Source: Pseudoselenomonas ruminantium
GTDB taxonomy: Bacteria > Bacillota > Negativicutes > Selenomonadales > Selenomonadaceae
Length of the DNA: 64,000 bases
Reading direction: 5' to 3'
NCBI RefSeq assembly: GCF_900142515.1
Contig: NZ_FRBC01000015.1
Span: forward strand, 1 to 64,000
The notes beneath the pieces were generated by a model. The model searched no databases. It saw nothing but the letters and a program-made list of their open reading frames with translations, and was not told the DNA's origin. Positions 1 to 64,000 of this stretch are shown piece by piece. Each line of letters opens with the position of its first letter. The first letter of the stretch is position 1. The position numbers were made by a program, and so were the translations under genes.

Positions 1-105
1 ACCTTACAGGGAGGGTCGTTTAGCGGAAACAGAAAAAGCACTCCCCCGTGAACCCCTGCTGCGTATGAACGGGATACCTTCAGCACGAACTAAACGACAA
101 ACTGC
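1..105 (+). repeat. Right-hand fragment of 595-bp palindromic repeat (copy 1)
   Basis: This stretch matches the last 105 or so bases of the full repeat copy at 14349-14943 almost exactly, including its right terminal inverted repeat ACAAACTGC (here CAAACTGC at 98-105). The copy continues beyond the left edge of the window. It ends about six bases before the terminator of the ribF operon. It has no credible coding content. Confidence 0.85.
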
Positions 106-110
106 AATAC

Positions 111-147
111 AAAAGCCCGCTGACATTTCTGTCAGCGGGTTTTTTAG
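111..147 (-). terminator. Intrinsic terminator of the infB-ribF operon (bidirectional)
   Basis: The 10-bp perfect stem CCCGCTGACA/TGTCAGCGGG (116-125 and 130-139) has a short TTTC-type loop. It is flanked by AAAA on the left and six T on the right, so it can terminate transcription in both directions. It lies about 30 bases beyond the ribF stop codon. Confidence 0.85.
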
Positions 148-175
148 CCTTTCAGGAGTTCATGTCTCCAATATT

Positions 176-1099
176 TTAATAGCGCCAATAGTTCCTGGCT
201 TTTTCCTTGTCTTTTTTTATTTGCTTCACAAGCTGTTCCACACCGTTGAACTTCACTTCATCACGAAGCTTCTCCAGAAATTCCACAGTAATGAGCTTGT
301 CGTACAAATCTCCCTTGAAGTCTTCGATATTGACCTCAATGCGACGGTTGCAGCCTTTGAAAGTCGGATTATTGCCGATATTGGCTACGCCGTTATACTG
401 CTGGCCCTGAAAGCTCACGCCCACAGCATAGACACCATTGGGCAGCATCACGCGCTGTTCGCTGATGGCCAGGTTCGCCGTGGGAAAGCCGATGACTCTC
501 CCCCGCTCATCCCCATGTATCACCCGCTCCATCACGGTGAAAGGATAGCCCAGAAAATCACTGGCCGTATGCAGATCGCCTGCGGCAATCAGCGCCCTGA
601 CACGGGTGGAACTCACAGGCCGGCCATCCCGCAGGACGGCCGGGCATATCTCGGCGGTAAAGCCATATTCATTGCCTGACCGCAATAGCATCCTTTGCGT
701 GCCCTTGCCTTTGTAGCCAAAAGTATAATTCGGTCCTGTCACCACATAATAGGGTGCCAGATTCAGCCGCAAAAGTTCCAGGAACTCTTCCGGCCGGCGG
801 CTGGCAAATTCCTTGGTAAAGGGAATGGCAATCAAGATATCCACGCCCAGTTCCCTGAGCCGTGCCTCCCGCAGAATATTGTTGCCAATCTGCGGCGGCA
901 TCGCCTGCGGTGCCAGCACCGACAACGGGTGATTGCTGAAGGTGAATACCACGGACTTGCCATCGATCTTTTTCGCCAGCTCCACGGCATGGCTGATGAT
1001 GCTCTGATGACCGATATGGACACCATCGAACATCCCCAGCGCCACCGTCAGTCGGGGGTATTTTTTTGTCAAATCTGTTAGTTTGTTATATACTTCCAT
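176..1099 (-). CDS. ribF: Bifunctional riboflavin kinase / FAD synthetase
   Basis: Makes FMN from riboflavin and ATP, then FAD from FMN, in the cytoplasm. The 307-residue length is normal for RibF. The N-terminal nucleotidyltransferase domain shows GMFDGVHIGH near residues 22-31. The C-terminal flavokinase domain shows RGRVIGFPTANL, the family signature, near residues 200-211. It is the last gene of the nusA-infB operon and lies 10 bases after truB, a pairing common in bacteria. A terminator follows the stop codon. Confidence 0.96.
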   Translation of the reverse strand: MEVYNKLTDLTKKYPRLTVALGMFDGVHIGHQSIISHAVELAKKIDGKSVVFTFSNHPLSVLAPQAMPPQIGNNILREARLRELGVDILIAIPFTKEFASRRPEEFLELLRLNLAPYYVVTGPNYTFGYKGKGTQRMLLRSGNEYGFTAEICPAVLRDGRPVSSTRVRALIAAGDLHTASDFLGYPFTVMERVIHGDERGRVIGFPTANLAISEQRVMLPNGVYAVGVSFQGQQYNGVANIGNNPTFKGCNRRIEVNIEDFKGDLYDKLITVEFLEKLRDEVKFNGVEQLVKQIKKDKEKARNYWRY

Positions 1100-1109
1100 G
1101 ATTTTCTTG

Positions 1110-1997
1110 TCACCGCCCTATTACCTTTACCGGCAAGATTTCTTCTTTGTCCTTGTCATAACGGGCAATACCGATAAAATGACCATCGGCATAAACCCGC
1201 AGGCTTTCCGTCTCAGCCGTAAAATTTCTCACCGTGCTGGACAGACCATTGCAGAATGCCTTTTCCCGCTTGGGATTCAAATCAAAACGCTGCATGGAGC
1301 TTAAGTTTTCATCCGCAGGCAGCAATGCCTCTGCTCCTGCTGCGGAAAGTTCCTCTAAGGTCAAAGCATTTTCAACGCTAAAGTCACCAACTCTGCGCCG
1401 CAGTAAAAACGCCATGGTCGCAGGCACGCCCAAAGCTGCACCAATGTCCTGACAAAGACTGCGGATATAGGTGCCTTTGCTGCAGTCACAATCAATCAGC
1501 AGTCTATCATGGCTATGCGCCAGCAAATCCAGTCGATAAATCGTGACTTCCCGGGAGGGAACTTCCACATCCTTGCCGGCCCGCAATAAATCACAGGCCC
1601 GTTGGCCATTGATCTTGATGGCCGAATGCGCAGGCGGCGTCTGCCGGATGTTCCCGCGGAATCCAGCCAGAGCAGCTTCGATAGCTGACCGGTCAAACTC
1701 TGACCAATCAGTTCGGCTGGTCAGAATTTTTCCCGTGTCATCACCGCTGTCGGTAGTAATCCCCAGCCGGATTTCCGCCCGGTAGGTCTTATCCGTGATT
1801 TCCAGATACTCAATCAATCGGGTGGCTGTCCCCACGGCTACAGGCAATACACCTGCTGCCGCCGGATCGAGCGTTCCGGCATGGCCCACTTTCTTGGTAT
1901 GAAGCACACGCCTGACATAGCCTACAACATCATGCGAGCTCATGCCAGGAGGTTTCAGGATATTGAGGAAGCCGCTCAGCGGCTTTGCCTCCGTCAC
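1110..1997 (-). CDS. truB: tRNA pseudouridine(55) synthase TruB
   Basis: Converts U55 of the tRNA T-loop to pseudouridine. The N-terminus has GFLNILKPPGMSSHDVV, and GHAGTLDPAAAGVLPV holds the catalytic Asp of the GTLDP motif (about residue 43). The start is GTG, overlapping the previous stop by four bases (GTGA), with GGAGGAAG upstream, so translation is probably coupled to the DHH phosphoesterase. The 295-residue length is usual for Firmicute TruB with a C-terminal PUA-like part. Confidence 0.96.
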   Translation of the reverse strand: MTEAKPLSGFLNILKPPGMSSHDVVGYVRRVLHTKKVGHAGTLDPAAAGVLPVAVGTATRLIEYLEITDKTYRAEIRLGITTDSGDDTGKILTSRTDWSEFDRSAIEAALAGFRGNIRQTPPAHSAIKINGQRACDLLRAGKDVEVPSREVTIYRLDLLAHSHDRLLIDCDCSKGTYIRSLCQDIGAALGVPATMAFLLRRRVGDFSVENALTLEELSAAGAEALLPADENLSSMQRFDLNPKREKAFCNGLSSTVRNFTAETESLRVYADGHFIGIARYDKDKEEILPVKVIGR

Positions 1998-2944
1998 CTT
2001 TCTTCCTCCAGCACCTGCATAATGGCCCTGATAAGGTCAGTTCTGGCCTCAGCGCAGCTTTTCTCAATGCTGCAGCCTGCGGCACGCACATGACCGCCGC
2101 CGCCGAACTGCAGGGCAATCCTGGTCACATCAATGCCTTTGGAGCGCAGGCTCACCCGACAGAGATTCGGTTCTTTTTCCTTGAGCGTGAAGGCGATATC
2201 CACTCCCTCAATCACCCGTACCATGCCGATAAGGCCTTCAGGAGCCTCATGCTCCTGCAATGAAGCATAGTCAAGGCATACGCCGGCCACCTTGCCATCA
2301 GCCAGAAGCTCGATCTTCTGCATGGCAGCAGCCAGGCTCTGCACCTCCGAAAAGGGGCGCTGTTCCAGTGCTTCGGAAATCAGATTCGGCACTGCTCCAC
2401 AGGCCAGCAATTCTGCCGCCGTGTGCAATGTATTCGGGGTGGTATTGGAGAAGCGGAACCAGCCTGTATCCATGGCCAGTCCCGTATATAGACACATGGC
2501 CATATCCTTGTCACAGGTCACGCCCAATTCCACAATCAACTGATAAATGATTTCGGCAGTAGCGGCCGCCGTTCCATCGAGATAGAGCTTATCGGCCTGG
2601 CCATCATTGGTGATATGATGGTCGATATTCAGGGTGGGAGCAGAAACGACTTCTGCCACCTGCCCAATGCGGTCCAGGCTGACATCCAGCGCCACCAAAA
2701 GGTCAGTCTGGATATTCTGCCCTGCCGCAGGTTTCCCTATAAGCTCATATCCCGGCAGCACAGAAAATGCTGCCGGGATATCATCATCGATGGAAACCTG
2801 CACCTCTTTGCCCAAAGCCTTGAGCGCATGCGCCAGCCCCAACGAGCTCCCGATGGCATCACCATCGGGGTTCACATGGGCAGTAATCACAATGCGCTGC
2901 ACGGACTTTAAGGCCGCTGCCGTTTCCTTCAATGAAATCTGCAT
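1994..2944 (-). CDS. nrnA: DHH-family phosphoesterase, NrnA-like (nanoRNase / pAp phosphatase)
   Basis: Probably degrades nanoRNAs and/or 3'-phosphoadenosine 5'-phosphate, as NrnA does in Firmicutes. Visible motifs are NPDGDAIGSS (about residues 25-34), the DHH signature in LNIDHHITND, DTGWFRFSNT, and the DHHA1 motif FGGGGHVRAAG near residue 280. Length is 316 residues. The gene sits between rbfA and truB, its standard place in this operon. pAp is a by-product of sulfate assimilation, a possible but untested link to the sulfur genes later in the window. Confidence 0.9.
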   Translation of the reverse strand: MQISLKETAAALKSVQRIVITAHVNPDGDAIGSSLGLAHALKALGKEVQVSIDDDIPAAFSVLPGYELIGKPAAGQNIQTDLLVALDVSLDRIGQVAEVVSAPTLNIDHHITNDGQADKLYLDGTAAATAEIIYQLIVELGVTCDKDMAMCLYTGLAMDTGWFRFSNTTPNTLHTAAELLACGAVPNLISEALEQRPFSEVQSLAAAMQKIELLADGKVAGVCLDYASLQEHEAPEGLIGMVRVIEGVDIAFTLKEKEPNLCRVSLRSKGIDVTRIALQFGGGGHVRAAGCSIEKSCAEARTDLIRAIMQVLEEER

Positions 2945-2949
2945 TTGTT

Positions 2950-3330
2950 TTACTCCTCAGGAGCCGCTTCCGAATGCTTTGCTTCTTCTTCGGCCTTGAT
3001 TTTTAAGAGCAGTTCCTGGATATGCGCACTGTAATCCAGCGACTTATCCAAAGCGAAACTGATTTCCGGGGTTACCCGCAGGCGAATCCGCTTGCCGATT
3101 TCCCGACGGATAAAGCCCAGACTACTGTTGAGCCCCATCCAGCAAGCCTTGACCTGAGCTTCACTGCCCATCAGGCTTACATAGACCTTTGCCTCCCGCA
3201 GGTCTCCCGTGCATTCCACGGAAGTCACGGTGACAAAACCAATGCGGGGATCTTTGAGCTCCCGCAGGATAATCTGGCTGATCTCCTGTTTCATCAGTTC
3301 CTGAACTTTTTCCACACGCAGCTGTCCCAC
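2950..3330 (-). CDS. rbfA: 30S ribosome-binding factor RbfA
   Basis: Acts in late maturation of the 16S rRNA 5' end and cold adaptation. The 126-residue protein has the family opening RVEKVQELMKQEISQIILRELKDPRIGFVTVTSVE and the KH-like fold sequence to about residue 100. A GTG start is supported by AAGGAGGTG seven bases upstream. It lies between infB and nrnA with short spacers. Confidence 0.95.
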   Translation of the reverse strand: MGQLRVEKVQELMKQEISQIILRELKDPRIGFVTVTSVECTGDLREAKVYVSLMGSEAQVKACWMGLNSSLGFIRREIGKRIRLRVTPEISFALDKSLDYSAHIQELLLKIKAEEEAKHSEAAPEE

Positions 3331-3364
3331 TAGCGCGCACCTCCTTCTACTTTAATTTCAGTCA

Positions 3365-5836
3365 TTATTCCTCATTTTCTTTGGCGGCCCGAGCTTCAGC
3401 TTCTGCCTGACGCTTTCTGGCAGCCTCTTTGTTGGCTTCGTTGATATCCGTAGCGATCTCTTCCATCGTGTAAGCTTCGATGATATCGCCTTCCTTGAAA
3501 TCGCGGAAATCAATGATGGAAATACCGCATTCATAACCAGCAGCTACTTCCTTCACTTCATCCTTGAAGCGGCGCAGGGAGTCGATTTCGCCATCGAACA
3601 CTTCAATGTTGTCGCGGATGATACGGATCTTGGAGTTATTGTGGATCTTGCCTTCGAGGACATAGGAACCAGCAACCAGAGCCTTGGAGAACTTCATGAC
3701 CTGACGGATTTCTACGCGGCCCTGAATGACTTCCTTGTACTTCGGCTTGAGCATGCCACTCATAGCATCCTTGACATCGTTAAGGGCATCATAGATGACG
3801 CGGTAAGTGCGGATATCCACATCTTCCGTATCAGCAACGCGGCGGGCATTGGCATCCGGACGCACGTTGAAAGCGATGATGATGGCATTCGATGCCGAAG
3901 CCAGCATGACATCGGATTCGTTGACGGCACCGACACCGGAATGAACCACGCTTACACGTACTTCGTCGTTCTTGTTGAGCTTTAAGAGAGAACCGCAGAG
4001 TGCTTCGACAGAACCCTGTACATCGGCTTTGACCACGATGTTGAGGTCTTTGATTTCGCCTTCCTGAATCTGATGGAACAGGTCATCCAGGGATACCTTC
4101 TTACTCTTGATGAGGTTGGTGCGCTGACGCTCTACGCGGGCTTCTGCGATGGAACGGGCCTGCTTTTCTTCCAGCACAGCCAGGATATCACCAGCTGCCG
4201 GCACATCATTGAGGCCGAGGATCTCAACCGGCACAGAGGGGCCAGCCTTCTTGACATTGTTGCCACGGTCGTCAATCATAGCGCGGACCTTACCATAGGT
4301 CGTACCGCAGACCACAGAGTCACCGATACGCAGGGTACCGTTCTGTACGAGAACCGTTGCCACCGTACCACGGCCCTTATCGAGCTTGGCTTCGATGATG
4401 ACACCGCGGGCATCACGGTTCGGGTTGGCCTTGAGTTCTTCCACTTCCGCTACCAGCAGGACATTTTCCAGCAGGTCATCGATACCGATCTGCTGTTTGG
4501 CCGAAACCGGCACCATGATGGTATCGCCGCCGTATTCTTCCGGCACGAGGTTATGTTCCATGAGTTCCTGCTTCACGCGATCAGGGTTAGCACCCGGCTT
4601 ATCAATCTTATTGACTGCCACAATGATGGGCACGTTAGCGGATTTGGCATGGTTGATGGCTTCTACCGTCTGCGGCATAACACCATCATCAGCAGCTACT
4701 ACGAGGATAGCGATATCCGTGATCTGTGCACCGCGGGCACGCATAGCCGTGAACGCTTCATGGCCCGGCGTATCGAGGAAGACAATCTTCTTGCCCTTGC
4801 AGTTTACCTGATAAGCACCAATGTGCTGGGTAATACCGCCGGCTTCATGCGCAGATACATGGGTGTTGCGGATGCAGTCCAAAAGCGAAGTCTTACCATG
4901 GTCAACATGGCCCATAACAGTAACAACCGGCGGACGCAGCTTGAGGCTCTTGGGATCGTCTTCGATTTCGGGGATTTCCGTCGGATCTGCATCAGGCGGC
5001 AGTTCTTCACAGGTCACACCGAACTCGGAAGCTACGAGAGCTGCCGTTTCGAAATCGATTTCCTGGTTGATGGTAGCCATAACGCCCATCATGAAGAGCT
5101 TCTTCACCACTTCTGCAGCGGTGTAGCTCATCTTGGAAGCCAGGTCCTTGACGGCAATCATTTCCGGCAGCTTGATATGCTTCGGACGGGCGATTTCCAT
5201 CTTCGGTGCCGGCTGCTGGCCACCGCGCTTGTTGTTACGGCCCCTGCCGCCACGGCGGTCATTGTTGCGGCCATTCCGGTCATTGCGATCGTTCCGGTCG
5301 TTGCGGCCATTCCGTTCATTCTTGCCGCCGCGACGATCATTGCGATCGTTGCGCTCATTCTTGTTGCGGTCATTACGGCTGCCGCGCTCGCTGCGCTCGT
5401 TGTTGCTGCCGTTGTTATTGCGCTCATTGTGACCGCTGCGATTGCCGCCTTCATGGCTGCGATTGTTGCCGTTGCCATTATTGTTGTTGGCTTTGCGCTG
5501 GTTGTTTTCCCGGTTCTCACGATGTTCTTTGTGTTCGTGATTTTCCTTGTTCTGCGGACGGTTCTGGCTCTTCTCACCATTGCCCTTCTTCGTTTTCTCC
5601 GGAGCGTTTTCCCGGACTTCTTTCACCTCTGCCTTGGGCTTTGCCTCCTTGACAGGAGCTTTGGCAGCCGGAGCAGCCCCCTTATGGTAATGCTTCTTCA
5701 GCGCTTCGCGCTCAGCATCACCAACGCTGCTGAAATTATTCTTAACCGGGAAATTTGCTTTCTGCAGGACTTCCAGGACTTCTTTGGTTTCCTTGTTGAA
5801 TTCTTTGGCCAATTCATAAACTCTAATATTGGACAT
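3365..5836 (-). CDS. infB: Translation initiation factor IF-2
   Basis: GTPase that places initiator tRNA on the 30S subunit. At 823 residues it has the small N-terminal IF2N domain ([13 protein letters not shown]), then a long linker, a second IF2N-like segment ([13 protein letters not shown]), and the G domain with [19 protein letters not shown] and NKIDKPGA. The C-terminal IF2 domains follow. Residues about 100-205 are a low-complexity linker of Asn, Arg, Asp and Gly (repeated NDRN/NERN units), which creates misleading open frames on the other strand. The gene is part of the nusA operon. Confidence 0.97.
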
Positions 5837-5856
5837 TGATCCACCCCCGAATTATT

Positions 5857-6177
5857 TCATAGTGATTCCTCCATCAGCTGGCGAAGCTTTTTCGCAAAGC
5901 CATCATCCGTCAAAGCGGCAACGGCGCGAAATTCCTTGCCCAGGCATGCGCCTAAAGTCTCACGATCGAGACAATAAACATAGGGAATCGCGAATTTATC
6001 TGTTAATGCAACAAAGTTTTTCTTGCTTTCTTCTGCAGCATCACCTGCCAACAGGACGAGAACGGCCTGCTTTTTCTTCACGGCCTGCTCCACGGCAAAA
6101 GCCCCGGAAACAATGCGGCCGGCCTTCTGAGCCATGCTCAGGAGGTTGGTGATACGCTGTTCATTTGTAATTGCCAT
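5857..6177 (-). CDS. L7Ae/L30e-type ribosomal protein (YlxQ-like)
   Basis: Small RNA-binding protein of the L7Ae/L30e/S12e family; the Bacillus YlxQ protein sits in the same operon position. At 106 residues it shows AQKAGRIVSGAFAVEQAVKKKQAVLVLLAGDAA, typical of the kink-turn-binding fold. It lies between rnpM and infB, which supports the assignment. The exact RNA target is unknown to me. Confidence 0.88.
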   Translation of the reverse strand: MAITNEQRITNLLSMAQKAGRIVSGAFAVEQAVKKKQAVLVLLAGDAAEESKKNFVALTDKFAIPYVYCLDRETLGACLGKEFRAVAALTDDGFAKKLRQLMEESL

Positions 6178-6179
6178 AT

Positions 6180-6461
6180 TCAGCCCTCAGCTTCCGGCAG
6201 TTCACTCAACTGCTGCTCCAGAAGCTCATATACTGACTTGTCAATCGGACTCTTGAAGGAACGCTCCAGCCCCTTGCTCTTGCGGGCAGCGGCGAAGCAA
6301 TCCACCTTGGGACATATATAGGCGCCCCGGCCGGGCTTTTTTCCGGTGGTATCCACAGAAAACTCCCCTTCCGGACTGCGCACGATACGGATGAGTTCCC
6401 GCTTGGGCTTGCTCTCCTGGCAGCCCAGACACATCCTCTGCGGTATCTTTCTGGTTTTCAC
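6180..6461 (-). CDS. rnpM: YlxR / RnpM family RNA-binding protein
   Basis: The family binds RNase P RNA and modulates its activity in Bacillus. The domain opening KIPQRMCLGC and the motif KRELIRIVRSPEGEFSVDTTGKKPGRGAYIC are diagnostic. I chose the GTG at 6461 (VKTRKIPQ...). It is one base after the nusA stop, has AAGGTGAG just upstream, and gives the usual 93-residue length. An ATG at 6491 would add ten residues inside nusA and is less likely. Confidence 0.9.
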   Translation of the reverse strand: MKTRKIPQRMCLGCQESKPKRELIRIVRSPEGEFSVDTTGKKPGRGAYICPKVDCFAAARKSKGLERSFKSPIDKSVYELLEQQLSELPEAEG

Positions 6462-6462
6462 C

Positions 6463-7599
6463 TTACTCACCTTCTGCCGTGAAAGCTTCATCGCTTTCCA
6501 CTTCCACCACATTCATGTTTTCATCCAGCTCCTCATCAGCAGCCTGGGATTCGCTCTTGATATCGATCTTCCAACCGGTGAGCTTGGCAGCGAGGCGGGC
6601 ATTCTGACCTTCCTTGCCGATAGCCAGAGACAGCTGATAATCCGGAACCACTACGCGGGAAACCTTCTCCGCCTCGTTGACAGCAACGGACACAACCTTG
6701 GACGGACTCAGCGCATTGGCAATGAACTTGGCCGGATCTTCGCTCCACTTCACGATATCGATCTTCTCGCTACCGAGTTCATCGACGATGGCCTGTACGC
6801 GCATGCCGCGATAGCCAACGCAGGAACCAACGGGATCCACAGATTCATCCTTGGACCAGACGGCAATCTTGGAACGGTTGCCCGGTTCGCGGGCTACAGA
6901 CTTGATTTCCACGATACCTTCCTGAATCTCCGGAACTTCCAGTTCAAAGAGACGCTTCAAGAGTCCCGGATGCGTACGGGATACTACAACCTGCGGGCCT
7001 TTGTTGGTCTTCTTGACCTCTACGATGAAGGCCTTGATGCGGTCGCCATGGCTGTAGGTTTCCGTCGGAATCTGTTCAGCCGGCGTCAACACAGCTTCCG
7101 TCTTGCCCAGGTCGATGAATACATTGCGGTTTTCCACACGCTGCACGAGGCCCGTCAGAATATCACTTTCACGGCTCTGGAACTCTTCGTAGATCATGCC
7201 GCGCTCTGCTTCACGGATGCGCTGCACAACAACCTGCTTAGCCGTCTGGGCAGCCACGCGGCCAAAGTTAGCCGGCGTCACTTCGATTTCGATCACATCG
7301 CCCACCACATAGTCCGGACGGATGGTCAGAGCCTGTGCCAGGGAAATTTCCGTAATCTCGTCTTCCGCATCTTCTACGACGGTCTTTACGGCATACACAT
7401 GATACTTGCCGGTATCACGGGAAAGGGTAACCCGTACATTCTGGGCCGAGCCAAAGTTGCGCTTGTAGGCCGTAATCAAAGCCTGTTCAATAGCGTCGAA
7501 TAAGATTTCTTCATCAATGCCGCGATCCTTGCTCAGCTCCCGCAGGGTTTCCAGGAACTCCTGTCCATTGTCCTTTGCACGCGTTGTTTTTCTTGCCAA
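6463..7599 (-). CDS. nusA: Transcription termination/antitermination factor NusA
   Basis: Binds RNA polymerase and nascent RNA to affect pausing, termination and antitermination. At 378 residues it has the N-terminal domain, an S1 domain (about 135-200: DILTGLVQRVENRNVFIDLG) and two KH domains. The first KH holds GSCVGYRGMRVQAIVDEL and the second holds LSLAIGKEGQNARLAAKL. It lacks the C-terminal acidic repeats of proteobacterial NusA, as is normal in Firmicutes. It follows rimP by 35 bases. Confidence 0.97.
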   Translation of the reverse strand: MARKTTRAKDNGQEFLETLRELSKDRGIDEEILFDAIEQALITAYKRNFGSAQNVRVTLSRDTGKYHVYAVKTVVEDAEDEITEISLAQALTIRPDYVVGDVIEIEVTPANFGRVAAQTAKQVVVQRIREAERGMIYEEFQSRESDILTGLVQRVENRNVFIDLGKTEAVLTPAEQIPTETYSHGDRIKAFIVEVKKTNKGPQVVVSRTHPGLLKRLFELEVPEIQEGIVEIKSVAREPGNRSKIAVWSKDESVDPVGSCVGYRGMRVQAIVDELGSEKIDIVKWSEDPAKFIANALSPSKVVSVAVNEAEKVSRVVVPDYQLSLAIGKEGQNARLAAKLTGWKIDIKSESQAADEELDENMNVVEVESDEAFTAEGE

Positions 7600-7634
7600 A
7601 ATTATTTTCCTCCCATTATCTAAAGGCTTACACC

Positions 7635-8090
7635 TTAAAAATCAATATGCAGGCGAATCTGTGCTGCCTTGCTCAGTTCAATGGTAATCTCATCATCCAA
7701 CGTGAACTTCTCACCATCAAAACCTGTGAGCACACCCGTAAGATTCTTCTTACCATCCATTGGTGCATAAAGAGTCACATCCACGGCCTTGCCCTGCTCC
7801 CGCACCAAATCCCGGGGTTTTCTGAGCACACGGTCAATGCCCGGTGAAGACACCTCCAGGATATAAGCATCCGGAATGATATCCTGTTCATCCAGGATTA
7901 CTTCCAGCTTTTCACTGAGTTCCTGGCAATCCTCAATATCAATGCCGCCTTCTTTATCGATGTAGACACGCAGATAATAATCCGTATACTCCTTGACATA
8001 TTCCACATCCACCAGTTCAATGACGTCCTGACCTGCCAGAAGTTCACGCGCCATGAGTTCCACGGATTCTTCAATATTCTTTGCTGCCAT
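7635..8090 (-). CDS. rimP: Ribosome maturation factor RimP
   Basis: Needed for 30S subunit maturation. At 151 residues it has the family motifs ELVDVEYVKEYTDYYLRVYID and VSSPGIDRVLRKPRDLVREQGK. It is the first gene of the nusA-infB-ribF operon. GGAGGTGG lies four bases before the ATG. Confidence 0.95.
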   Translation of the reverse strand: MAAKNIEESVELMARELLAGQDVIELVDVEYVKEYTDYYLRVYIDKEGGIDIEDCQELSEKLEVILDEQDIIPDAYILEVSSPGIDRVLRKPRDLVREQGKAVDVTLYAPMDGKKNLTGVLTGFDGEKFTLDDEITIELSKAAQIRLHIDF

Positions 8091-8135
8091 ACATCCACCT
8101 CCCTATACATCTATTTTACAAGCAAACATAAGAGT

Positions 8136-8161
8136 AAAGAGTGGGCTCACACCCACTCTTT
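8136..8161 (-). other. Perfect hairpin in the 5' untranslated region of rimP
   Basis: The 10-bp perfect stem AAAGAGTGGG/CCCACTCTTT has a six-base loop. It lies between the rimP promoter and its start codon. No T-run follows in the direction of rimP transcription. It may stabilise the mRNA or take part in autoregulation, which is inference. Confidence 0.6.
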
Positions 8162-8190
8162 AGCATAAAATACTTTAAGTTGACCTATAT

Positions 8191-8219
8191 ATAATAACAT
8201 TTTTTCCTATGCCTGTAAA
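8191..8219 (-). promoter_or_regulatory. Promoter of the rimP-nusA-infB operon
   Basis: On the minus strand TTTACA (8214-8219) and TATTAT (8191-8196) are separated by 17 bases. This puts transcription about 95 bases upstream of the rimP start codon, with the hairpin at 8136-8161 in the leader. Confidence 0.65.
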
Positions 8220-8289
8220 GTCTTTGCCCCTTACGTTTTCGATTTTTTTCTTCAGATTACATTTTTACATTTGAATTATTATTTTGTTA

Positions 8290-8319
8290 TTGCATTTTTA
8301 TATACTAATGCTTTATACT
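8290..8319 (+). promoter_or_regulatory. Probable promoter of dapL
   Basis: TTGCAT (8290-8295) and TATACT (8314-8319) have an 18-base spacer. The surrounding 150 bases are strongly A+T-rich. The expected start is about 35-40 bases upstream of the dapL start codon. I see no lysine riboswitch in the leader. Confidence 0.6.
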
Positions 8320-8365
8320 ATATACAAAAAGTTATATTGAGAATAATTCTTTTGGAGGTTCTTTT

Positions 8366-9601
8366 ATGGCTACAATCAATGACAATTACTTAAAACTCCC
8401 CGGCAGCTACCTGTTTGCCGAAATCGCCCGTCGCGTGGCTGCATTCAAGGAAGCTAACCCGGATGCCGATATCATCCGCTTAGGCATCGGTGACGTAACC
8501 CAGCCGCTGCCGCAGGCTTGTATCGAAGCCATGCACAAGGCTGTGGACGAAATGGCCAATGCCGATACTTTCCGCGGCTATGGCCCGGAACAGGGTTATA
8601 GCTTCCTGACCGAAGCCATCATCGAACACAACTACAAAGCCCGCGGCATTGAGATCGGCACAGATGAAATCTTCATCAGCGACGGTTCCAAGAGCGACTG
8701 CGGCAATATCCAGGAAATCTTCGGTGAGGATAATAAGGTAGCCATCACGGATCCCGTGTATCCTGTTTACCTCGACACCAATGTCATGGCCGGCCGCACG
8801 GGTACGCTCAATGAAGACGGTCATTTTGAGGGCGTGACCTACCTGCCCTGCGACGCCAGCAACAACTTCGCGCCAGAACTGCCGCAGGAACGCGTGGATA
8901 TGATTTACCTCTGCTGCCCCAACAATCCCACGGGCACGACCCTTTCCCGCGCAGAATTGACCAAATGGGTAAACTACGCCAAGGAAAACGAATCCGTCAT
9001 CCTCTTTGATGCTGCCTATGCCGCTTATATCACGGAGGAAGATGTCCCCCGCTCCATCTACGAGATTGAAGGTGCCAAAGACGTGGCCATCGAGTTCCGG
9101 TCCTTCTCCAAGACCGCCGGCTTCACGGGTACCCGCTGCGGCTACACCATCATCCCCAAGACGGTCAAAGGCCGTGCCAAAGATGGCAGCTTAGTGGAAT
9201 TCAACAAGCTCTGGAACCGCCGCCATACCACGAAATTCAACGGTACGGCTTACATCGTCCAGCGCGGTGCAGCGGCCATCTACACCGAAGAAGGCCAGAA
9301 GCAGGTCAAGGAAACCATCGCCTACTATATGGAAAACGCCCGCATCATCCGCGAGGGCTTGCAGGCCGCTGGCATTGAAGCTTACGGCGGTGTCAACGCT
9401 CCCTACATCTGGCTGAAGACACCAAACGACATGCCCTCCTGGGATTTCTTCGACAAGCTGCTGACGGAAGTCAACATCGTCGGCACCCCGGGCGCCGGCT
9501 TCGGCCCCTGCGGCGAAGGCTACTTCCGCTTGACCGCTTTCGGCAATCGCGAAAACACCGTCCGCGCTGTAGAACGCATCAAAAACAAATTACATATTTA
9601 A
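8366..9601 (+). CDS. dapL: LL-diaminopimelate aminotransferase
   Basis: Converts tetrahydrodipicolinate directly to LL-2,6-diaminopimelate with glutamate as amino donor, for lysine and peptidoglycan synthesis. The 411-residue fold-type I PLP enzyme shows [17 protein letters not shown] at its N-terminus, [13 protein letters not shown], the CCPNNPTGT substrate region and the PLP lysine in [16 protein letters not shown]. All are typical of DapL. GGAGG precedes the ATG. It is monocistronic, divergent from rimP and closed by a strong terminator. Confidence 0.96.
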
Positions 9602-9614
9602 ATATACCCTTTAA

Positions 9615-9650
9615 CTAAAAAGTCCGCTGAATAATCAGCGGGCTTTTTTA
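9615..9650 (+). terminator. Terminator of dapL
   Basis: Stem AGTCCGCTGA/TCAGCGGGCT with an ATAA loop is followed by six T, about 20 bases after the dapL stop codon. The stem allows a G-U pair. The A-run on its left lets it also act on the other strand. Confidence 0.88.
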
Positions 9651-9656
9651 ACTATT

Positions 9657-10097
9657 GCAGTTTGTTGGTGCGAGTTGGAACACAATTCGTTACAAAGCAG
9701 TGGGGCGGCGGTGGGAATACTTTTTCGCCGCTCCACTAAATGACCCGCCAGCAGAAGTACGCATCTTCCAGCTACCCGCGCCGGGCAGGCCAACGGCGCT
9801 CCAATCAACGAAGCTTCCAGCCAATGCTGTTTGCGGGCCAGCCTTCACTTCGTTCAGGCAGTCGTTCCGTCGGTGAAAAAGCATCCCCACCGCCACCCAA
9901 CGTTACGTTTGAGTATATTGCTATGTTCCGGCTGTAAGGTGCAAACACATCGATGTTCTTGTCACAGGAGAACCAAGTCCGTGCCAATTGCCAAAATCGT
10001 GCCTAGGGGCGAACGGGGGAGTGCTTTTTCTGTGGGAGCGATCGTCTGAGCGCAGCGAAGACCGGCCCGACGTAGGCAGCAGCAAGAGCACGCTGAA
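9657..10097 (+). repeat. 595-bp palindromic repeat, copy 2 (right part missing)
   Basis: This copy is over 95% identical by eye to the left 440 or so bases of the full copy at 14349-14943 and has the same orientation. It begins with GCAGTTTG seven bases after the dapL terminator. Similarity stops abruptly after GAGCACGCTGAA, where the remnant of a phosphatase gene begins, so the right 150 bases are missing. Short open frames inside it are identical between copies, but they follow from DNA identity and are not evidence of a protein. Confidence 0.9.
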
Positions 10098-11495
10098 TCT
10101 TCAATACCGCCTGAGATTTGGCCATAAACAGAGCTGCCGGCACCCCCTTGCCAGACACATCGGCTACGGTAATCACCAGATAGCGCCCTTTCAACAGGTA
10201 GAAATCATAAAAATCCCCGCCGACATCCTTCGCCGGTTCCATCAAGGCATAGAGCTCAAATTCCGGCTGTCCGGCAAAATTCTTGGGCAGCATATCAGTC
10301 TGGATCTTGGCGGCTACTTCCAGTTCCGTGCGGGAACGCTCTTCTTCCGCTGCTGCCTTAGCCATGTTTTCCGTATACTGTTTCAGTTCATCCGTCATGA
10401 AATTGAAGGAATCCGCTAAATCCTCCAGTTCATCACCGGTTTCCAACGCAAACTTCTTCTCAAAATCACCCGCAGCGATTTCCCGGGCACCTTCAGCCAG
10501 CCTGCGGACAGGCCGGGTAAATCTTCCGGCCAGAAGATTGCTGGCGTACATGAGCAGGAACAGCACCGGCAGCAGGATAAAGATACTCTGCCACAGGATA
10601 TCCTTCTGGATTGCCCTCAATGTTTCCTCAAAGGAATCCAATTTTGCTATGACATCATCTTCCACTTTCTCAACCGGATCCAATATTTCATCTGTGTCCA
10701 GCAAAATCCCCAGGCTCCAGCCAGTAACCTTCAACGGAGCAAAGACCAGATAATAATCCTGTCCGCCAATGTCCACCGACATGACGCCATTTTCTCCGGC
10801 AGTCATGGAATCTACAGCGTCGGCAAGATGGGAACCTTCAGCCTGCCGTATATCCTGCCCCTGCGCTGTCACAGCCAGTATTCCCTCTTTTTCCGAGGAA
10901 AAAATCAACTTGCCCCCCTCATCCAGGACAAAACATTTTCCCTTATATGCCATGGCTGTTGCTATCAGCTCCTGATAAATGTCCTCCACCGTATAGCTGA
11001 TGCCCACGACACCGGCAAAGCCATTTCCATCATAATAGGGTGCCGCACAAGTCATATTCAGATTGCCCTCTGAAAATACTGGAAAATACCGGTTTGCCTG
11101 CGGCTTTGCCCTGCTTATACCAGGATCGTTCCCGCGGATCATAATTTTTCAGGAAATCCGCTTTGATGGCTGCTGAGGGGAAAATACTGATGTTTCCCTC
11201 TTCTTTCACCAAATCCATGCACAGCAAATAACCATGCTGGGAAGCGGCATACATGGAAGTACTGTTGCCAGCATAGGATTTGCTCATTGCCTTCAGTACA
11301 TCCGCGAAATTTCCCGCCAGCCCGATCTCAGCCTGCAGTCTTGCATCAATCCCCTGTTGCAGCAGAGCTGTACTGTAATGAATATAAGCGGTACCCCGCT
11401 TCCTTGCGTGTATCCGGCAAAGAACGCGGCACATGCGTATCCGGAAAGGTCAGGATGATCTGCATGGCGTTTGCCATATATTCCACATCTTCCTA
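10098..11495 (-). pseudogene. Decayed dCache-HAMP-PP2C (SpoIIE-type) phosphatase gene
   Basis: The reading frame encodes, in order, pieces of an extracellular dCache sensor domain, a membrane helix (WQSIFILLPVLFLLMYASNLLAG), a HAMP domain (RFTRPVRRLAEGAREIAAGDF) and the start of a PP2C/SpoIIE phosphatase domain (EVAAKIQTDMLPKNF ... AKDVGGDFYDF ... ADVSGKGVPAALFMA). It then stops being phosphatase at the junction with repeat copy 2 and ends in repeat-derived residues. At least two frameshifts break the sensor domain, near 11085 and near 11395. The C-terminal half of the phosphatase domain is gone. It would have been a membrane signalling phosphatase. Confidence 0.85.
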
Positions 11496-11566
11496 TACGA
11501 TGTACATAAACAAAAAGCCCCCTGCATAACACAAGGTGCTTCACACTGACAATCGTCAAAACCGAT

Positions 11567-12541
11567 TCAGTTACTCGTGATGAATTTCCGTACGGCCTTG
11601 CCATTGAGATAGTCACAAAGCCTTCCCTGGTATCTCCCCTCCTGCCGCATGACATTGATGATATGGTCGCGGATTTTCCACCAGCCCGTATGCCAGTTGG
11701 AAAAGAGCGTGTTCTCCTCCGGTGCCCGGCCAATAATCCGCTGCAATACGATAGCCGGCGAAAGATGTTCCAGGAATTTGATTACCCTGTCCTCGTACTC
11801 CGGCAGCGTAATCATTTTTAGTTTCCCTTCTTCATAATCCCGAGCCATAGCTGTGCCCTTGACGATATAGAGCGCATGCAGCTTCACCTGGTCTACCCCC
11901 AATGCCGACAAAATCTTGGCATCCTCAATCACATCCAGTTCGTCATCCCAGGGCAGGTTCAGGATCAGATGAACGCAGGATTGCAGGCCATAACGCTTGA
12001 TGCGCAGGATGGCATCGATGAGCTCGGCCAGCGTATGCCCGCGATTGATGGCCGTCAATGTATGCACATTGGTACTCTGCAGACCCAGCTCCACACAGAT
12101 ATCGATACCATACTTATCCGCCTGCTCCTTCAACACGGCCAGATGCTCGTCGCTGACACAGTCAGGCCGGGTGGCGATATAGACCGCCACGACATCTTCA
12201 GGCGCCCCGGCTTCCGCCACCCACGCCGCTAATTTTTTCGGTGTAGTATAGGTGTTGCTGAAATTCTGCAGATAGGGAATGAATTTCTTTGCCTTGTACT
12301 TGGGGATGATATGTGCTTTATTGGCCTCCATCTGCTCCGTGATAGTCATGGACGCAGGCAGGTTCTCATACCCCGTGCCGATTTCCCCGCAAAAAGTACA
12401 ACCAGCCCCGCCATTGCCACAACTCCCATCCCTGTTTGGACAAGTAACAGGCAAGGCAATCGGCAGTTTATAGACTTTTTCTCCATACCGTTCCTTCAGA
12501 TAAGTGGAAAACGGACGGTATATCTCTTCTTGTAAATTCAT
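11567..12541 (-). CDS. TIGR01212-family radical SAM protein
   Basis: The 324-residue radical SAM protein belongs to the YtqA/YhcC group; its reaction is not established to my knowledge. The N-terminal half has CPNRDGSCGNGGAGCTFCGE, with the cysteines for a 4Fe-4S cluster. QNFSNTYTTPKKL, IATRPDCVSDE, ELGLQSTNVHTLTAINRGH and HLILNLPWDDELD are family motifs. Its start overlaps the stop of the upstream radical SAM gene by four bases (ATGA), so the two are translationally coupled. Confidence 0.9.
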   Translation of the reverse strand: MNLQEEIYRPFSTYLKERYGEKVYKLPIALPVTCPNRDGSCGNGGAGCTFCGEIGTGYENLPASMTITEQMEANKAHIIPKYKAKKFIPYLQNFSNTYTTPKKLAAWVAEAGAPEDVVAVYIATRPDCVSDEHLAVLKEQADKYGIDICVELGLQSTNVHTLTAINRGHTLAELIDAILRIKRYGLQSCVHLILNLPWDDELDVIEDAKILSALGVDQVKLHALYIVKGTAMARDYEEGKLKMITLPEYEDRVIKFLEHLSPAIVLQRIIGRAPEENTLFSNWHTGWWKIRDHIINVMRQEGRYQGRLCDYLNGKAVRKFITSN

Positions 12542-14319
12542 TGCTCCTCCATAAACAATTCAATCTGCAGGCAGACAGGCTCTGCCTGCGTATAGTCAAA
12601 CAGCAGAGCCGTCTGTTGTTCCGTCAATCTTTGACTGGCCAGCATCATATCATAACCAAAGACCTCGATGTGATATTTCTTGTTCACATCCCGCCAATTG
12701 GTGAACTCATAATCCGGCAAGTAAGTCCGTACCCGGCTGGGAGCACCTTTCCAGAAGTCCGCAGTAATAGTCTGGTATTGCAGGCGGTTCCAATTGAGAT
12801 TCTCAGGGCGGATCTTGCCGCCATCGGAGAGCAGGGCATCATAACGCAGTAGATTATCCAGCAGAACTGCCGATACATCATAAGCAGACTGGGCAAAATC
12901 CCGCAGATAGCCATAGAGATTCTTTGTGCTATGGCCAATCTTATGGAATCCCTGAGCCTCCCACCAGTCCGTGAATTTCTGCCAGAAGGCAAAAGCATCC
13001 CCCTGCTCGCATTCTCGCAATAGATAATTGGCGGTCTGGCGGCAACGGCCGGCGTTATAATAAAGTTCAAAGACCTGCTCAAAACTATGGAACCAGCGGA
13101 TCTCGCCATAGCTCAGAGCATCGCTTTGCAAGACCTCATAGGGCGCCATCGGCATATAGCGGTAGTTATAAGGCTGAACCAGGTTCATCATCGCCGCGCC
13201 TTTGAGGAACTTCAGGAATCCCAGTTGCAACATATCCGTCTGCAAAGCATATACATCATTGAAGGACTGCCGGAAGGACGTCATCCCCTCGCCTGGCAGA
13301 CCGATAATCAGATCTACATGCAGATGCATATTATGGAAGCCCATAATCCTCTGGATATGGTCGGCAATATCCTGCCAGTGGTTGATGCGGGAGACGGCCT
13401 TGAGTGTCGCAGGATTCGTGGACTGGATGCCGATTTCCAGCTGCACGCGCCCTTTCGGCATCTGCGCCAGCACCTGCATGACTTCTTCATCCAAATAGTC
13501 AATGGCCACCTCAAAATGGAAATTGGTACGGCAGTCTGCCGGCAGGTTCAGCAGATACTGCAAGATGGGCAGGAAATGGGATTTCTTCGCATTGAAAGTC
13601 CTGTCCACAAACTTGACCTGCCGCACATCATGGGCTACAAAGAAAGCCAGTTCCCGGAAAACCCGGTCCAGTGGCAGGAAACGCACCCCTGCCGTGGCAC
13701 AGGACAGACAGTAAGCACAGGAAAAAGGACAGCCACGGCTGGTTTCGTAATAGAGAATCCGTTCTTTGATTTCCTCCATTTCCTCTGCCCGATAGGCAAA
13801 CGGCACCTTTTCCGCAAAATCCGCGACAGTCACATCCCGGCCGGTGCAGATTTGACCAGTCAGGCCGCGCCAAGCAATCCCAGGGATTTCTGACTGGTCA
13901 AGCTGGGCATTGACCTTTGACCGGTCAAAATCCGCTGCCTGCAAAGACTTGACTAGTTCCGGCAGTGCTTCTTCCCCTTCGCCCCGGCAGACATAGTCCA
14001 CCATGGGAAATTCCGTCATGAATCCAGTCACACCGTAGGAAACCTCAGGGCCGCCACAGATGATGATGGTATCTGGCAAAGCCGCCGACAGGAGCTTCAG
14101 CAGGCTTTTGACCAATTCGATATTCCAGATATAGCAGGAAATCCCCAGCACCTTGGGTTGGGCAGCATAAATCTCCCCCAACATCGCCAATAATTGATGA
14201 TTGATGGTCAGTTCCATGATTTCCGAACCGGGCACCGCCTCCCGCAGGTAGCGGACAGAAAGAGATGTATGGGAATATTTGGCATTGACCGCCAGCCAGA
14301 GAATCTTATCCTTTAACAT
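12538..14319 (-). CDS. B12-binding-type radical SAM protein (DUF4080 family)
   Basis: The 593-residue protein has an N-terminal cobalamin-binding-like Rossmann region (ISCYIWNIELVKSLLKL, IICGGPEVSYG). A radical SAM domain follows with the cluster motif CPFSCAYCLSC near residue 200 (YETSRGCPFSCAYC), then EIGIQSTNPATLKAVSR. A C-terminal DUF4080-type region completes it. The exact reaction is unknown. The start is the ATG at 14319 with GAGGAGG five bases upstream; an earlier TTG is in the Shine-Dalgarno itself. Repeat copy 3 begins only about 30 bases upstream. Confidence 0.88.
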   Translation of the reverse strand: MLKDKILWLAVNAKYSHTSLSVRYLREAVPGSEIMELTINHQLLAMLGEIYAAQPKVLGISCYIWNIELVKSLLKLLSAALPDTIIICGGPEVSYGVTGFMTEFPMVDYVCRGEGEEALPELVKSLQAADFDRSKVNAQLDQSEIPGIAWRGLTGQICTGRDVTVADFAEKVPFAYRAEEMEEIKERILYYETSRGCPFSCAYCLSCATAGVRFLPLDRVFRELAFFVAHDVRQVKFVDRTFNAKKSHFLPILQYLLNLPADCRTNFHFEVAIDYLDEEVMQVLAQMPKGRVQLEIGIQSTNPATLKAVSRINHWQDIADHIQRIMGFHNMHLHVDLIIGLPGEGMTSFRQSFNDVYALQTDMLQLGFLKFLKGAAMMNLVQPYNYRYMPMAPYEVLQSDALSYGEIRWFHSFEQVFELYYNAGRCRQTANYLLRECEQGDAFAFWQKFTDWWEAQGFHKIGHSTKNLYGYLRDFAQSAYDVSAVLLDNLLRYDALLSDGGKIRPENLNWNRLQYQTITADFWKGAPSRVRTYLPDYEFTNWRDVNKKYHIEVFGYDMMLASQRLTEQQTALLFDYTQAEPVCLQIELFMEEQ

Positions 14320-14348
14320 TACATTCCTCCTCAAGGTATAATTAAATG

Positions 14349-14943
14349 GCAGTTTGTTAGTGCGAGCTGGAACACAATTCGTTACAAAGCAGTGGGGCGG
14401 CGGTGGGAATACTTTTTCGCCGCTCCACTAAATGACCCGCCAGCAGAAGTGCGCATCTTCCAGCTACCCGCGCCGGGCAGGCCAACGGCGCTCCAATCAA
14501 CGAAGCTTCCAGCCAATGCTGTTTGCGGGCCAGCCTTCACTTCGTTCAGGCAGTCGTTCCGTCGGTGAAAAAGCATCCCCACCGCCACCCAACGTTACGT
14601 TTGAGTATATTGCTATGTTCCGGCTGTAAGGTGCAAGCACATCGATGTTCTTGTTACAGGAGAACCGAGTTCGTGTCAATTGCCAAAATCGTGACGGGGG
14701 GGCGAACGGGGGAGTGCTTTTTCTGTGGGAGCGACCGTCTGAGCGCAGCGAAGACCGGCCCGACGCAGGCAGCAGCTAAAGAGCACGCTGAAAGACGCGC
14801 CGCTGGCCTGCCCGGCGCAATCCAGCTAAACATCTCTAACCTTACAGGGAGGGTCGTTTAGCGGAAACAGAAAAAGCACTCCCCCGTGACCCCCTGCTGC
14901 GTATGAACGGGATACCTTCAGCACGAACTAAACTACAAACTGC
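14349..14943 (+). repeat. 595-bp palindromic repeat, copy 3 (complete)
   Basis: The complete copy is bounded by GCAGTTTGT (14349-14357) and ACAAACTGC (14935-14943), a 9-bp perfect terminal inverted repeat. Further arms are nested inside: 14423-14438 with 14851-14865, and 14469-14491 with 14797-14818 (about 20 of 22 paired). The arm 14706-14725 can pair perfectly over 20 bases with 14868-14887, or imperfectly with 14564-14580. No transposase or convincing coding sequence is present. It looks like a non-autonomous, MITE-like element or a large structured RNA. Confidence 0.9.
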
Positions 14944-14983
14944 AATTGTCGAAAAAATTCCGTTGGCACGTTATGAATGAACT

Positions 14984-15034
14984 GCTCCCCCTATGAGAAC
15001 AATATCATGCTTTACTGCATCTCATAGGGGGAGC
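14984..15034. terminator. Long perfect inverted repeat downstream of pepD, without a T-run
   Basis: The 15-bp perfect arms GCTCCCCCTATGAGA/TCTCATAGGGGGAGC are separated by 21 bases, about 60 bases beyond the pepD stop codon and 40 bases from repeat copy 3. No U-tract follows on either strand. It may be a Rho-independent terminator of unusual form or an mRNA end-protecting hairpin. Confidence 0.5.
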
Positions 15035-15093
15035 ATATCCTTCTGGCAACGAACTTTTTAAGGAGTTATTTCACAAACCTTTAATATTCTCTT

Positions 15094-16542
15094 TTACAAC
15101 TTTGCAATCTCGTGCAAGGTTTCTACAATCAGATCCACCTGTGGTTTGACCGTTTCCAGCAGCAGGCGTTCCTTGGGGCTGTGGATATCCATGGTAGTCA
15201 CACCGATGGACACCATATCGAGCTGCGGATTCTTGCGGAAGTGCCAGCCGCATTCGAGGCCAGCATGGATGGTTTCCACCTTCATATCCTTGCCGTTCTG
15301 TTTCTTGAAGGTATCCGCCATGATTTTCGCCAGCTTGCTGTCCTTGTTTTCCTTCCAACCTGGGGACTGTGTGCCGATATGCGCCGTGAAGCCCGTCAGT
15401 GCTCCCCATTCCTCAGCCATGAAACGGAACTCATCAAGCTTCTGATCTACAGCAGAACGCGGGAAATACTGGATTTTCACTTCCGTGTCCGTCGTTTCAA
15501 CCACACCCAGATTAGCGGAAGTCTCCACCAGGCCCGGAATTACTGTGGACATGGCGAAAGTGCCCGTGTGCAGGATGGTCAGCAGGCGAATCAGACGCGT
15601 CTTATCACCGGCCGTCATGACCTGTTCCGGTGCAGCCACGCCGGTCAACACGAACTGTGCATGCGGATCTACGCTGCCATACATCTTGTTGAAACGCTCC
15701 TGCTGATCCTTGAGAACCTTTTCAATCGCTTCTTTGTCCAAATCCGTAACAATCGTCATACGGGCATCATCAGGGATGGCATTGCGGGCCTTGCCGCCAT
15801 TGAAAGCTGCCAGTTCCACTTCACCAACTCCGGACAGCTCTGCCAACGTCATGGCCAGCGTGCGGATGGCATTGCCCCGGCCGTCGCCGATGCGCTCGCC
15901 AGAATGGCCGCCTAAGAGGCCCTTGACTTCAATCTGCCAGCTTGCAGACAATTCCGGTTTCACCCACTTCACCTCACGGGTGAAATCAAGATTGACACTG
16001 CCGGCACTGCCAACGGTCAGTTCATCATAGTTTTCTGAATCACAGTTGATGAGGAATTTGGCGTCCTGCAGGTGCTTAGCATCCAGATGGATGGCCCCCG
16101 TCATGCCCTGTTCTTCATCTACCGTCACAATCATGCGCAGAGGGCCATGATCTTTGGCATTCTTCATGATGTAAATAGCTTCAGCCACGCCAATGCCATC
16201 ATCAGCACCCAGGCTCGTACCATCAGCCCGCAGGAATTTCTCATCGCGCACCAGCTTGATGGCATCCTTGAGCGGGTCAAAATCCACGCCTTCAGCAGCT
16301 ACGCAGACCATATCCATATGCCCCTGCAGGATGGTAAGCGGTGCCTGTTCAAAGCCCGGGCAGGCGGCCTTATCGGCGATGATATTATTTTTCTCGTCCT
16401 GTGTCACTTTCAGCCCCAATTCCTGCAGATAACCTTTCAGGAAATCACTGACAGCCTGTTCATGACCAGACTTGCGGGGAATCGCGGCAAGTTTGGCAAA
16501 TTCTGCTAATACGCCTTCTAAAATCTCGTTGTTCTGTTCCAT
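15094..16542 (-). CDS. pepD: Cytosol non-specific dipeptidase / aminoacyl-histidine dipeptidase (M20C)
   Basis: Zinc metallopeptidase that splits dipeptides. The 482-residue protein has the M20 metal motifs ILQGHMDMVC (His, Asp), DGTSLGADDGIG, VDEEQGMTGA (catalytic Glu) and CDSEN. The C-terminal HAGLECGWHFRKNPQLDMVSIG is typical of PepD. I chose the ATG at 16542 (MEQNNEILEGV), which has GGTGGAG upstream; the preceding 15 in-frame codons look untranslated. It stands alone, downstream of sepF. Confidence 0.93.
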   Translation of the reverse strand: MEQNNEILEGVLAEFAKLAAIPRKSGHEQAVSDFLKGYLQELGLKVTQDEKNNIIADKAACPGFEQAPLTILQGHMDMVCVAAEGVDFDPLKDAIKLVRDEKFLRADGTSLGADDGIGVAEAIYIMKNAKDHGPLRMIVTVDEEQGMTGAIHLDAKHLQDAKFLINCDSENYDELTVGSAGSVNLDFTREVKWVKPELSASWQIEVKGLLGGHSGERIGDGRGNAIRTLAMTLAELSGVGEVELAAFNGGKARNAIPDDARMTIVTDLDKEAIEKVLKDQQERFNKMYGSVDPHAQFVLTGVAAPEQVMTAGDKTRLIRLLTILHTGTFAMSTVIPGLVETSANLGVVETTDTEVKIQYFPRSAVDQKLDEFRFMAEEWGALTGFTAHIGTQSPGWKENKDSKLAKIMADTFKKQNGKDMKVETIHAGLECGWHFRKNPQLDMVSIGVTTMDIHSPKERLLLETVKPQVDLIVETLHEIAKL

Positions 16543-16569
16543 AATATCTCCACCTTTATACATAGAAAT

Positions 16570-16602
16570 AGACCAGACAATCCCCACAGGACTGCCTGGT
16601 CT
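16570..16602 (-). terminator. Terminator-like hairpin downstream of sepF
   Basis: On the minus strand AGACCAGGCAGTCC pairs with GGGATTGTCTGGTCT (with G-U pairs), about 30 bases after the sepF stop codon. The T-run that follows is weak (ATTTCT). It lies just upstream of the pepD ribosome-binding site. Confidence 0.6.
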
Positions 16603-16633
16603 AACTAATAACTAAATTATCTACGGGCAGCTA

Positions 16634-17197
16634 TCAATCCTTCAGTGCCAAAGTCATGGCTTCTGCCACATCCACCCCATTGGGCACATAGAGCATAATC
16701 TGATTGGAAATGCGTTTTGCCGAACCATCCAGAACATAGCACACGCCGTTCACGAAATCACAAATACGGCGCTGTTCCAGAGCCTCAATCTGTTCGTAAT
16801 TCACCACGCATGCTTTGCCAGCCTTGAGATCATCCGCAATCGCCGTCACCTGGTCAAAGTTCTTCGGTGCAAAGATCTGCATCTTGAGCTGCGGCTGCTT
16901 CGTAGTATGCACAGTCAGCTGCGGCTGCTTTTTCTTCTGACGGAAAACCGGCTCCTGCATATAGCTGGAACGTTCCACGCGAATGGGGTCACCATTGGCC
17001 ACCTTGTATTCCTCTGCATAGCTGGTGCTTGCTGCAGTACTCTGACGGTTGGCCTTTGCTGACTTCTGCTGCTGTTTGGCTGCTTTTGCCTCTTCCTCCG
17101 CTTCTTCTGCGTAATCAATCTCGTCCTCTTCAGGAATAGGCATTATGAGATCCGCCAATCCCATCAACTTGTCTGTAATCTTTGACACTGCCCCCAT
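16634..17197 (-). CDS. sepF: Cell division protein SepF
   Basis: Membrane-associated partner of FtsZ that helps assemble the septum. The 187-residue protein has the short membrane-binding N-terminus (MGAVSKITDKLMGLADLI), an acidic and Gln/Lys/Ala-rich linker (about 25-85), and the conserved C-terminal SepF domain (KNFDQVTAIADDLKAGKACVVNYE ... RRICDFVNGVCYVLDGSAKRISNQIMLYVP). The ATG at 17197 has AAGGA nine bases upstream. It is separated from the usual ylm cluster. Confidence 0.95.
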   Translation of the reverse strand: MGAVSKITDKLMGLADLIMPIPEEDEIDYAEEAEEEAKAAKQQQKSAKANRQSTAASTSYAEEYKVANGDPIRVERSSYMQEPVFRQKKKQPQLTVHTTKQPQLKMQIFAPKNFDQVTAIADDLKAGKACVVNYEQIEALEQRRICDFVNGVCYVLDGSAKRISNQIMLYVPNGVDVAEAMTLALKD

Positions 17198-17304
17198 CTT
17201 CAATCGTCCTTCCAGTAATTTAGTAGTTTATTTCACTCGTAGTCAAATACATCAACAACTAATTCCATTTAACTTATCCTATGATACCATAGTTCTTTCT
17301 AAAA

Positions 17305-17347
17305 TGCAAAATTCCTGCCGAAAAATATTTTCAGCAGGAATTTTTTT
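17305..17347 (-). terminator. Bidirectional terminator of typA
   Basis: Stem ATTCCTGC/GCAGGAAT is extended by AAAATT/AATTTT flanks around an A+T-rich loop. It lies just after the typA stop codon. T-runs on both sides allow termination from both strands. Confidence 0.75.
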
Positions 17348-17359
17348 CAATCGAAAGAA

Positions 17360-19186
17360 TTAGCCCTTACGAGCATTTTTGGCTGCACGACCACGTACCG
17401 TACGGTCCAGGATAGTCTTACGCAGACGGATGTGTTCCGGCGTAACTTCTACCATTTCATCATTGTTGATGTATTCAATAGCCTGTTCCAGAGAAAGGAT
17501 TCTCGGCGGCGTCAGGCGGATTGCCTCATCAGAGGAAGACGTACGCATGTTGGATACGTTCTTCTTCTTGCAGGGGTTGATATCGATATCGTTATCGCGG
17601 GAGTTCTCACCAACGATCATGCCTTCATAGACCTGCTCGCCCGGCTCGATGAACATCACGCCGCGATCCTGCAGGGAGAAGATACCATAACCAGTGGTTT
17701 CGCCCTGTTCGAAAGCAACCAGAGAACCACGGGTACGGCCCGGGATGTCGCCTTTGTACGGAGCATAGCCATGGAACACATGGTTCATGATACCGTTACC
17801 CTTCGTGCTCGTGAGGAGCTCGGAACGGAAACCAATCAGGCCACGGGCCGGAATCGTGAACTCGAGGCGCATGTAACCAGCCGTCTCCGTCATGTTCGTG
17901 AGCTCAGCCTTACGGGTGCCGAGGCCTTCCATAACAGCGCCCATGTATTCCTGCGGCACTTCAACCGTCAGGTTCTCGATTGGTTCGCAGAGCTGGCCGT
18001 TGATGGTCTTGTATACAACTTCCGGCTTACCAACCTGCAGTTCATAGCCTTCACGGCGCATGGTTTCGATCAGGATGGAGAGATGCAGCTCACCACGGCC
18101 AGAAACCTTGAATACATCGGCGGAATCCGTTTCTTCAACCTTCATGGCCACGTTGGTCTCGATTTCCTTGAAGAGACGGTCACGGAGGTGACGGGACGTT
18201 ACGAACTGACCTTCACGGCCAGCAAACGGACTCGTGTTGACACCAAAAGTCATGGACAGAGTCGGCTCATCGATGTTGATGGTCGGCAGAGCTTCCGGAT
18301 TTTCTGCATCTGCTACGGTGTAACCGATGGATACATCACCGAGACCAGTCAGGGCAACAATCTCACCCATGCCAGCTGCCTCGGATTCTACACGCTGCAG
18401 GCCCTGATAGGTGAATACCTTGCCGATACGAGCCTTGGTCTCCTGGTCACCATTGATGATGGCAACTGCCTGATTCGGTTTTGCCGTACCGCGGATGATA
18501 CGGCCGATAGCCACGCGGCCTACGAAAGCATCGGATTCCAGCGTGGTAACCATCATCTGCAGAGGAGCGTCCGGATCACCATGGGGAGCCGGGATTTCCT
18601 TGACGATGGTTTCCATCAGCGGCTGCAGGTTGTCATTGTCATCATCCATGCTGTACTTGGCAATACCATCACGAGCCGTAGCATAGATAACCGGGAAATC
18701 GAGCTGATCATCATCAGCATCCAGTTCCATGAAAAGTTCGAGAACTTCATCATAGACATCATCCACACGCTGGTTCGGTTTATCAATCTTGTTGATAACC
18801 ACGATCGGCTTCAGCTTCTGTTCCAAAGCCTTACGCAGAACGTACTTCGTCTGAGGCATCGGGCCTTCAAAGGCATCTACCAGCAGTACAACGCCGTCAA
18901 CCATGTTAAGAACACGCTCAACTTCGCCGCCGAAGTCAGCATGGCCCGGGGTATCCACGATGTTGATCTTGACACCGTTATACATAACAGCCGTGTTCTT
19001 GGACAGGATCGTGATGCCGCGCTCGCGCTCGATGTCGCCGGAGTCCATGACACGTTCAGCAACCTGCTCGTTGGAACGGAACACATGGCTCTGCTTCAGC
19101 ATGCCATCAACCAAGGTCGTCTTACCATGGTCAACGTGAGCGATAATGGCAATGTTTCTCAAATTTTCATTGGTCGTCATACTCAT
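17360..19186 (-). CDS. typA: Ribosome-binding GTPase TypA/BipA
   Basis: Translational GTPase related to EF-G, involved in ribosome assembly and stress growth. The 608-residue protein has [12 protein letters not shown] (P-loop), RGITILSK (switch I), [14 protein letters not shown] (switch II) and NKIDKPNQR, followed by EF-G-like domains and the TypA-specific C-terminus. It is monocistronic, with its own promoter and terminator. Long open frames on the opposite strand are codon-bias shadows. Confidence 0.97.
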
Positions 19187-19216
19187 TTTAGTGTAATCTG
19201 CCTCCTAATATAAAAC

Positions 19217-19240
19217 AAGAAAGGATACAAAAATGTATCC
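19217..19240 (-). other. Hairpin in the typA leader, attenuator-like
   Basis: On the minus strand GGATACA/TGTATCC closes a short A/T loop and is followed by TTTCTTG, between the typA promoter and its start codon. It resembles a weak intrinsic terminator in the leader. Confidence 0.4.
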
Positions 19241-19266
19241 TCACTTCAACTCAACATAACATACAA

Positions 19267-19295
19267 ATTTTATCCTAAGGCGCCTTCCCTGTCAA
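19267..19295 (-). promoter_or_regulatory. Promoter of typA
   Basis: On the minus strand TTGACA (19290-19295) and TAAAAT (19267-19272) have a 17-base spacer, a near-consensus vegetative promoter. It lies about 80 bases upstream of typA and overlaps the end of the xthA downstream region. Confidence 0.78.
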
Positions 19296-19308
19296 GGATT
19301 TTCTGACA

Positions 19309-20061
19309 TTATTCCAGTTCCAGCCCAACTGGGCAGTGGTCGCTGCCGAAAATCTCATTGTGGATGGTCGCATCCTTGATCTTTTCCTGCATGCGCTTGG
19401 AAGCCACGAAATAATCAATGCGCCATCCGGCGTTGGTATCCCGGGCTTTCCTGAGATAGGACCACCAGGTGTAGATCCCCGTACGCTCCGGATACAGGGT
19501 GCGGAAGGTATCGATAAAGCCAGCTTCCAGAAGCTCGCCAAACTTTGTCCGTTCCTCATCCGTAAAACCAGCATTATGATGATTTGTCTTGGGGTTCTTG
19601 AGGTCAATCTCCTGATGGGCCACATTCAAATCCCCACAAATGACCACGGGCTTCTTTTCATCCAGCTTCATTAAATATTCCCGGAAAGCGTCCTCCCATT
19701 CCATGCGGTAGGAAAGGCGCTCCAACTCCCGCTTGGAATTAGGCGTATAAACCGTCACCACAAACATTTCGGGAAACTCCAGGGTGATTACCCGGCCTTC
19801 ATGGTCATGTTCCTCGATGCCCAGACCATAGGTGACGTTCAGCGGCTCGATGCGGGAGAACACCGCCGTGCCGGAATAGCCTTTTTTCTCGGCGCTGTTC
19901 CAGTACTGCTTATAGCCCGGCAGGTCCAAAATCGCCTGTTCCGGCTGCATCTTCGTTTCCTGCAGGCAGAACACATCAGCGTCCAGCTTGCAGAATGACT
20001 CCATAAATCCCTTTTTCAGACAGGCCCGCAGGCCATTGACATTCCAGGAAATTAACTTCAT
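19309..20061 (-). CDS. xthA: Exodeoxyribonuclease III / AP endonuclease
   Basis: DNA base-excision repair enzyme that cuts at abasic sites. The 250-residue protein has [15 protein letters not shown], the metal-binding LQETKMQ, the catalytic region [24 protein letters not shown] and the C-terminal [11 protein letters not shown], all diagnostic of the Xth family. It follows lepB by 16 bases, and GGGGAGG precedes the ATG. Confidence 0.96.
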
Positions 20062-20077
20062 CGTCTACGCCTCCCCA

Positions 20078-20599
20078 TTACGGCAACGTCTTGAACTGTC
20101 CCACTGGCCAGAATACCAGCATAGCCTTGCCCTTGATGAGATCCAGCGGCACAAAGCCCACATCGGCAAAGCGGCTGTCCTCGGAGTTATTGCGGTTATC
20201 CCCCATCACGAAGACCGTGCCTTTCGGTACTGTGGATTTCGGATATTCGCTACGAGTCGGTTCCAGGATATAATCCTCATTCAGGAGCTGGTCATTGACA
20301 AAGACCTTGCCCGCCTTGATTTCGATGGTATCACCAGCCGTGGCAATCACACGCTTGATGAAATCACGGCTCCTGTCACGGGGATATTCAAACACGAGAA
20401 TCTCATTTTTCTGAGGCTCACGGAAGTTGTAGATAAACTTATTGACCACCAGCCGTTCCTGAGATTGGAGCGTCGGCCGCATGGACGGGCCATCCACGAT
20501 ATATAATTCCACGATGAACTCGCGGATAAAGAAAGCCAATACCACCGCAATGACGATGGAAATCAGCCAATCCTTTGCTTCTTCGCCTAATGAACTCAT
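20078..20599 (-). CDS. lepB: Signal peptidase I
   Basis: Removes signal peptides of exported proteins at the outer face of the inner membrane. The 173-residue protein has one N-terminal membrane segment (WLISIVIAVVLAFFI). The catalytic Ser is in GPSMRPTL (about residue 39), the catalytic Lys in RDFIKRVIA (about 82), and GDNRNNSEDSR lies near residue 134. It lies between rplS and xthA. Confidence 0.95.
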   Translation of the reverse strand: MSSLGEEAKDWLISIVIAVVLAFFIREFIVELYIVDGPSMRPTLQSQERLVVNKFIYNFREPQKNEILVFEYPRDRSRDFIKRVIATAGDTIEIKAGKVFVNDQLLNEDYILEPTRSEYPKSTVPKGTVFVMGDNRNNSEDSRFADVGFVPLDLIKGKAMLVFWPVGQFKTLP

Positions 20600-20635
20600 A
20601 AAGGGTTCCTCCTCTTTTTGTATTTGCTTATCTTA

Positions 20636-20671
20636 CGCAAAAAGTAGGGACTGCTCGGAAGCAGTCCCTAC
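20636..20671 (-). terminator. Terminator of rplS
   Basis: The 11-bp perfect stem GTAGGGACTGC/GCAGTCCCTAC is followed on the minus strand by five T, about 12 bases past the rplS stop codon. lepB transcription would depend on read-through or on its own promoter. Confidence 0.88.
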
Positions 20672-20682
20672 CGTTACGCAGA

Positions 20683-21024
20683 TTAGCGTTTTTCTTTGAT
20701 ACGAGCAGCTTTACCCGTAAGGTTGCGCAGATAATAAAGTTTTGCACGACGGACAACACCGCGGCTAACAACTTCAATCTTAGCAATACGCGGAGAATGA
20801 ACCGGGAACAGACGTTCTACGCCGATGCCGTAGGAAATACGACGAACGGTGAAAGTCTCACGAACGCCAACGCCCTGACGAGCGATTACGCGGCCTTCGA
20901 ATACCTGAATACGCTCACGGTTACCTTCGACGATCTTTGCATGTACGCGAACCTTGTCGCCAGGTGCAAAAACGGGAATGTCGCTGCGGAGCTGTTCTTT
21001 CTCCAGAGTCTCGATGATGTTCAT
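20683..21024 (-). CDS. rplS: 50S ribosomal protein L19
   Basis: The 113-residue ribosomal protein at the 30S-50S interface carries [32 protein letters not shown] and the C-terminal [20 protein letters not shown]. The start is the ATG at 21024 ([12 protein letters not shown]) with AAGGAGGAAAA upstream. A longer in-frame extension to 21150 has no ribosome-binding site and would overlap the leader. Confidence 0.96.
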
Positions 21025-21029
21025 TTTTA

Positions 21030-21095
21030 TTTTCCTCCTTAACCAGACGTTCGTGGCTGGCTCATGCCAACTCAGAGGACCGCCCACATACCTAG
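21030..21095 (-). promoter_or_regulatory. rplS leader, candidate L19 autoregulatory leader
   Basis: The 70-base untranslated leader of rplS can form a hairpin from CCAG...CTGG just upstream of the ribosome-binding site and a second from GGTCCTC...GAG-type pairings. Structured leaders upstream of rplS are known in Firmicutes, but I cannot confirm a match without a covariance-model search. Confidence 0.3.
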
Positions 21096-21097
21096 AT

Positions 21098-21126
21098 AGT
21101 TTACCATAAAAAAAATCCCCTATCAA
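21098..21126 (-). promoter_or_regulatory. Promoter of rplS
   Basis: On the minus strand TTGATA (21121-21126) and TAAACT (21098-21103) have a 17-base spacer containing a run of eight T. It sits back to back with the rqcH promoter. Confidence 0.65.
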
Positions 21127-21155
21127 TACCTTGAGAAAATATTTTTTCACAAGAT

Positions 21156-21184
21156 TTGACCCGCCCCTGATCGGGAGGTATAAT
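21156..21184 (+). promoter_or_regulatory. Promoter of rqcH
   Basis: TTGACC (21156-21161) and TATAAT (21179-21184) with a 17-base spacer make a near-perfect vegetative promoter. It lies about 45 bases upstream of the rqcH start codon. Confidence 0.82.
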
Positions 21185-21228
21185 TGTAGTCAGTCTATAT
21201 TTTATGGAAGAAAACAAGGAGAACAACT

Positions 21229-22992
21229 ATGAGTCTTGACGGCTTTTCCATGCGACCTCTGGTTCGTGAGCTGAATGACCAGCTCGCAGGCGGCCGCATC
21301 GATAAGATAACCCAACCCAATAAACAATCCATCATCCTGTCCATCCGGCAGCCGGGACAAAATCATCAGCTGCATATCAGCATCAATTCCCAGAATCCTG
21401 CCGCTCATATCATGGAGAAGAATCTGGAAAATCCGCCGGAACCGCCAGTATTCTGCATGGTGCTCAGGAAACAGCTGGAAACCGGCCGCATTGCCGCTAT
21501 CCGCCAGCACGGTCTCGACCGCCTGATCCTGATGGATATCGACTCCATCGCTGCTGGCGGCAAGATTGTGACCAAAACGCTGGTCATGGAACTCATGGGC
21601 AAGTACAGCAACATCATCCTCGTACAGGATGGTGTCATCATCGATGCCCTGCGCAAGATTGGCAACAACAGCAGCCGTGTGCGCACGGTACTGCCCGGCG
21701 ATACTTATGAACTGCCACCCGGACAGGATAAACTCGACCTCTTCACCACGGATCTGGCTCAGGTCATGGCGCGGATCAAGGAAGCAGACCAGGAAGAACG
21801 TCTCGACAAGGCTATCTTAGGTGCCTGCATGGGCTTTGGCCCCGTATCTGCCAAGGAAGTCTGCTTCTGTGCCGGCTTTGCCCCGAGTACCAGAATGCAT
21901 ACGCTGGACGAAGCTGACTTTCATTCCATAGAAACAGCACTGGACGAAATCCGTCAGGCCGCCACCAACGAAGGAACAAAACCGGTGATCCTGCTGGACG
22001 AAAACCAGAAAGTGCTGGCCATGGCCTCCTTCCCCCTCCATTACCTGCCGCAGGCTGTCACACTGGACTTTGATACCATCAGCGCCATGCTGGAAAAAGC
22101 CAATGCACTGGCCGGCAGCTACGTACTCCCCGACAAAGATCGCTTCAAGAAATTGGTCAAAAACGAACTGCATCGGGCAGAAAACAAACTGGTAAAATTA
22201 GATGAAGAGATTGCCGCCGCGGAAAATGCCGAGGAATATAAAATCAAAGGCGACAATCTCATGACTTATCAATACCAATATAATGACCATGAAGATGCCG
22301 AAATCACCGTGGCCAATATTTACAGTGAAACCGGTGAGGAAATCACGATTTCCTTAGACCAGCGCTTCACCATCATCCAGAATATGCAGCTCTGCTATAA
22401 GAAATATGACAAGCTCAAGCGGGCGCAGGAACTCCTGCAGGTACAGCGGCAGGAATGCGAAGCCTCCATCAGCTACCTCGAAAGCATTGAAGCTTCCCTC
22501 TCCGCTTCATCCAGCCTTGGCGAAATTGCCGAAATCCATAATGAACTCGTGGAAGGCGGTTATCTGCGGGAAAAACTCAAGCGCAAGAACAATGACAAGC
22601 CCTCCCATCCCTTCCGTTTCACCACGCCGGATGGCCTGCAGATTCTCGTGGGCAAGAACAACTACCAGAACGATAAGCTGACCTGCAAGACCGCCAGCTT
22701 CAACGATACCTGGTTCCATACCCAGAATATCCCCGGCTCCCATGTGATCGTACGCAATGGCGGCGAAGAACTTAGCGAGGACAATATCCTGCTAGCCGCC
22801 AGCCTCGCCGCCCATTTCAGCAAGGCACAGGGTTCTTCCAAGGTTCCCGTGGACTATACGGAAATCCGCTACGTCAAGAAACCTTCCGGCAGCAAACCGG
22901 GCTTTGTGATCTTCACCAACCAGAAAACTTTATATATCACTCCCGATGAACAGGAACTGGCCCCCATCCTGGCCCAGGATCCTCAGCAATGA
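21229..22992 (+). CDS. rqcH: RqcH / NFACT-family ribosome rescue protein (fibronectin-binding type)
   Basis: Binds stalled 50S-peptidyl-tRNA complexes and adds C-terminal alanine tails in bacterial ribosome quality control; it was earlier annotated as a fibronectin-binding protein. The 587-residue protein has the NFACT-N domain (MSLDGFSMRPLVRELNDQL), a helix-hairpin region, central coiled coils (about 310-460) and the NFACT-R domain with KNNYQNDKLTCKTA and DTWFHTQNIPGSHVIV. It has its own promoter, and AAGGAG precedes the ATG. Confidence 0.94.
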   Translation: MSLDGFSMRPLVRELNDQLAGGRIDKITQPNKQSIILSIRQPGQNHQLHISINSQNPAAHIMEKNLENPPEPPVFCMVLRKQLETGRIAAIRQHGLDRLILMDIDSIAAGGKIVTKTLVMELMGKYSNIILVQDGVIIDALRKIGNNSSRVRTVLPGDTYELPPGQDKLDLFTTDLAQVMARIKEADQEERLDKAILGACMGFGPVSAKEVCFCAGFAPSTRMHTLDEADFHSIETALDEIRQAATNEGTKPVILLDENQKVLAMASFPLHYLPQAVTLDFDTISAMLEKANALAGSYVLPDKDRFKKLVKNELHRAENKLVKLDEEIAAAENAEEYKIKGDNLMTYQYQYNDHEDAEITVANIYSETGEEITISLDQRFTIIQNMQLCYKKYDKLKRAQELLQVQRQECEASISYLESIEASLSASSSLGEIAEIHNELVEGGYLREKLKRKNNDKPSHPFRFTTPDGLQILVGKNNYQNDKLTCKTASFNDTWFHTQNIPGSHVIVRNGGEELSEDNILLAASLAAHFSKAQGSSKVPVDYTEIRYVKKPSGSKPGFVIFTNQKTLYITPDEQELAPILAQDPQQ

Positions 22993-23011
22993 ATAAACAA
23001 CGAAATGCAAA

Positions 23012-23067
23012 AAAATTCCCCTAAGGAACTACAAAACCGATATCCGTTCGTACGTTCCTCAGGGAAT
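23012..23067. terminator. Inverted repeat downstream of rqcH, without a T-run
   Basis: ATTCCC-CTAAGGAAC (23015-23029) pairs with GTTCCT-CAGGGAAT (23054-23067) around a loop of about 25 bases. It lies between the convergent ends of rqcH and the Fe-S protein gene. It resembles the hairpins at 14984 and 61305 in beginning with a CCCCT motif and lacking a U-tract. Confidence 0.45.
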
Positions 23068-23084
23068 AAGCAGGAGAGTGTATA

Positions 23085-23882
23085 TCAGGCTATAACCTGA
23101 CCGGCATCTGCAGCGCCGAAATCCCGGCAATGCAAGATGCCTTTTTTGCTGATCGCCTCCTTTCCATATCTGCCCTTATCCTCGCCTACCGGACAGGCGG
23201 CAATGCAGCGACCGCAGGGATAATGGAACTCCTGTTTGAGCCGCTGATGGCAGAGTGCACATTTATGCTTATCCATGCGGGCGATGATCTGCCCCTTGAC
23301 TGGGGAGAACACCTGCATGGGACAGGCCTTGACGCAGATCTTGCAGCCCAGGCAGATATCTTCTTTGAGCATCTTATCTGCGGGCAGGTCGGCGTCCGTA
23401 ATCACGGACACCAGCCGGATGCGGGAGCCGTATTTCTTCGTCAGCAGGGTGTGGTTCATGCCCACCGTGCCCAATCCCGCATAAAGCCCCGCCAATACCT
23501 GGGAAAAAGCCGCTTCGGGCCGCTTCACGAGCGCCGATATATCCCCGTAGCAATCCCGGGGAAAGAAATGGGCCCGGTAACCTTCCTCATTGAGAAAGTT
23601 CGCGATGCGATAGGCGGCATGATCCAACAGACGGTTGGTCGTATTATATAACTCCGAATAAACTACGGAAGGGGTTGTCTCAATCATCGAAGGAAAGATC
23701 TGCATGCCCATGACGATGACATTGCGGCTCCAGGGCCAGATGTTCTGGGGCCAGAAGTCCGGACTCTGATGAGGCTCCTGCTCCCAGCGTTCCACAGGAG
23801 CTATCCCCAGCATATTGATATCCATGGCCTTGGCCCGGCGTTTGATCTTTTCCTTCAGCTTAACCCGGTCTGACCTGGGCAT
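23085..23882 (-). CDS. QueG-like 4Fe-4S protein (epoxyqueuosine reductase related)
   Basis: The 265-residue iron-sulfur protein resembles the epoxyqueuosine reductase and reductive dehalogenase group. The N-terminal part (LGIAPVERW ... ALVKRPEAAFSQVLAGLYAGLGTVGMNHTLLTKKYGSRIRLVSVITD) matches the QueG fold. Two ferredoxin-like clusters follow: CLGCKICVKACP (about 178-189) and C..C in HKCALCHQRLKQ with CGRCIAACP. It is shorter than QueG (about 310-380), so I do not claim tRNA modification. It is last in the met operon, 12 bases after the PLP enzyme. The start at 23882 has GAGGAGG upstream. Confidence 0.75.
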   Translation of the reverse strand: MPRSDRVKLKEKIKRRAKAMDINMLGIAPVERWEQEPHQSPDFWPQNIWPWSRNVIVMGMQIFPSMIETTPSVVYSELYNTTNRLLDHAAYRIANFLNEEGYRAHFFPRDCYGDISALVKRPEAAFSQVLAGLYAGLGTVGMNHTLLTKKYGSRIRLVSVITDADLPADKMLKEDICLGCKICVKACPMQVFSPVKGQIIARMDKHKCALCHQRLKQEFHYPCGRCIAACPVGEDKGRYGKEAISKKGILHCRDFGAADAGQVIA

Positions 23883-23894
23883 ATCCATTCCTCC

Positions 23895-25088
23895 TCAAAT
23901 CTTTGCCAATGCTGCATCGAGTTCTGCGATGATGTCTTCCACCTGTTCCAGCCCCACAGACAGGCGCAGCTGCCCTAAGGTAATGCCTGCCGCCGCCAGG
24001 TCCGCCGGCGGATAAAAGCGATGGGAGGTCTTGGCCGCATAGGAAAGCGTGGTAGCCGTCCCCGCCAGGCTGGGTACGTATTTGATTGTCGGCAGTTCCC
24101 GGATAACAGTAGCCGCCTCCTGCTCGCCACCTTTGAGATTAAAGCTCAGCATGCCGCCGTAAAGCCCCGGGGCAAACTGGGCCGTGGCCCGCTTGTAGCT
24201 GGGTGATGAGGGCAGGCCGGGATAAAAGACCTTCTCGATCTTGGGATGTTTTTCCAGGAACTCTGCCACCTGCAGGGCATTGCGGGAATGCGCCGTCACC
24301 CGGAGATTCAGGGTGCGCAGGCTCCGGGCCAGCAGCCAGCTATCCTCGGCTCCCAGCACCGCCCCGTAAAGAGTCAGTGTCTTATGGATCTTATCGATAA
24401 GTTCCTGCGAGCCTGCCGCAGCGCCGCCCACGATATCACTATGGCCGCCCAGATATTTCGTAGCACTGTAGAGCACCACATCAGCCCCCAAGGCCGCGGG
24501 TTTGACCACCACCGGCGTGGCAAAGGTGTTGTCCACTAAAAAGAGCAGGTCATGCTCATGAGCTGTTTTGGCCACCGCAGTCAAGTCCGGTACTTCCATC
24601 AAAGGATTACAGATGGATTCCGTATAGATGAGTTTCGTCTCCGGCCGGATAAAGTCTGCGATATTTTCATGCAGGAAATCCACGAAGGTCACGCTGACAC
24701 CGAACCGGGCCAGTTCGTTCGCTAAAAAATCATGGACGCCGCCATAGAGCACCGGCGAGGAAATGATATGGTCGCCCTGCTGCACAAAGGTCAGGATACT
24801 CAGGGCAATGGCCGACATGCCCGATGAAAACACCAGGGCGGCTTCCGTCTCATCAGCGGCGGCAATGATCTCGCTCACCGCCTCCGTGTTGGGATGCTTG
24901 ATGCGGCTGTAGATATAGCCATCATCCTCCCCCTCATAGATGCGGTCCACCGAAGGCACATCATCAAAGGCAAAGACCGAAGTACGGTAGATGGGCAGCA
25001 CCTCCGGCACGGAGGAAGATTTGGCTACCTGCTTGTAGAACTGCCCATCCCCGGTATGATTCAGACTGGTATTCAGATTTTTTCCCAT
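23895..25088 (-). CDS. Trans-sulfuration-type PLP enzyme (cystathionine/methionine gamma-lyase family)
   Basis: The 397-residue member of the Cys/Met metabolism PLP family has the PLP lysine in YSATKYLGGHSDIVGG. Other motifs are SSGMSAIALSIL, ESICNPLMEVPDL and SVGLEQVEDIIAELD. Family members make or cleave cystathionine, or cleave methionine to methanethiol; residues seen here do not decide which. It lies directly after the MetQNI methionine transporter genes, so methionine or a related thioether is a likely substrate. ATG 25088 is preferred over 25094 because of spacing from AGGGGGA. Confidence 0.85.
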   Translation of the reverse strand: MGKNLNTSLNHTGDGQFYKQVAKSSSVPEVLPIYRTSVFAFDDVPSVDRIYEGEDDGYIYSRIKHPNTEAVSEIIAAADETEAALVFSSGMSAIALSILTFVQQGDHIISSPVLYGGVHDFLANELARFGVSVTFVDFLHENIADFIRPETKLIYTESICNPLMEVPDLTAVAKTAHEHDLLFLVDNTFATPVVVKPAALGADVVLYSATKYLGGHSDIVGGAAAGSQELIDKIHKTLTLYGAVLGAEDSWLLARSLRTLNLRVTAHSRNALQVAEFLEKHPKIEKVFYPGLPSSPSYKRATAQFAPGLYGGMLSFNLKGGEQEAATVIRELPTIKYVPSLAGTATTLSYAAKTSHRFYPPADLAAAGITLGQLRLSVGLEQVEDIIAELDAALAKI

Positions 25089-25107
25089 ATTCATTCCCCC
25101 TGCGTAA

Positions 25108-25785
25108 TCAATGTGTGTTCTTCGCGGCCAGCCGGTTGCCCAGGAACTGGATCAGGCAGACGATAGCCACCAGCACGATGACCGTGCCCACAGTCACATC
25201 CTCCTGAAAGCGGTTGTGGCCATAGCGGATGGCAAAGTCACCGAGACCGCCAGCTCCTACCGCCCCGGCCATGGCCGTGAGGCCAATCAGGCTGATGGTG
25301 GTAAGTGTCGTAGCCCGCACCAAAGGCGCAATGCTTTCCCGCAGATAGACCTTGAAGATCACTTCCCAGGGACTAAGCCCCATGGCCTGCGCTGCTTCGA
25401 TAACCCCGGTGCCGATTTCCGTCAGCGCCGATTCCACCTGCCGGGAGAAGAAGGGCACAATGCCAAAGACCAGCGGGATGATGGCGCCCTTCACACCAAT
25501 GCCCGTGCCCACCACGATCCTGGTGACGGGCAGGAGCAATGTCAATAAGATAATGAAGGGAATGGAACGGAAGGTATTGATGGCCTTGTCGATGAACTGA
25601 TAGACCTCCCGGCGTTCCAATATGCCGCCGGGCTGGGTGACGATCAAGGTCACCCCGAGAATGATGCCCAAAACAAAGGATATGCCCCCGGAAATTCCCA
25701 CCATCACGAAAGTATCGATAATCGCCTGATAGAACTCAGGCAATTTCTGCATAAGGTTTGGAAACAACAGATTCAGCAGTTCCAT
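25108..25785 (-). CDS. metI: Methionine ABC transporter permease MetI
   Basis: The 225-residue inner-membrane permease has about five membrane segments. The EAA loop, which contacts the ATPase, is in EAAQAMGLSPWEVIFKVYLRESIAPLV. The start at 25785 has GGAGGT about eight bases upstream and lies inside metN, giving a 50-base out-of-frame overlap. A later ATG (MQKLPEF) lacks a ribosome-binding site. It works with MetN and MetQ. Confidence 0.93.
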   Translation of the reverse strand: MELLNLLFPNLMQKLPEFYQAIIDTFVMVGISGGISFVLGIILGVTLIVTQPGGILERREVYQFIDKAINTFRSIPFIILLTLLLPVTRIVVGTGIGVKGAIIPLVFGIVPFFSRQVESALTEIGTGVIEAAQAMGLSPWEVIFKVYLRESIAPLVRATTLTTISLIGLTAMAGAVGAGGLGDFAIRYGHNRFQEDVTVGTVIVLVAIVCLIQFLGNRLAAKNTH

Positions 25786-26812
25786 CTTTGATTACCTCCA
25801 CATCCACATTACGCTGGCTCACATATTTCAAGGCCTGCTTCAACTGGCCTCTGCCTCCCTTGATGATGGCCACGGTGCCGCCCAAAGGTTTCCCCTCGAC
25901 CAGCTCCACATCACTGAACAGGATATTCACCGTCACCTCGAATTTCCTGGAAATATACGAAATCAGGGGCTCCGATACATTGGTTTCCTGATAGCGCATC
26001 TTTACCAGCTGTTCATCATGGTCAAGCGCCACGATCTCGGTCTTGTCCTCAATAAGCTGATAGATTTCCGACAGATTGGAAGTGGTATGGATGAAGTTGC
26101 GCGTGATTTCCTGCACGGGATGAGCAAAGAGCGAATACACGGTGTTTTCCTCCACCACCCGTCCATGTTCCATGACCGCCACCCGATGGCAGAGTTTCTT
26201 GATGACATCCATCTCATGGGTGATGACCACCACAGTGATGCCCAGCTCCGTATTCAGCCGGGCCAGGAGTTTCAAAATGGATTTCGTGGTCTGGGGGTCC
26301 AAGGCACTGGTGGCCTCATCGCAGAGCAGGATTTCCGGGTCAGTAGCCAGCGCTCTGGCAATAGCCACCCGCTGCTTCTGCCCGCCGGAAAGCTGGGAAG
26401 GATAGGCTGCCGCCCGGTCCTCCAGCTCCACAAAAGCCAGCAGTTCATTTACCTTCCGGGCAATCTCTTCTTTGGATAAACCGCTGTTTTCAATGGGCAG
26501 GGCAACATTCTGCGCCACGGTACGGGAGGGCATCAGATTGAACTGCTGGAAAATCATGCCGATTTTCTTGCGCTGTTCCCGCAATTCCTTCGGAGATAAT
26601 GTCAGCATATCCACACCGCCCACAATGACGCGGCCGGAGGTAGGACGCTCCAAAAGATTGATGCAGCGCACCAGGGTGGATTTACCAGCCCCGGAGAAAC
26701 CGATAATGCCATAAATCTCCTTATCCTCAATGGTCAGGTTCACATCGCGAACCGCCGTGACCTCCTTATCTTTCAGCTTGAATGTCTTGTTGATATCTTT
26801 CAGTACAATCAT
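25736..26812 (-). CDS. metN: Methionine ABC transporter ATP-binding protein MetN
   Basis: The 358-residue ATPase has Walker A GFSGAGKST, signature LSGGQKQRVAIARAL, Walker B ILLCDEATSALDP and the H-loop VITHEMDV. A C-terminal NIL domain (about 265-345) in this family senses methionine and inhibits transport. The start is ATG 26812 (MIVLKDINKTF) with GAGGTG upstream. It overlaps metI. Confidence 0.95.
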   Translation of the reverse strand: MIVLKDINKTFKLKDKEVTAVRDVNLTIEDKEIYGIIGFSGAGKSTLVRCINLLERPTSGRVIVGGVDMLTLSPKELREQRKKIGMIFQQFNLMPSRTVAQNVALPIENSGLSKEEIARKVNELLAFVELEDRAAAYPSQLSGGQKQRVAIARALATDPEILLCDEATSALDPQTTKSILKLLARLNTELGITVVVITHEMDVIKKLCHRVAVMEHGRVVEENTVYSLFAHPVQEITRNFIHTTSNLSEIYQLIEDKTEIVALDHDEQLVKMRYQETNVSEPLISYISRKFEVTVNILFSDVELVEGKPLGGTVAIIKGGRGQLKQALKYVSQRNVDVEVIKDGTAESVVSKPYAEIA

Positions 26813-26830
26813 CCCTGCCACCTCATTTCA

Positions 26831-27658
26831 TCAGCGCTCCCAGGCGGGAATATACTGGCCGTGGAAATCCTTCTTGTAGATTTCCTTGGTCGTATCCGAC
26901 TGGTAGGCTTTGACAATTTCCTTGTAGAGTTCCTTATCCTTATCTTCCGTTCTGGCGGCAATCACATTGAAGTAGTCATTGCCTTTGTAGTATTCCACAC
27001 CGTCTTTGAAAATAGCATCCTTATCCGGGTCCAAACCAGCATCTACGGCGTAGTTGCCGTTGACGATAGCCGCCGTCACATCCGGCAGCAGGGAGGCCGT
27101 CTGGGACGCATCCACCTGCACGATTTCAATCTTGGCGATGTTTTCCTCGATATCGGAAAGTTCCGGCGTCGTGCCTGCCGTGCTCTTGAGGCGGATCAGG
27201 CCAGCAGCCTGCAGGACAGTCAGCGCACGTCCAAAGTTTACGGTGTCGTTAGGCACGGCAATCTTGTCTCCTGGCTTGATTTCCTTGATATCATGGATAT
27301 TCTTGGAATAGAGGTTCAAAGCCGACAGCATGGTGTCACCGATAGCGGTAATCTCATAGCCATGCTTCTTGATCTCATTGTTCAGGAACTTGTAATGCTG
27401 GAAGGCATTAAGCTCGATTTCTTTATTGGCCAGTGCTGCGTTGGGCTGGGTGTAATCCGTAAAGACCACCAGCTCTATGTCCACATTCTTCTCCTTGAAC
27501 TTGTCGATGATGGGCTTCCAGATGACTTCCTCGGCAGAACTGGATACGCCAATCCGCACCTTCTGCACGTCAGCACTCTTGCTGTCCCCACAGCCAGCGG
27601 CCACCACGCCGATTACCAATACCAGAGCAAGCAATAATCCCTTTGCTAACTTCTTCAT
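26831..27658 (-). CDS. metQ: Methionine-binding lipoprotein MetQ
   Basis: The 275-residue substrate-binding lipoprotein has the signal MKKLAKGLLLALVLVIGVV and the lipobox VAAGC (Cys about 23). The NlpA/MetQ fold includes FTDYTQPNAALANKEIELNAFQHY and IAVPNDTVNFGRALTVLQ. It binds methionine or close analogues in the periplasm. It sits between the M20 hydrolase and metN in one operon under control module A. Confidence 0.95.
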   Translation of the reverse strand: MKKLAKGLLLALVLVIGVVAAGCGDSKSADVQKVRIGVSSSAEEVIWKPIIDKFKEKNVDIELVVFTDYTQPNAALANKEIELNAFQHYKFLNNEIKKHGYEITAIGDTMLSALNLYSKNIHDIKEIKPGDKIAVPNDTVNFGRALTVLQAAGLIRLKSTAGTTPELSDIEENIAKIEIVQVDASQTASLLPDVTAAIVNGNYAVDAGLDPDKDAIFKDGVEYYKGNDYFNVIAARTEDKDKELYKEIVKAYQSDTTKEIYKKDFHGQYIPAWER

Positions 27659-27688
27659 AAAATCAACCCTCTTTCAAATTTTCTTCTA

Positions 27689-28855
27689 TTAATCATTCCG
27701 CCCTAAGTATTCCAGCGCGTAATTAATATGCAAATCTGCGGCGATGTCCACCGCTTCTTCTGCCGGTGCCAGCTTCTCGCTATGAAGCACCCTGGCAGAT
27801 GCAGAACCTTCCGGATAGACACCCACATGAGCATAAGCTCCTTGGCTTTCCTGCAGGTATTCGGAAAAATCATCCCCGGCAAAGCCAAAAATGGGTGCCT
27901 CGCTGATCTCCACCTTGTCTTTTCCCAGGAGGCTTGCGGCCACTTGAGCCACCTCCTGCCGGGCTGTCTCATCGTTAATCAGCGCCCGGGCAAAGCAATC
28001 GTATTCGCAGAGTACCTGCACGCCATAGCTGAGCCCCGCACTGTCAGCCAGCTCACTGATCTTTTTCTTGAGCTGCTGGCGGCTGTCTTCGGAAAAGGCC
28101 CGGAAACTGCCTTCGATAACGGCATGGTCCGCTATGATATTGTAGGAAGTGCCCGCCTTAAAGGTGCCGATGCCGATATTGATGGGCTCCGAGGCTGGCA
28201 GCAGCCTGCCGGGAAGCTTAGCGATTTCCCCCACCAGCAAGGCCCCGGCCTGCAGGGCATCCCGTCCCAGATGAGGCTTGGATGTATGGGCCTTCCTGCC
28301 CGTAAGGGTGATGCGAAAGAAATCACAGGAAGCCGCATCGGCTTTCCGCGAGAGCACCACCTTGCCCACCGGCACATCGGGCGCGATATGCACCCCGAAG
28401 GCCCGATCGTAACCTTTGGTCAGCCCCTGCTCCTGAAAATACTGGGCGCCATGACCAAACTCCTCCGCCTGCTGGAAAGCCAGCAGCACCGTGCCGGAAA
28501 AGCTATCCTTCAACTCTGCCAGTTTCTTGGCCGCTGCCAGCAGCGCCGCTGTATGGATATCATGGCCGCAGGCGTGCATGATGCCGGGATTCACGGATTT
28601 ATAGGGAAGGTCCGTCTGTTCCTCAATGGGCAGGGCATCGATATCCGCCCGCAGCAGGATCTTCCGGCCATTATCCTGATGGCCCTTTATCCAGCCATAA
28701 GTCCCCGTCTCCCCGACAGCCTGATACTCAATGCCAAACTCCCGCAGCTTTTCCCGGATAAATTTGGCTGTGTCGTATTCCTGCCCGCTGAGCTCCGGGT
28801 ACTGATGGAGATACCGACGGCTCTCCCGGGCAAATTCTTTATCGCAATGCTGCAT
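27689..28855 (-). CDS. M20-family amidohydrolase (N-acyl-amino acid deacylase type)
   Basis: The 388-residue zinc amidohydrolase resembles hippurate and N-acetyl-amino-acid hydrolases. Motifs are RADIDALPIEEQTDLPYKS, MHACGHDIHTAALL, FQQAEEFGHGA (catalytic Glu pair) and FAGDDFSEYLQ. The start is ATG 28855 with GAGGTGA upstream. It is the first gene of the met operon, so it may free methionine or another sulfur amino acid from an N-acylated form. This parallels the Bacillus systems that pair an M20 deacylase with a sulfur-amino-acid transporter. The substrate is inferred only. Confidence 0.85.
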   Translation of the reverse strand: MQHCDKEFARESRRYLHQYPELSGQEYDTAKFIREKLREFGIEYQAVGETGTYGWIKGHQDNGRKILLRADIDALPIEEQTDLPYKSVNPGIMHACGHDIHTAALLAAAKKLAELKDSFSGTVLLAFQQAEEFGHGAQYFQEQGLTKGYDRAFGVHIAPDVPVGKVVLSRKADAASCDFFRITLTGRKAHTSKPHLGRDALQAGALLVGEIAKLPGRLLPASEPINIGIGTFKAGTSYNIIADHAVIEGSFRAFSEDSRQQLKKKISELADSAGLSYGVQVLCEYDCFARALINDETARQEVAQVAASLLGKDKVEISEAPIFGFAGDDFSEYLQESQGAYAHVGVYPEGSASARVLHSEKLAPAEEAVDIAADLHINYALEYLGRND

Positions 28856-28895
28856 ATCCGTCACCTCATTTCTTTCAGGAAACCCAAGCTTCATG

Positions 28896-28975
28896 CGAAA
28901 CAGTGTTTCGCACTGCGCCCTTACACGAACACTAAGCTCCCACTGCGCCTTTGGCTTGTACTCGCTAAGTGTTCA
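28896..28975 (-). other. Structured 5' untranslated region of the M20-met operon
   Basis: Two hairpins lie between the module A terminator and the first gene: GAACACTAAGC/GCTAAGTGTTC (11 bp perfect, about 28938 and 28965) and TGCGAAAC/GTTTCGCA (about 28904-28922). The string CACTGCGCC occurs twice. Modules B, C and D lack this insert. I recognise no riboswitch here. Confidence 0.5.
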
Positions 28976-28978
28976 TAG

Positions 28979-29060
28979 TAAAAAGAGGTTTTGCACAGAA
29001 AATGCTTCTATGCAAAACCTCTGGTTCTTCCAGTCAGTTTCCTCGCTTGACGATGACCTT
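28979..29060 (-). terminator. Control module A: conserved leader and attenuator-like terminator
   Basis: Reading the minus strand, the leader holds a small hairpin near TCG-TCAAG-CGA and the invariant AACTGACTGG. Next come a CTGG-loop-CCAG hairpin and the terminator stem AGAGGTTTTGCA/TGCAAAACCTCT (28984-28995 and 29011-29022) followed by five T. The CCAG arm shares two bases with the terminator stem, so the two structures compete. The terminator precedes the first gene, so read-through must be controlled. Confidence 0.8.
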
Positions 29061-29098
29061 ATGTTACACTATTACACCAATCATGTCAATAGGTGTAA
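29061..29098 (-). promoter_or_regulatory. Control module A: promoter and palindromic operator of the M20-met operon
   Basis: On the minus strand TTGACA (29084-29089) and TAACAT (29061-29066) have a 17-base spacer. The palindrome TTACACC-13-GGTGTAA (29072-29098) covers the -35 box. A bound protein should block RNA polymerase, so it is probably a repressor site. Confidence 0.82.
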
Positions 29099-29123
29099 AC
29101 AAAATTTGCCCAAAAATTTTTCC

Positions 29124-30146
29124 TCAACTGTATTTTACAGTGCCTGTCATGGCCGCAATATTCTGCACCGGAGTTTTGGTAGACAGGCCGCAGGCCGGGC
29201 TGATGATATCAATCTTATTGTTCACCAGTCGTTCCGTCACCTGCTGTATCACATCTGGTGTCTGCAGCTGCAGGGCAAAGGTGCTGACATTGCCCATGAC
29301 CACACCGCCATCCCGCACCTCTTTGATATCTAGCAGATTGACCATGGCATCGGTGCTGATGGCATCCCCCCGGATAGCGGACAATGGTTTTTTCACTGCG
29401 TCCAGCCGCCCGCAGATATGCACGATGGCCTTGGTATCCATGGCATGGATGGCATCCAGCAGCTTGTTGAGATAAGGTACGGCGTAGTCACCGAACATCT
29501 TGGGGCCAAGGATTTCTCCCGTGGCCGTGGGATCTGCAATGGTGATCACCGAAAAACCACTGTCCACCAGCACCCGGGCATATTCGATCAGGAAATCCGT
29601 CACATAATCCAGCACCCGATGGGCATTCTCCTTATCCTTCCGCAGCTCCTTCAGGAACACCATGGGGTCTACGATGGAAGCCGCTGTAGATACCGGTCCC
29701 GTGAGGCTGCCGATAACGGGAATATCCGGCTGCTGCCGGCTGATGGCAAAACCAGCCTCCGCAATAGCCGCAATCCGCCCCTCTTTCACCAATTCCTTCG
29801 GATCACGCTGGATGACATCGGCGCTATGTGCATAGTATTCCTTGGCAATCTTGGGTTCGCAGTCGTGATTGCCAAAATCGATCTCGCTGCCCAGGATTTC
29901 CGCTTCCACGGTCATGCAGTAAGGAATACCGAAGTTCTCAAAACCCGTACGCTGCTGCACCGCCGTGGAGAGCCTGGCCATGTCCGCCGCACTCTTATGC
30001 ACGTCCGGGAAAAACAACCCGCATTCATCCATCACATCGGTGGTAGCGCTGTTCATCATGCCGCCGGGGCAGATGACCGGCGGGCGGTCAACAGTTTTTC
30101 CTGCCAGCACCCGGTCCAGTCTTTCTTTCGGCGATAGTTCATTCAT
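29124..30146 (-). CDS. UroD-type corrinoid methyltransferase (MtaA/MtbA/CmuA family), copy 1
   Basis: The 340-residue protein has the uroporphyrinogen decarboxylase fold used by methylcobamide:thiol methyltransferases. The zinc motif appears as HIC (VHICGRLD) and a distal Cys in ISPACGLSTKTP. The family transfers a methyl group from a methyl-corrinoid protein to a thiol such as coenzyme M; the acceptor in this bacterium is unknown. It is the last gene of the seven-gene corrinoid operon, 10 bases after a corrinoid protein. The start at 30146 has GGAGG upstream. Confidence 0.85.
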   Translation of the reverse strand: MNELSPKERLDRVLAGKTVDRPPVICPGGMMNSATTDVMDECGLFFPDVHKSAADMARLSTAVQQRTGFENFGIPYCMTVEAEILGSEIDFGNHDCEPKIAKEYYAHSADVIQRDPKELVKEGRIAAIAEAGFAISRQQPDIPVIGSLTGPVSTAASIVDPMVFLKELRKDKENAHRVLDYVTDFLIEYARVLVDSGFSVITIADPTATGEILGPKMFGDYAVPYLNKLLDAIHAMDTKAIVHICGRLDAVKKPLSAIRGDAISTDAMVNLLDIKEVRDGGVVMGNVSTFALQLQTPDVIQQVTERLVNNKIDIISPACGLSTKTPVQNIAAMTGTVKYS

Positions 30147-30156
30147 AGGTATCCTC

Positions 30157-30828
30157 CTAAGCCGTCTGTCTGACCTTTTCTTCCATTCCCACCAGTTCCT
30201 TGGCAATGCGGGCGGCTTCAGCCGCATTCACCGCATAGGCATCGGCTTTTATTTTCTTGGCAAAGCCTGGCGAGATGGGACCGCCGCCAATGACCACCTT
30301 GTAGTTTTCCCGTAGATGCATTTCTTCCAGCAGGTCAATGACCTCCTTCATGGCCGGCATGGCTGTGGTCATCAGGGTGGACAGGGCAATGATCTCGGCC
30401 TCATGCTCTTTGGCTGCCTGCAGGAAGGCCTGGGGCTTGATATCCCGCCCCAGGTCGATAACCTCAAAACCGGCGCTTTCCAGCATGATCTTCACGAGGT
30501 TCTTGCCGATATCATGGGTATCCCCTTCCACCACGCCAATGACCACCACATGTCTTTCGCTGTTTTCCTGACGGACAATATGGGGTTTCAGGATATCGAT
30601 GCCCGCATACATGGCATCGGAACAGAGCAGCAGTTCCGGGATGAAATATTCCTCCTGCTCATAAAGCTCCCCCACCTTGTCCATGCCCCGGGAAAGGCCA
30701 TCTTCGATGGCCGCATAGGCATCGTAACCCTCTGCTACCACCTGGCGGGCCAGTTCTGCCGCCCGGTCTTCATCCATGTCCACCACAGCCTCATAGAGTC
30801 CCTGGTGCAGTTCCTGCTCAGTTGCCAT
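30157..30828 (-). CDS. Corrinoid-binding protein (MtaC/MtmC-like), copy 1
   Basis: The 223-residue methyltransferase-associated corrinoid protein has an N-terminal helical cap (about 1-85) and a Rossmann B12 domain. DTHDIG (103-108) supplies the lower-ligand His105. ALSTLMTTAMPAMKEVIDLL and IGGGPISPGFAKKI follow. It shuttles methyl groups on cobalt between methyltransferases. It overlaps the preceding gene by 11 bases. The start at 30828 has GAGGAGG upstream. A second, different corrinoid protein is encoded at 35201-35851. Confidence 0.92.
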   Translation of the reverse strand: MATEQELHQGLYEAVVDMDEDRAAELARQVVAEGYDAYAAIEDGLSRGMDKVGELYEQEEYFIPELLLCSDAMYAGIDILKPHIVRQENSERHVVVIGVVEGDTHDIGKNLVKIMLESAGFEVIDLGRDIKPQAFLQAAKEHEAEIIALSTLMTTAMPAMKEVIDLLEEMHLRENYKVVIGGGPISPGFAKKIKADAYAVNAAEAARIAKELVGMEEKVRQTA

Positions 30829-31729
30829 AATTTCTTTCCTCCTCATCAGCCAGTGATTCCCTAAGCTGTAATTGATACACGCCCCCATTGCAAAGAGGAC
30901 TGTAAGACCGCTGCACGCAGCCATGCCCCCAAAAACGCCCGCGGGACTTATGGATAGTTTCCAGCAAGGCTTCTCCATAAGTCAGCTGCAGCACATCAAA
31001 TGCTATCTTATCCGAGGTACAAAAGCCGGCTTTTTCAAAGCCCACCGAAGTGACATTGCAAAGATGTATGGCTACCCTTTGCGTGGCCGCCTCCATTTCC
31101 TTCAGCACTTCCCAGGAGATCCTGCCGCAGATCTGTTGGTAAATCTGCGGCGAGACCAGACTGCTGGCCACCGTGGGGTCCGCATAGGAAAGCAGGCTTA
31201 CCCCATGGTCTTCTGCCTCCTGGGCATAACGGGCCAGCTCCTTGCCAATCCGGGCGCATATCTGATGGAGCTTTCCGGGCTGCCGGTAAAGCCCCTTGTA
31301 TATTTCCTTGGCCGAAATCAGTTGACCTAAAACGGTAAAGGGGCCTTCGATATTCAACATGATATTTTCTCCCCGGGCCTGCAAAATGGCAGCCGCCCGC
31401 AAGACCTCCGCCAGCCGCCCCTGGGAAAAATCCAAATGAGGCAATTCCTCAATATCTGCCAGCCGCTCATAACGGAAACGGGTAACCGCCGGCACGCCGT
31501 ACAGAGAATTAAGGGATACCTCCGCCCCCAGGGCCTCGGCCTCGATGGTTACACAGAAGGGCAGCTTCACCCAGACATCGCGGTTCAGACGCTTGACTTC
31601 CAAGGCCGCCCGCACCATATCCTCCGCTTTGCTGAACACCGAGGTATATCTTGCTCCGGCATTGCGGCAGAGGTCTTCAGTGATGGGGCGTTCCGGCTCT
31701 CCCAGGCAGGGAAAATCCTCCTCTCTCAT
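30818..31729 (-). CDS. UroD-type corrinoid methyltransferase, divergent copy 2
   Basis: The 303-residue UroD-fold protein is the most divergent of the three in this operon. It keeps HLC in VAIHLCNVTS and a distal Cys in GHGCVQRSY for possible zinc binding. FCVTIEAEALGAEV and LNIEGPFTVLGQLIS match the family. It is shorter at the N-terminus than its paralogues. The start at 31729 has GGAGGAG upstream. Its role (acceptor methyltransferase or accessory) cannot be read from sequence. Confidence 0.78.
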   Translation of the reverse strand: MREEDFPCLGEPERPITEDLCRNAGARYTSVFSKAEDMVRAALEVKRLNRDVWVKLPFCVTIEAEALGAEVSLNSLYGVPAVTRFRYERLADIEELPHLDFSQGRLAEVLRAAAILQARGENIMLNIEGPFTVLGQLISAKEIYKGLYRQPGKLHQICARIGKELARYAQEAEDHGVSLLSYADPTVASSLVSPQIYQQICGRISWEVLKEMEAATQRVAIHLCNVTSVGFEKAGFCTSDKIAFDVLQLTYGEALLETIHKSRGRFWGHGCVQRSYSPLCNGGVYQLQLRESLADEEERNYGN

Positions 31730-31761
31730 AGGCTCCTCCTTTCCCGTCAATCGGATTTCCC

Positions 31762-33687
31762 CTATGTCAGATGGGGGAAACTATCCTTGGCATGGGGAAT
31801 GGCCAGCGCTTCCATGAAACGCGTCTGGAAGTCCGGCTCCACCGCCGTTTCCACAAATTCCACCTGCCTTGCGACACTGGCCGCCTCCCGGCGCTTGTCG
31901 ATATCCAACAGGGCAATGCGGGCACCATCCCCGGCGGCATTGCCCACGGCCTTGACGTTATCCAGGTCACAGTCGGGAAACAGTCCCAAGGTCAGGGCAC
32001 TCTGCTTGTTGATATAACTGCCAAAAGCCCCGGCCAGGATGACTTCTTCCACCTGCTCAATGCCGTATTTTTCCATCAGGTATTTCGCCCCCGTATAGAT
32101 GGCTCCTTTGGCCAGCTGCACGGCCCGGATATCTCCCTGCTTGATGGTGATATCCTTATGGATGGCGGTTTCCTCCGCCCAGGCCAGCACATATTCCAGA
32201 CGGCCATTCTCATCCTTGCGCACCCGGGGCGTTTCCAGCCTGCCGTTGATACGGCCGGCCTTGGAAATGATGCCCGCCGTATAGAGGGCCGCCACCACAT
32301 CGATGATGCCGGAACCGCAGATGCCTTGGGCACCGGTGAATTTCAATTCAGGATACCAGGTCTCCTGTCCGATTACCTTATAGCGGGGTTCCTTGGTCTC
32401 CGCGTCTATCTCCACCCGCTCGATGGCGCCGGCTGCCGCCCGCATGCCAAAGGCAATCTGAGCGCCTTCCAGCGCCGGGCCGGTGGCACAGGAGGTGGAT
32501 AACAGCCTGTCCTTATTGCCCAAATCAATCTCGCCATTGGTACCAATGTCGATGATGAGTTTTACCTTGTCGCTCTTATATGGTTCCTCAGCCAGCAGCA
32601 CCGCCACATTGTCCGGCCCTACAAAGCCCGCTTCCACCGGCAGAGAATGGATATTGGCCGCAGGATTGATAGCAATTCCCAAATCCCTGGCCTTGATATC
32701 CAAAGGCTCACTGACCGTCGGTACAAAGGGCGAACGCCCCATGAACTTCGGCTCCAGCCCCAAAGTGAAATGGTGCATGGCCGTATTGTAAACCAGCACC
32801 ATTTCATCCACCTCCAGGGGCTTGCGGCCAATCTTCGCCGTCATCTCCGCAGCCAGTTCGCTGATAGCCTTCAGCATGACCTGCTGCAGCTTGTCCCGGC
32901 CATCCTCATTGCTCATGGCATAGGATATGCGGGCCAGCACGTCTTCCCCATAGCCGATTTCCGGATTCATGCGGGAGGCCCGCCCCAGAAGCTCCCCTGT
33001 GGTCAGATCACAGAGGAATGCCGCCAGCGTAGTGGTGCCAATGTCAATAGCGATGCCCAGACTCGGGGCGGCTTCTCTGCCCGGCACCACCCGGATTACT
33101 TCCTGCTCCTGCCAGACCGTGACCGTAACTTGCCAGTCCTGCTGGCGCAAAATCTGCGGCAAATCGCGGAGTACGGTATAGTCAACGGTCAGATTCTCCA
33201 GTCCGTAGACCTGCGCCAGTGCATCCAACAGGCGCTGCCTGTCATCCCGGGCATCGTCCAGCGCAGCAGGCTCGATGGTCAGGCTGTACTGCTTCACCGC
33301 CGGATTGAGGCTGTAAGCACGCGTCTTCCCCTGTTCCAAGATCACCTGCTTGGCCGTGCGGCTTTCTTCGGGCACCGTCACCACCAAATCCGCATTAACC
33401 TGGGCCAGGCAGGCCAGCCGGTAGCCCCGCTCCAGCTCCTCCCGGCTGAAGAATTTTTCTTCCACCGGCGAAAGCGCTGACACATGGCCCCGGCTGGATG
33501 CAATGCCCAGTTTCTCAAAACGGCCTTCTTCCACGATAACCCGGCATTTGCCGCAGACACCTTTGCCGCCACAGACGGCTTCAATGCCCACCCCCAGCTC
33601 CTGGGCTGCCGCCAGCAGGGTTGTCCCTGCCAGCGTTCTGCCCCGCCTGCCGGAGGGTTGGAATACAATCTCTACGGTATCCGCCAC
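31762..33687 (-). CDS. Reductive activator of corrinoid proteins (RACE/RamA-like ASKHA protein)
   Basis: Reactivates corrinoid proteins whose cobalt has oxidised to Co(II), using ATP and electrons. The 641-residue protein has an N-terminal plant-type 2Fe-2S domain with Cys39, Cys45, Cys48 and Cys94 (CGGKGVCGKC ... RLACLAQV). A middle domain and a C-terminal ASKHA ATPase domain (GIAIDIGTTTLAAFLCDL, IDIGTNGEIDLG, CGSGIIDVVAALY, GAFGSYINKQSAL) follow. The start is GTG at 33687 with GGAGGGG upstream. It sits between the MtmB-like methyltransferase and a UroD protein. Confidence 0.92.
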   Translation of the reverse strand: MADTVEIVFQPSGRRGRTLAGTTLLAAAQELGVGIEAVCGGKGVCGKCRVIVEEGRFEKLGIASSRGHVSALSPVEEKFFSREELERGYRLACLAQVNADLVVTVPEESRTAKQVILEQGKTRAYSLNPAVKQYSLTIEPAALDDARDDRQRLLDALAQVYGLENLTVDYTVLRDLPQILRQQDWQVTVTVWQEQEVIRVVPGREAAPSLGIAIDIGTTTLAAFLCDLTTGELLGRASRMNPEIGYGEDVLARISYAMSNEDGRDKLQQVMLKAISELAAEMTAKIGRKPLEVDEMVLVYNTAMHHFTLGLEPKFMGRSPFVPTVSEPLDIKARDLGIAINPAANIHSLPVEAGFVGPDNVAVLLAEEPYKSDKVKLIIDIGTNGEIDLGNKDRLLSTSCATGPALEGAQIAFGMRAAAGAIERVEIDAETKEPRYKVIGQETWYPELKFTGAQGICGSGIIDVVAALYTAGIISKAGRINGRLETPRVRKDENGRLEYVLAWAEETAIHKDITIKQGDIRAVQLAKGAIYTGAKYLMEKYGIEQVEEVILAGAFGSYINKQSALTLGLFPDCDLDNVKAVGNAAGDGARIALLDIDKRREAASVARQVEFVETAVEPDFQTRFMEALAIPHAKDSFPHLT

Positions 33688-33714
33688 ATCATCCCCTCCT
33701 TTCCACAGGCTTGC

Positions 33715-35127
33715 TTATTGGATGGGCAGGCCCATTTCACGCAGCTCGGCCTTTACCTTGTTGTAGATGGCCAGATATTCCGGCTTGGGCTGTACGGTCT
33801 TCAAATCGTAAGCCGTGCGGAAGTCCCCGCCCACGGTATGCAGGGTGCGGTTGTCAATCAGCGGCTGATACTTGGGCAGGATACGGTTGACCAGTTCATT
33901 GGCCTGTACACGCGTCAGCCGCGCTTTGCCCACAGCCTTGCCCACTTCGGCGGCAAATCTTGCGCCTAAGCCGCCAGCCTGGTCGAGGCCTGCACTCTGA
34001 TGCCCCGTGCCACCAGCCACCAAGAAGCCCAATGTCGCACTGCCAATAGCTCCGGCTGCCGTCTCCCAGAAGTATTCCTCACTGTTGATGCCTGCCGTCA
34101 TCTGCCAGGCGGCACCGACCAATGCCGGGAAGTGGGTGTGCTTGCTGAAAGCCGCCCCGCCGTAGTTGGCCACATAGAGGGCGTACTTGCTGGAGTTGCT
34201 GAAATAGAGCGCATCGGTCGGCCAAGTGCCCAGAAGCGTCGGCTCGTAGAGCATCACATAAGCCAGGAGGTCGGCCACGCCATTTACGGCTGAAGTTGCC
34301 GGGCCGCCGGCGGCACCGCCGATATAAGCCTGCAAGATGCCCCAAATGTTGGCGCCATAGGAATGCCAGAAATAAGCGCGGCTCATCTGGTCATAGTCCG
34401 TCTTGAGCTGAGGCATGATGTAGACATGGCGCACATCGCCCTTCTTCACGCCCCAAAGGGGATTGGCTGCTGCCATTTCCGCCTGGAGATTCACTGGCGT
34501 GGAGCCGCCATCGGGAAGTCCCGGACGGCCCACCCGCCGTTTTATATCATTGACGACTGCCACATGCTGCTGTTCAGCCATCATTTCAAAGGGAGAACCC
34601 GGTTTGATGGGTATCCCGTTGATTTCCGTCTTCACGCCCTGGAAATGCACATAATCCACCAAAGGTTCCTGTGCATAGGACAGGGCAATCTTCTCATAAA
34701 GGTCATCGGAAATCGGTCCTAAGATGCGGCCCATAGTGCCCACCGGGGTTGGCCCGTTGTCGTAATCCTCAAAGCCCCGGTGCGGAATGGTTATCGCGTC
34801 CTGCCCTTCCCCTAAGGTCACGCTGCGGGGCAGGTTTTCCAAAGCCGCGTCGATTTCCTCTTCGGTAAAGAGAATGCGCCGTTCCGTGGATACATTCAGG
34901 ATACCCACGTCCAAGAGCAGTTCCTTGCCGGCCTGCCAGATGGCATCCAGCTCGTCATCGTCCGTAGGAACCACTTTGCCTTCAGCGTACTCAATGCCGT
35001 ATTTCTTGGTGAGTTCTTTCAGTCTCGGCCAATATACTTTCGTGTCAAATTCCTTCTGGAAGGTGATGGGGCCAGTCTCACCGCGCCCCCAATACTCGAT
35101 GAATTTACCTTTTGAACCATGGCTCAT
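33715..35127 (-). CDS. MtmB-family methyltransferase without pyrrolysine
   Basis: The 470-residue homologue of archaeal monomethylamine:corrinoid methyltransferase MtmB resembles it at both ends. VVPTDDDELDAIWQAGKELLLDVGI is like the N-terminal third of MtmB, and PEYLAIYNKVKAELREMGL is like its C-terminus. MtmB places pyrrolysine (UAG codon) at its active site. By my alignment from memory the equivalent residue here is about Trp225 in NPLWG, and the frame has no internal stop. The substrate is therefore probably not monomethylamine. It is followed by the activase and preceded by a corrinoid protein. The start at 35127 has GGAGGAA upstream. Confidence 0.82.
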   Translation of the reverse strand: MSHGSKGKFIEYWGRGETGPITFQKEFDTKVYWPRLKELTKKYGIEYAEGKVVPTDDDELDAIWQAGKELLLDVGILNVSTERRILFTEEEIDAALENLPRSVTLGEGQDAITIPHRGFEDYDNGPTPVGTMGRILGPISDDLYEKIALSYAQEPLVDYVHFQGVKTEINGIPIKPGSPFEMMAEQQHVAVVNDIKRRVGRPGLPDGGSTPVNLQAEMAAANPLWGVKKGDVRHVYIMPQLKTDYDQMSRAYFWHSYGANIWGILQAYIGGAAGGPATSAVNGVADLLAYVMLYEPTLLGTWPTDALYFSNSSKYALYVANYGGAAFSKHTHFPALVGAAWQMTAGINSEEYFWETAAGAIGSATLGFLVAGGTGHQSAGLDQAGGLGARFAAEVGKAVGKARLTRVQANELVNRILPKYQPLIDNRTLHTVGGDFRTAYDLKTVQPKPEYLAIYNKVKAELREMGLPIQ

Positions 35128-35200
35128 AGTCATTTCCTCCGTTCCCCAAAACACTGGTGCTTATGCACTCTTATCTAAATCACGGATCTTGCTTTCAGCT

Positions 35201-35851
35201 TCAGGCTACATGCAGCAACCGCTTAGCTAAGTTTACAGTGGCGATGGCATCCTGACCGTAGCCGTCAGCGGCTATCTGGTCCGCCCATTCCTGGGTGACT
35301 ACGCCGCCGCCCACCAGCACGATGAACTGGTCACGCACGCCCTTGGCCTCCAAAAAGTCTATCAGGTCCTTCTGCACCGGACGGGTGGTTGACATCAGCG
35401 ATGCCGCCGCAATTACCTTGGCCCCCAGACGCTTGGCCTCTTCGAGGAAGCGGGACGGCGCCACATCCACCCCCAGATCGTAGACCTCGAAACCAGCCGT
35501 AGCCAAGAAGGTTGCCACCATGTCCTTGCCCACCTGATGGATATCCCCCTGCACCGTACCGATAACAATGGGAATGGCCTTCTTGCCTTCGGTGTTCTTC
35601 TTCTTGATTTCCGGCTCCAGTACGCTCAGGGCATTCTTGAAGGCATCGGATGCCAGCATGATTTCCGGCAGGAATACCTCCATGCGTTCAAACTTCACGC
35701 CCAATTCATTGAGACCGTCCGCCAGCACTCCCACCGCTTCCACGGGATCAATGCCCTGTGCCAGCGATTCCTTGGCCAGCTCCAGCGCCGCATCTTCATC
35801 AAAGTCCAATATGGACTGCTTCAGTTCGCTTAAAATATCCTTGTCTGCCAT
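35201..35851 (-). CDS. Corrinoid-binding protein (MtmC-like), copy 2
   Basis: The 216-residue partner of the MtmB-like enzyme has a helical cap (LSELKQSILDFDEDAALELAKESL), then the B12 domain with DIHQVG (103-108; His105 is the expected cobalt ligand). AAASLMSTTRPVQKDLIDFL and LVGGGVVTQEWA follow. It lies just before the MtmB-like gene, the usual order for corrinoid methyltransferase systems. I chose ATG 35851 for its spacing from GAGAGGGA. Confidence 0.92.
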   Translation of the reverse strand: MADKDILSELKQSILDFDEDAALELAKESLAQGIDPVEAVGVLADGLNELGVKFERMEVFLPEIMLASDAFKNALSVLEPEIKKKNTEGKKAIPIVIGTVQGDIHQVGKDMVATFLATAGFEVYDLGVDVAPSRFLEEAKRLGAKVIAAASLMSTTRPVQKDLIDFLEAKGVRDQFIVLVGGGVVTQEWADQIAADGYGQDAIATVNLAKRLLHVA

Positions 35852-35881
35852 TTTCATTCCCTCTCTTTCCCAAACACGAAA

Positions 35882-36907
35882 TTACAGATCCAATTCGGCG
35901 GCTGCTTTGGTCAGCTCCAGCAGATTTTCCAGCGGCGTATCCGGGGCGATGGCGCAATCGGGCGAAATGGCATCCACACCAGCCGCCACGGACTGCTGTA
36001 CCGCCTCGCGCACATCTTCCCGGCTGCCTTCCAGCAACACATCGATGGGGTGAACCGCTCCCAGGATGGGAGTCGTTATCCCTGCCTGCCGGAACTCTTC
36101 CTTCGCCGCCGGAATATCTACCGCCGATTCCACACTGATGGCCGCAGCACCGGTGGCCGCCACATCTTTCATCACCTGATCCAGCTTGCCGCAGATATGA
36201 ATGATGACCGGCACCCTGCCGCCGATGAAATCAATCAGCTGCTTTTCATAGGGAGCCGCCATGGCCCGATAAGTCTTCGGGCTGATCATATCCAGCGAGG
36301 CCATCATGTCTTCGATGACAATGGCATCCGCACCGGCATCGATTATGGCCTGGGCATACTGTTCCGCAGTCTTTTCCGCTGCCTCGAAATAAGGCACCAG
36401 CTGTTCAGGCTTGCGGAGGCTGGCCTTCAGCAAAGCGGATACGCCGATGATATTGGCGGCCACGCTGAAGGGCCCCACCAGACTGCCCATCACCAGGGTT
36501 TCTGCCCCCACCGTCTGCTTGAGCCGCCGGATCGCATCCAGCACTGCTGGTATGCGACCTTTGGCCGTAAAGTTTTCCGGTATCCGGGGCTCCTCCCCTA
36601 GAGAAAAGGCCGGCTTTGCTATGCTGGGCAGATGGATTCGCCCGCCGTCCTTGATGGCAGAGCCATAGATTTCGGCTTCCACCGTTTGACAGTAAGGTAC
36701 CCGCACCGCATCCAAATGGAGAATCTCGGCGCCCCCGGCCGAAAGCCTGGCCATCTTCTCCCCGTCATAATGCGCCTCCGGCCAGTACGCGCCGGTCTTT
36801 TCCATCAGGCCATAGGTGACATACTGACAGACGCTCAGGACAGGTATCCTGTCCACCTCCTTTCCGGACAACAGCGCCGTCAGCCGTTCTTTACCAGTCA
36901 TTCCCAT
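35882..36907 (-). CDS. UroD-type corrinoid methyltransferase (MtaA/MtbA family), copy 3
   Basis: The 341-residue first gene of the corrinoid operon carries HIC in VIIHICGKLDQVMKD and the distal Cys in ISPDCAIAPDTPLENL. These make the zinc motif that activates a thiol in methylcobamide:CoM methyltransferases. PYCQTVEAEIYGS and MGSLVGPFSVAANI fit the family. The thiol acceptor is unknown; homocysteine is an attractive guess given the setting. The start at 36907 follows AGGGGGA by six bases. Control module B lies directly upstream. Confidence 0.86.
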   Translation of the reverse strand: MGMTGKERLTALLSGKEVDRIPVLSVCQYVTYGLMEKTGAYWPEAHYDGEKMARLSAGGAEILHLDAVRVPYCQTVEAEIYGSAIKDGGRIHLPSIAKPAFSLGEEPRIPENFTAKGRIPAVLDAIRRLKQTVGAETLVMGSLVGPFSVAANIIGVSALLKASLRKPEQLVPYFEAAEKTAEQYAQAIIDAGADAIVIEDMMASLDMISPKTYRAMAAPYEKQLIDFIGGRVPVIIHICGKLDQVMKDVAATGAAAISVESAVDIPAAKEEFRQAGITTPILGAVHPIDVLLEGSREDVREAVQQSVAAGVDAISPDCAIAPDTPLENLLELTKAAAELDL

Positions 36908-36931
36908 TAGCATTCCCCCTAACCTAAAACA

Positions 36932-37015
36932 CAAAAAAGAGGTTTTGCGCAGGACTATCCTGCACAAAACCTCTGGTTATCCAGTCAGTTTGCTCGCCTT
37001 TTTGGCGTTGGGTTA
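36932..37015 (-). terminator. Control module B: conserved leader and attenuator-like terminator
   Basis: The leader contains CGCC-AAAAA-GGCG, the invariant AACTGACTGG and CTGG-ATAA-CCAG. The terminator stem AGAGGTTTTG.GCAGG/CCTGC.CAAAACCTCT (36938-36974) is followed by six T on the minus strand. The first hairpin differs in sequence from modules A and D yet still pairs, which suggests selection on structure. The terminator ends about 15 bases before the ribosome-binding site of the corrinoid operon. Confidence 0.82.
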
Positions 37016-37053
37016 ATGTTACACTATTACACCCAGCCTGTCAATAGGCAGAA
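37016..37053 (-). promoter_or_regulatory. Control module B: promoter and operator of the corrinoid operon
   Basis: On the minus strand TTGACA (37039-37044) and TAACAT (37016-37021) have a 17-base spacer. The half-sites are TTCTGCCTA and GGGTGTAAT; the left half is more degenerate than in modules A, C and D. Confidence 0.78.
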
Positions 37054-37069
37054 ACTGATTTTTTGTAAA

Positions 37070-37690
37070 TTATATGAAATATTCAATCGTTCTCTCCGCC
37101 GTGAGTTTGGTACGGGTGTCAAACAGCAACACAGCTTCCCGCTCCTCCACCTTGCCCAGGGAATAGGGCTGCGTCCCCTCCCGGTTGAAGCAGGCAAAGG
37201 GCACAATGCGATTGTACTTAAGCGGATGCTGCAAATCCAGTTCAATCTCCGGACCGAAGGGATTTTCCTCCATGTAATAGGGATCAAAGAGGTAAATCCT
37301 CTCCTCTTCTCTTCCCGTCAGCAATACATAATGCTCCCCGTCCATATGCAGCCGCATGACCACGGCGCCGCCGCGGCAAAGGGCATCGGTCACGAGGCTG
37401 TTTTCCCCGAGATAGACCTGCTTGCCGGAAAGGTACTGGCATTCGATGGGCAGCAGCCCCGCCTCGCCTGCACCGGAGAGCCAGCGGGACAAAAACATCA
37501 TGGCCATGCGGGAAGTGCCGTTCTGGCCTTGGACACCACTCTTGCCGTAGCAATCCAGCGAATAAAGCATGATATTGCGCAGGATTTCCGGCTGTATCTC
37601 CTCCCGCTCAAAGAGGAAGGAAACGGCATTCAGCAGCGATGTGGGGCCGCAGTCATATTCCGATACCTGATAACGCAGGGGATTTTTCAT
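37070..37690 (-). CDS. C39-peptidase-like / BtrH-N-like protein
   Basis: The 206-residue protein has a papain-like triad pattern: Cys in YDCGPTSLLNAV near the N-terminus, His in DGEHYVLLTG and Asp in YLFDPYY. The family includes C39-like peptidases and the BtrH acyltransferase; sequence alone does not decide. No signal peptide is visible. It is third in an operon with an esterase and an ATP-grasp ligase under module C, so a role in building or processing a small peptide-like molecule is possible. The start at 37690 is preferred because of GTGAGGA upstream. Confidence 0.65.
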   Translation of the reverse strand: MKNPLRYQVSEYDCGPTSLLNAVSFLFEREEIQPEILRNIMLYSLDCYGKSGVQGQNGTSRMAMMFLSRWLSGAGEAGLLPIECQYLSGKQVYLGENSLVTDALCRGGAVVMRLHMDGEHYVLLTGREEERIYLFDPYYMEENPFGPEIELDLQHPLKYNRIVPFACFNREGTQPYSLGKVEEREAVLLFDTRTKLTAERTIEYFI

Positions 37691-37738
37691 GGCTTGATTC
37701 CTCACTTTCATCTGCTGATCCGTTTGCCCGGTTTATAT

Positions 37739-38929
37739 TCAGGCTTTCGCCTGCACAAAATGAATGAATTCCTGGGTAGTTGCATTATCGGGTGTTTTGA
37801 CCGTATACATCTGATTCCCCATCTGCGGCACCATCATCTCCGGCATGCGCTCGCACATTACCATGCTGTCACCATAACGCTCCAGTATCTCCTCATGACT
37901 GTGAGCGTAGTTGTGGCAGTCCCGGCGGCTCGCATAGACGCAGTAGCAATGCTCGCCGCTGTCGGGGATTTTCCGTTCATTGTCCGTTATCATATCCGCC
38001 CAAATCTGATAGACATCCGTGGAATGAGCATAGTCAATCATATCCGGCGTATAGCCGCCCGCGGGACGCATATTCACTTCGAGGCCCACGAAGTCACCCA
38101 CCTCGCCCAGACCTTTCTTGGCCTTGGTCAGGCGGAAGAATTCCAGATGCACGAACCGGCTCTTGACATCAAAGGCCTTGACCGTAGCCCGCCCCATTTT
38201 CTTCAAGGCCTCCGGCGCATGGTCTACCGTGTAATAGGACAGGTCCAGCTGCTTGATGACGATATCCATGACCGAAGGCGGCCAGACCGTCATGGACTCC
38301 AGCAAGGGATTGCCTTCATTATCCAGGATGGCATCGTAGGAGCAGATATCCCCTGTGATGAAATCCTCCATCACATAGGGCGCATCAGGCTTGTTGGCAA
38401 AGAAGCGCTTCAGGTCCTCATCATTTTCCAGCTTATAGGTATCCGTAGCCCCCACCCCGGTATCGGGCTTGACGATAACAGGATAGCCAACCTGACCGAT
38501 AAAGGCCTGAGCCGCCTCATAGTCCGTGACTTTGGCGAGGCGGGCCGTGGGTACCCCGGCCTTGGCATAATACGCCTTCATGGCGGACTTATGCTTGATG
38601 CGGGAGATATTAGCATACTGTTCCCCCGTGGTGATGTGGAAATCCGTCCGCAGGCGGGCATCCTGTTCCAGCCAGAACTCGTTGTTGGATTCCAGCCAGT
38701 CAATCTTCCCGTACTTGAAGGAGAAGAACGCCACGGCCCGGAACACCGCATCATAGTCGGAAAGATCCGGCACGAAGTAGTATTCCGTCAAAGACGCCTT
38801 CAATTCCCCCGAAAGATTTTCATAGGGCGTATCCCCAATGCCCAGCACGGTAACACCGTTCTTGTTGAGCCGGTCACAAAAATGCTCATAATGCTTGGGA
38901 AACTGCGGCGAGATATACACAAAATTCAT
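37739..38929 (-). CDS. ATP-grasp ligase-type enzyme
   Basis: The 396-residue ATP-grasp protein has GYPVIVKPDTGVGATDTYKL as its ATP-binding loop, YVMEDFITGDICSYDAI, and the metal-binding end GLEVNMRPAGGYTPDMIDYAHS. The fold joins a carboxylate to an amine or thiol with ATP. The substrate is unknown. It is 18 bases downstream of an esterase and followed by a C39-like protein. The start is ATG 38929, nine bases after GGGAGGT. Confidence 0.85.
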   Translation of the reverse strand: MNFVYISPQFPKHYEHFCDRLNKNGVTVLGIGDTPYENLSGELKASLTEYYFVPDLSDYDAVFRAVAFFSFKYGKIDWLESNNEFWLEQDARLRTDFHITTGEQYANISRIKHKSAMKAYYAKAGVPTARLAKVTDYEAAQAFIGQVGYPVIVKPDTGVGATDTYKLENDEDLKRFFANKPDAPYVMEDFITGDICSYDAILDNEGNPLLESMTVWPPSVMDIVIKQLDLSYYTVDHAPEALKKMGRATVKAFDVKSRFVHLEFFRLTKAKKGLGEVGDFVGLEVNMRPAGGYTPDMIDYAHSTDVYQIWADMITDNERKIPDSGEHCYCVYASRRDCHNYAHSHEEILERYGDSMVMCERMPEMMVPQMGNQMYTVKTPDNATTQEFIHFVQAKA

Positions 38930-38947
38930 TCCAAAAAGACCTCCCAA

Positions 38948-39694
38948 TTAATTTTCATGCAACAGCTGGGGCAGGAAGTAGCGAATCTGCTGCTTCCACC
39001 AGTACCAGTCATGGTCCACATCATAGCCCCAGAAATCCACGGTGCCTTGGATGCCCTTGGCGGCAAAGATGTCCCGCATGATAGCGGTGGTGCGCCGCCC
39101 CTCATCCTCCCAGGCCCCCTGCCCCACGCAGAGGATCAGGGGCTTTTCGTTGTACTGAGCGATATAGGAATGATTGTTATCCATATTACTCAGGAAATCG
39201 ATGGGCGAATTGTCATAGAGGACAGGATTCAGCCAGCCATCGAAGAAGAACTTGGCATCATAGACACCGGACAGGGAAAGCATCCCGCCAAAGAGCTCCG
39301 GCCGGCGCAAAAAGACGATAGCCGCATGCATCCCTCCCAGGCTGCAGCCAGCAGCCAGCGGCAATTCTCCCGTGCCATTCACTTCCCGGATATAAGGCAG
39401 CACCTCATCAATGATGTAGTTATAATAAGCTTCCTGATGACCAGCCCGCCAGTCCTTATCCCCCCAGACATTGGACCAGGTCTCGATATCCACCGTATCC
39501 ACGCAGAACAGCTGGATGCGTCCCCTATCCAGATAATCCGCCAGCGTGTCAAGCATGCCAAAGTTCTCAAAGTTATCGCTCATGGCATCCTGGGTGGGAA
39601 ACACCAGCACCGGTGTCCCCCCTTGCCCGTAGATGCGTATTCCCATATTGTGCTGCAAATTATTGCTGAAGCGGCTGACGTACTGTTTCTCCAT
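38948..39694 (-). CDS. Alpha/beta-hydrolase esterase (EstA/esterase-D-like)
   Basis: The 248-residue alpha/beta hydrolase has the nucleophile elbow GCSLGGMHA, an Asp-rich region and a late His (DVDHDWYWWKQQIRYFLP) as the probable triad. The N-terminus (GIRIYGQGGTPVLVFPTQDA) fits the putative esterase family. It has no signal peptide. It is the first gene of a three-gene operon behind control module C. The start at 39694 follows GGGGAAGG. Confidence 0.82.
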   Translation of the reverse strand: MEKQYVSRFSNNLQHNMGIRIYGQGGTPVLVFPTQDAMSDNFENFGMLDTLADYLDRGRIQLFCVDTVDIETWSNVWGDKDWRAGHQEAYYNYIIDEVLPYIREVNGTGELPLAAGCSLGGMHAAIVFLRRPELFGGMLSLSGVYDAKFFFDGWLNPVLYDNSPIDFLSNMDNNHSYIAQYNEKPLILCVGQGAWEDEGRRTTAIMRDIFAAKGIQGTVDFWGYDVDHDWYWWKQQIRYFLPQLLHEN

Positions 39695-39732
39695 ATCATC
39701 ACGACCTTCCCCATAGGTTTTCTGCTGGCATA

Positions 39733-39809
39733 GAAAAGAGGTTTTGCCCAGAAAAATTCTCAGCAAAACCTCTGGTCTTCCAGTCAGTTTCTTTTTTGAC
39801 GTTGGGTTA
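39733..39809 (-). terminator. Control module C: conserved leader and attenuator-like terminator
   Basis: The leader has the invariant AACTGACTGG, then CTGG-AAGA-CCAG and the terminator stem AGAGGTTTTGC/GCAAAACCTCT (39737-39747 and 39763-39773) followed by TTTT. The first small hairpin is weaker here than in the other modules. Confidence 0.8.
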
Positions 39810-39847
39810 ATGTTACACTATTACACCCATCGTGTCAATAGGTGTAA
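39810..39847 (-). promoter_or_regulatory. Control module C: promoter and operator of the esterase operon
   Basis: On the minus strand TTGACA (39833-39838) and TAACAT (39810-39815) have a 17-base spacer, with half-sites TTACACCTAT and GGGTGTAAT (39820-39847). Confidence 0.82.
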
Positions 39848-39884
39848 ACCTGATTTGCCAAAAAAATTTTCCCATAGGCAGCGG

Positions 39885-40979
39885 TCACTTCCCTTTTTCC
39901 GCCGTTCCCACCGGCAGACCGATGGAAAAACTAGCACCGCCTGCCTCGTTGTTATGCGCTTCGGCCCAGCCACCGTGCGCCTCACAGTAATACTTGACCA
40001 AAGACAAGCCAATCCCCGTACCGCCTGTTTCCCGGCTGCGGGCTTCGTCCCCGCGATAGAAATAATCGAACAGATAAGGAAGGTCCTCTTCCCGAATGCC
40101 CGTTCCTGTATCCGTTACTTCTACGACCAGCCAACTGCAACCCTGCCGGCTTTGCCTGCCAGTACGCAGTGTGATCTTTCCTCCGGCTGGCGAATAGCGG
40201 ATGGCGTTGCTGATGAGATTATACAGAACCTGATTGATGCGGTCACTATCCACATAAAGCTGCGGCAAATCCTTGGCAAGTTCCGTAGCGGCTGCCAGAT
40301 CATGCTCCTCCAGCAGAGGCTGAAACATATCCAGCGCACGCATAAGCAGCTGATTCATATCGGCCCACTGTTTGTTCAATGGCAATTGATGCATCCGGGC
40401 CAGAGATAAATCCCGCAGATTTTCCACCAAGCGGGTAAGTCGCTGCACTTCTTCCTGCATGGAAAAAAGCCGCTCCATACCAGGTGCCGAAACGCCAGCC
40501 AGCATATTCTCCAGATTTCCCTGCAGGATGGCCAGCGGCGTGCGCAATTCATGCGCCGTATCCGCCAGGAACCGCCGCCGCAGTTCCTCCACCTGTGCCA
40601 GCTGGCGGGACATGTTATTGAAGGTTTGAGCCAGTTGGCCAATTTCATCCGCCGAAGCCACTTCCACCTGAATGCCTAGTCTCCCCTGCCGGATGGCTTC
40701 TGTTCCCTGCGCCAGGGCCTGCAATGGCCGGGTGATGGATCTTGCCAACAGCAGGCTGGCGATAAATCCCAGAATAATGAACAAGGCCCCCACCCAGATA
40801 AGGGATTCATGGACCGAATGCAGGAAGGACATTTCATTTTGCCCCATATCCATCCGCGGCATTTGCAGATAAGCGGCAAAGAGATTATGCATCTGCAGAT
40901 TAGCCAGCCAGAGCAGGCAGCATACCGTGGCCGTAATCAACAGGAAGGTCAGCCCGGCAATCCGATAACGCAAGCTCAT
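39885..40979 (-). CDS. Sensor histidine kinase
   Basis: The 364-residue inner-membrane kinase has two membrane segments (about 8-26 and 60-80) flanking a small periplasmic loop that contains several Met residues. A HAMP domain, the HisKA motif DTAHELRTPLA, and a HATPase domain with NLISNAIRYS, DTGTGIREEDLPYLFDYFYR and GGTGIGLSLVKYYCEAHGG follow. It overlaps the response regulator by four bases. The signal is unknown; the neighbouring membrane protein with a Met/His-rich tail makes a metal such as copper possible. Confidence 0.93.
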   Translation of the reverse strand: MSLRYRIAGLTFLLITATVCCLLWLANLQMHNLFAAYLQMPRMDMGQNEMSFLHSVHESLIWVGALFIILGFIASLLLARSITRPLQALAQGTEAIRQGRLGIQVEVASADEIGQLAQTFNNMSRQLAQVEELRRRFLADTAHELRTPLAILQGNLENMLAGVSAPGMERLFSMQEEVQRLTRLVENLRDLSLARMHQLPLNKQWADMNQLLMRALDMFQPLLEEHDLAAATELAKDLPQLYVDSDRINQVLYNLISNAIRYSPAGGKITLRTGRQSRQGCSWLVVEVTDTGTGIREEDLPYLFDYFYRGDEARSRETGGTGIGLSLVKYYCEAHGGWAEAHNNEAGGASFSIGLPVGTAEKGK

Positions 40980-41731
40980 GATACATCCCCCCGAAAACGA
41001 TAGCCAATGCCGTATACCGTTTCGATGCAGGAACTGTTCCCCTCGCCCAGCTTGCGACGCAGATTGCGGATATGGGCATCAATGGTCCGCTCATAGCCTT
41101 CAAAAGCAAAGCCCCGGGAAGCTTCCATCAATTGCAGGCGACTGAAAACCTGCCGCGGATGTTCCATAAACAACTGCAGGATAGCAAACTCTGTCGGCGT
41201 AAGTTCCACCAGTTTTCCCGCCTTTTTGAGCGTATGCTCCTGAATGGACAACGACAGCGGCCCAAAATTCAACACGCCGGGGCTGACGGCCGGTGCGGCC
41301 ATATCCAAATGAGTACGGCGCAGCACGGCACGGATACGCGCCCCCAGCTCCCGCATGCTGAAAGGCTTGCCCAGATAATCATCAGCCCCCATTTCCAGCC
41401 CCACAAAGCGATCCGGTTCCTCCACCCGCGCCGTCAGCATAATAATCGGCAACGAATGAAATTCGGCATGCTGCCGTATCTGACGACAGATATCCAAACC
41501 GGACTGGCCCGGCAGCATAACATCCAGCACCAGAATATCCGGCCGCGTCCCTTGGATTTGCGCCAGTGCTTCGCTGCCGTTCCTGGCCGTAGACACCGCA
41601 AACTGCTCCTGCGTAAAATACTCCACCAACAAGGCCAGCAACTTTTCATCATCATCCACAAACAGGATTTTATAGGGCTGCATCGAAAAATCTCCCATCT
41701 TCACATTTTCTTCATAGTTTGTTGATACCAT
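40976..41731 (-). CDS. OmpR/PhoB-family response regulator
   Basis: The 251-residue regulator has a receiver domain with the acidic pair in FVDDDEKLL, the phosphorylated Asp in ILVLDVMLPG, Thr in IIMLTARV and Lys in GADDYLGKPFSMREL. A winged-helix DNA-binding domain follows (LVELTPTEFAILQLFMEHP ... YERTIDAHIRNLRRKLG). The start at 41731 (MVSTNYEEN) has GGAGG about eight bases upstream. It is divergent from the small membrane-protein gene at 41793, a likely target. Confidence 0.93.
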   Translation of the reverse strand: MVSTNYEENVKMGDFSMQPYKILFVDDDEKLLALLVEYFTQEQFAVSTARNGSEALAQIQGTRPDILVLDVMLPGQSGLDICRQIRQHAEFHSLPIIMLTARVEEPDRFVGLEMGADDYLGKPFSMRELGARIRAVLRRTHLDMAAPAVSPGVLNFGPLSLSIQEHTLKKAGKLVELTPTEFAILQLFMEHPRQVFSRLQLMEASRGFAFEGYERTIDAHIRNLRRKLGEGNSSCIETVYGIGYRFRGDVS

Positions 41732-41792
41732 CTGCACAATCCTCCGCTATCATAATGTCCAGAAAATCAATCAACTCATAGGAGGCAAAAAA

Positions 41793-42305
41793 ATGATTAT
41801 GACAAACTATATGGATTTGCTGGCAGCCAATTCCCCCTGGAACCTGATTCTGTTCATGGTAATCCCCGTGGTGGCTGCCGAAGCACTGGTGGCCGCAGAA
41901 TTTTATGCACTGTTTCTGGGCGAGGGCAAAAATGCCGGCTGGCGAAAATTCGAAAAACAGCTGGGCATCTTTGCCGGCGTATATTTTACCGGTGTCGTCA
42001 CTTACCTGCTGACCTCTGTGATTCCCACGCTGGAATGGAAAGGTCTGCTCGACCAGATTGCGGTCATTTCCTATCTGTTGGGCATTATCCCGCTGGGCGG
42101 CATTGCCCTGTTGGAACTGGGCATCCTTTGGCAGGATGTGTCATCCGAAAAACGCGCCCAAAAGCATTTCCAGCTGCTTATCGGCTTTTTGGTCATCAGC
42201 CATATCGCCATGATTTTCGGCATGGCTGATCCCACCCTTTCCGGCTGGTCACCGGAACCTGTCCACAGGGAAATGCCTATGGACCATAGCCATATGATGC
42301 ACTGA
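41793..42305 (+). CDS. Small membrane protein of unknown function (DUF6803-like)
   Basis: The 170-residue protein has about four membrane segments (near 18-40, 58-78, 88-112 and 128-146). Its C-terminal tail PVHREMPMDHSHMMH is rich in His and Met, a pattern seen in copper-handling proteins. GGAGG precedes the ATG. It is transcribed alone, away from the two-component system, and closed by a terminator. I do not know its function; metal handling is a guess from the tail and the neighbours. Confidence 0.75.
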   Translation: MIMTNYMDLLAANSPWNLILFMVIPVVAAEALVAAEFYALFLGEGKNAGWRKFEKQLGIFAGVYFTGVVTYLLTSVIPTLEWKGLLDQIAVISYLLGIIPLGGIALLELGILWQDVSSEKRAQKHFQLLIGFLVISHIAMIFGMADPTLSGWSPEPVHREMPMDHSHMMH

Positions 42306-42316
42306 TGCAATTCATT

Positions 42317-42343
42317 GCCTGCCATAACGGCAGGCCATTTTTA
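42317..42343 (+). terminator. Terminator of the small membrane-protein gene
   Basis: Stem GCCTGCC/GGCAGGC with an ATAAC loop is followed by TTTTT. It also lies just beyond the mnmA stop codon on the other strand. Confidence 0.85.
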
Positions 42344-42353
42344 TTGCAGACAA

Positions 42354-43415
42354 TCAGGCGATAATCTTCCCGCCACCAATGATACGGCCTTCGTCGTCAT
42401 AAAACACCGCCGACTGCCCCGGTGCCGGCGCGCGGACGGGTTCGGCAAATCTTATCTGTATCCTGTCCTCGCCCACCCGCTGAAGGCGGGCCGCCGCCCC
42501 CGCATGGTGATAGCGTATCTTTACCTGAACGGATACGACTTCTCCCGGTGCAATATCTGACAGGGACATAAAGCAGAGATTCTCGCACAATACTTCATCT
42601 GTATAGAGCCCCTCTTCCCGGCTGACCACCACTTCATTGGCGGCGGCTCTTATCTCCTTGACATAGGCCGGATAGCCCAGGGCCAGCCCTAAGCCTTTCC
42701 GCTGGCCCACGGTGTAATGGATAATCCCCTTGTGGCGGCCTAAGACCTTACCCGCTTCATCCACGAAATTTCCTGCCGCCGTCAAATCCTTATCACTGTA
42801 TTCTTCGATATAATCGGTGTAACTGCCCTCGGTAACAAAACAGATTTCCTGGGACTCTTCCTTGTCTGCCACATTCAGCCCCGCCTTGCGGGCAATATCC
42901 CGCACTTCCTGTTTCGTCAGCCGCCCCAGGGGCAGGATGGTACGAGCCAGCTGCTCCTGGGTGAGCTTGTAGAGCATATAGGACTGGTCCTTGCGCCCAT
43001 CGGCCCCCTGCTTCAAGGTGTAACGCCCATTGGGCAGCTGCTCGATCACTGCATAATGGCCCGTGGCCACATAATCCGCCTGCATGGAGGCCGCCACTGC
43101 CAGCAACTGATCCCATTTCACATAGCGATTGCATTCCACGCAAGGATTCGGCGTGCGCCCCGCCTCATAATCGGCCACAAAGGGCTTGGTCACATAATCG
43201 TGAAAACAAGCCACCGTATTCCAGGGATAGTATGTGATGCCCAGCATGGCCGCCGTCCGGCTGGCCTCGTCAATCTCACAGCACTTGCTGCTGCCCGCCG
43301 TCCAGGATTTCAGCGTGATGCCGATGACCTCAAAACCGGCCACCTTCAGCAAATATGCCGTTACCGCACTGTCCACACCACCGGACATGCCTACAATTAC
43401 CTTGCCTCTGCTCAT
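42354..43415 (-). CDS. mnmA: tRNA-specific 2-thiouridylase MnmA
   Basis: Puts sulfur on U34 of tRNA for Lys, Glu and Gln. The 353-residue protein has the PP-loop GMSGGVDSAVTAYLL and the catalytic cysteines in NPCVECNRYVKWD and ESQEICFV. ATGHYAVIE and the C-terminal IRYHHAGAAARL are also typical. Its promoter shares the palindrome core of modules A-D, which ties this sulfur-using enzyme to the same regulator. No cysteine desulfurase gene is adjacent. Confidence 0.95.
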   Translation of the reverse strand: MSRGKVIVGMSGGVDSAVTAYLLKVAGFEVIGITLKSWTAGSSKCCEIDEASRTAAMLGITYYPWNTVACFHDYVTKPFVADYEAGRTPNPCVECNRYVKWDQLLAVAASMQADYVATGHYAVIEQLPNGRYTLKQGADGRKDQSYMLYKLTQEQLARTILPLGRLTKQEVRDIARKAGLNVADKEESQEICFVTEGSYTDYIEEYSDKDLTAAGNFVDEAGKVLGRHKGIIHYTVGQRKGLGLALGYPAYVKEIRAAANEVVVSREEGLYTDEVLCENLCFMSLSDIAPGEVVSVQVKIRYHHAGAAARLQRVGEDRIQIRFAEPVRAPAPGQSAVFYDDEGRIIGGGKIIA

Positions 43416-43457
43416 ATAAAAATGTTCTTCCTCTCTTTCACTGTCATTAATGGCATA

Positions 43458-43497
43458 ATGGTATATCTTTTAACCTATTATGTCAATAGGCATTTAA
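43458..43497 (-). promoter_or_regulatory. Promoter of mnmA with the shared operator core (site E)
   Basis: On the minus strand TTGACA (43481-43486) and TACCAT (43458-43463) have a 17-base spacer. The core CCTAT-7-ATAGG (43474-43490) covers the -35 box as in modules A-D. No leader terminator follows. Confidence 0.7.
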
Positions 43498-43513
43498 TTG
43501 TGTAGGTTTACAA

Positions 43514-43544
43514 ATTGACATGTCAATCGCAAAAGGTATATACT
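43514..43544 (+). promoter_or_regulatory. Promoter of the SLC1-type transporter with a perfect palindrome
   Basis: TTGACA (43515-43520) and TATACT (43539-43544) have an 18-base spacer. The 14-base perfect palindrome ATTGACATGTCAAT (43514-43527) covers the -35 box and could be an operator. It is near the divergent mnmA promoter. Confidence 0.68.
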
Positions 43545-43631
43545 CTTGGTATTATAAACATCCACTGTTTCATTATTTTCGTACAGGTGTATCTTTTTCA
43601 AGGAATCATTTTATTTTATCAAGGAGGCATT

Positions 43632-44897
43632 ATGAAAAAACTAAATCTAGCCACTCAGGTGCTGATTGCCTTTGTCATCGGCACAGTCCTCGGTATCATC
43701 TTCCAGAAGGACATCCTGTTCCTGCAGCCTGTGGGGGACATTTTCCTGCGACTGATTCAGATGATCGTCGTTCCCCTGATCTTCTTTTCCATCATCGGCG
43801 GCATCGCCAATATCGGGGACATCCGCAAGTTGCGGCGCATCGGCTCCAAAGTCATGGGCTTTTACGTCATCACCACCATTCTTTCCACCATTATCGGTTT
43901 AGCCGTCGCCAATATCCTGCAGCCGGGCAAAGGCTTCAGCGCTGACCAGATTGTCGCCACGGGCGAGCCCATCAAAGAGGCAGACCCCATGACGGTGGGC
44001 GGCACCATCCTGAGCATGATTCCCTCTAACCCGCTGCACGCGCTCAGCGAGGGCAATATCATGCAGGTCATCGTCTTTGCGGCTTTCCTGGGCATCGTCA
44101 TGACCATCCTGGGCAATAAGGTCAGCACGGTGAAAAAATTTGTCGAAGAAGGCACCCTCATCATGTTCAAGCTCACGGATTTGGTCATGAAGGTCACGCC
44201 GCTAGGTGTGCTGGCCCTGGCTGCCTGCAGTGTAGGCGAATACGGCACGGCCATGTTCAGCGCTTTGGGCATGTTCATCCTGACGCACTATGTGGGGGCA
44301 TTCTCCGTCATCGTGCTGTTGTATCTCTTCATCATCAAGGTCATTGCCAAGGTGCCGCTGACGGAATTCTTCCGCAAGATTGTCAGCATCTGGCTGGTGG
44401 CCTTCAGCACCACCAGCAGTTCCGGCACCCTGCCCGTCAGCCTCAAAGTCACGGAAGAGGATTTCCATGTCAAGAGCGAGCTGGCGTCCTTCTCCTTGCC
44501 GCTGGGTGCTACCATCAATATGAACGGCATCGCGGTCTACTATGCCGTCACCATCATCTTCGTGTCCCAGATTTACGGCGTTGATTTGACGCTGGGCCAG
44601 CAGGCCATGTTCATCTTCCTGACCACGTTGATTTCCATCGGCACCCCGGGCATTCCCGCCAGCGGCATCGTGCTGGCCATCATGCTGCTGAACACCATGG
44701 GCCTGCCCACCGCCATCATGGGCATGATCGTAGGCATCTTCCGCCCCATCGACATGATCCACACCGCCCTTAACGTAACCGGTGACGTGGTCAGCACCCT
44801 GGCCGTGGCCCGCATGGAAAATATGTTCCAGGATGAAAGCGAGGACGCATCATCACAGCTTATCGCCGAACCGGCTTTCGAGCACGAGAAAATTTAA
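43632..44897 (+). CDS. Dicarboxylate/amino acid:cation symporter (SLC1/DAACS family)
   Basis: The 421-residue inner-membrane transporter has about eight membrane segments and two re-entrant loops. The serine-rich loop TTSSSGTLPVS and the substrate/Na site SLPLGATINMNGIAVYYAV are diagnostic, as is SIGTPGIPASGIVLAIMLL. Family members carry glutamate, aspartate, C4-dicarboxylates or cystine. Its position opposite mnmA among sulfur genes makes cystine a candidate, but residues seen here do not settle it. AAGGAGG precedes ATG 43632. Confidence 0.9.
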   Translation: MKKLNLATQVLIAFVIGTVLGIIFQKDILFLQPVGDIFLRLIQMIVVPLIFFSIIGGIANIGDIRKLRRIGSKVMGFYVITTILSTIIGLAVANILQPGKGFSADQIVATGEPIKEADPMTVGGTILSMIPSNPLHALSEGNIMQVIVFAAFLGIVMTILGNKVSTVKKFVEEGTLIMFKLTDLVMKVTPLGVLALAACSVGEYGTAMFSALGMFILTHYVGAFSVIVLLYLFIIKVIAKVPLTEFFRKIVSIWLVAFSTTSSSGTLPVSLKVTEEDFHVKSELASFSLPLGATINMNGIAVYYAVTIIFVSQIYGVDLTLGQQAMFIFLTTLISIGTPGIPASGIVLAIMLLNTMGLPTAIMGMIVGIFRPIDMIHTALNVTGDVVSTLAVARMENMFQDESEDASSQLIAEPAFEHEKI

Positions 44898-44946
44898 AGT
44901 CAACCTGATGAACGCGTCCATATGCGAAAAGACTGCATAATTAAGT

Positions 44947-44987
44947 AAAAATTGACAGGTCAATCACTTTTGACCTGTCAATTTTTT
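44947..44987 (+). terminator. Terminator shared by the symporter and glycerate kinase genes
   Basis: The 15-bp stem AAATTGACAGGTCAA/TTGACCTGTCAATTT is followed by T. The right arm and loop encode, on the minus strand, the last codons of the glycerate kinase frame (44964 stop). The terminator therefore overlaps coding sequence of the convergent gene. Confidence 0.88.
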
Positions 44988-46150
44988 ACCTATTTTTCTA
45001 AAATCGTAAACTTTTATCAGCCGCATCACCTGCTCTACACTATCCGCCATATTCTGCCGGGCTGTCGCGGAATCCATGGCTTCTTCCAGCGTCGATACTT
45101 GCCGCAATATAGGAAAGAACGCGTCAATACCGTGCTCATTGCAAATCCTTGCCTCTGCAGTCACGCCGCCGGCAAAGGCAAAGACTGTCTTATTGTGACG
45201 CTTGGCAATTTTTGCCACGCCAATAGGAGCCTTTCCCATGATGGTCTGCCCATCCAGCCGCCCTTCCCCGGTAAGCACCAGTTCAGCCTTTTCTATCTGC
45301 TCCTCAAGCTTCGTTTCGGCCAGAACAATCTCAATACCAGATTCCAGCTTCGCCTGGGTATAAGTGAGAAAAGCAAAGCCCAACCCGCCAGCCGCTCCGG
45401 CGCCGGGAGATTCAGCATCGGCATGGAGGAATTTCCCGCGGGATAGTTCGGCATAACGGGCCATCCATTTATCCATCTCCGCAATATCGTCAGGACTTGC
45501 CCCCTTCTGCGGGGCAAAAACGGCACTGCACCCCTGCGGGCCGCAAAGGGGATTGGCCACATCACAAGCAATGCGGAAGGTGCAGTCCTTGAGTTCCGGC
45601 AGAACATTGCCCGTTTCAATGCGGGCAAGTTTCTTGAGGCCAATCGCACCGCGGGGAACAGGAGCACCATTTTCATCCAGCATCTCATAGCCCAAGGCCT
45701 GCAGCATGCCGAGACCGCCATAATTGGTAGCACTGCCGCCGATGCCGATAATAAAATGACGGCAGCCATGACACATAGCATCCCGCAAGATTTCTCCCAC
45801 ACCATAAGTAGTGGTATAAAGCGGATTGCGCCTGTCCTGCGGCACCAAAGTAAGCCCGGCAGCAGCGGCCATCTCTACAATAGCCGTTTTCCCTTCTGGC
45901 AAAATGCCATACTCAGCCACGACCTTATCCCCAACGGCCCGGTAACTTCCACGCTGTGCAGCTTACCACCCATGCCCAGAGTCAGTGCCTCCACCGTTCC
46001 TTCGCCCCCATCAGCCAGAGGCATGACCTTGACTTTTGCCTCAGAAAATACCCGTTTGATGCCAACACAGGCAGCTTCCCCAGCTTCCCCAGCTTCCAGA
46101 GAAGCCAGGCTCCCCTTAAACGAATCTATCGCAATTACAATATTTACCAC
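44964..46150 (-). pseudogene. glxK: Glycerate kinase, broken by a one-base frameshift
   Basis: The gene would phosphorylate glycerate. The N-terminal part (VNIVIAIDSFKGSLASLEAG, LADGGEGTVEAL, EVTGPLG) is in one frame and the rest (DKVVAEYGILPEGKTAIVEMAAAAGL ... GIGGSATNYGGLGMLQALG ... PGAGAAGGLGFAFL) in another. The switch is near 45925 in a short G-run. Adding one G gives a continuous 395-residue protein of normal family length, so the gene has lost a single base or the sequence contains an error. The start is GTG at 46150 with GAGGAGG upstream. Confidence 0.85.
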
Positions 46151-46204
46151 AAACCTCCTCACAGAATCCATATGATACAAATATATTTTTCTTCACCAAA
46201 TCAA

Positions 46205-46328
46205 AGAATCCTGCCAAGGAACGAAAGTAACCTTGGCGCAGGCCAAAAAGCAAGCACCTGCGCCACTACGCACTAATCAAGGAAAAAATCCTCGCCGACT
46301 CCAAACGAGCCAAACAAGGATTTTTCTA
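46205..46328 (-). terminator. Terminator region of the nitrogenase-like operon
   Basis: The first hairpin after the K-like stop codon pairs AAAAATCCT with AGGATTTTTT (46282-46326, with inner pairing), giving a T-run on both strands. A second hairpin with arms CCTGC-CAAGG/CCTTG-GCAGG lies at about 46212-46243. Nothing coding is seen in this stretch. Confidence 0.65.
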
Positions 46329-46331
46329 AAT

Positions 46332-47699
46332 TTATGCAGATTTGCTGATAGCCGTAGTAAATATCTTTTCCAACAGCGTCAGCGCACCGCGATAGCCAAT
46401 ATAGGTTTTGTTGAGCACCACGTCATAGGAAACCGGGTAGCTGACTTCCACGATATGGCCGTTCAGCTCCTTGACCACGTCACGTTCCCAGCTGGTACCA
46501 AAGATGACCGGCGGCTTATGGCCGTAGTCTTCTTTTTTCAGCAATTCGCCAACGATATAGCCGTCTTCCACAAATTCCACCTCGGCGGACACGTCATCAG
46601 CCAGATGCTTGTACTCCTCCCGGATGGCTTCCCGGTATTTTTCTGGCGTATGGTCGGTGATGAACTGCTTGACCGGGATAAGGCCCAGCTGATTGACCAC
46701 GAACTTGTTGACGGCCAGATTATAGGCCGCATCACTGACCACGGAATAGGTCGCCGGCAGGCCCCACCAGTATTCAGCATAGAAGTCGGTGAAGTGTTCC
46801 AGATAATAGTAGTATTCCTTTTCCTCCTGTTTGATGAACTTTTCCGTCTGTACTTCGTTCTCCTTGGCAAAGGAAGCAATGGCTCGCAGGAATTCAGCCA
46901 CCTGCTTGGCACCGATGGGCAGCACTGGCAGGTGTAGATAAGGCTGGCCGTACTTTCTTTCCAACAGCTTGGCCGTCTTGACACCCAGCCAGGGCCCCAC
47001 CACCAAATTGAACTCGGCATTGGGAATGGTCAGCCATTCCTTGACGCCTTTGGAACCATAGCCAAAGAGGATGTTTACCTCCCAACCGGCCCCTTCCAAG
47101 ATGCGTTTGAGTTCCGTCAAATCGCCCCGCCAAAAGGTATTCTGGAAGGGCAGTTCCGACCAGACATTGATCAGCCCCTTCTTTTTCGTGTCTTTATCCT
47201 TGGCATACTTATCCACATACTGCTCGATAATGGCCTCGGTGACAATCTCGTGGCCCGTGAAGTTATTGCCCTTGAAGCCGCCGGTTTCCGCCGACACGAT
47301 GGGCACACCCTGCTCCTGATAGCGGGCCACCACGGCGCCGATATCGTCACCGACGATTTCGGGGATACAGCCGTTAAGCACCACGAACAAATCCCCATCC
47401 ATGATTTTGAGAGATGCAGCAATGAGTTCATCCAGATGCCGCGCTCCGCCAAAGACCACATCTTTTTCCTGCAGGTTTGAGCTGGGCGGTACGGCACCGC
47501 CGGAATAGCCGCCCCCCTGATAGCCATTGTAGAACACCAAGCTGGTATACTGCTTGTCCACGCAGCCGGGGCCGCAGTGGGTGATGGGGATGGCGCCGGG
47601 AATGGCGCTGACGGAATGGAGTGCCCCCAAGGCGCAGCCATAGCGCACCTGATTGATGGAATTGGTCTGACCGTTCTGGTCCTTCTTGATTTTAGGCAT
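46332..47699 (-). CDS. Nitrogenase-like component, K (beta) subunit, MarK-like
   Basis: The 455-residue NifK-type protein has P-cluster-type cysteines at Cys22 (YGCALGALHS), Cys46 or Cys42 (HCGPGCVDKQ) and Cys111 (LNGCIPEIVGDDIG). The N-terminus of true NifK is absent. It ends a B-H-D-K gene order and its start overlaps the D-like stop by eight bases, so the two subunits are co-translated. That order and its cysteine/methionine gene neighbours match methylthio-alkane reductase (MarBHDK), not nitrogen fixation. Other nitrogenase-like groups remain possible. Confidence 0.8.
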   Translation of the reverse strand: MPKIKKDQNGQTNSINQVRYGCALGALHSVSAIPGAIPITHCGPGCVDKQYTSLVFYNGYQGGGYSGGAVPPSSNLQEKDVVFGGARHLDELIAASLKIMDGDLFVVLNGCIPEIVGDDIGAVVARYQEQGVPIVSAETGGFKGNNFTGHEIVTEAIIEQYVDKYAKDKDTKKKGLINVWSELPFQNTFWRGDLTELKRILEGAGWEVNILFGYGSKGVKEWLTIPNAEFNLVVGPWLGVKTAKLLERKYGQPYLHLPVLPIGAKQVAEFLRAIASFAKENEVQTEKFIKQEEKEYYYYLEHFTDFYAEYWWGLPATYSVVSDAAYNLAVNKFVVNQLGLIPVKQFITDHTPEKYREAIREEYKHLADDVSAEVEFVEDGYIVGELLKKEDYGHKPPVIFGTSWERDVVKELNGHIVEVSYPVSYDVVLNKTYIGYRGALTLLEKIFTTAISKSA

Positions 47700-49278
47700 G
47701 GGCAGCCTCCTTTCTTTCCTGCTCGGCATGGAATTCATCAGCGTCAAATTTTGCCAGTTCCGGGTGCTTGGCCAGGATATAGGCATCCTTCTGCTCCAGC
47801 CACCACTTCTTATAGGGCAGTTTGACATGCCGCTTGATATCGTCATGGAATTTCTTGTGGGCCAGGATTTCCAAAATGGTCTCGCCCAGATTCACAATGC
47901 CGTCATAGCCCACGGCGATGTGCTCATCCCCCAAGGGCGCTGCCGGAATTCCCAGGCGGGCTGCCAATGGTGCCAGACCGTTATGGCGGATCAGCAGGAA
48001 GTCGGGCTTATTCTCCTGCAGGAAGGCGTACAGCTGATACTGCTGGCGATTGGACACATGGAAGTTCTTTACCTGGCCATAATGCTTGTTCAGATGACCT
48101 AAGGAATCTTCCCGGGAATCGCCGCTGTCGTAAACCGGATCGTGATGGAAGGTCAGCGAACCATCCACCTCCACTTCCAGTTCCCGCAGGACCTGAATCA
48201 GGCCATGGGCATAAGCCGAACCTGTGGCCACGAAACCCTTGACGCCTTTGAGTTTTTTCTTGAGTTCCTCAATCTTCGGTTTGACCCTTGCGTGTTCCCT
48301 GGCAATGAAGTCCTCCACCAGATGTTCCCGATGGGTAACCTTGGCGATTTCCCGCAGCCAGGCGTCCGTACCAGCAAAACCATAGGGCATAGGAGCCTTG
48401 ACTTCGGGCACGCCGAAATGCTGTTCCAATGCCGCCGCCATATAGGAGGACAGGGTGTAGCAGAAGCCCACAGTGGCTGCCGCTTCGGACATCTGGGCCA
48501 GTTCCTCCACCGACGCCAGGTCCACCACATAATTTACCCGCAGGTTCAGATTAGCCAGCATAGGCGTGAACACATCGGAACCCCAGAGATTGATGACATT
48601 GACCAAATCCTCCTGTTTCTTCGTCGGGTTCTTGCGCACGATCTGCCGCAGGATTCCATGCTGAGTGGCATCAAAGCCCGTGCTCCAATGCTTGGAGCGG
48701 AAGCCTTCGCAGGCCAGGGGAATCACGGGGATGCCCAGCTCTGCTTCCTTCTCGTCCGTAATGCTTTCGATATCCTCACCGATAATGCCGGTGGCGCAGG
48801 AGGAAGCCACAAAGATGGCCTGGGGCTGATAGCGTTCCCAAGCATCGTCAATGGACTGGCGCAGCTTGTCGGCGGCACCGAACACCATATCGCTTTCCAC
48901 CAGGTTCGTGTTGATGATGCGGATGTTTTCTGCCTTGAAACCGCGCATGACCAGACCATTGCGGTAAATGTTGTTATAGGGAACCTGACCGCCGCCGCAA
49001 CCAATGGGCGCATGCTGAATGAGCACTGCATCCCGCACATTGCCGGCCTGGCATTCTACCATCTGCTCACTGCAGACAGATCCCTGGGTAAAGGGGCCCT
49101 GCAATTCACAGAGACGGCAGTTGCCGCCGCAGCCCGTGCCCCGTTCCCGCTGGCCGCGCAGTTCGTAGCTGGACTCTTTATGCAGTTCCTCCGTGGTGCC
49201 GTCCCAGGCGATGATGGTTCCCAGACGCTGTTCGCGCTGCTCCACGGAGGGAATATCCAGATTGATTTTCTTTGGCAT
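47692..49278 (-). CDS. Nitrogenase-like component, D (alpha) subunit, MarD-like
   Basis: The 528-residue NifD-type protein has Cys76 (ECQAGNVRDAVLIQHAPIGC) and Cys94 as P-cluster-type ligands and Cys161 in ASSCATGIIGEDIESI. Cys273 in VGFCYTLSS aligns with the cofactor ligand Cys275 of NifD. The NifD cofactor His lies directly before GYDG; here that position is Val456 (HIAVGYDG), with a His three residues earlier. Extra cysteines at 50, 54, 57 and 69 are unusual. The start has GGAGGGAG upstream. I infer a reductase using a NifB-type cofactor. Confidence 0.8.
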   Translation of the reverse strand: MPKKINLDIPSVEQREQRLGTIIAWDGTTEELHKESSYELRGQRERGTGCGGNCRLCELQGPFTQGSVCSEQMVECQAGNVRDAVLIQHAPIGCGGGQVPYNNIYRNGLVMRGFKAENIRIINTNLVESDMVFGAADKLRQSIDDAWERYQPQAIFVASSCATGIIGEDIESITDEKEAELGIPVIPLACEGFRSKHWSTGFDATQHGILRQIVRKNPTKKQEDLVNVINLWGSDVFTPMLANLNLRVNYVVDLASVEELAQMSEAAATVGFCYTLSSYMAAALEQHFGVPEVKAPMPYGFAGTDAWLREIAKVTHREHLVEDFIAREHARVKPKIEELKKKLKGVKGFVATGSAYAHGLIQVLRELEVEVDGSLTFHHDPVYDSGDSREDSLGHLNKHYGQVKNFHVSNRQQYQLYAFLQENKPDFLLIRHNGLAPLAARLGIPAAPLGDEHIAVGYDGIVNLGETILEILAHKKFHDDIKRHVKLPYKKWWLEQKDAYILAKHPELAKFDADEFHAEQERKEAAHA

Positions 49279-49293
49279 AAGCTCTCCCTCCTG

Positions 49294-50166
<873 letters not shown>

Positions 50167-50183
50167 CTAACACTTTTTATATA

Positions 50184-51047
50184 TCAACCGTGGGAAAAAG
50201 TTTCCTTCGCCTGCAGGAGCCCCTTGTAAACTTCCTGACTGAAGTTATTTTTCCCCGGGATACCAACCGCATCTGCCCGGCAGTGCTGGCAGTGGCGGAA
50301 CACATCGATATGTTTGCCCGCTTCTTTCCGGGCCACCGCCAGATCCACGCAGCTGGGAGCCTCGCAATCCTTGAGGTCATGCTGGGGAATCAGCGGGATG
50401 ATGTTGTAGATCGTCGCCCCTGCTTCCTTGACCGCTTTGGCAATGGCGCCAATATGGAAGCGGTTGATCTCATTGACCAGCACCGTATTGACCTTGACCA
50501 CCACACCGGCGGCCGCCACCTTGCGGATGCCCTCCAACTGATTTTTTATGATAATCGCTCCGGCTTCCTCACCGGTATAGCGCTTGCCATGATAGATAAG
50601 TCCGTTGATCATCCTGGCCTCAATGGCCGGATCTACGGCATTCACCGTTACCGTCAGGGTATCGATGCCCACATCGATTACCTCCTGGGCCCGCTCATTC
50701 AGCAGCAGGCCATTGGTGCTCATGCACTTCAATAATTGCGGGAACTTATTGCCGATAAAGCGGAAGGTCTGCAGAGCTCTGTCCGAAGCCAAGGTATCTC
50801 CCGGCCCGGCAATGCCCACCACGCTGAGTTCCGGGCAGAACTTCAGCGCCCGCTCCACATAACTTACCGCCTCTTCCGGCTGGATGACCGCTGAGGTCAC
50901 CCCCGGCCGATTTTCCACATCGTTGATTTTCCGGTCACAGAACCGGCACTCCAGATTACACCCGGGGCATACCGGCAAATGGATACGCCCCCTGTTCTGC
51001 TTTGCTCCAAAGCACGGGTGGAGCTCCCGGACACGCTGTTCGTCCAT
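50184..51047 (-). CDS. NifB-like radical SAM cofactor maturase (MarB-like)
   Basis: The 287-residue NifB core carries HPCFGAKQNRGRIHLPVCPGCNLECRFCDRK, with the radical SAM cysteines, then GIAGPGDTL, STNGLLLNE and the C-terminal CQHCRADAVG cluster ligands. It lacks a fused NifX domain, which is encoded separately just upstream. It should build the Fe8S9C precursor. No nifE or nifN is present nearby, so the enzyme may use this precursor directly. I chose ATG 51047 after AAAGGGG. Confidence 0.88.
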   Translation of the reverse strand: MDEQRVRELHPCFGAKQNRGRIHLPVCPGCNLECRFCDRKINDVENRPGVTSAVIQPEEAVSYVERALKFCPELSVVGIAGPGDTLASDRALQTFRFIGNKFPQLLKCMSTNGLLLNERAQEVIDVGIDTLTVTVNAVDPAIEARMINGLIYHGKRYTGEEAGAIIIKNQLEGIRKVAAAGVVVKVNTVLVNEINRFHIGAIAKAVKEAGATIYNIIPLIPQHDLKDCEAPSCVDLAVARKEAGKHIDVFRHCQHCRADAVGIPGKNNFSQEVYKGLLQAKETFSHG

Positions 51048-51080
51048 TGGTATGGCCCCTTTCTCTCCTAACACAGTCCA

Positions 51081-51443
51081 TCAGTAAGCAACACTTGCCC
51101 GGCGCTTATTCACCTCATAGGTATGGATTTTCGGCAGCGCCGCTGCCACCGTTTCCCCTTCAATCTCCAAGGGCAGGATATCCTGCCGCTCCAAAGCCTT
51201 CTGTGCGCCCGGGCCAATGGCCTCGGCCACCACATAACGGCAGTCGGACAAAGCCTGCACCGCCGCCAGCATGGCACCTTCATCATGATAGCCGTGCTGG
51301 CAGGGCGATTTAGCCTGCCGCCGTTCCACTTCCGCAAAAGTGCCGTCATCAGCCACTTCCACGATCACAAAGCCATCGGCGGCGCCGAAATGACGGTCAA
51401 TATGGATGCCGTCACTGGAGGCTGCCGCAATCCGATATGCCAT
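51081..51443 (-). CDS. NifX/NifB-C-like cofactor carrier protein
   Basis: The 120-residue dinitrogenase iron-molybdenum cofactor-binding family protein has IAAASSDGIHIDRHFGAADGFVIVEV, CQHGYHDEGAML and VVAEAIGPGAQKALERQDI. The family holds FeS cofactor precursors during assembly. It precedes nifB by about 33 bases, and AGGAG precedes the ATG. It probably serves cofactor delivery to the D-K protein. Confidence 0.87.
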   Translation of the reverse strand: MAYRIAAASSDGIHIDRHFGAADGFVIVEVADDGTFAEVERRQAKSPCQHGYHDEGAMLAAVQALSDCRYVVAEAIGPGAQKALERQDILPLEIEGETVAAALPKIHTYEVNKRRASVAY

Positions 51444-51453
51444 AGAATCACTC

Positions 51454-52365
51454 CTAATCCAAAATATGTTTGCTGAAATACCGCTCTGCCCGGTCGATGA
51501 CCGCCAGGACGATATTGCCTTTAACCCCGGAATGGGCCAGTTTCAGCGCTGTGGCAAAGGCGGCACCGCTGGAAGAACCGGCAAAAATCCCCTCTTTTGC
51601 CGCCAGCTGCCTTACACCAGCAAACGCTTCTTCATCTTTAATCTTATAGACCTGATCGATAAACGATGTATCCATCGTCTGGGCAATAAAATCATTGCCA
51701 ATGCCTTCAATCTCATAATCACCATGCTCCCCGCCGCCGATAATCGAGCCATAGGGGTCGGCAAGTACCCCCTGAATGGCGGCATTCTGTTCTTTCAAGT
51801 AACGCATAATCCCCGAAAAGGTGCCGCCGCTGCCCGCACCAGAAACGAAATAATCAATCTGCCCATCCAAATCCGCATAAATCTCTGGTCCGGTGGTTTC
51901 GTAATGGGCCTGCGGATTGGCAGGATTCTCAAACTGCTTCAGCGTGATGGCCCCGGGAATCTTCTGACGCAAATCCTCCGCTTTGGCCGCCGCCTCCAGC
52001 ATCCCCCCAGCCCGGGGCGTATGCACCAGTTCCGCCCCCAAAGATTTCATCAGCGTCTGCTTCTCCGCCGAAAATTTCTCCGGCACCACGAAGATGATCC
52101 GATACCCTTTATTCAGCGCAGCATAGGCTATCCCCAGTCCTGTGTTGCCTGCCGTAGCTTCGATTATGGTGCCGCCGGGCTGCAGCTGACCGCTTTGTTC
52201 TGCCGCCGCAATCATCTGACGGCCCACACGGTCCTTGGCACTGCCGCCGGGGTTCCATAACTCCAGCTTGGCAAAGAGCCGGACGCCCTCCGGCAAATCG
52301 AAATGTGTCAGCTCAACGAGCGGCGTATGCCCGATGAGCTCCTGCATGGATTTATAATAGTGCAT
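51454..52365 (-). CDS. Cysteine synthase-fold PLP enzyme (MccA / CysK-like)
   Basis: The 303-residue fold-type II PLP enzyme has the PLP lysine in GGSAKDRVG and the substrate loop EATAGNTGLG (here T-A-G-N-T). GAGSGGTFSG binds the phosphate and SGAAFA follows. It is paired with a cystathionine gamma-lyase-like gene as in the Bacillus mccAB operon, so it may make cystathionine from homocysteine and O-acetylserine. Ordinary cysteine synthase is the alternative. The start is ATG 52365 (MHYYKSMQELIG). Confidence 0.83.
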   Translation of the reverse strand: MHYYKSMQELIGHTPLVELTHFDLPEGVRLFAKLELWNPGGSAKDRVGRQMIAAAEQSGQLQPGGTIIEATAGNTGLGIAYAALNKGYRIIFVVPEKFSAEKQTLMKSLGAELVHTPRAGGMLEAAAKAEDLRQKIPGAITLKQFENPANPQAHYETTGPEIYADLDGQIDYFVSGAGSGGTFSGIMRYLKEQNAAIQGVLADPYGSIIGGGEHGDYEIEGIGNDFIAQTMDTSFIDQVYKIKDEEAFAGVRQLAAKEGIFAGSSSGAAFATALKLAHSGVKGNIVLAVIDRAERYFSKHILD

Positions 52366-52387
52366 GTTCTTCGCTCCCTTTTCGTTG

Positions 52388-53542
52388 TTAAATGCGGCTG
52401 GCCTCAATGGCCTGCTTGATATCTGCCAGCAGATCTGCCTTGTCCTCAATGCCCACCGACAGGCGGATGAGGTTATCCGTTATGCCGATTTTCTCCCGCG
52501 TTTCCTTGGGAATGGCCGCGTGCGTCATGGTTGCCGGATGGCAGACGAGACTTTCCACGCCCCCCAGGCTTTCCGCCAGGGATATCAGCTGCAAGGACTT
52601 GAAGAACTTGCGGATATCGTGATTGGCTGTCAGCTCGAAGGATATCATGGCGCCGCCGTTCTTTGCCTGCTGCTGGTTGATTTCGTAGCCGATATGGCTC
52701 GTAAGTCCCGGATAGTAGATTTTCTCCACTTCCAGATTGCCTGCCAACCAGTCGGCCAGATACTCGGCATTTTCTACATGCCGGTCCAGGCGCACCGCCA
52801 AGGTCTTGATACCTCTGATCAGCAGGAAGGCATCCTGCGGGCCGAGCACCCCGCCGATGGAATTCTGTACAAAGGCTAACTTCTCGGCCAAATCCTTGGT
52901 CTTGACCACGACCAGGCCAGCCACCAGGTCGCTATGGCCGCCCAGGTACTTCGTGGCACTATGGATGACCACATCTGCACCCAGAGCCAATGGCTGCTGC
53001 AGGTACGGCGTCATAAAGGTGTTATCGACAAGCACCAGTGCTCCATGGCGATGGGCGATTTCCGCCACAGCCCGGATATCGGTGATAGTCAGCAAAGGAT
53101 TAGCCGGGCTTTCAATGATGATGGCCTTGACATTCGGCGTGAACTGTTTCTCCAAATTCTCCAGATCCGTGGTATCCTCCAGCGCATAGGTCAGATTGAA
53201 ACGGCTGAACACCTTGTCGAGCACCCGGAAAGTACCGCCGTAGACATTGCTGGACAGGAGTACCTTGACATTGCTCTGGAAAAGGCTCAGCACCGCTGTG
53301 ATGGCCGCCATGCCCGAGGCAAAGGCAAAGCCCGCTTCGCCGCCTTCCAGCTCGGCAATCAATTTTTCAAGTGCCGCCCGGGTGGGATTTCCCGTCCGGG
53401 CATACTCCCAGGTTCCCTCCCGCAATTCTCCCAGCCCATCCTGCTTGAAGGTCGATGTCTGGTAAATCGGCACATTCACAGCGCCGGTTTTCGTATCCCC
53501 ATCAATGCCGCCATGAATCAATTTCGTCGTAAATTTGCACAT
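52388..53542 (-). CDS. Cystathionine gamma-lyase/synthase-type PLP enzyme (MccB-like)
   Basis: The 384-residue Cys/Met PLP-family enzyme opens with TKLIHGGIDGDTKTGAVNVPIYQTSTF. It has the active-site Tyr/Arg region WEYARTGNPTRAALEKLIAELE, the PLP lysine in HSATKYLGGHSDLVAG and LSVGIEDKADLLADI. Next to the MccA-like gene it probably completes methionine-to-cysteine conversion by cleaving cystathionine. It differs clearly from the paralogue at 23895-25088. Confidence 0.87.
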   Translation of the reverse strand: MCKFTTKLIHGGIDGDTKTGAVNVPIYQTSTFKQDGLGELREGTWEYARTGNPTRAALEKLIAELEGGEAGFAFASGMAAITAVLSLFQSNVKVLLSSNVYGGTFRVLDKVFSRFNLTYALEDTTDLENLEKQFTPNVKAIIIESPANPLLTITDIRAVAEIAHRHGALVLVDNTFMTPYLQQPLALGADVVIHSATKYLGGHSDLVAGLVVVKTKDLAEKLAFVQNSIGGVLGPQDAFLLIRGIKTLAVRLDRHVENAEYLADWLAGNLEVEKIYYPGLTSHIGYEINQQQAKNGGAMISFELTANHDIRKFFKSLQLISLAESLGGVESLVCHPATMTHAAIPKETREKIGITDNLIRLSVGIEDKADLLADIKQAIEASRI

Positions 53543-53568
53543 AGTATCATCTTCTTCCCTTGTTTATC

Positions 53569-54477
53569 TCAATACTGCTTCTTCTCCGCCAAGATAAAAT
53601 GCACGTTTTCCATAGCCTGCTGATGGTCCGTGCGCTCATCGAAGAAATGCCGCTGAATGTCTGCCGGGGACTCATGATTGCGAATCACAAAACCTTCCCG
53701 GGAAAGGATTTCCCTCATCTCTGCCAACGAGAAACCATGCCGCATCGGCTCACCCAGCTGCTCAGTGATTTCCGCCAGTCGCCGCACCCGGGAATTGGAA
53801 TCCGGTTCGAAAGTGGATTCATCCGGGAAATCCAACACGAACTGGCTGCCCGGCGACGCCAAAGAACTCACGCTGCGCACGAATTCCTGAAAGGCCTCCG
53901 GTGTCAGATAATAGGACACACCGAGCAGCGAGAAGAACGATGGCTCATAAGTCTGAAAACCGCTGTGCAGCAGGACTTTCCCCAGGTTGTCGCGTTCAAA
54001 ATCAATCGCCGCATAATGGGTATTTGCAGGAATCTCCCAGCGAAGTTCATGAATCCGCCGCAGTTTGTATGCCTGCGTATCCGGATGATCCAGCTCGAAG
54101 ATCTGCACGGCTTCATCCGTATTGCGGAAAGCGAAGGTATCCATCCCCGCCCCGCAGATTACATACTGGCAGCTGGCACGATTCCGGGCAAAACGGTACA
54201 AAGCCCGCTCCGCAAAGGCAATCCGCGACAGGGCAATGGGCGAGAAATAATGATCCATCTCTTCAAAGACCAACAAGCTCTCAAAACCATAACGGGGCAA
54301 TTGCCCGGCCGCTTCCGCCTGTCCGCGGAGCAAGCCGCCGATTTCGTCATACGCATCCTTGCCGATGATGTCATAGGCCAGATAGTCATCGAAAATCTTG
54401 TTCTTCCCCAGCATGGAATGATAAGCCCGGGCAAAGGAGCACAGTTTCGCAGTCATACTTTCCTGAGCGGCAATCAT
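53569..54477 (-). CDS. SAM-dependent methyltransferase of the leucine carboxyl methyltransferase (LCM) family
   Basis: The 302-residue class I methyltransferase has the SAM loop YVICGAGMDTFAFR, the acidic FELDHPDTQAYK, SLLGVSYYLTPEAFQEFV and FVLDFPDES. LCM-family enzymes methylate carboxyl or hydroxyl groups; the substrate is unknown. It is the first full gene of the operon leading to mccB, mccA and the nitrogenase-like set. In Bacillus the mccAB operon also starts with a methyltransferase gene (yrrT). AGGAGG precedes the ATG, 15 bases after a Cys-rich small frame. Confidence 0.82.
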   Translation of the reverse strand: MIAAQESMTAKLCSFARAYHSMLGKNKIFDDYLAYDIIGKDAYDEIGGLLRGQAEAAGQLPRYGFESLLVFEEMDHYFSPIALSRIAFAERALYRFARNRASCQYVICGAGMDTFAFRNTDEAVQIFELDHPDTQAYKLRRIHELRWEIPANTHYAAIDFERDNLGKVLLHSGFQTYEPSFFSLLGVSYYLTPEAFQEFVRSVSSLASPGSQFVLDFPDESTFEPDSNSRVRRLAEITEQLGEPMRHGFSLAEMREILSREGFVIRNHESPADIQRHFFDERTDHQQAMENVHFILAEKKQY

Positions 54478-54492
54478 GAAAAATCCCTCCTG

Positions 54493-54555
54493 TTAAATCC
54501 ACATTCGTTCATGTTTCAAAAGAATCTTGCCAATATTACAACAATCACATTTCAT
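54493..54555 (-). CDS. Putative Cys-rich leader peptide (20 residues)
   Basis: The small frame MKCDCCNIGKILLKHERMWI lies between the module D terminator and the methyltransferase start. It has three Cys codons within four positions (TGT GAT TGT TGT). AAAGGA lies about 11 bases upstream. Its stop is 15 bases before the methyltransferase ATG, so translation could be coupled or stalled when Cys-tRNA is scarce. Poly-Cys upstream peptides regulate sulfur operons in mycobacteria. Evidence is sequence only. Confidence 0.5.
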   Translation of the reverse strand: MKCDCCNIGKILLKHERMWI

Positions 54556-54584
54556 AATCGCTACAGTCCTTTCATCACAAATAC

Positions 54585-54668
54585 AAAAAGAGGTTCTGCG
54601 CAGGGATTTACCCTTGCACAGAACCTCTGGTTATCCAGTCAGTTCATTCGTCTTTCAACGATGACCTT
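54585..54668 (-). terminator. Control module D: conserved leader and attenuator-like terminator
   Basis: The leader has the hairpin TCGT-TGAAAG-ACGA, the invariant AACTGACTGG and CTGG-ATAA-CCAG. The terminator stem AGAGGTTCTGCGCAGGG/CCCTTGCACAGAACCTCT (54589-54628) is followed by five T. The stem carries a compensating change relative to modules A-C (TTCTG/CAGAA instead of TTTTG/CAAAA), which supports selection on pairing. Confidence 0.83.
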
Positions 54669-54707
54669 ATGTTACACCATTACACCTATCATGTCAATAG
54701 GCATAAT
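54669..54707 (-). promoter_or_regulatory. Control module D: promoter and operator of the mcc/nitrogenase-like operon
   Basis: On the minus strand TTGACA (54692-54697) and TAACAT (54669-54674) have a 17-base spacer. The palindrome ATTACACCTAT-7-ATAGGCATAAT (54679-54707) is the longest of the set, with 9 of 11 positions paired. Confidence 0.85.
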
Positions 54708-54729
54708 GGCTTTTTATGGAAAAATAATC

Positions 54730-56541
54730 TTACGCGTTTTCTTCCGGCTTGGCTTCTTTTTTCTTCACAGCCGTACGGATGGACAGCTCACGCAGCTGTT
54801 TTTCCTCTACGTTGGAAGGAGCGTTGGACATCACGTCACGAGCACTCTGGTTCTTCGGGAAAGCGATGACATCGCGGATGGAAGAACGCTTAGCCATGAT
54901 CATGACCAGACGGTCCAGACCGAATGCCAGGCCGCCATGAGGAGGCGTGCCGTACTGGAAGGCATCCATCATGAAGCCGAACTTCTCATGTGCTTCTTCA
55001 TAAGTGAGGCCCAAGGATTCGAATACCTTCTCCTGCAGTTCTGCGTTGTAGATACGCAGGGAACCGCCGCCGATTTCGACACCGTTCAGAACCATGTCGT
55101 AAGCGTTGGCCTTTACGCGGCCCGGGTCAGTGCCCAGGAATTCGATATCTTCATCACGGGGAGCCGTGAACGGATGGTGCATGGCTTTCCAGCGCTTCTC
55201 TTCGTCGCTCCATTCGTACATCGGGAAGTCAACGACCCAGAGGAAGCGGAGCTTGTCGGGATCGATGAGGCCGCGTTCCTTGCCCATCTCGAGGCGGAGC
55301 TGGCCCAGAGCCGTGTCCACAACGAGGCGCTTGTCCGCAACAACGAGCAGCAGGTCGCCAGTCTTGGCACCCGTAGCTTCGGCAATCTTGGCGAAGGTTT
55401 CGTCGCTGTAGAACTTCTTGAAGGGGCTCTTGATGCCTTCTTCGCTGTACTGGATCCAAGCCAGCCCCTTGGCACCGTAAATCTGTACGAACTTGACGAG
55501 TTCATCCAGACGGCGGCGGGGAATGTCAGCATAGCCGTCTACCTTGATGCACTTGACCATGCCGCCGTTTTCGATAACGGCATTGAACACCTTGAAGTCA
55601 GAACCCTTGACATATTCGGAGATGTCCATGAGCGGCATATCGAAACGCAAGTCCGGCTTATCGGAACCGTATTTGTCCATAGCCGTATCCCAATCCATGC
55701 GCTCGAACGGCGTTTCCACCTTGGCACCGATGGATTTTTCGAAGAGTTCCTTGATCATCTCTTCCATGATCGTCAGGATTTCGTCCTGATCCTTGAAGGA
55801 CATTTCGATATCCAGCTGAGTGAATTCCGGCTGACGGTCAGCACGCAGGTCTTCGTCACGGAAGCAGCGGACAATCTGGAAATATTTCTCAAAGCCGGCC
55901 ACCTGCAGGATCTGCTTGAAGATCTGCGGGGACTGAGGCAGAGCGTAGAACTCGCCCGGGTTCACGCGGCTGGGCACAAGGAAGTCACGTGCGCCTTCCG
56001 GCGTGCTCTTGCAGAGCATCGGCGTCTCGATTTCGAGGAAGCCATTGCGGTCAAAGTAGTCGCGCATGATTTTCGTCACACGGTGGCGCAGGATGATGTT
56101 CTTCTGCATTTCCGGACGGCGCAGGTCCAGATAACGGTACTTCAGACGAATCTTTTCGTCTACATCCACCCCATCCTGAATGTAGAAGGGAGGCGTGTTG
56201 GCCTTGTTCAGGATACGCAGCTCTTCGCAGACCACTTCGATCTCGCCAGTCTCGATGTTGCTGTTCACCGTTTCTTCGCTGCGGGCACGCACTGCACCAC
56301 GCACAGCGATGCAGAACTCGTTGCGCAGGGATTCTGCCTTGTGGAACGTACCTTCTGCCATGGAAGCCTCGTCAAAGACCACCTGCACGAAACCGGAACG
56401 GTCACGCATGTCCACGAAAATCAGACCACCGTGGTCGCGGCGGCGGGCTACCCAGCCGCAGAGGACAACCTGCTGTCCTTCGTCTGCCTTGCGAAGCTCA
56501 CCACAATGATGGTCGCGCTTCATACCTTGTAATGTTTCCAT
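54730..56541 (-). CDS. aspS: Aspartyl-tRNA synthetase
   Basis: Charges tRNA(Asp). The 603-residue bacterial-type class II synthetase has an N-terminal OB-fold (CGWVARRRDHGGLIFVDMRDRSG) and motif 2 region FRDEDLRADRQPEFTQLDIEMSF. The GAD insertion domain and motif 3 (GLAFGLDRLVMIM) follow. The start codon overlaps the hisS stop by one base (TAATG) with AGGTGA upstream. A short Lys/Glu-rich tail extends the C-terminus. Confidence 0.96.
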   Translation of the reverse strand: METLQGMKRDHHCGELRKADEGQQVVLCGWVARRRDHGGLIFVDMRDRSGFVQVVFDEASMAEGTFHKAESLRNEFCIAVRGAVRARSEETVNSNIETGEIEVVCEELRILNKANTPPFYIQDGVDVDEKIRLKYRYLDLRRPEMQKNIILRHRVTKIMRDYFDRNGFLEIETPMLCKSTPEGARDFLVPSRVNPGEFYALPQSPQIFKQILQVAGFEKYFQIVRCFRDEDLRADRQPEFTQLDIEMSFKDQDEILTIMEEMIKELFEKSIGAKVETPFERMDWDTAMDKYGSDKPDLRFDMPLMDISEYVKGSDFKVFNAVIENGGMVKCIKVDGYADIPRRRLDELVKFVQIYGAKGLAWIQYSEEGIKSPFKKFYSDETFAKIAEATGAKTGDLLLVVADKRLVVDTALGQLRLEMGKERGLIDPDKLRFLWVVDFPMYEWSDEEKRWKAMHHPFTAPRDEDIEFLGTDPGRVKANAYDMVLNGVEIGGGSLRIYNAELQEKVFESLGLTYEEAHEKFGFMMDAFQYGTPPHGGLAFGLDRLVMIMAKRSSIRDVIAFPKNQSARDVMSNAPSNVEEKQLRELSIRTAVKKKEAKPEENA

Positions 56542-57806
56542 TAACCTTTCACCTCAGCACATAGCTTATTTACAATATTATCAAAAGAAACTTTCTGCTG
56601 CTCGCTCTTTTCCATATCCTTGAGCTGCACGCATGCTTCCTTGACTTCATCTTCACCGATGATCAGCGCAAAACGGGCATTGGCCTTATTTGCCTGCTTC
56701 ATCTGGGCCTTCATGCTCCGGCCTGCATAATCCATGCTGGCCTTGAGTCCTGCCTGACGCAGCTGCGTCAACAGCTTGAAGGCTGCTCCCTGGGCCTCTT
56801 CGCCCAAAGCAACCACGAAGGCATCGGTCTTCGTATCCATTTCCGGCAGGAGATCCTGTTTCTCCAGCGCCAGCAGGACACGCTCCAAACCCGTGGCAAA
56901 GCCCACGGCCGGAGTCGGATTGCCGCCGATTTCCTCGATGAGACCATCATAGCGGCCACCGCCAGCCACAGCACTCTGAGCACCAAGGGGCGGGTATTTG
57001 ATTTCAAAGGCAGTCTTGGTGTAATAATCCAGACCGCGTACCAGACGGGCATCCAGTTCGAATTCCACGCCGGCTTCCGTCAGGAAATGCTGTACCTTGT
57101 GGAAATGCTCCTGGCATTCCTCGCAGAGGCAGTCCGTGATCTTCGGTGCATCTGCCATATAGGGCTTGTCTGCATCTGCCTTGCAGTCAAGGATACGCAG
57201 CGGACTGCGCTCGAAGCGATCCTGACAGTCATCACAGAGATCCTCGAGCTTGTCCCGGAAATAATCCTGCAGGACCTTGCGGTAAACCGGACGGCATTTC
57301 GGACAACCTACGGAATTCAAGGACAGTTTCAGGTCCTTGAGGCCCAAACCACCTAAAAGATCCATGGCCAGCATGATGATTTCGGCATCCACTGCCGGAT
57401 TGGACTCCCCCAGAGCCTCCACACCGAACTGATGGAATTCGCGCATGCGGCCGGCCTGCGGACGGTCATAGCGGAACATGGAGCCGATATAGAACAGCTT
57501 CGTCAGGCTGTTGTCACCATAGAGCTTGTTCTGCAGGTACGCACGCACTGCCGAAGCCGTGTTTTCTGGACGCAGCGTGATGCTGCGATCGCCACGGTCG
57601 GTAAAAGTGTACATTTCCTTGTCCACCACATCGGTACCTTCGCCGATGCCACGGTGGAACAGCTCCGTATGCTCGAACATCGGCGTACGGATTTCCTTGT
57701 AACCGTAACGGGCACACAAATCACGGATTTTTTCTTCCACATAGGTCCATTGTCCGACGGTATCGGGCAATATGTCCTTTGTCCCTCTTGGGGCATTCGT
57801 TAGCAT
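56541..57806 (-). CDS. hisS: Histidyl-tRNA synthetase
   Basis: Charges tRNA(His). The 421-residue class II synthetase has RGTKDILP, motif 2 (FRYDRPQAGRMREFHQFGVEALG), the His-binding LVRGLDYYTKTAFEI, a Cys-rich insert (CDDCQDRF ... CLCEECQEHF) and a C-terminal anticodon domain. The start at 57806 has GGGGGAG upstream. It forms an operon with aspS, a common bacterial arrangement. Confidence 0.96.
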   Translation of the reverse strand: MLTNAPRGTKDILPDTVGQWTYVEEKIRDLCARYGYKEIRTPMFEHTELFHRGIGEGTDVVDKEMYTFTDRGDRSITLRPENTASAVRAYLQNKLYGDNSLTKLFYIGSMFRYDRPQAGRMREFHQFGVEALGESNPAVDAEIIMLAMDLLGGLGLKDLKLSLNSVGCPKCRPVYRKVLQDYFRDKLEDLCDDCQDRFERSPLRILDCKADADKPYMADAPKITDCLCEECQEHFHKVQHFLTEAGVEFELDARLVRGLDYYTKTAFEIKYPPLGAQSAVAGGGRYDGLIEEIGGNPTPAVGFATGLERVLLALEKQDLLPEMDTKTDAFVVALGEEAQGAAFKLLTQLRQAGLKASMDYAGRSMKAQMKQANKANARFALIIGEDEVKEACVQLKDMEKSEQQKVSFDNIVNKLCAEVKG

Positions 57807-57820
57807 TCGTTCTACTCCCC

Positions 57821-59338
57821 CTAAGCCTGGCAAGCTTCATCAAGCAAAGCCCGCCGTTTGTCAATATAAATATCTATATCGCGCAGATACGTCACCAAAT
57901 CCTTGGCATTGAAGGATGACTTCATGCGCTTGTTCTGGAAATCAACCACTTTGCTGGTGGCGGCGCCGCCAATGCCGATAATGGTCTGATGTTCTTCCAT
58001 GATCTGGATGTTGTACATCCCCTCGGCACCTTTGCGGCAGCAGCCGATATTTTCCAAATCCCCCGCCATATAGCCTTGACGGTAGAGATAATATGGCTCA
58101 TAGCCGAAGCGCTTCATATAGCCCATGGCTGTTTCCGCCATCTTGCGGGTTTCCTCTGCTCCGGGCAAATCCACATGGCGCTCTTCCATGATAAGCTTGA
58201 GCCTTGAACCTCGTTTCAGCGCCAACGCATGCAACGTGATATCATCAGGCTGCAGCGCCGTGACCCTGGCGAGCGTATCATCCACATCCGCGGCTGTCTC
58301 ACCGGGCAGGCCGAGAATCAAATCCATATTGATTTCCGGTATGCCTGCTTCCCGCAGGGCACGGTACATATTCACCACAGCCTCCGGCGTATGCTGACGA
58401 CCGATGACCTTCAGGGTTCTTGCCTGCATGGTCTGAGGATTGACGCTGACGCGCGTGACCTTATAGTCACGCATGGCGGCAATCTTTCCCGGCGTGATGC
58501 TGTCGGGACGTCCTGCTTCCACGGTAAACTCAGCTAAATCATCATGATAGAAGGCATCGACCACCCAGCCCAGCATCGTGCGGAATTCTTCGTCCGGCAA
58601 AGCCGTAGGCGTACCGCCACCCACATAGATATTCTGGACTTTGAGCCCATGTGCCTCCACTGCCGCCTTGGCCCCGGCGATGTCCTTATGGAGCACCGCC
58701 ATGAACTCCGCCAGCTTCTTCGGCCCCGGCAGCACATTGGCCGGGAAAGAACAATAAAGGCAGCGGGTCAGACAGAAGGGAATCCCCACATAGATGCTGA
58801 TGGTCTTTTCGTCCGAAGTCCTGAGGAACGGCAGCTGCCGGAAGGCCATCGGTGTGATGATGCGCGCCTTCTCCTCACTACAGGCAAAGTCCCGCATCAG
58901 CCGTGCGACTATCCCTTCCTCATCCATGCCGTACTCAATCCAGCGATGGACGATCTTAGTGGGCCGCACACCGTGGAGTATGCCCCAGGGAGCAGGTTCA
59001 TAGCCCAGTTCCTCACAGAAAATATGGTAGAGATTGAGCTTGATGGTGCGATTGACTGCCGCCCGCTCCAGCTCATCTTCCTTGCCGCTTTCCCGGTGGG
59101 TAAAGCTTCTGAGTTCTCCATCCTCGCCAAAGAGCATCAACGTGGTTTCCATATGCACTTTTGCCCCCTCATGGGGCTGGCCTTCCACCGGCAGACGATG
59201 ATTGACCACGGACAACTGGGCAAAGTCAGCTTCGCCTTCCCTACCCACGATTTCCACTTTGAAAAGAGTCAATATTTCCCGTGTGATTTTTGAAATGATT
59301 TCTTTTTTTGAATTCAGTGTAAAGGTTCTTACCTTCAA
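57821..59338 (-). CDS. hemZ: Coproporphyrinogen dehydrogenase HemZ-like radical SAM protein
   Basis: The roughly 505-residue radical SAM enzyme is of the HemN/HemZ group, annotated as oxygen-independent coproporphyrinogen III oxidase type; its true substrate in Firmicutes is debated. The cluster motif is CLTRCLYCSFPA (about 200-211), followed by YVGGGTPTALPDEEF and INMDLILGLPGE. It extends N-terminally beyond HemN, as in HemZ. I favour a TTG start at 59338 overlapping the Fur-family stop by four bases (TTGA); ATG at 59362 is the alternative. Confidence 0.88.
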   Translation of the reverse strand: MKVRTFTLNSKKEIISKITREILTLFKVEIVGREGEADFAQLSVVNHRLPVEGQPHEGAKVHMETTLMLFGEDGELRSFTHRESGKEDELERAAVNRTIKLNLYHIFCEELGYEPAPWGILHGVRPTKIVHRWIEYGMDEEGIVARLMRDFACSEEKARIITPMAFRQLPFLRTSDEKTISIYVGIPFCLTRCLYCSFPANVLPGPKKLAEFMAVLHKDIAGAKAAVEAHGLKVQNIYVGGGTPTALPDEEFRTMLGWVVDAFYHDDLAEFTVEAGRPDSITPGKIAAMRDYKVTRVSVNPQTMQARTLKVIGRQHTPEAVVNMYRALREAGIPEINMDLILGLPGETAADVDDTLARVTALQPDDITLHALALKRGSRLKLIMEERHVDLPGAEETRKMAETAMGYMKRFGYEPYYLYRQGYMAGDLENIGCCRKGAEGMYNIQIMEEHQTIIGIGGAATSKVVDFQNKRMKSSFNAKDLVTYLRDIDIYIDKRRALLDEACQA

Positions 59339-59787
59339 TTTTCCTTTTGGCACTCCTTGCATGTACCGAAGAATTTCACCTGATGATTGAGCACATGGAA
59401 GCCCATCTTCTTCTGGATATCACTTTCCAGATCGTCCAGAAGGTCATCCTCGAACTCTGTTACCTTGCCACAGGTGGTACAAATCAAATGATGATGGTGG
59501 TGTTCCGAAGGATCAGTGGTATTGACCTCATAACGGCTGCAACCGTCCCCGAACTCCATCTTCTGCAGAATTTCCAATTCCGACAGCAGCTCCAAGCTGC
59601 GATAAACCGTAGCCAGACCAATTTCCGATTTGTCCTGCCGCAGGATGCCGTGGACATCTTCTGCCGAAAGATGTTCGCCAGGGTGGTCCAGAAACACCTG
59701 CAGCACCGTCTGCCGCTGCGGCGTCATCTTATGCTGCCGCGCCTGCAAACGCTGCTTTAAATCGTCCATTGTAAATGTCTGTGCCAT
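59335..59787 (-). CDS. Fur-family transcriptional regulator
   Basis: The 150-residue metal-dependent repressor has a winged helix (MTPQRQTVLQVFLDHPGEHLSAEDV, GLATVYRSLELLSEL). The metal site region is SEHHHHHLIC, and CTTCGK plus CKECQ form a structural zinc site. Fur, PerR and Zur cannot be told apart safely; the general look is Fur. It is first in an operon with hemZ, hisS and aspS. Confidence 0.92.
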   Translation of the reverse strand: MAQTFTMDDLKQRLQARQHKMTPQRQTVLQVFLDHPGEHLSAEDVHGILRQDKSEIGLATVYRSLELLSELEILQKMEFGDGCSRYEVNTTDPSEHHHHHLICTTCGKVTEFEDDLLDDLESDIQKKMGFHVLNHQVKFFGTCKECQKEN

Positions 59788-59872
59788 AAAACCAACCCTT
59801 TCATTTATCTAATAATGCGTCATGTTCTCCGTCTTATAACACACAGTTTGACTTCATAAATCAAATAAAATC

Positions 59873-59901
59873 ATTATAGCAGATATTTGCCTTGCTGACA
59901 A
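59873..59901 (-). promoter_or_regulatory. Promoter of the Fur-family regulator gene
   Basis: On the minus strand TTGTCA (59896-59901) and TATAAT (59873-59878) have a 17-base spacer. The 85 bases between it and the start codon are A+T-rich and could hold an autoregulatory site. Confidence 0.72.
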
Positions 59902-60026
59902 ATAACATCTTGCCTACAGGCCCCTTTTTTCAAAAAAAATCCCCCCGAACAGGATTTGTTTTCTGCCATCACGAATTAAAGAAATATTATAGAACTAAAT
60001 TTATTTGTGGAAAAGGAGGCTTTCTA

Positions 60027-61298
60027 TTGGAAAAAGAAGCGAAAACTACCGCTGGCTCAACGCCAGCAGAAAATACTGCGCCAGAGAACACATCTGCGCC
60101 AGCCCCTGATCCGTTCTTTATCCCGCCACCGGCAGAGCCTACACAGAAAGGGCCGCGAGGCATCCGCTTTGACTTCAACGACGGGGCGCGGATCAAGCTG
60201 CCAAAAGGCGACTGGCATGTGCAGATTGAAGATGAAGATTCCGGCAATATCCTCTTTGCCTGCGACGCACAGGAAGGCTGGGCCATCAGCAGCAAGAAAT
60301 ATTTCGTCCCCTTCCGCCTGCGTGTCTGGGACAAGAAAAATCTGGACAAGCCGGTACTAGACCATCTGCTGGACCTGAAGAACAAGCCGGTACTGATCAA
60401 GTTCCCCGTAGGTACCCTGGGCGATATCATCGGCTGGCTCCCCTACGCGGAAAGATTCCAGCAGCAGCATCAATGCCGCTTGGAATGCTCCATGGCTGAA
60501 AATCTCAAAGATCTTTACGAGAAGCAGTATCCGGCGATAAAATTCTCCGCCGCCCCCAAATGCAAAACAGAAAAGCCCTATGCTTCCTATCGGGTGGGCC
60601 TGTTCTTCAAGGGCGACACAGACCATCAGCCCTACGATTTCCGGCAGGTCGGGCTCCATCACACGGCCGGCTATATCCTAGGCGTTGACCCGCAGGAATC
60701 GGCCCCACGCTTGCCGGAAGATTTGCCGCGGGAGATTGCGGAACCCTATGTCTGCATTGCGACCAAGGCCACGACACTGGCCAAGATGTGGAACAACGGC
60801 TACGGTTGGGATTTGGTTGTCGATCATCTAAAAAAGCTGGGCTATCGGGTACTCTGCATTGACAAGGAACGCATTCAGGGCCTGGGGCATGTCTGGAGTC
60901 AGATTCCCCACGACGCCGAAGATTTCACAGGCGACCGCCCCCTGCTGGAACGTACCGCCATGCTGCGCCATGCGGAATTTTTCGTCGGACTATCGAGCGG
61001 CCTGAGCTGGCTGGCCTGGTCGGCTGGTACCCCCGTGGTCATGATCAGCGGCTTCACCCTGCCCACCAACGAATTTACCACGCCCTACCGCGTCATCAAC
61101 ACCCACGCCTGCCATGCCTGCTGGAATGCCATGGACACCGAGTTTGACCACAAGGATTACTTCTGGTGCCCCCGGCATAAAGGCACGGAACAGGCCTACG
61201 AGTGCACGCGTGCCATCACCGGCAAGCAGGTCATCAACGTGATTGAACGCCTGCGCCAGGATTTGCAGCTGACGGCTCCCAACGAACGAAAAAAATAA
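60027..61298 (+). CDS. Autotransporter strand-loop-strand O-heptosyltransferase (BAHT family)
   Basis: Adds heptose to serine/threonine residues of the repeats of a partner adhesin in the cytoplasm, before export. The 423-residue protein starts with a Pro/Thr/Ala-rich segment (to about 45). The family core follows: IRFDFNDGARIKLP, KFPVGTLGDIIGWLPYAERF, YVCIATKATTLAKMWNNGYGWDLVVDHLKKLGY, GLSSGLSWLAWSAGTPVVMISGF and the Cys motif CHACWNAMDTEFDHKDYFWCP. The TTG start at 60027 has GGAGG seven bases upstream. The partner adhesin lies directly downstream. Confidence 0.9.
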   Translation: MEKEAKTTAGSTPAENTAPENTSAPAPDPFFIPPPAEPTQKGPRGIRFDFNDGARIKLPKGDWHVQIEDEDSGNILFACDAQEGWAISSKKYFVPFRLRVWDKKNLDKPVLDHLLDLKNKPVLIKFPVGTLGDIIGWLPYAERFQQQHQCRLECSMAENLKDLYEKQYPAIKFSAAPKCKTEKPYASYRVGLFFKGDTDHQPYDFRQVGLHHTAGYILGVDPQESAPRLPEDLPREIAEPYVCIATKATTLAKMWNNGYGWDLVVDHLKKLGYRVLCIDKERIQGLGHVWSQIPHDAEDFTGDRPLLERTAMLRHAEFFVGLSSGLSWLAWSAGTPVVMISGFTLPTNEFTTPYRVINTHACHACWNAMDTEFDHKDYFWCPRHKGTEQAYECTRAITGKQVINVIERLRQDLQLTAPNERKK

Positions 61299-61304
61299 AT
61301 CAGG

Positions 61305-61364
61305 TCTAGTATCCCCTCGTCCATATCTGCAAGGATTGCCAGCTATGGACGAGGGGATACTAGA
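61305..61364. terminator. 21-bp perfect inverted repeat between heptosyltransferase and adhesin genes
   Basis: Arms 61305-61325 and 61344-61364 pair perfectly over 21 bases, from TCTAGTATCC inward, around an 18-base loop, six bases past the heptosyltransferase stop codon. There is no T-run. It may be an unusual terminator or a processing hairpin that separates expression of the two genes. Confidence 0.55.
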
Positions 61365-61437
61365 CGGTTTCCACCGCTAGATTTTACTGAATATTATGGA
61401 TTTGTCAGGATTTGTTTGACCAAAGGAGTGACCAAGG

Positions 61438-64000
61438 ATGAAAGGAAAACCCACACAGGAAATTATCCGTCCGGCCGCATACGATAGCGAAGCCGCCTCC
61501 CATAGCGGCATTATGCAGCGTCTTTCGGGGGGGGGACATCTGTACGTACAAACAGCCGCAACCCTGACCGCTGTCTGCAGTGTGCAAGGAGCCATGCTGC
61601 CCATGCAAGTGGCGCAGGCCGAAACCTTGCCAAATGGGCAAGCTTCTTTAACGCTCGATAGCACAACCAGCCAAACAGAAAATACGATTACCGTTAATTC
61701 TGGTGGTACATTAAATGTCAACTCCGGCGGTACAGCCAGCAATACCACTGTCAATAGTGGTGGTACACTGAACGTTTCCGGCGGTACGCTGGTCAACACC
61801 ATCATCAACGACTCCCCAAAAGTTTCAGGGAATACATACAAAGTCAACATCTCTGCCGGTACGCTGACATCAACCACCATCAACAGCGGCAGCGAGGTAT
61901 ATGCCTATATCAGCGGAGCTGGTTCCGCCACCATAAATGAGACAACCATCCATAGTGGCGGGTACCTCAAGGTCTATGGAGAAAATTCCTGTACCATAAA
62001 CGGCGTAAATCTGAACGGAGGAACGATTACTTTTAACAGCTGCACTATCAGCGGCATCATACAAGGATATGGTACACTCAGCAGAACAAGGTATTCTAGC
62101 GGCGGCACCTTGATTGTTTCCGGCGGCGATATTACCATGGATAGTGCTATCAATTACAAGCCCGATACGATAATAATCGGAGACAACCTACACATCGTTG
62201 CTCCACAAGGCTACATTAGTGCTGGTGAAATCTTCATCAATAAAATTGATGCTACCACACCTGTTATCAGCAGCACGATCCGCGATAACACTGGTGGTTA
62301 TATTCAATTTGACAAACTAAATGTGACGAATTTCAATGCCGGCACCGCCACCAACGGTACATTATTGTATGCTGAACGAGATATCAATTACAAATACAGC
62401 AGCAGCGGAGCGACCTTGACCTCCGGCACCACCAGTACCACCTTGACCGCCGCTAATCCCAGCTATTCGTTCCTCGGTGGCGAAGCAACGGCTTCTACCC
62501 CCAATGAGGCACCGGCATTGACGCTTATGACTGCCAATGCCACCACCTTCACCTTGGTCAATAATGGCACTGCGCAAGCTCCGAAATTGAATCAGCTGGA
62601 TTTCAGCATCAGCCCTCAGGTATCCCAAGCAGCTTTCAGCGGTACGGTTGCCTGGAATCCTGCCAGTGCTTACTATACCAATAGCGGTGGGAGCTTCGCC
62701 AATACCACCAGCCTTGACCTGTCCAATCTGCAGCTGGACTTCACCTCGGCCACCACGGCGGAGGCCCTCGGTTCCGGCACGACCATGACTTTGCTGGGCG
62801 GCGGCAATATTGCCGGCACCATCACCCACCAGCCTACAGCCACTAACAGTGCCACTTATGCCGGCACGAATGCCGATTATACCGCCAATCTCAGTGGCGA
62901 AGGCTCCCTGTCTGAGGGCAATCTCATCTATGGGCTGACCGGCGCCACGGTAACCGGCGTTAAGCTGAAACAGATGTCCGATAATGCCGACGCCCTGCCC
63001 ACCGGTTGGGCGGCCGGCGATACAACCATCGATGTGGACACCAGCAATCTCACCCTGCCCACCAATCTGGCTGCGGGAACCGCCAAGGATATCTTCAGTC
63101 TGGAAGGTGCCTCCTACAACCTCACGGGCTCCAATGTCTTTGATACGGCCACCACGCCCCTTTCCACCGGCGAAAACGGCGTGACCCTCAGCGGCACTAA
63201 GACCAACGGTGGTGTGCGGACAAAAGAAAATGCGGCCTCTACGCTGGAATATGTCGCCCCTACCAACAATTTCAATCAGGCAACGATTGGTGAAATCACC
63301 TGGGCCAATTCCGGCACCGTGCTGGATGCCAGCAGCAGTGCCAATAATTTTACAAGCCTCACAGCAGACAAGGTTGACACCACCGGCTTCAAAATCACCA
63401 ATCCTGCAGCAGCTACTACCGACACTACCATGACCCTGCTGGCCGGCAATGAAACACTGTCAGATTTCGACCCGGTTTCCCGTTCCGCCCGTTATACCAC
63501 TACGCCCACCAGCCTCCTGTCCATCGAAAATCTCATAAACGGTTCCCTATTTGCCAAGGGCGGCAATATTTCCTTTACCATCACCAGCAATCAGGCTGAT
63601 AAGGCTGTCTTGGATGGCACCATCAACTGGAATCCCCAGGCCGTCTATTATACGCATGACAACAATGCCTTTGCGGAAAATGCCACGCTGGACCTGACGA
63701 AGCTGAAACTTGACTTCACCTCCGCTACTACAGCAGAGGCCCTGAGCACCGGAACTGCCATGACCCTGATTGGCGGCGGCAAGGTGTCCGGCACCATTAC
63801 CCAGCCGGAAAGCAATTCGTTTGTAGCAACCTATACCGGTAATAATGCCAATTATACTGCCAATCTCAGCGGCTCCGCTTCTTTGACGGAGAATAATCTC
63901 GTTTATACCTTAGGCAATGCAACCGTAACCAACGTAGACTTGAAAGCAGTCTCCGATACGGCCGATACCCTGCCAGCCGGCTGGGCAGTCGGTAATTCCA
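61438..64000 (+). CDS. Autotransporter adhesin with strand-loop-strand repeats (partial, runs off window)
   Basis: The frame is open from ATG 61438 to the window edge (854 codons), so the C-terminal beta-barrel is not seen. The N-terminus (MKGKPTQEIIRPAAYDSE ... TAATLTAVCSVQGAMLPMQVAQAE) looks like an extended signal region. Residues about 85-240 hold AIDA-type repeats of the form TVNSGGTLNV, the target of the adjacent heptosyltransferase. Longer, looser repeats of about 320 residues follow; two carry the shared motif ATTAEALGSG/ATTAEALSTG with GGG. It should be exported to the outer membrane as an adhesin. A run of nine G lies at codons 27-30. Confidence 0.85.
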   Translation, partial: MKGKPTQEIIRPAAYDSEAASHSGIMQRLSGGGHLYVQTAATLTAVCSVQGAMLPMQVAQAETLPNGQASLTLDSTTSQTENTITVNSGGTLNVNSGGTASNTTVNSGGTLNVSGGTLVNTIINDSPKVSGNTYKVNISAGTLTSTTINSGSEVYAYISGAGSATINETTIHSGGYLKVYGENSCTINGVNLNGGTITFNSCTISGIIQGYGTLSRTRYSSGGTLIVSGGDITMDSAINYKPDTIIIGDNLHIVAPQGYISAGEIFINKIDATTPVISSTIRDNTGGYIQFDKLNVTNFNAGTATNGTLLYAERDINYKYSSSGATLTSGTTSTTLTAANPSYSFLGGEATASTPNEAPALTLMTANATTFTLVNNGTAQAPKLNQLDFSISPQVSQAAFSGTVAWNPASAYYTNSGGSFANTTSLDLSNLQLDFTSATTAEALGSGTTMTLLGGGNIAGTITHQPTATNSATYAGTNADYTANLSGEGSLSEGNLIYGLTGATVTGVKLKQMSDNADALPTGWAAGDTTIDVDTSNLTLPTNLAAGTAKDIFSLEGASYNLTGSNVFDTATTPLSTGENGVTLSGTKTNGGVRTKENAASTLEYVAPTNNFNQATIGEITWANSGTVLDASSSANNFTSLTADKVDTTGFKITNPAAATTDTTMTLLAGNETLSDFDPVSRSARYTTTPTSLLSIENLINGSLFAKGGNISFTITSNQADKAVLDGTINWNPQAVYYTHDNNAFAENATLDLTKLKLDFTSATTAEALSTGTAMTLIGGGKVSGTITQPESNSFVATYTGNNANYTANLSGSASLTENNLVYTLGNATVTNVDLKAVSDTADTLPAGWAVGNS
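61517..61525 (+). repeat. Poly-G tract (G9) in the adhesin coding sequence
   Basis: Nine consecutive G residues occupy the end of a TCG codon and the following Gly codons, near residue 27-30 of the adhesin. The frame is open at this length. Gain or loss of one G would end translation early, a classic arrangement for slipped-strand phase variation. Confidence 0.9.

Follow-up and report, generated by a model that had tools for sequence, protein, structure and literature searches.

A probable sulfur-scavenging operon

An operon of eight genes in the window (the whole stretch of 64,000 nucleotides of Pseudoselenomonas ruminantium DNA that was analysed) is predicted to encode an anaerobic sulfur-scavenging pathway based on a methylthio-alkane reductase (MAR), an enzyme whose discovery paper is said to be that of North in 2020. 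We assign a probability of about 0.8 to this explanation in the full form proposed below. All eight genes lie on the minus strand between 46332 and 54477, with intergenic gaps of 6-32 nt and overlapping marD and marK reading frames, and re-mapping together with matches to domain models reproduced the coordinates, strand and gene order (Table 1) claimed in an earlier note on this DNA. That note had called the nitrogenase-like genes 'fused' to a methionine-to-cysteine pathway; however, no fusion is present and the arrangement is that of an operon. The most likely start of marK is 47699 and not the longest-frame start at 47846, because a Shine-Dalgarno sequence precedes 47699. A terminator-like hairpin follows marK; since the region holds 8 such hairpins against 8.7 expected by chance, position is the sole argument for it.

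Table 1. Features of the window (positions are those of the window; R1, attenuator model)
Feature	Position	Strand	Remarks
Sigma-70-type promoter TTGACA-N17-TAACAT	54669..54701	-	overlaps dyad CCTATTGACATGATAGG
Attenuator of the operon	54581..54649	-	CUGAC-stem-loop-GAGG antiterminator hairpin over 5' arm of intrinsic terminator
Cysteine-rich leader ORF	54493..54555	-	MKCDCCNIGKILLKHERMWI
LCM/TIGR00027-family SAM methyltransferase	53569..54477	-	PF04072; TIGR00027 above its cut-off
MccB-like cystathionine gamma-lyase family protein	52388..53542	-	Cys/Met PLP enzyme
MccA-like cystathionine beta-synthase/CysK family protein	51454..52365	-	PALP enzyme
NifX-like protein, possible cluster carrier	51081..51443	-	PF02579 67 bits, above cut-off
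MarB, NifB-like radical SAM protein without NifX domain	50184..51074	-	NifB 7jma 284 bits
Fe protein (reductase), nitrogenase NifH type	49294..50151	-	TIGR01287 467 bits, cut-off 394
MarD	47692..49278	-	9fmg_A 837 bits; PF00148
MarK	46332..47699	-	9d9u_C 671 bits; PF00148
Terminator-like hairpin 3' of marK	46291..46309	-
Attenuator copy before esterase and ATP-grasp-like gene pair	39733..39794	-	R1 119 bits, training copy
Attenuator copy before mlp cluster	36934..36995	-	R1 120 bits, training copy
Type 1 mlp cluster	29124..36967	-	3 MtaA-like, 2 corrinoid proteins, RACo, MtmB homolog
Attenuator copy before amidohydrolase-MetQNI-PLP operon	28980..29044	-	R1 126 bits, training copy
Amidohydrolase-MetQNI-PLP operon	23085..28894	-	amidohydrolase, MetQ-, MetN-, MetI-like, Cys/Met PLP enzyme, Fe-S protein

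The genes around marDK were assigned at family level. The methyltransferase has only a weak solved relative. The top model of the MccB-like protein was PRK07671 (553.9 bits, under its cut-off of 594) and that of the MccA-like protein was cysKM (328.5 bits, under 344), with PF01053 and PF00291, respectively, above cut-off. The NifX-like protein fell under the cut-off of TIGR02663 (nifX). MarB scored 261 bits with TIGR01290 (nifB), below a cut-off of 344 that is set for the longer fused form, and carries the motifs HPCF, NRPGVT, AGPGD, TVTVNA, CPGCNLECRFC and CQHCRADAVG. All eight genes occur together in each of the 10 named Selenomonas loci that span the whole operon (L035-L044), and in Pectinatus, Clostridium and Geobacter-type loci MccB and MccA are again the genes directly upstream of marDK. 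In L036, MccA is broken across two frames. A marD match is absent from 10 of 22 genomes of the genus, and from 6 of the 15 of good quality.

MarD and MarK belong to the methylthio-alkane reductases

The assignment as MAR, put forward in the earlier note as a candidate, is supported by both large subunits. Their best solved relative is the Rhodospirillum rubrum MAR, at 837 bits for D and 671 bits for K, while the next relatives, the nitrogenases, reached 123 and 65 bits. In a quick tree of D, built from 40 of the 83 Mar rows and 38 of the 41 others under labels assigned beforehand by BLAST bits, one side of a branch with an SH-aLRT of 100 held 42 Mar rows, the window and R. rubrum 9FMG among them. 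The Nif and Vnf references fell outside this branch, and a grouping of D with true nitrogenases was thus not recovered. An unlabelled row with 48% identity (L076) also sits inside the Mar side. Kinship with tetrapyrrole reductases was judged by model search, the tree containing no tetrapyrrole-reductase and no Isr sequence, and the DPOR and CfbD models scored far under their cut-offs.

The earlier note had seen no nifE or nifN nearby, and this holds across the genome, where neither NifEN nor a second NifDK was found; a PF00148 search of the 3.1 Mb, 99.98% complete genome returned D and K and no other NifD/K/E/N-type protein. Neither of the two marks of Mo, V or Fe nitrogenases, NifDK-clade membership and NifEN in the genome, is therefore present.

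The P-cluster cysteines are kept, as had been observed (Cys69, Cys94 and Cys161 in D; Cys22, Cys46 and Cys111 in K), and valine does stand in place of histidine before GYDG, in an AVGYDG motif beginning at D455. In MAR, however, the cluster ligand is His429 on another loop, adjoining Arg428 (available text of PMC12552129); the 'lost' NifD histidine is not lost, as window D has predicted counterparts in Arg431-His432. Of the extra cysteines reported at D residues 50-69, Cys50, Cys54 and Cys57 precede Cys69, which itself aligns with the P-cluster ligand R. rubrum Cys66, and R. rubrum MarD is likewise cysteine-rich in this region. Window D keeps each of the 12 MarD residues that PMC12552129 names. 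The ligands Cys270 and His429 correspond to Cys273 and His432, and the Loop I hallmark Arg428 to Arg431; Trp195, His194 and His375 correspond to Trp198, His197 and His378, and Phe199, Cys73 and Gln74 to Phe202, Cys76 and Gln77. Each of the 12 is present in 80-83 of the 83 Mar-type rows, while the three P-cluster cysteines are the only ones invariant across the 41 others. MarDK is not new in Firmicutes: the available text of an earlier study assigns it to heliobacteria (PMC9147875).

A reductase of the nitrogenase type

The operon Fe protein scored 492 bits against Clostridium NifH (1cp2) and 272 bits against R. rubrum MarH (9fmg_D). A quick tree of H, which excluded rows longer than 330 aa and those of 8 Selenomonas loci, also placed it with the nitrogenase type and not in the R. 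rubrum MarH clade; long branches were flagged there for Rhizobium NifH, L089 and L125. The protein keeps the P-loop GKGGIG and the two cluster cysteines, Cys99 and Cys134, and is the only close Fe protein found, with one H match in the genome at E<=1e-50. The likeness to R. rubrum marBHDK that had been claimed for this locus thus stands for gene order but not for H. A nitrogenase-type H was found in 16 of 42 mar loci having an H gene near marD, and because these loci are without the R. rubrum-type MarH, we do not count the latter as defining MAR. The assay partner of MarDK in PMC12552129 was R. rubrum MarH, and the available text describes no test of MarDK with NifH.

Compared with R. rubrum MarBHDK (9FMG/9D9U; PMC12552129, in part), the window system is alike in the kinship of MarD and MarK, the ligands of the P-cluster and [Fe8S9C], the NifB-like MarB and the B-H-D-K order. 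It differs in its reductase, in the addition of MccB, MccA, NifX and the LCM methyltransferase, and in the attenuator in front. Heliobacterial MarDK (PMC9147875, in part) shares the Firmicute Mar clade, and the heliobacterial loci L063 and L078 have the same attenuator directly before marD; unlike the window, these loci have no MccB-MccA pair adjoining marD, and the MarH of L063 is of the R. rubrum type (51% to window H).

An attenuator shared with other sulfur genes

The operon is preceded by a promoter, an attenuator whose hairpin shows covariation, and a leader ORF. By score the promoter is unremarkable (6 promoter-like sites in the region against 5.5 expected). The pattern of the dyad that it overlaps occurs 6 times in the window at <=3 mismatches against 0.93 expected, and 0 of 100 shuffles reached 6. 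The attenuator, a copy in the training of both models, scored 134 bits with R1 and 55.9 bits with R2. At least two cysteines fall within the first six codons in all 12 leader ORFs compared (the window and 11 loci, several near-identical), against 1.25% of background ATGs. The leader ORF lies 3' of the terminator and therefore cannot alone control it. In three Selenomonas loci (L042-L044), the operon and leader ORF are kept and the promoter-attenuator module before them is absent.

Pairing was evaluated on 63 distinct sites reduced to 50 at an 85% identity cut, a set that includes near relatives and loci obtained through the pattern itself. Inner-stem pairs that were not required formed at 47, 47 and 48 of the 50 sites (39.6, 35.6 and 37.1 with shuffled partners) and the first three outer pairs at 42, 38 and 33 (26.5, 25.9 and 19.9); outer pairs 4-6 showed no excess over shuffle. 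No family of Rfam 15 matched the attenuator at gathering score, and the only Rfam match overlapping a copy was sok in L206 (23.9 bits, E 0.15, where the gathering score is 59). PyrR, RAT and ANTAR sites, as generally described, were compared with the attenuator and set aside. LoaP was considered as antiterminator and ruled out; its target, as given in the available text, is a UNCG hairpin, unlike the attenuator (PMC12691694). The attenuator is apparently an undescribed RNA switch, found also before sulfur genes of various related bacteria. By description only, it may be likened to the attenuator of Naville and Gautheret (2010), a premature terminator common to a sulfonate ABC operon and another gene (PMC2965389, in part).

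Besides the operon copy, the window holds three further strong copies (Table 1), and weaker copies precede metY-cysK and sulfate genes. The longest frames of the esterase/ATP-grasp-like pair (39766-37739) overlap the attenuator copy, and the true esterase start must lie downstream of the element; the longest frame of the first mlp-cluster gene overlaps its copy as well. The MetQ-, MetN- and MetI-like proteins score under specific cut-offs. The mlp cluster has the several UroD-type methyltransferases, corrinoid proteins and reductive activator of type 1, resembling the clusters with UroD-type Mlps, corrinoid proteins and a RACo activator of Kountz and Balskus (PMC10418091, in part), who noted MarHDK-like genes in or near them. 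They class the mlp-associated genes as group IV-A, whereas the window genes belong to the MarDK clade, with the leader in common; the main text available mentions neither Selenomonas nor a riboswitch or terminator.

R2 found the attenuator in 17 of 249 genomes of the phylum, mostly ahead of sulfur genes, and DUF2292 is encoded in 15 of these 17 against 26 of the 232 others. R2 was trained on 27 sites including sites of four of the 17 positives (G000, G004, G378, G571), without which the count is 11 of 13. Two R2 matches, L269 and L271, precede sigma-like genes, in L271 as judged by eye, and appear to be chance hits. Within the family, DUF2292 occurs in 25 of 26 R1-positive and 33 of 95 R1-negative genomes, and is therefore not confined to genomes with the R1 element; in G302 the element occurs without DUF2292. 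A scan of 398 genomes with the bare core pattern yielded 25 sites in 14 genomes, and three Selenomonas genomes account for 10 of these sites. Outside the genus its 15 sites equal the 15 of the reversed control, so that it is weak there, and the terminator test and R2 carry the claim. Structure prediction of DUF2292 gave a mean pLDDT of 56 and 72 and no PDB match at E<=0.001, and no fold is therefore claimed; the literature matches listed state no function, as far as their available text goes. Tentatively, and at rather less than even odds, these data and the operon may be joined in one reading: the attenuator would belong to an unnamed Bacillota sulfur antitermination system acting on sulfate, methionine, mlp and nitrogenase-like sulfur genes including MAR, with DUF2292/YezD as its trans factor, a small RNA-binding protein, and with MarDK and a NifH-type protein in a host without nitrogenase.

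Alternative explanations

The leader might instead be an ordinary terminator or a piece of a known riboswitch platform, with no separate regulatory RNA. G604 has three core-bearing sites downstream of cobalamin riboswitches, and a SAM riboswitch is located ~225-330 nt upstream in three cysH cases, of which L199 and L201 have a DUF2292 ORF in the interval (regulation of B. subtilis cysH is reportedly the subject of Mansilla 2000); the equality with the reversed control outside the genus points the same way. However, Rfam detected no riboswitch in the window, and the excess of inner-stem and first three outer pairs over shuffled partners makes this explanation unlikely.

On the enzyme itself, the operon Fe protein passes the nifH model and N2 fixation by group IV enzymes is reported for Endomicrobium, so a minimal, N2-fixing group IV nitrogenase was considered; Heliophilum has likewise been predicted to fix N2 in this way (PMC9147875, in part). 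This seems very improbable: D falls in the Mar clade and carries Arg431/His432 and not the nitrogenase site, NifEN is absent from the genome, and R. rubrum MarDK showed no 15N2 reduction in the available text of PMC12552129. An enzyme on the Mar scaffold that reduces C-S (or C-Se) bonds but acts mainly on some other substrate than a methylthio-alkane, such as isethionate or a methyl-selenide, would accord with the varied substrates of group IV, IsrBHDK acting on isethionate (PMC11423573, in part), and with the same leader before the mlp cluster, the authors who describe type 1 mlp clusters connecting most of them with selenium (PMC10418091, in part). We regard it as distinctly unlikely, as every MAR active-site residue is kept, the best solved relative is R. 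rubrum MarD, and MarB has NifB motifs, whereas IsrB is reportedly NifB-like, so far as its description is available, in the radical SAM motif only.

Proposed pathway and its implications

For the MAR pathway we propose that MarB would make the [Fe8S9C] cluster, that the NifX-like protein would probably carry it, and that MarDK would bind it through Cys273 and His432 beside the P-cluster, the nitrogenase-type Fe protein feeding electrons to MarDK with ATP. MarDK, whose activity and substrate we infer, would convert R-S-CH3 to methanethiol and a hydrocarbon; MetY would convert methanethiol to methionine, and MccA and MccB homocysteine to cysteine. MetY is encoded elsewhere in the genome (636 bits, cut-off 495), followed by a PALP (CysK-type) gene and preceded by a weak leader match (R1 38 bits, R2 29.6 bits). 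An mtnA gene (419 bits, above cut-off) adjoins a class II aldolase, which fits a route of methylthio-ethanol supply. Because MccB and MccA are under every NCBIfam cut-off shown, the step to cysteine is predicted from their families and from the operon around them. In gene content the operon resembles yrrT-mtnN-mccA-mccB of B. subtilis, which combines a SAM methyltransferase with MccA and MccB in methionine-to-cysteine conversion, but it is without mtnN and includes the MAR genes. Its RNA would start at the sigma-70 promoter and meet the intrinsic terminator, with which the CUGAC/GAGG hairpin would compete, probably permitting passage of RNA polymerase under sulfur starvation; the leader ORF would probably add a cysteine check.

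Should MAR prove active, a rumen bacterium would be releasing methane, ethylene or ethane independently of methanogens. Because the nifH model accepts the Fe protein of a cell that has no nitrogenase, surveys of rumen and gut based on nifH could misread the host as a nitrogen fixer. That MarDK and a NifH-type protein occur together in nature allows the determinants of reductase specificity in the nitrogenase family to be tested directly. The attenuator provides a handle on the switching of sulfur assimilation across various Bacillota, and its co-occurrence with DUF2292 gives that family a testable role.

MAR-type D and K proteins

The earlier note had described eight genes in the order LCM-MccB-MccA-NifX-MarB-H-D-K, and the gene calls and family matches agreed with this description. 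Its candidate methylthio-alkane reductase (MAR) was borne out by sequence: the best solved relative of both D and K was the MAR of Rhodospirillum rubrum (837 and 671 bits), and the next relatives were nitrogenases (123 and 65 bits). D had 100% identity to an entry titled Selenomonas ruminantium S137. In the D phylogeny that the note had proposed as a check, a quick tree of 80 D-type proteins whose labels were set beforehand by BLAST score and in which the tool flagged long branches, window D, R. rubrum 9FMG and another 40 Mar sequences shared one side of a branch with an SH-aLRT of 100, with the Nif and Vnf references outside this clade. One unlabelled protein, from locus L076 (48% to window D), also fell inside the Mar side.

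The R. rubrum structure paper of 2025 names MarD Cys66, Cys91 and Cys158 and MarK Cys32, Cys56 and Cys121 as P-cluster ligands, MarD Cys270 and His429 as ligands of the [Fe8S9C] cluster, and Arg428, Trp195, His194, His375, Phe199, Cys73 and Gln74 around that cluster (PMC12552129). Window D keeps 12 of these 12 MarD residues. Every one of them is shared by 80-83 of 83 Mar-type sequences (Arg428 and Cys73 in 81; three gaps at the first residue), and only the three P-cluster cysteines are invariant at these positions among 41 non-Mar sequences. The NifD histidine reported as missing is indeed absent, but no ligand was lost, since MAR places it on a different loop. The reported lack of nifE and nifN extends to the genome (3.1 Mb, 99.98% complete), where no PF00148 protein was found besides D and K; a single Fe-protein match was found there at E<=1e-50.

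The reductase and the sulfur genes

The best match of window H was Clostridium pasteurianum NifH (492 bits), whereas R. rubrum MarH ranked last of the 23 matches listed at E<=1e-60 (272 bits). H also exceeded the nifH equivalog cut-off (467 vs 394), and in a 67-sequence tree the longest internal branch (support 100) parted it from 26 MarH-type sequences. An H gene lay <=3 kb from marD in 42 of 80 mar loci, 16 of NifH type (12 Selenomonas, Propionispira and three Clostridium-group) and 26 of R. rubrum type; thus, MarDK comes with either of two Fe-protein types, and by sequence the NifH-type protein is a candidate reductase of MarDK. Mar-clade genes in archaeal records of Methanoplasma (L095, L097, L110, L112 and L114) were accompanied by R. 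rubrum-type MarH.

The gene set was entire in 10 of the 10 Selenomonas loci spanning the whole operon; MccA was split over two frames in L036. Eight loci beyond Selenomonas, from Pectinatus (L048, L049, L058), Clostridium (L053, L059, L060) and Geobacter/Desulfuromonadales (L065, L104), had MccB and MccA relatives no more than about 2.5 kb 5' of marDK and in the same orientation. Such relatives stood at other places of the locus in L076, L079, L086, L098 and the Methanoplasma locus L114, in the last two on the strand opposite the mar genes. Conversion of methanethiol to methionine requires MetY; the MetY of this genome exceeded its cut-off and was followed by a CysK-type gene. The genes mtnA and a class II aldolase form the start of the known methylthio-ethanol route, and we infer that the aldolase adjoining mtnA here belongs to it.

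A conserved attenuator and leader ORF

The region 5' of the operon contains a promoter that overlaps with a dyad. It also contains an intrinsic terminator and a hairpin, 5'-NNNC-UGA-CNNN-loop-NNNG-AG-GNNN-3', that uses the terminator's 5' arm. An unbiased scan requiring no stem found 63 distinct sites in 1.87 Mb vs 2 in reversed sequence. Among the 50 sites left without near-copies, a set containing loci picked by pattern, the inner pairs formed in 47, 47 and 48; for the first three outer pairs the counts were 42, 38 and 33. Each of these counts exceeded that for shuffled partners, and each position showed more than one or two kinds of base pair. The 80 mar loci, picked by protein, held 44 sites in 30 loci (eight Selenomonas), 42 of them oriented like marD; reversed sequence gave 5 sites and ten dinucleotide shuffles 1-4. 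The element lay directly 5' of marD in heliobacteria, 5' of marH in Clostridium L059 and L060, and 5' of marB in L105. The same hairpin core followed three cobalamin riboswitches in one genome, G604 (L207, L215, L219), with no obvious sulfur gene. The promoter dyad also precedes mnmA in the window, there without the attenuator, suggesting a repressor, perhaps of Rrf2 type, common to mnmA and the sulfur operons.

In 12 of 12 leaders (the window and 11 loci, some near-identical), the first six codons of a short ORF included two to four Cys, against an ATG background of 1.25%. This ORF ran without a stop up to the first gene in L039 and L041, and was kept in the absence of the promoter-attenuator module in L042-L044 (Selenomonas ruminis, ND2010, WCT3). 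It would affect translation, or read-through past the terminator. The principle is known, since an earlier paper describes a leader ORF with cysteine codons before cysS (PMC8632094).

Features of the window and DUF2292 genes in or beside mar operons
Location	Coordinates	Content
Window	23085-28894	Amidohydrolase, MetQNI-type transporter, Cys/Met PLP enzyme, small Fe-S protein; behind the attenuator
Window	29124-36967	Type 1 mlp (corrinoid methyltransferase) cluster with MtmB homolog (PF05369, 479 aa); behind the attenuator
Window	37739-39766	Esterase (PF00756), ATP-grasp-like protein; behind the attenuator
Window	43474-43490	Promoter dyad 5' of mnmA
Window	46332-54477 (-)	mar operon
Window	49294-50151	Fe protein
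Window	54493-54555 (-)	Leader ORF
L038	13111-13428	Two DUF2292 repeats in one protein
L039	15108-15425	Two DUF2292 repeats in one protein
L046	9480-9851	Two DUF2292 repeats in one protein
L057	9651-9818	DUF2292
L105	7507-7656	DUF2292

The attenuator regulon and DUF2292

Model R1, built from copies of the element, found eight sites in this genome: four strong ones in the window (119-134 bits), before the mar operon and the three attenuator-bearing clusters of the table, and four weaker ones. Of the latter, one preceded MetY-CysK, one preceded an AprA-, CysD- and CysN-like operon, one overlapped a DUF2292 gene start, and one, at C33, was unassigned. The MtmB homolog lacks the amber pyrrolysine codon, since its frame has no stop. 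The amidohydrolase cluster perhaps takes up and cleaves an acylated sulfur amino acid; we know of no role in sulfur for the esterase pair. The island in G014, a sister genome, additionally contains CysP, CysT, CysW, AprA-like, CysD and CysN genes.

A second model, R2, found 40 sites in 17 of 249 genomes of the phylum, 29 of them outside the genus, and loci were obtained and inspected for 23. Ten of the 23 lie before genes that family or sequence identifies as sulfur genes: CysH, two Sat (at L282 by likeness to L265), CysK, MetK (two sites, one gene), TauE, MarD (by sequence) and two further PF00148 genes. Another four (L260, L262, L268, L274) precede transporter parts of putative methionine, sulfonate or similar specificity. 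Transporters of PF03601 or chromate type follow three more (recognised by Pfam at L266 and L270, by eye at L273), and six precede sigma-like genes or nothing clear. An earlier pattern search, independent of R2, had pointed in three genomes to cysH, an assignment that PF01507 confirmed, and in G086 to a RACo-like gene (by eye). No prior description of the element was found in the literature searched; an attenuator before a sulfonate operon, mentioned in a 2010 paper (PMC2965389), may be the same.

Among element-positive genomes DUF2292 was present in 15 of 17, and among element-negative ones in 26 of 232 (one-sided Fisher 1.6e-11, taking these as the same 249 genomes, ignoring kinship and including R2's training genomes); the two exceptions were the genomes of the sigma-like R2 matches. 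Its genes lay within about 20-30 nt of the element before cysH, Sat and cysK (G571, G401, G533) and occurred in 10 of 80 mar loci; in L057, for example, one separates the element from marD, and in L046 one separates marH from marD. We hypothesize that DUF2292 binds the element RNA; the element and DUF2292 could both simply track sulfur metabolism.

Judged by sequence, the operon is a MAR operon of rumen Selenomonas, and it is a variant through its reductase and its cysteine branch. Its Fe protein satisfies the nifH model although the genome encodes no nitrogenase, and could therefore be misclassified in nifH surveys. The mar operon is also an entry to a broader sulfur attenuator system that apparently has no name yet.
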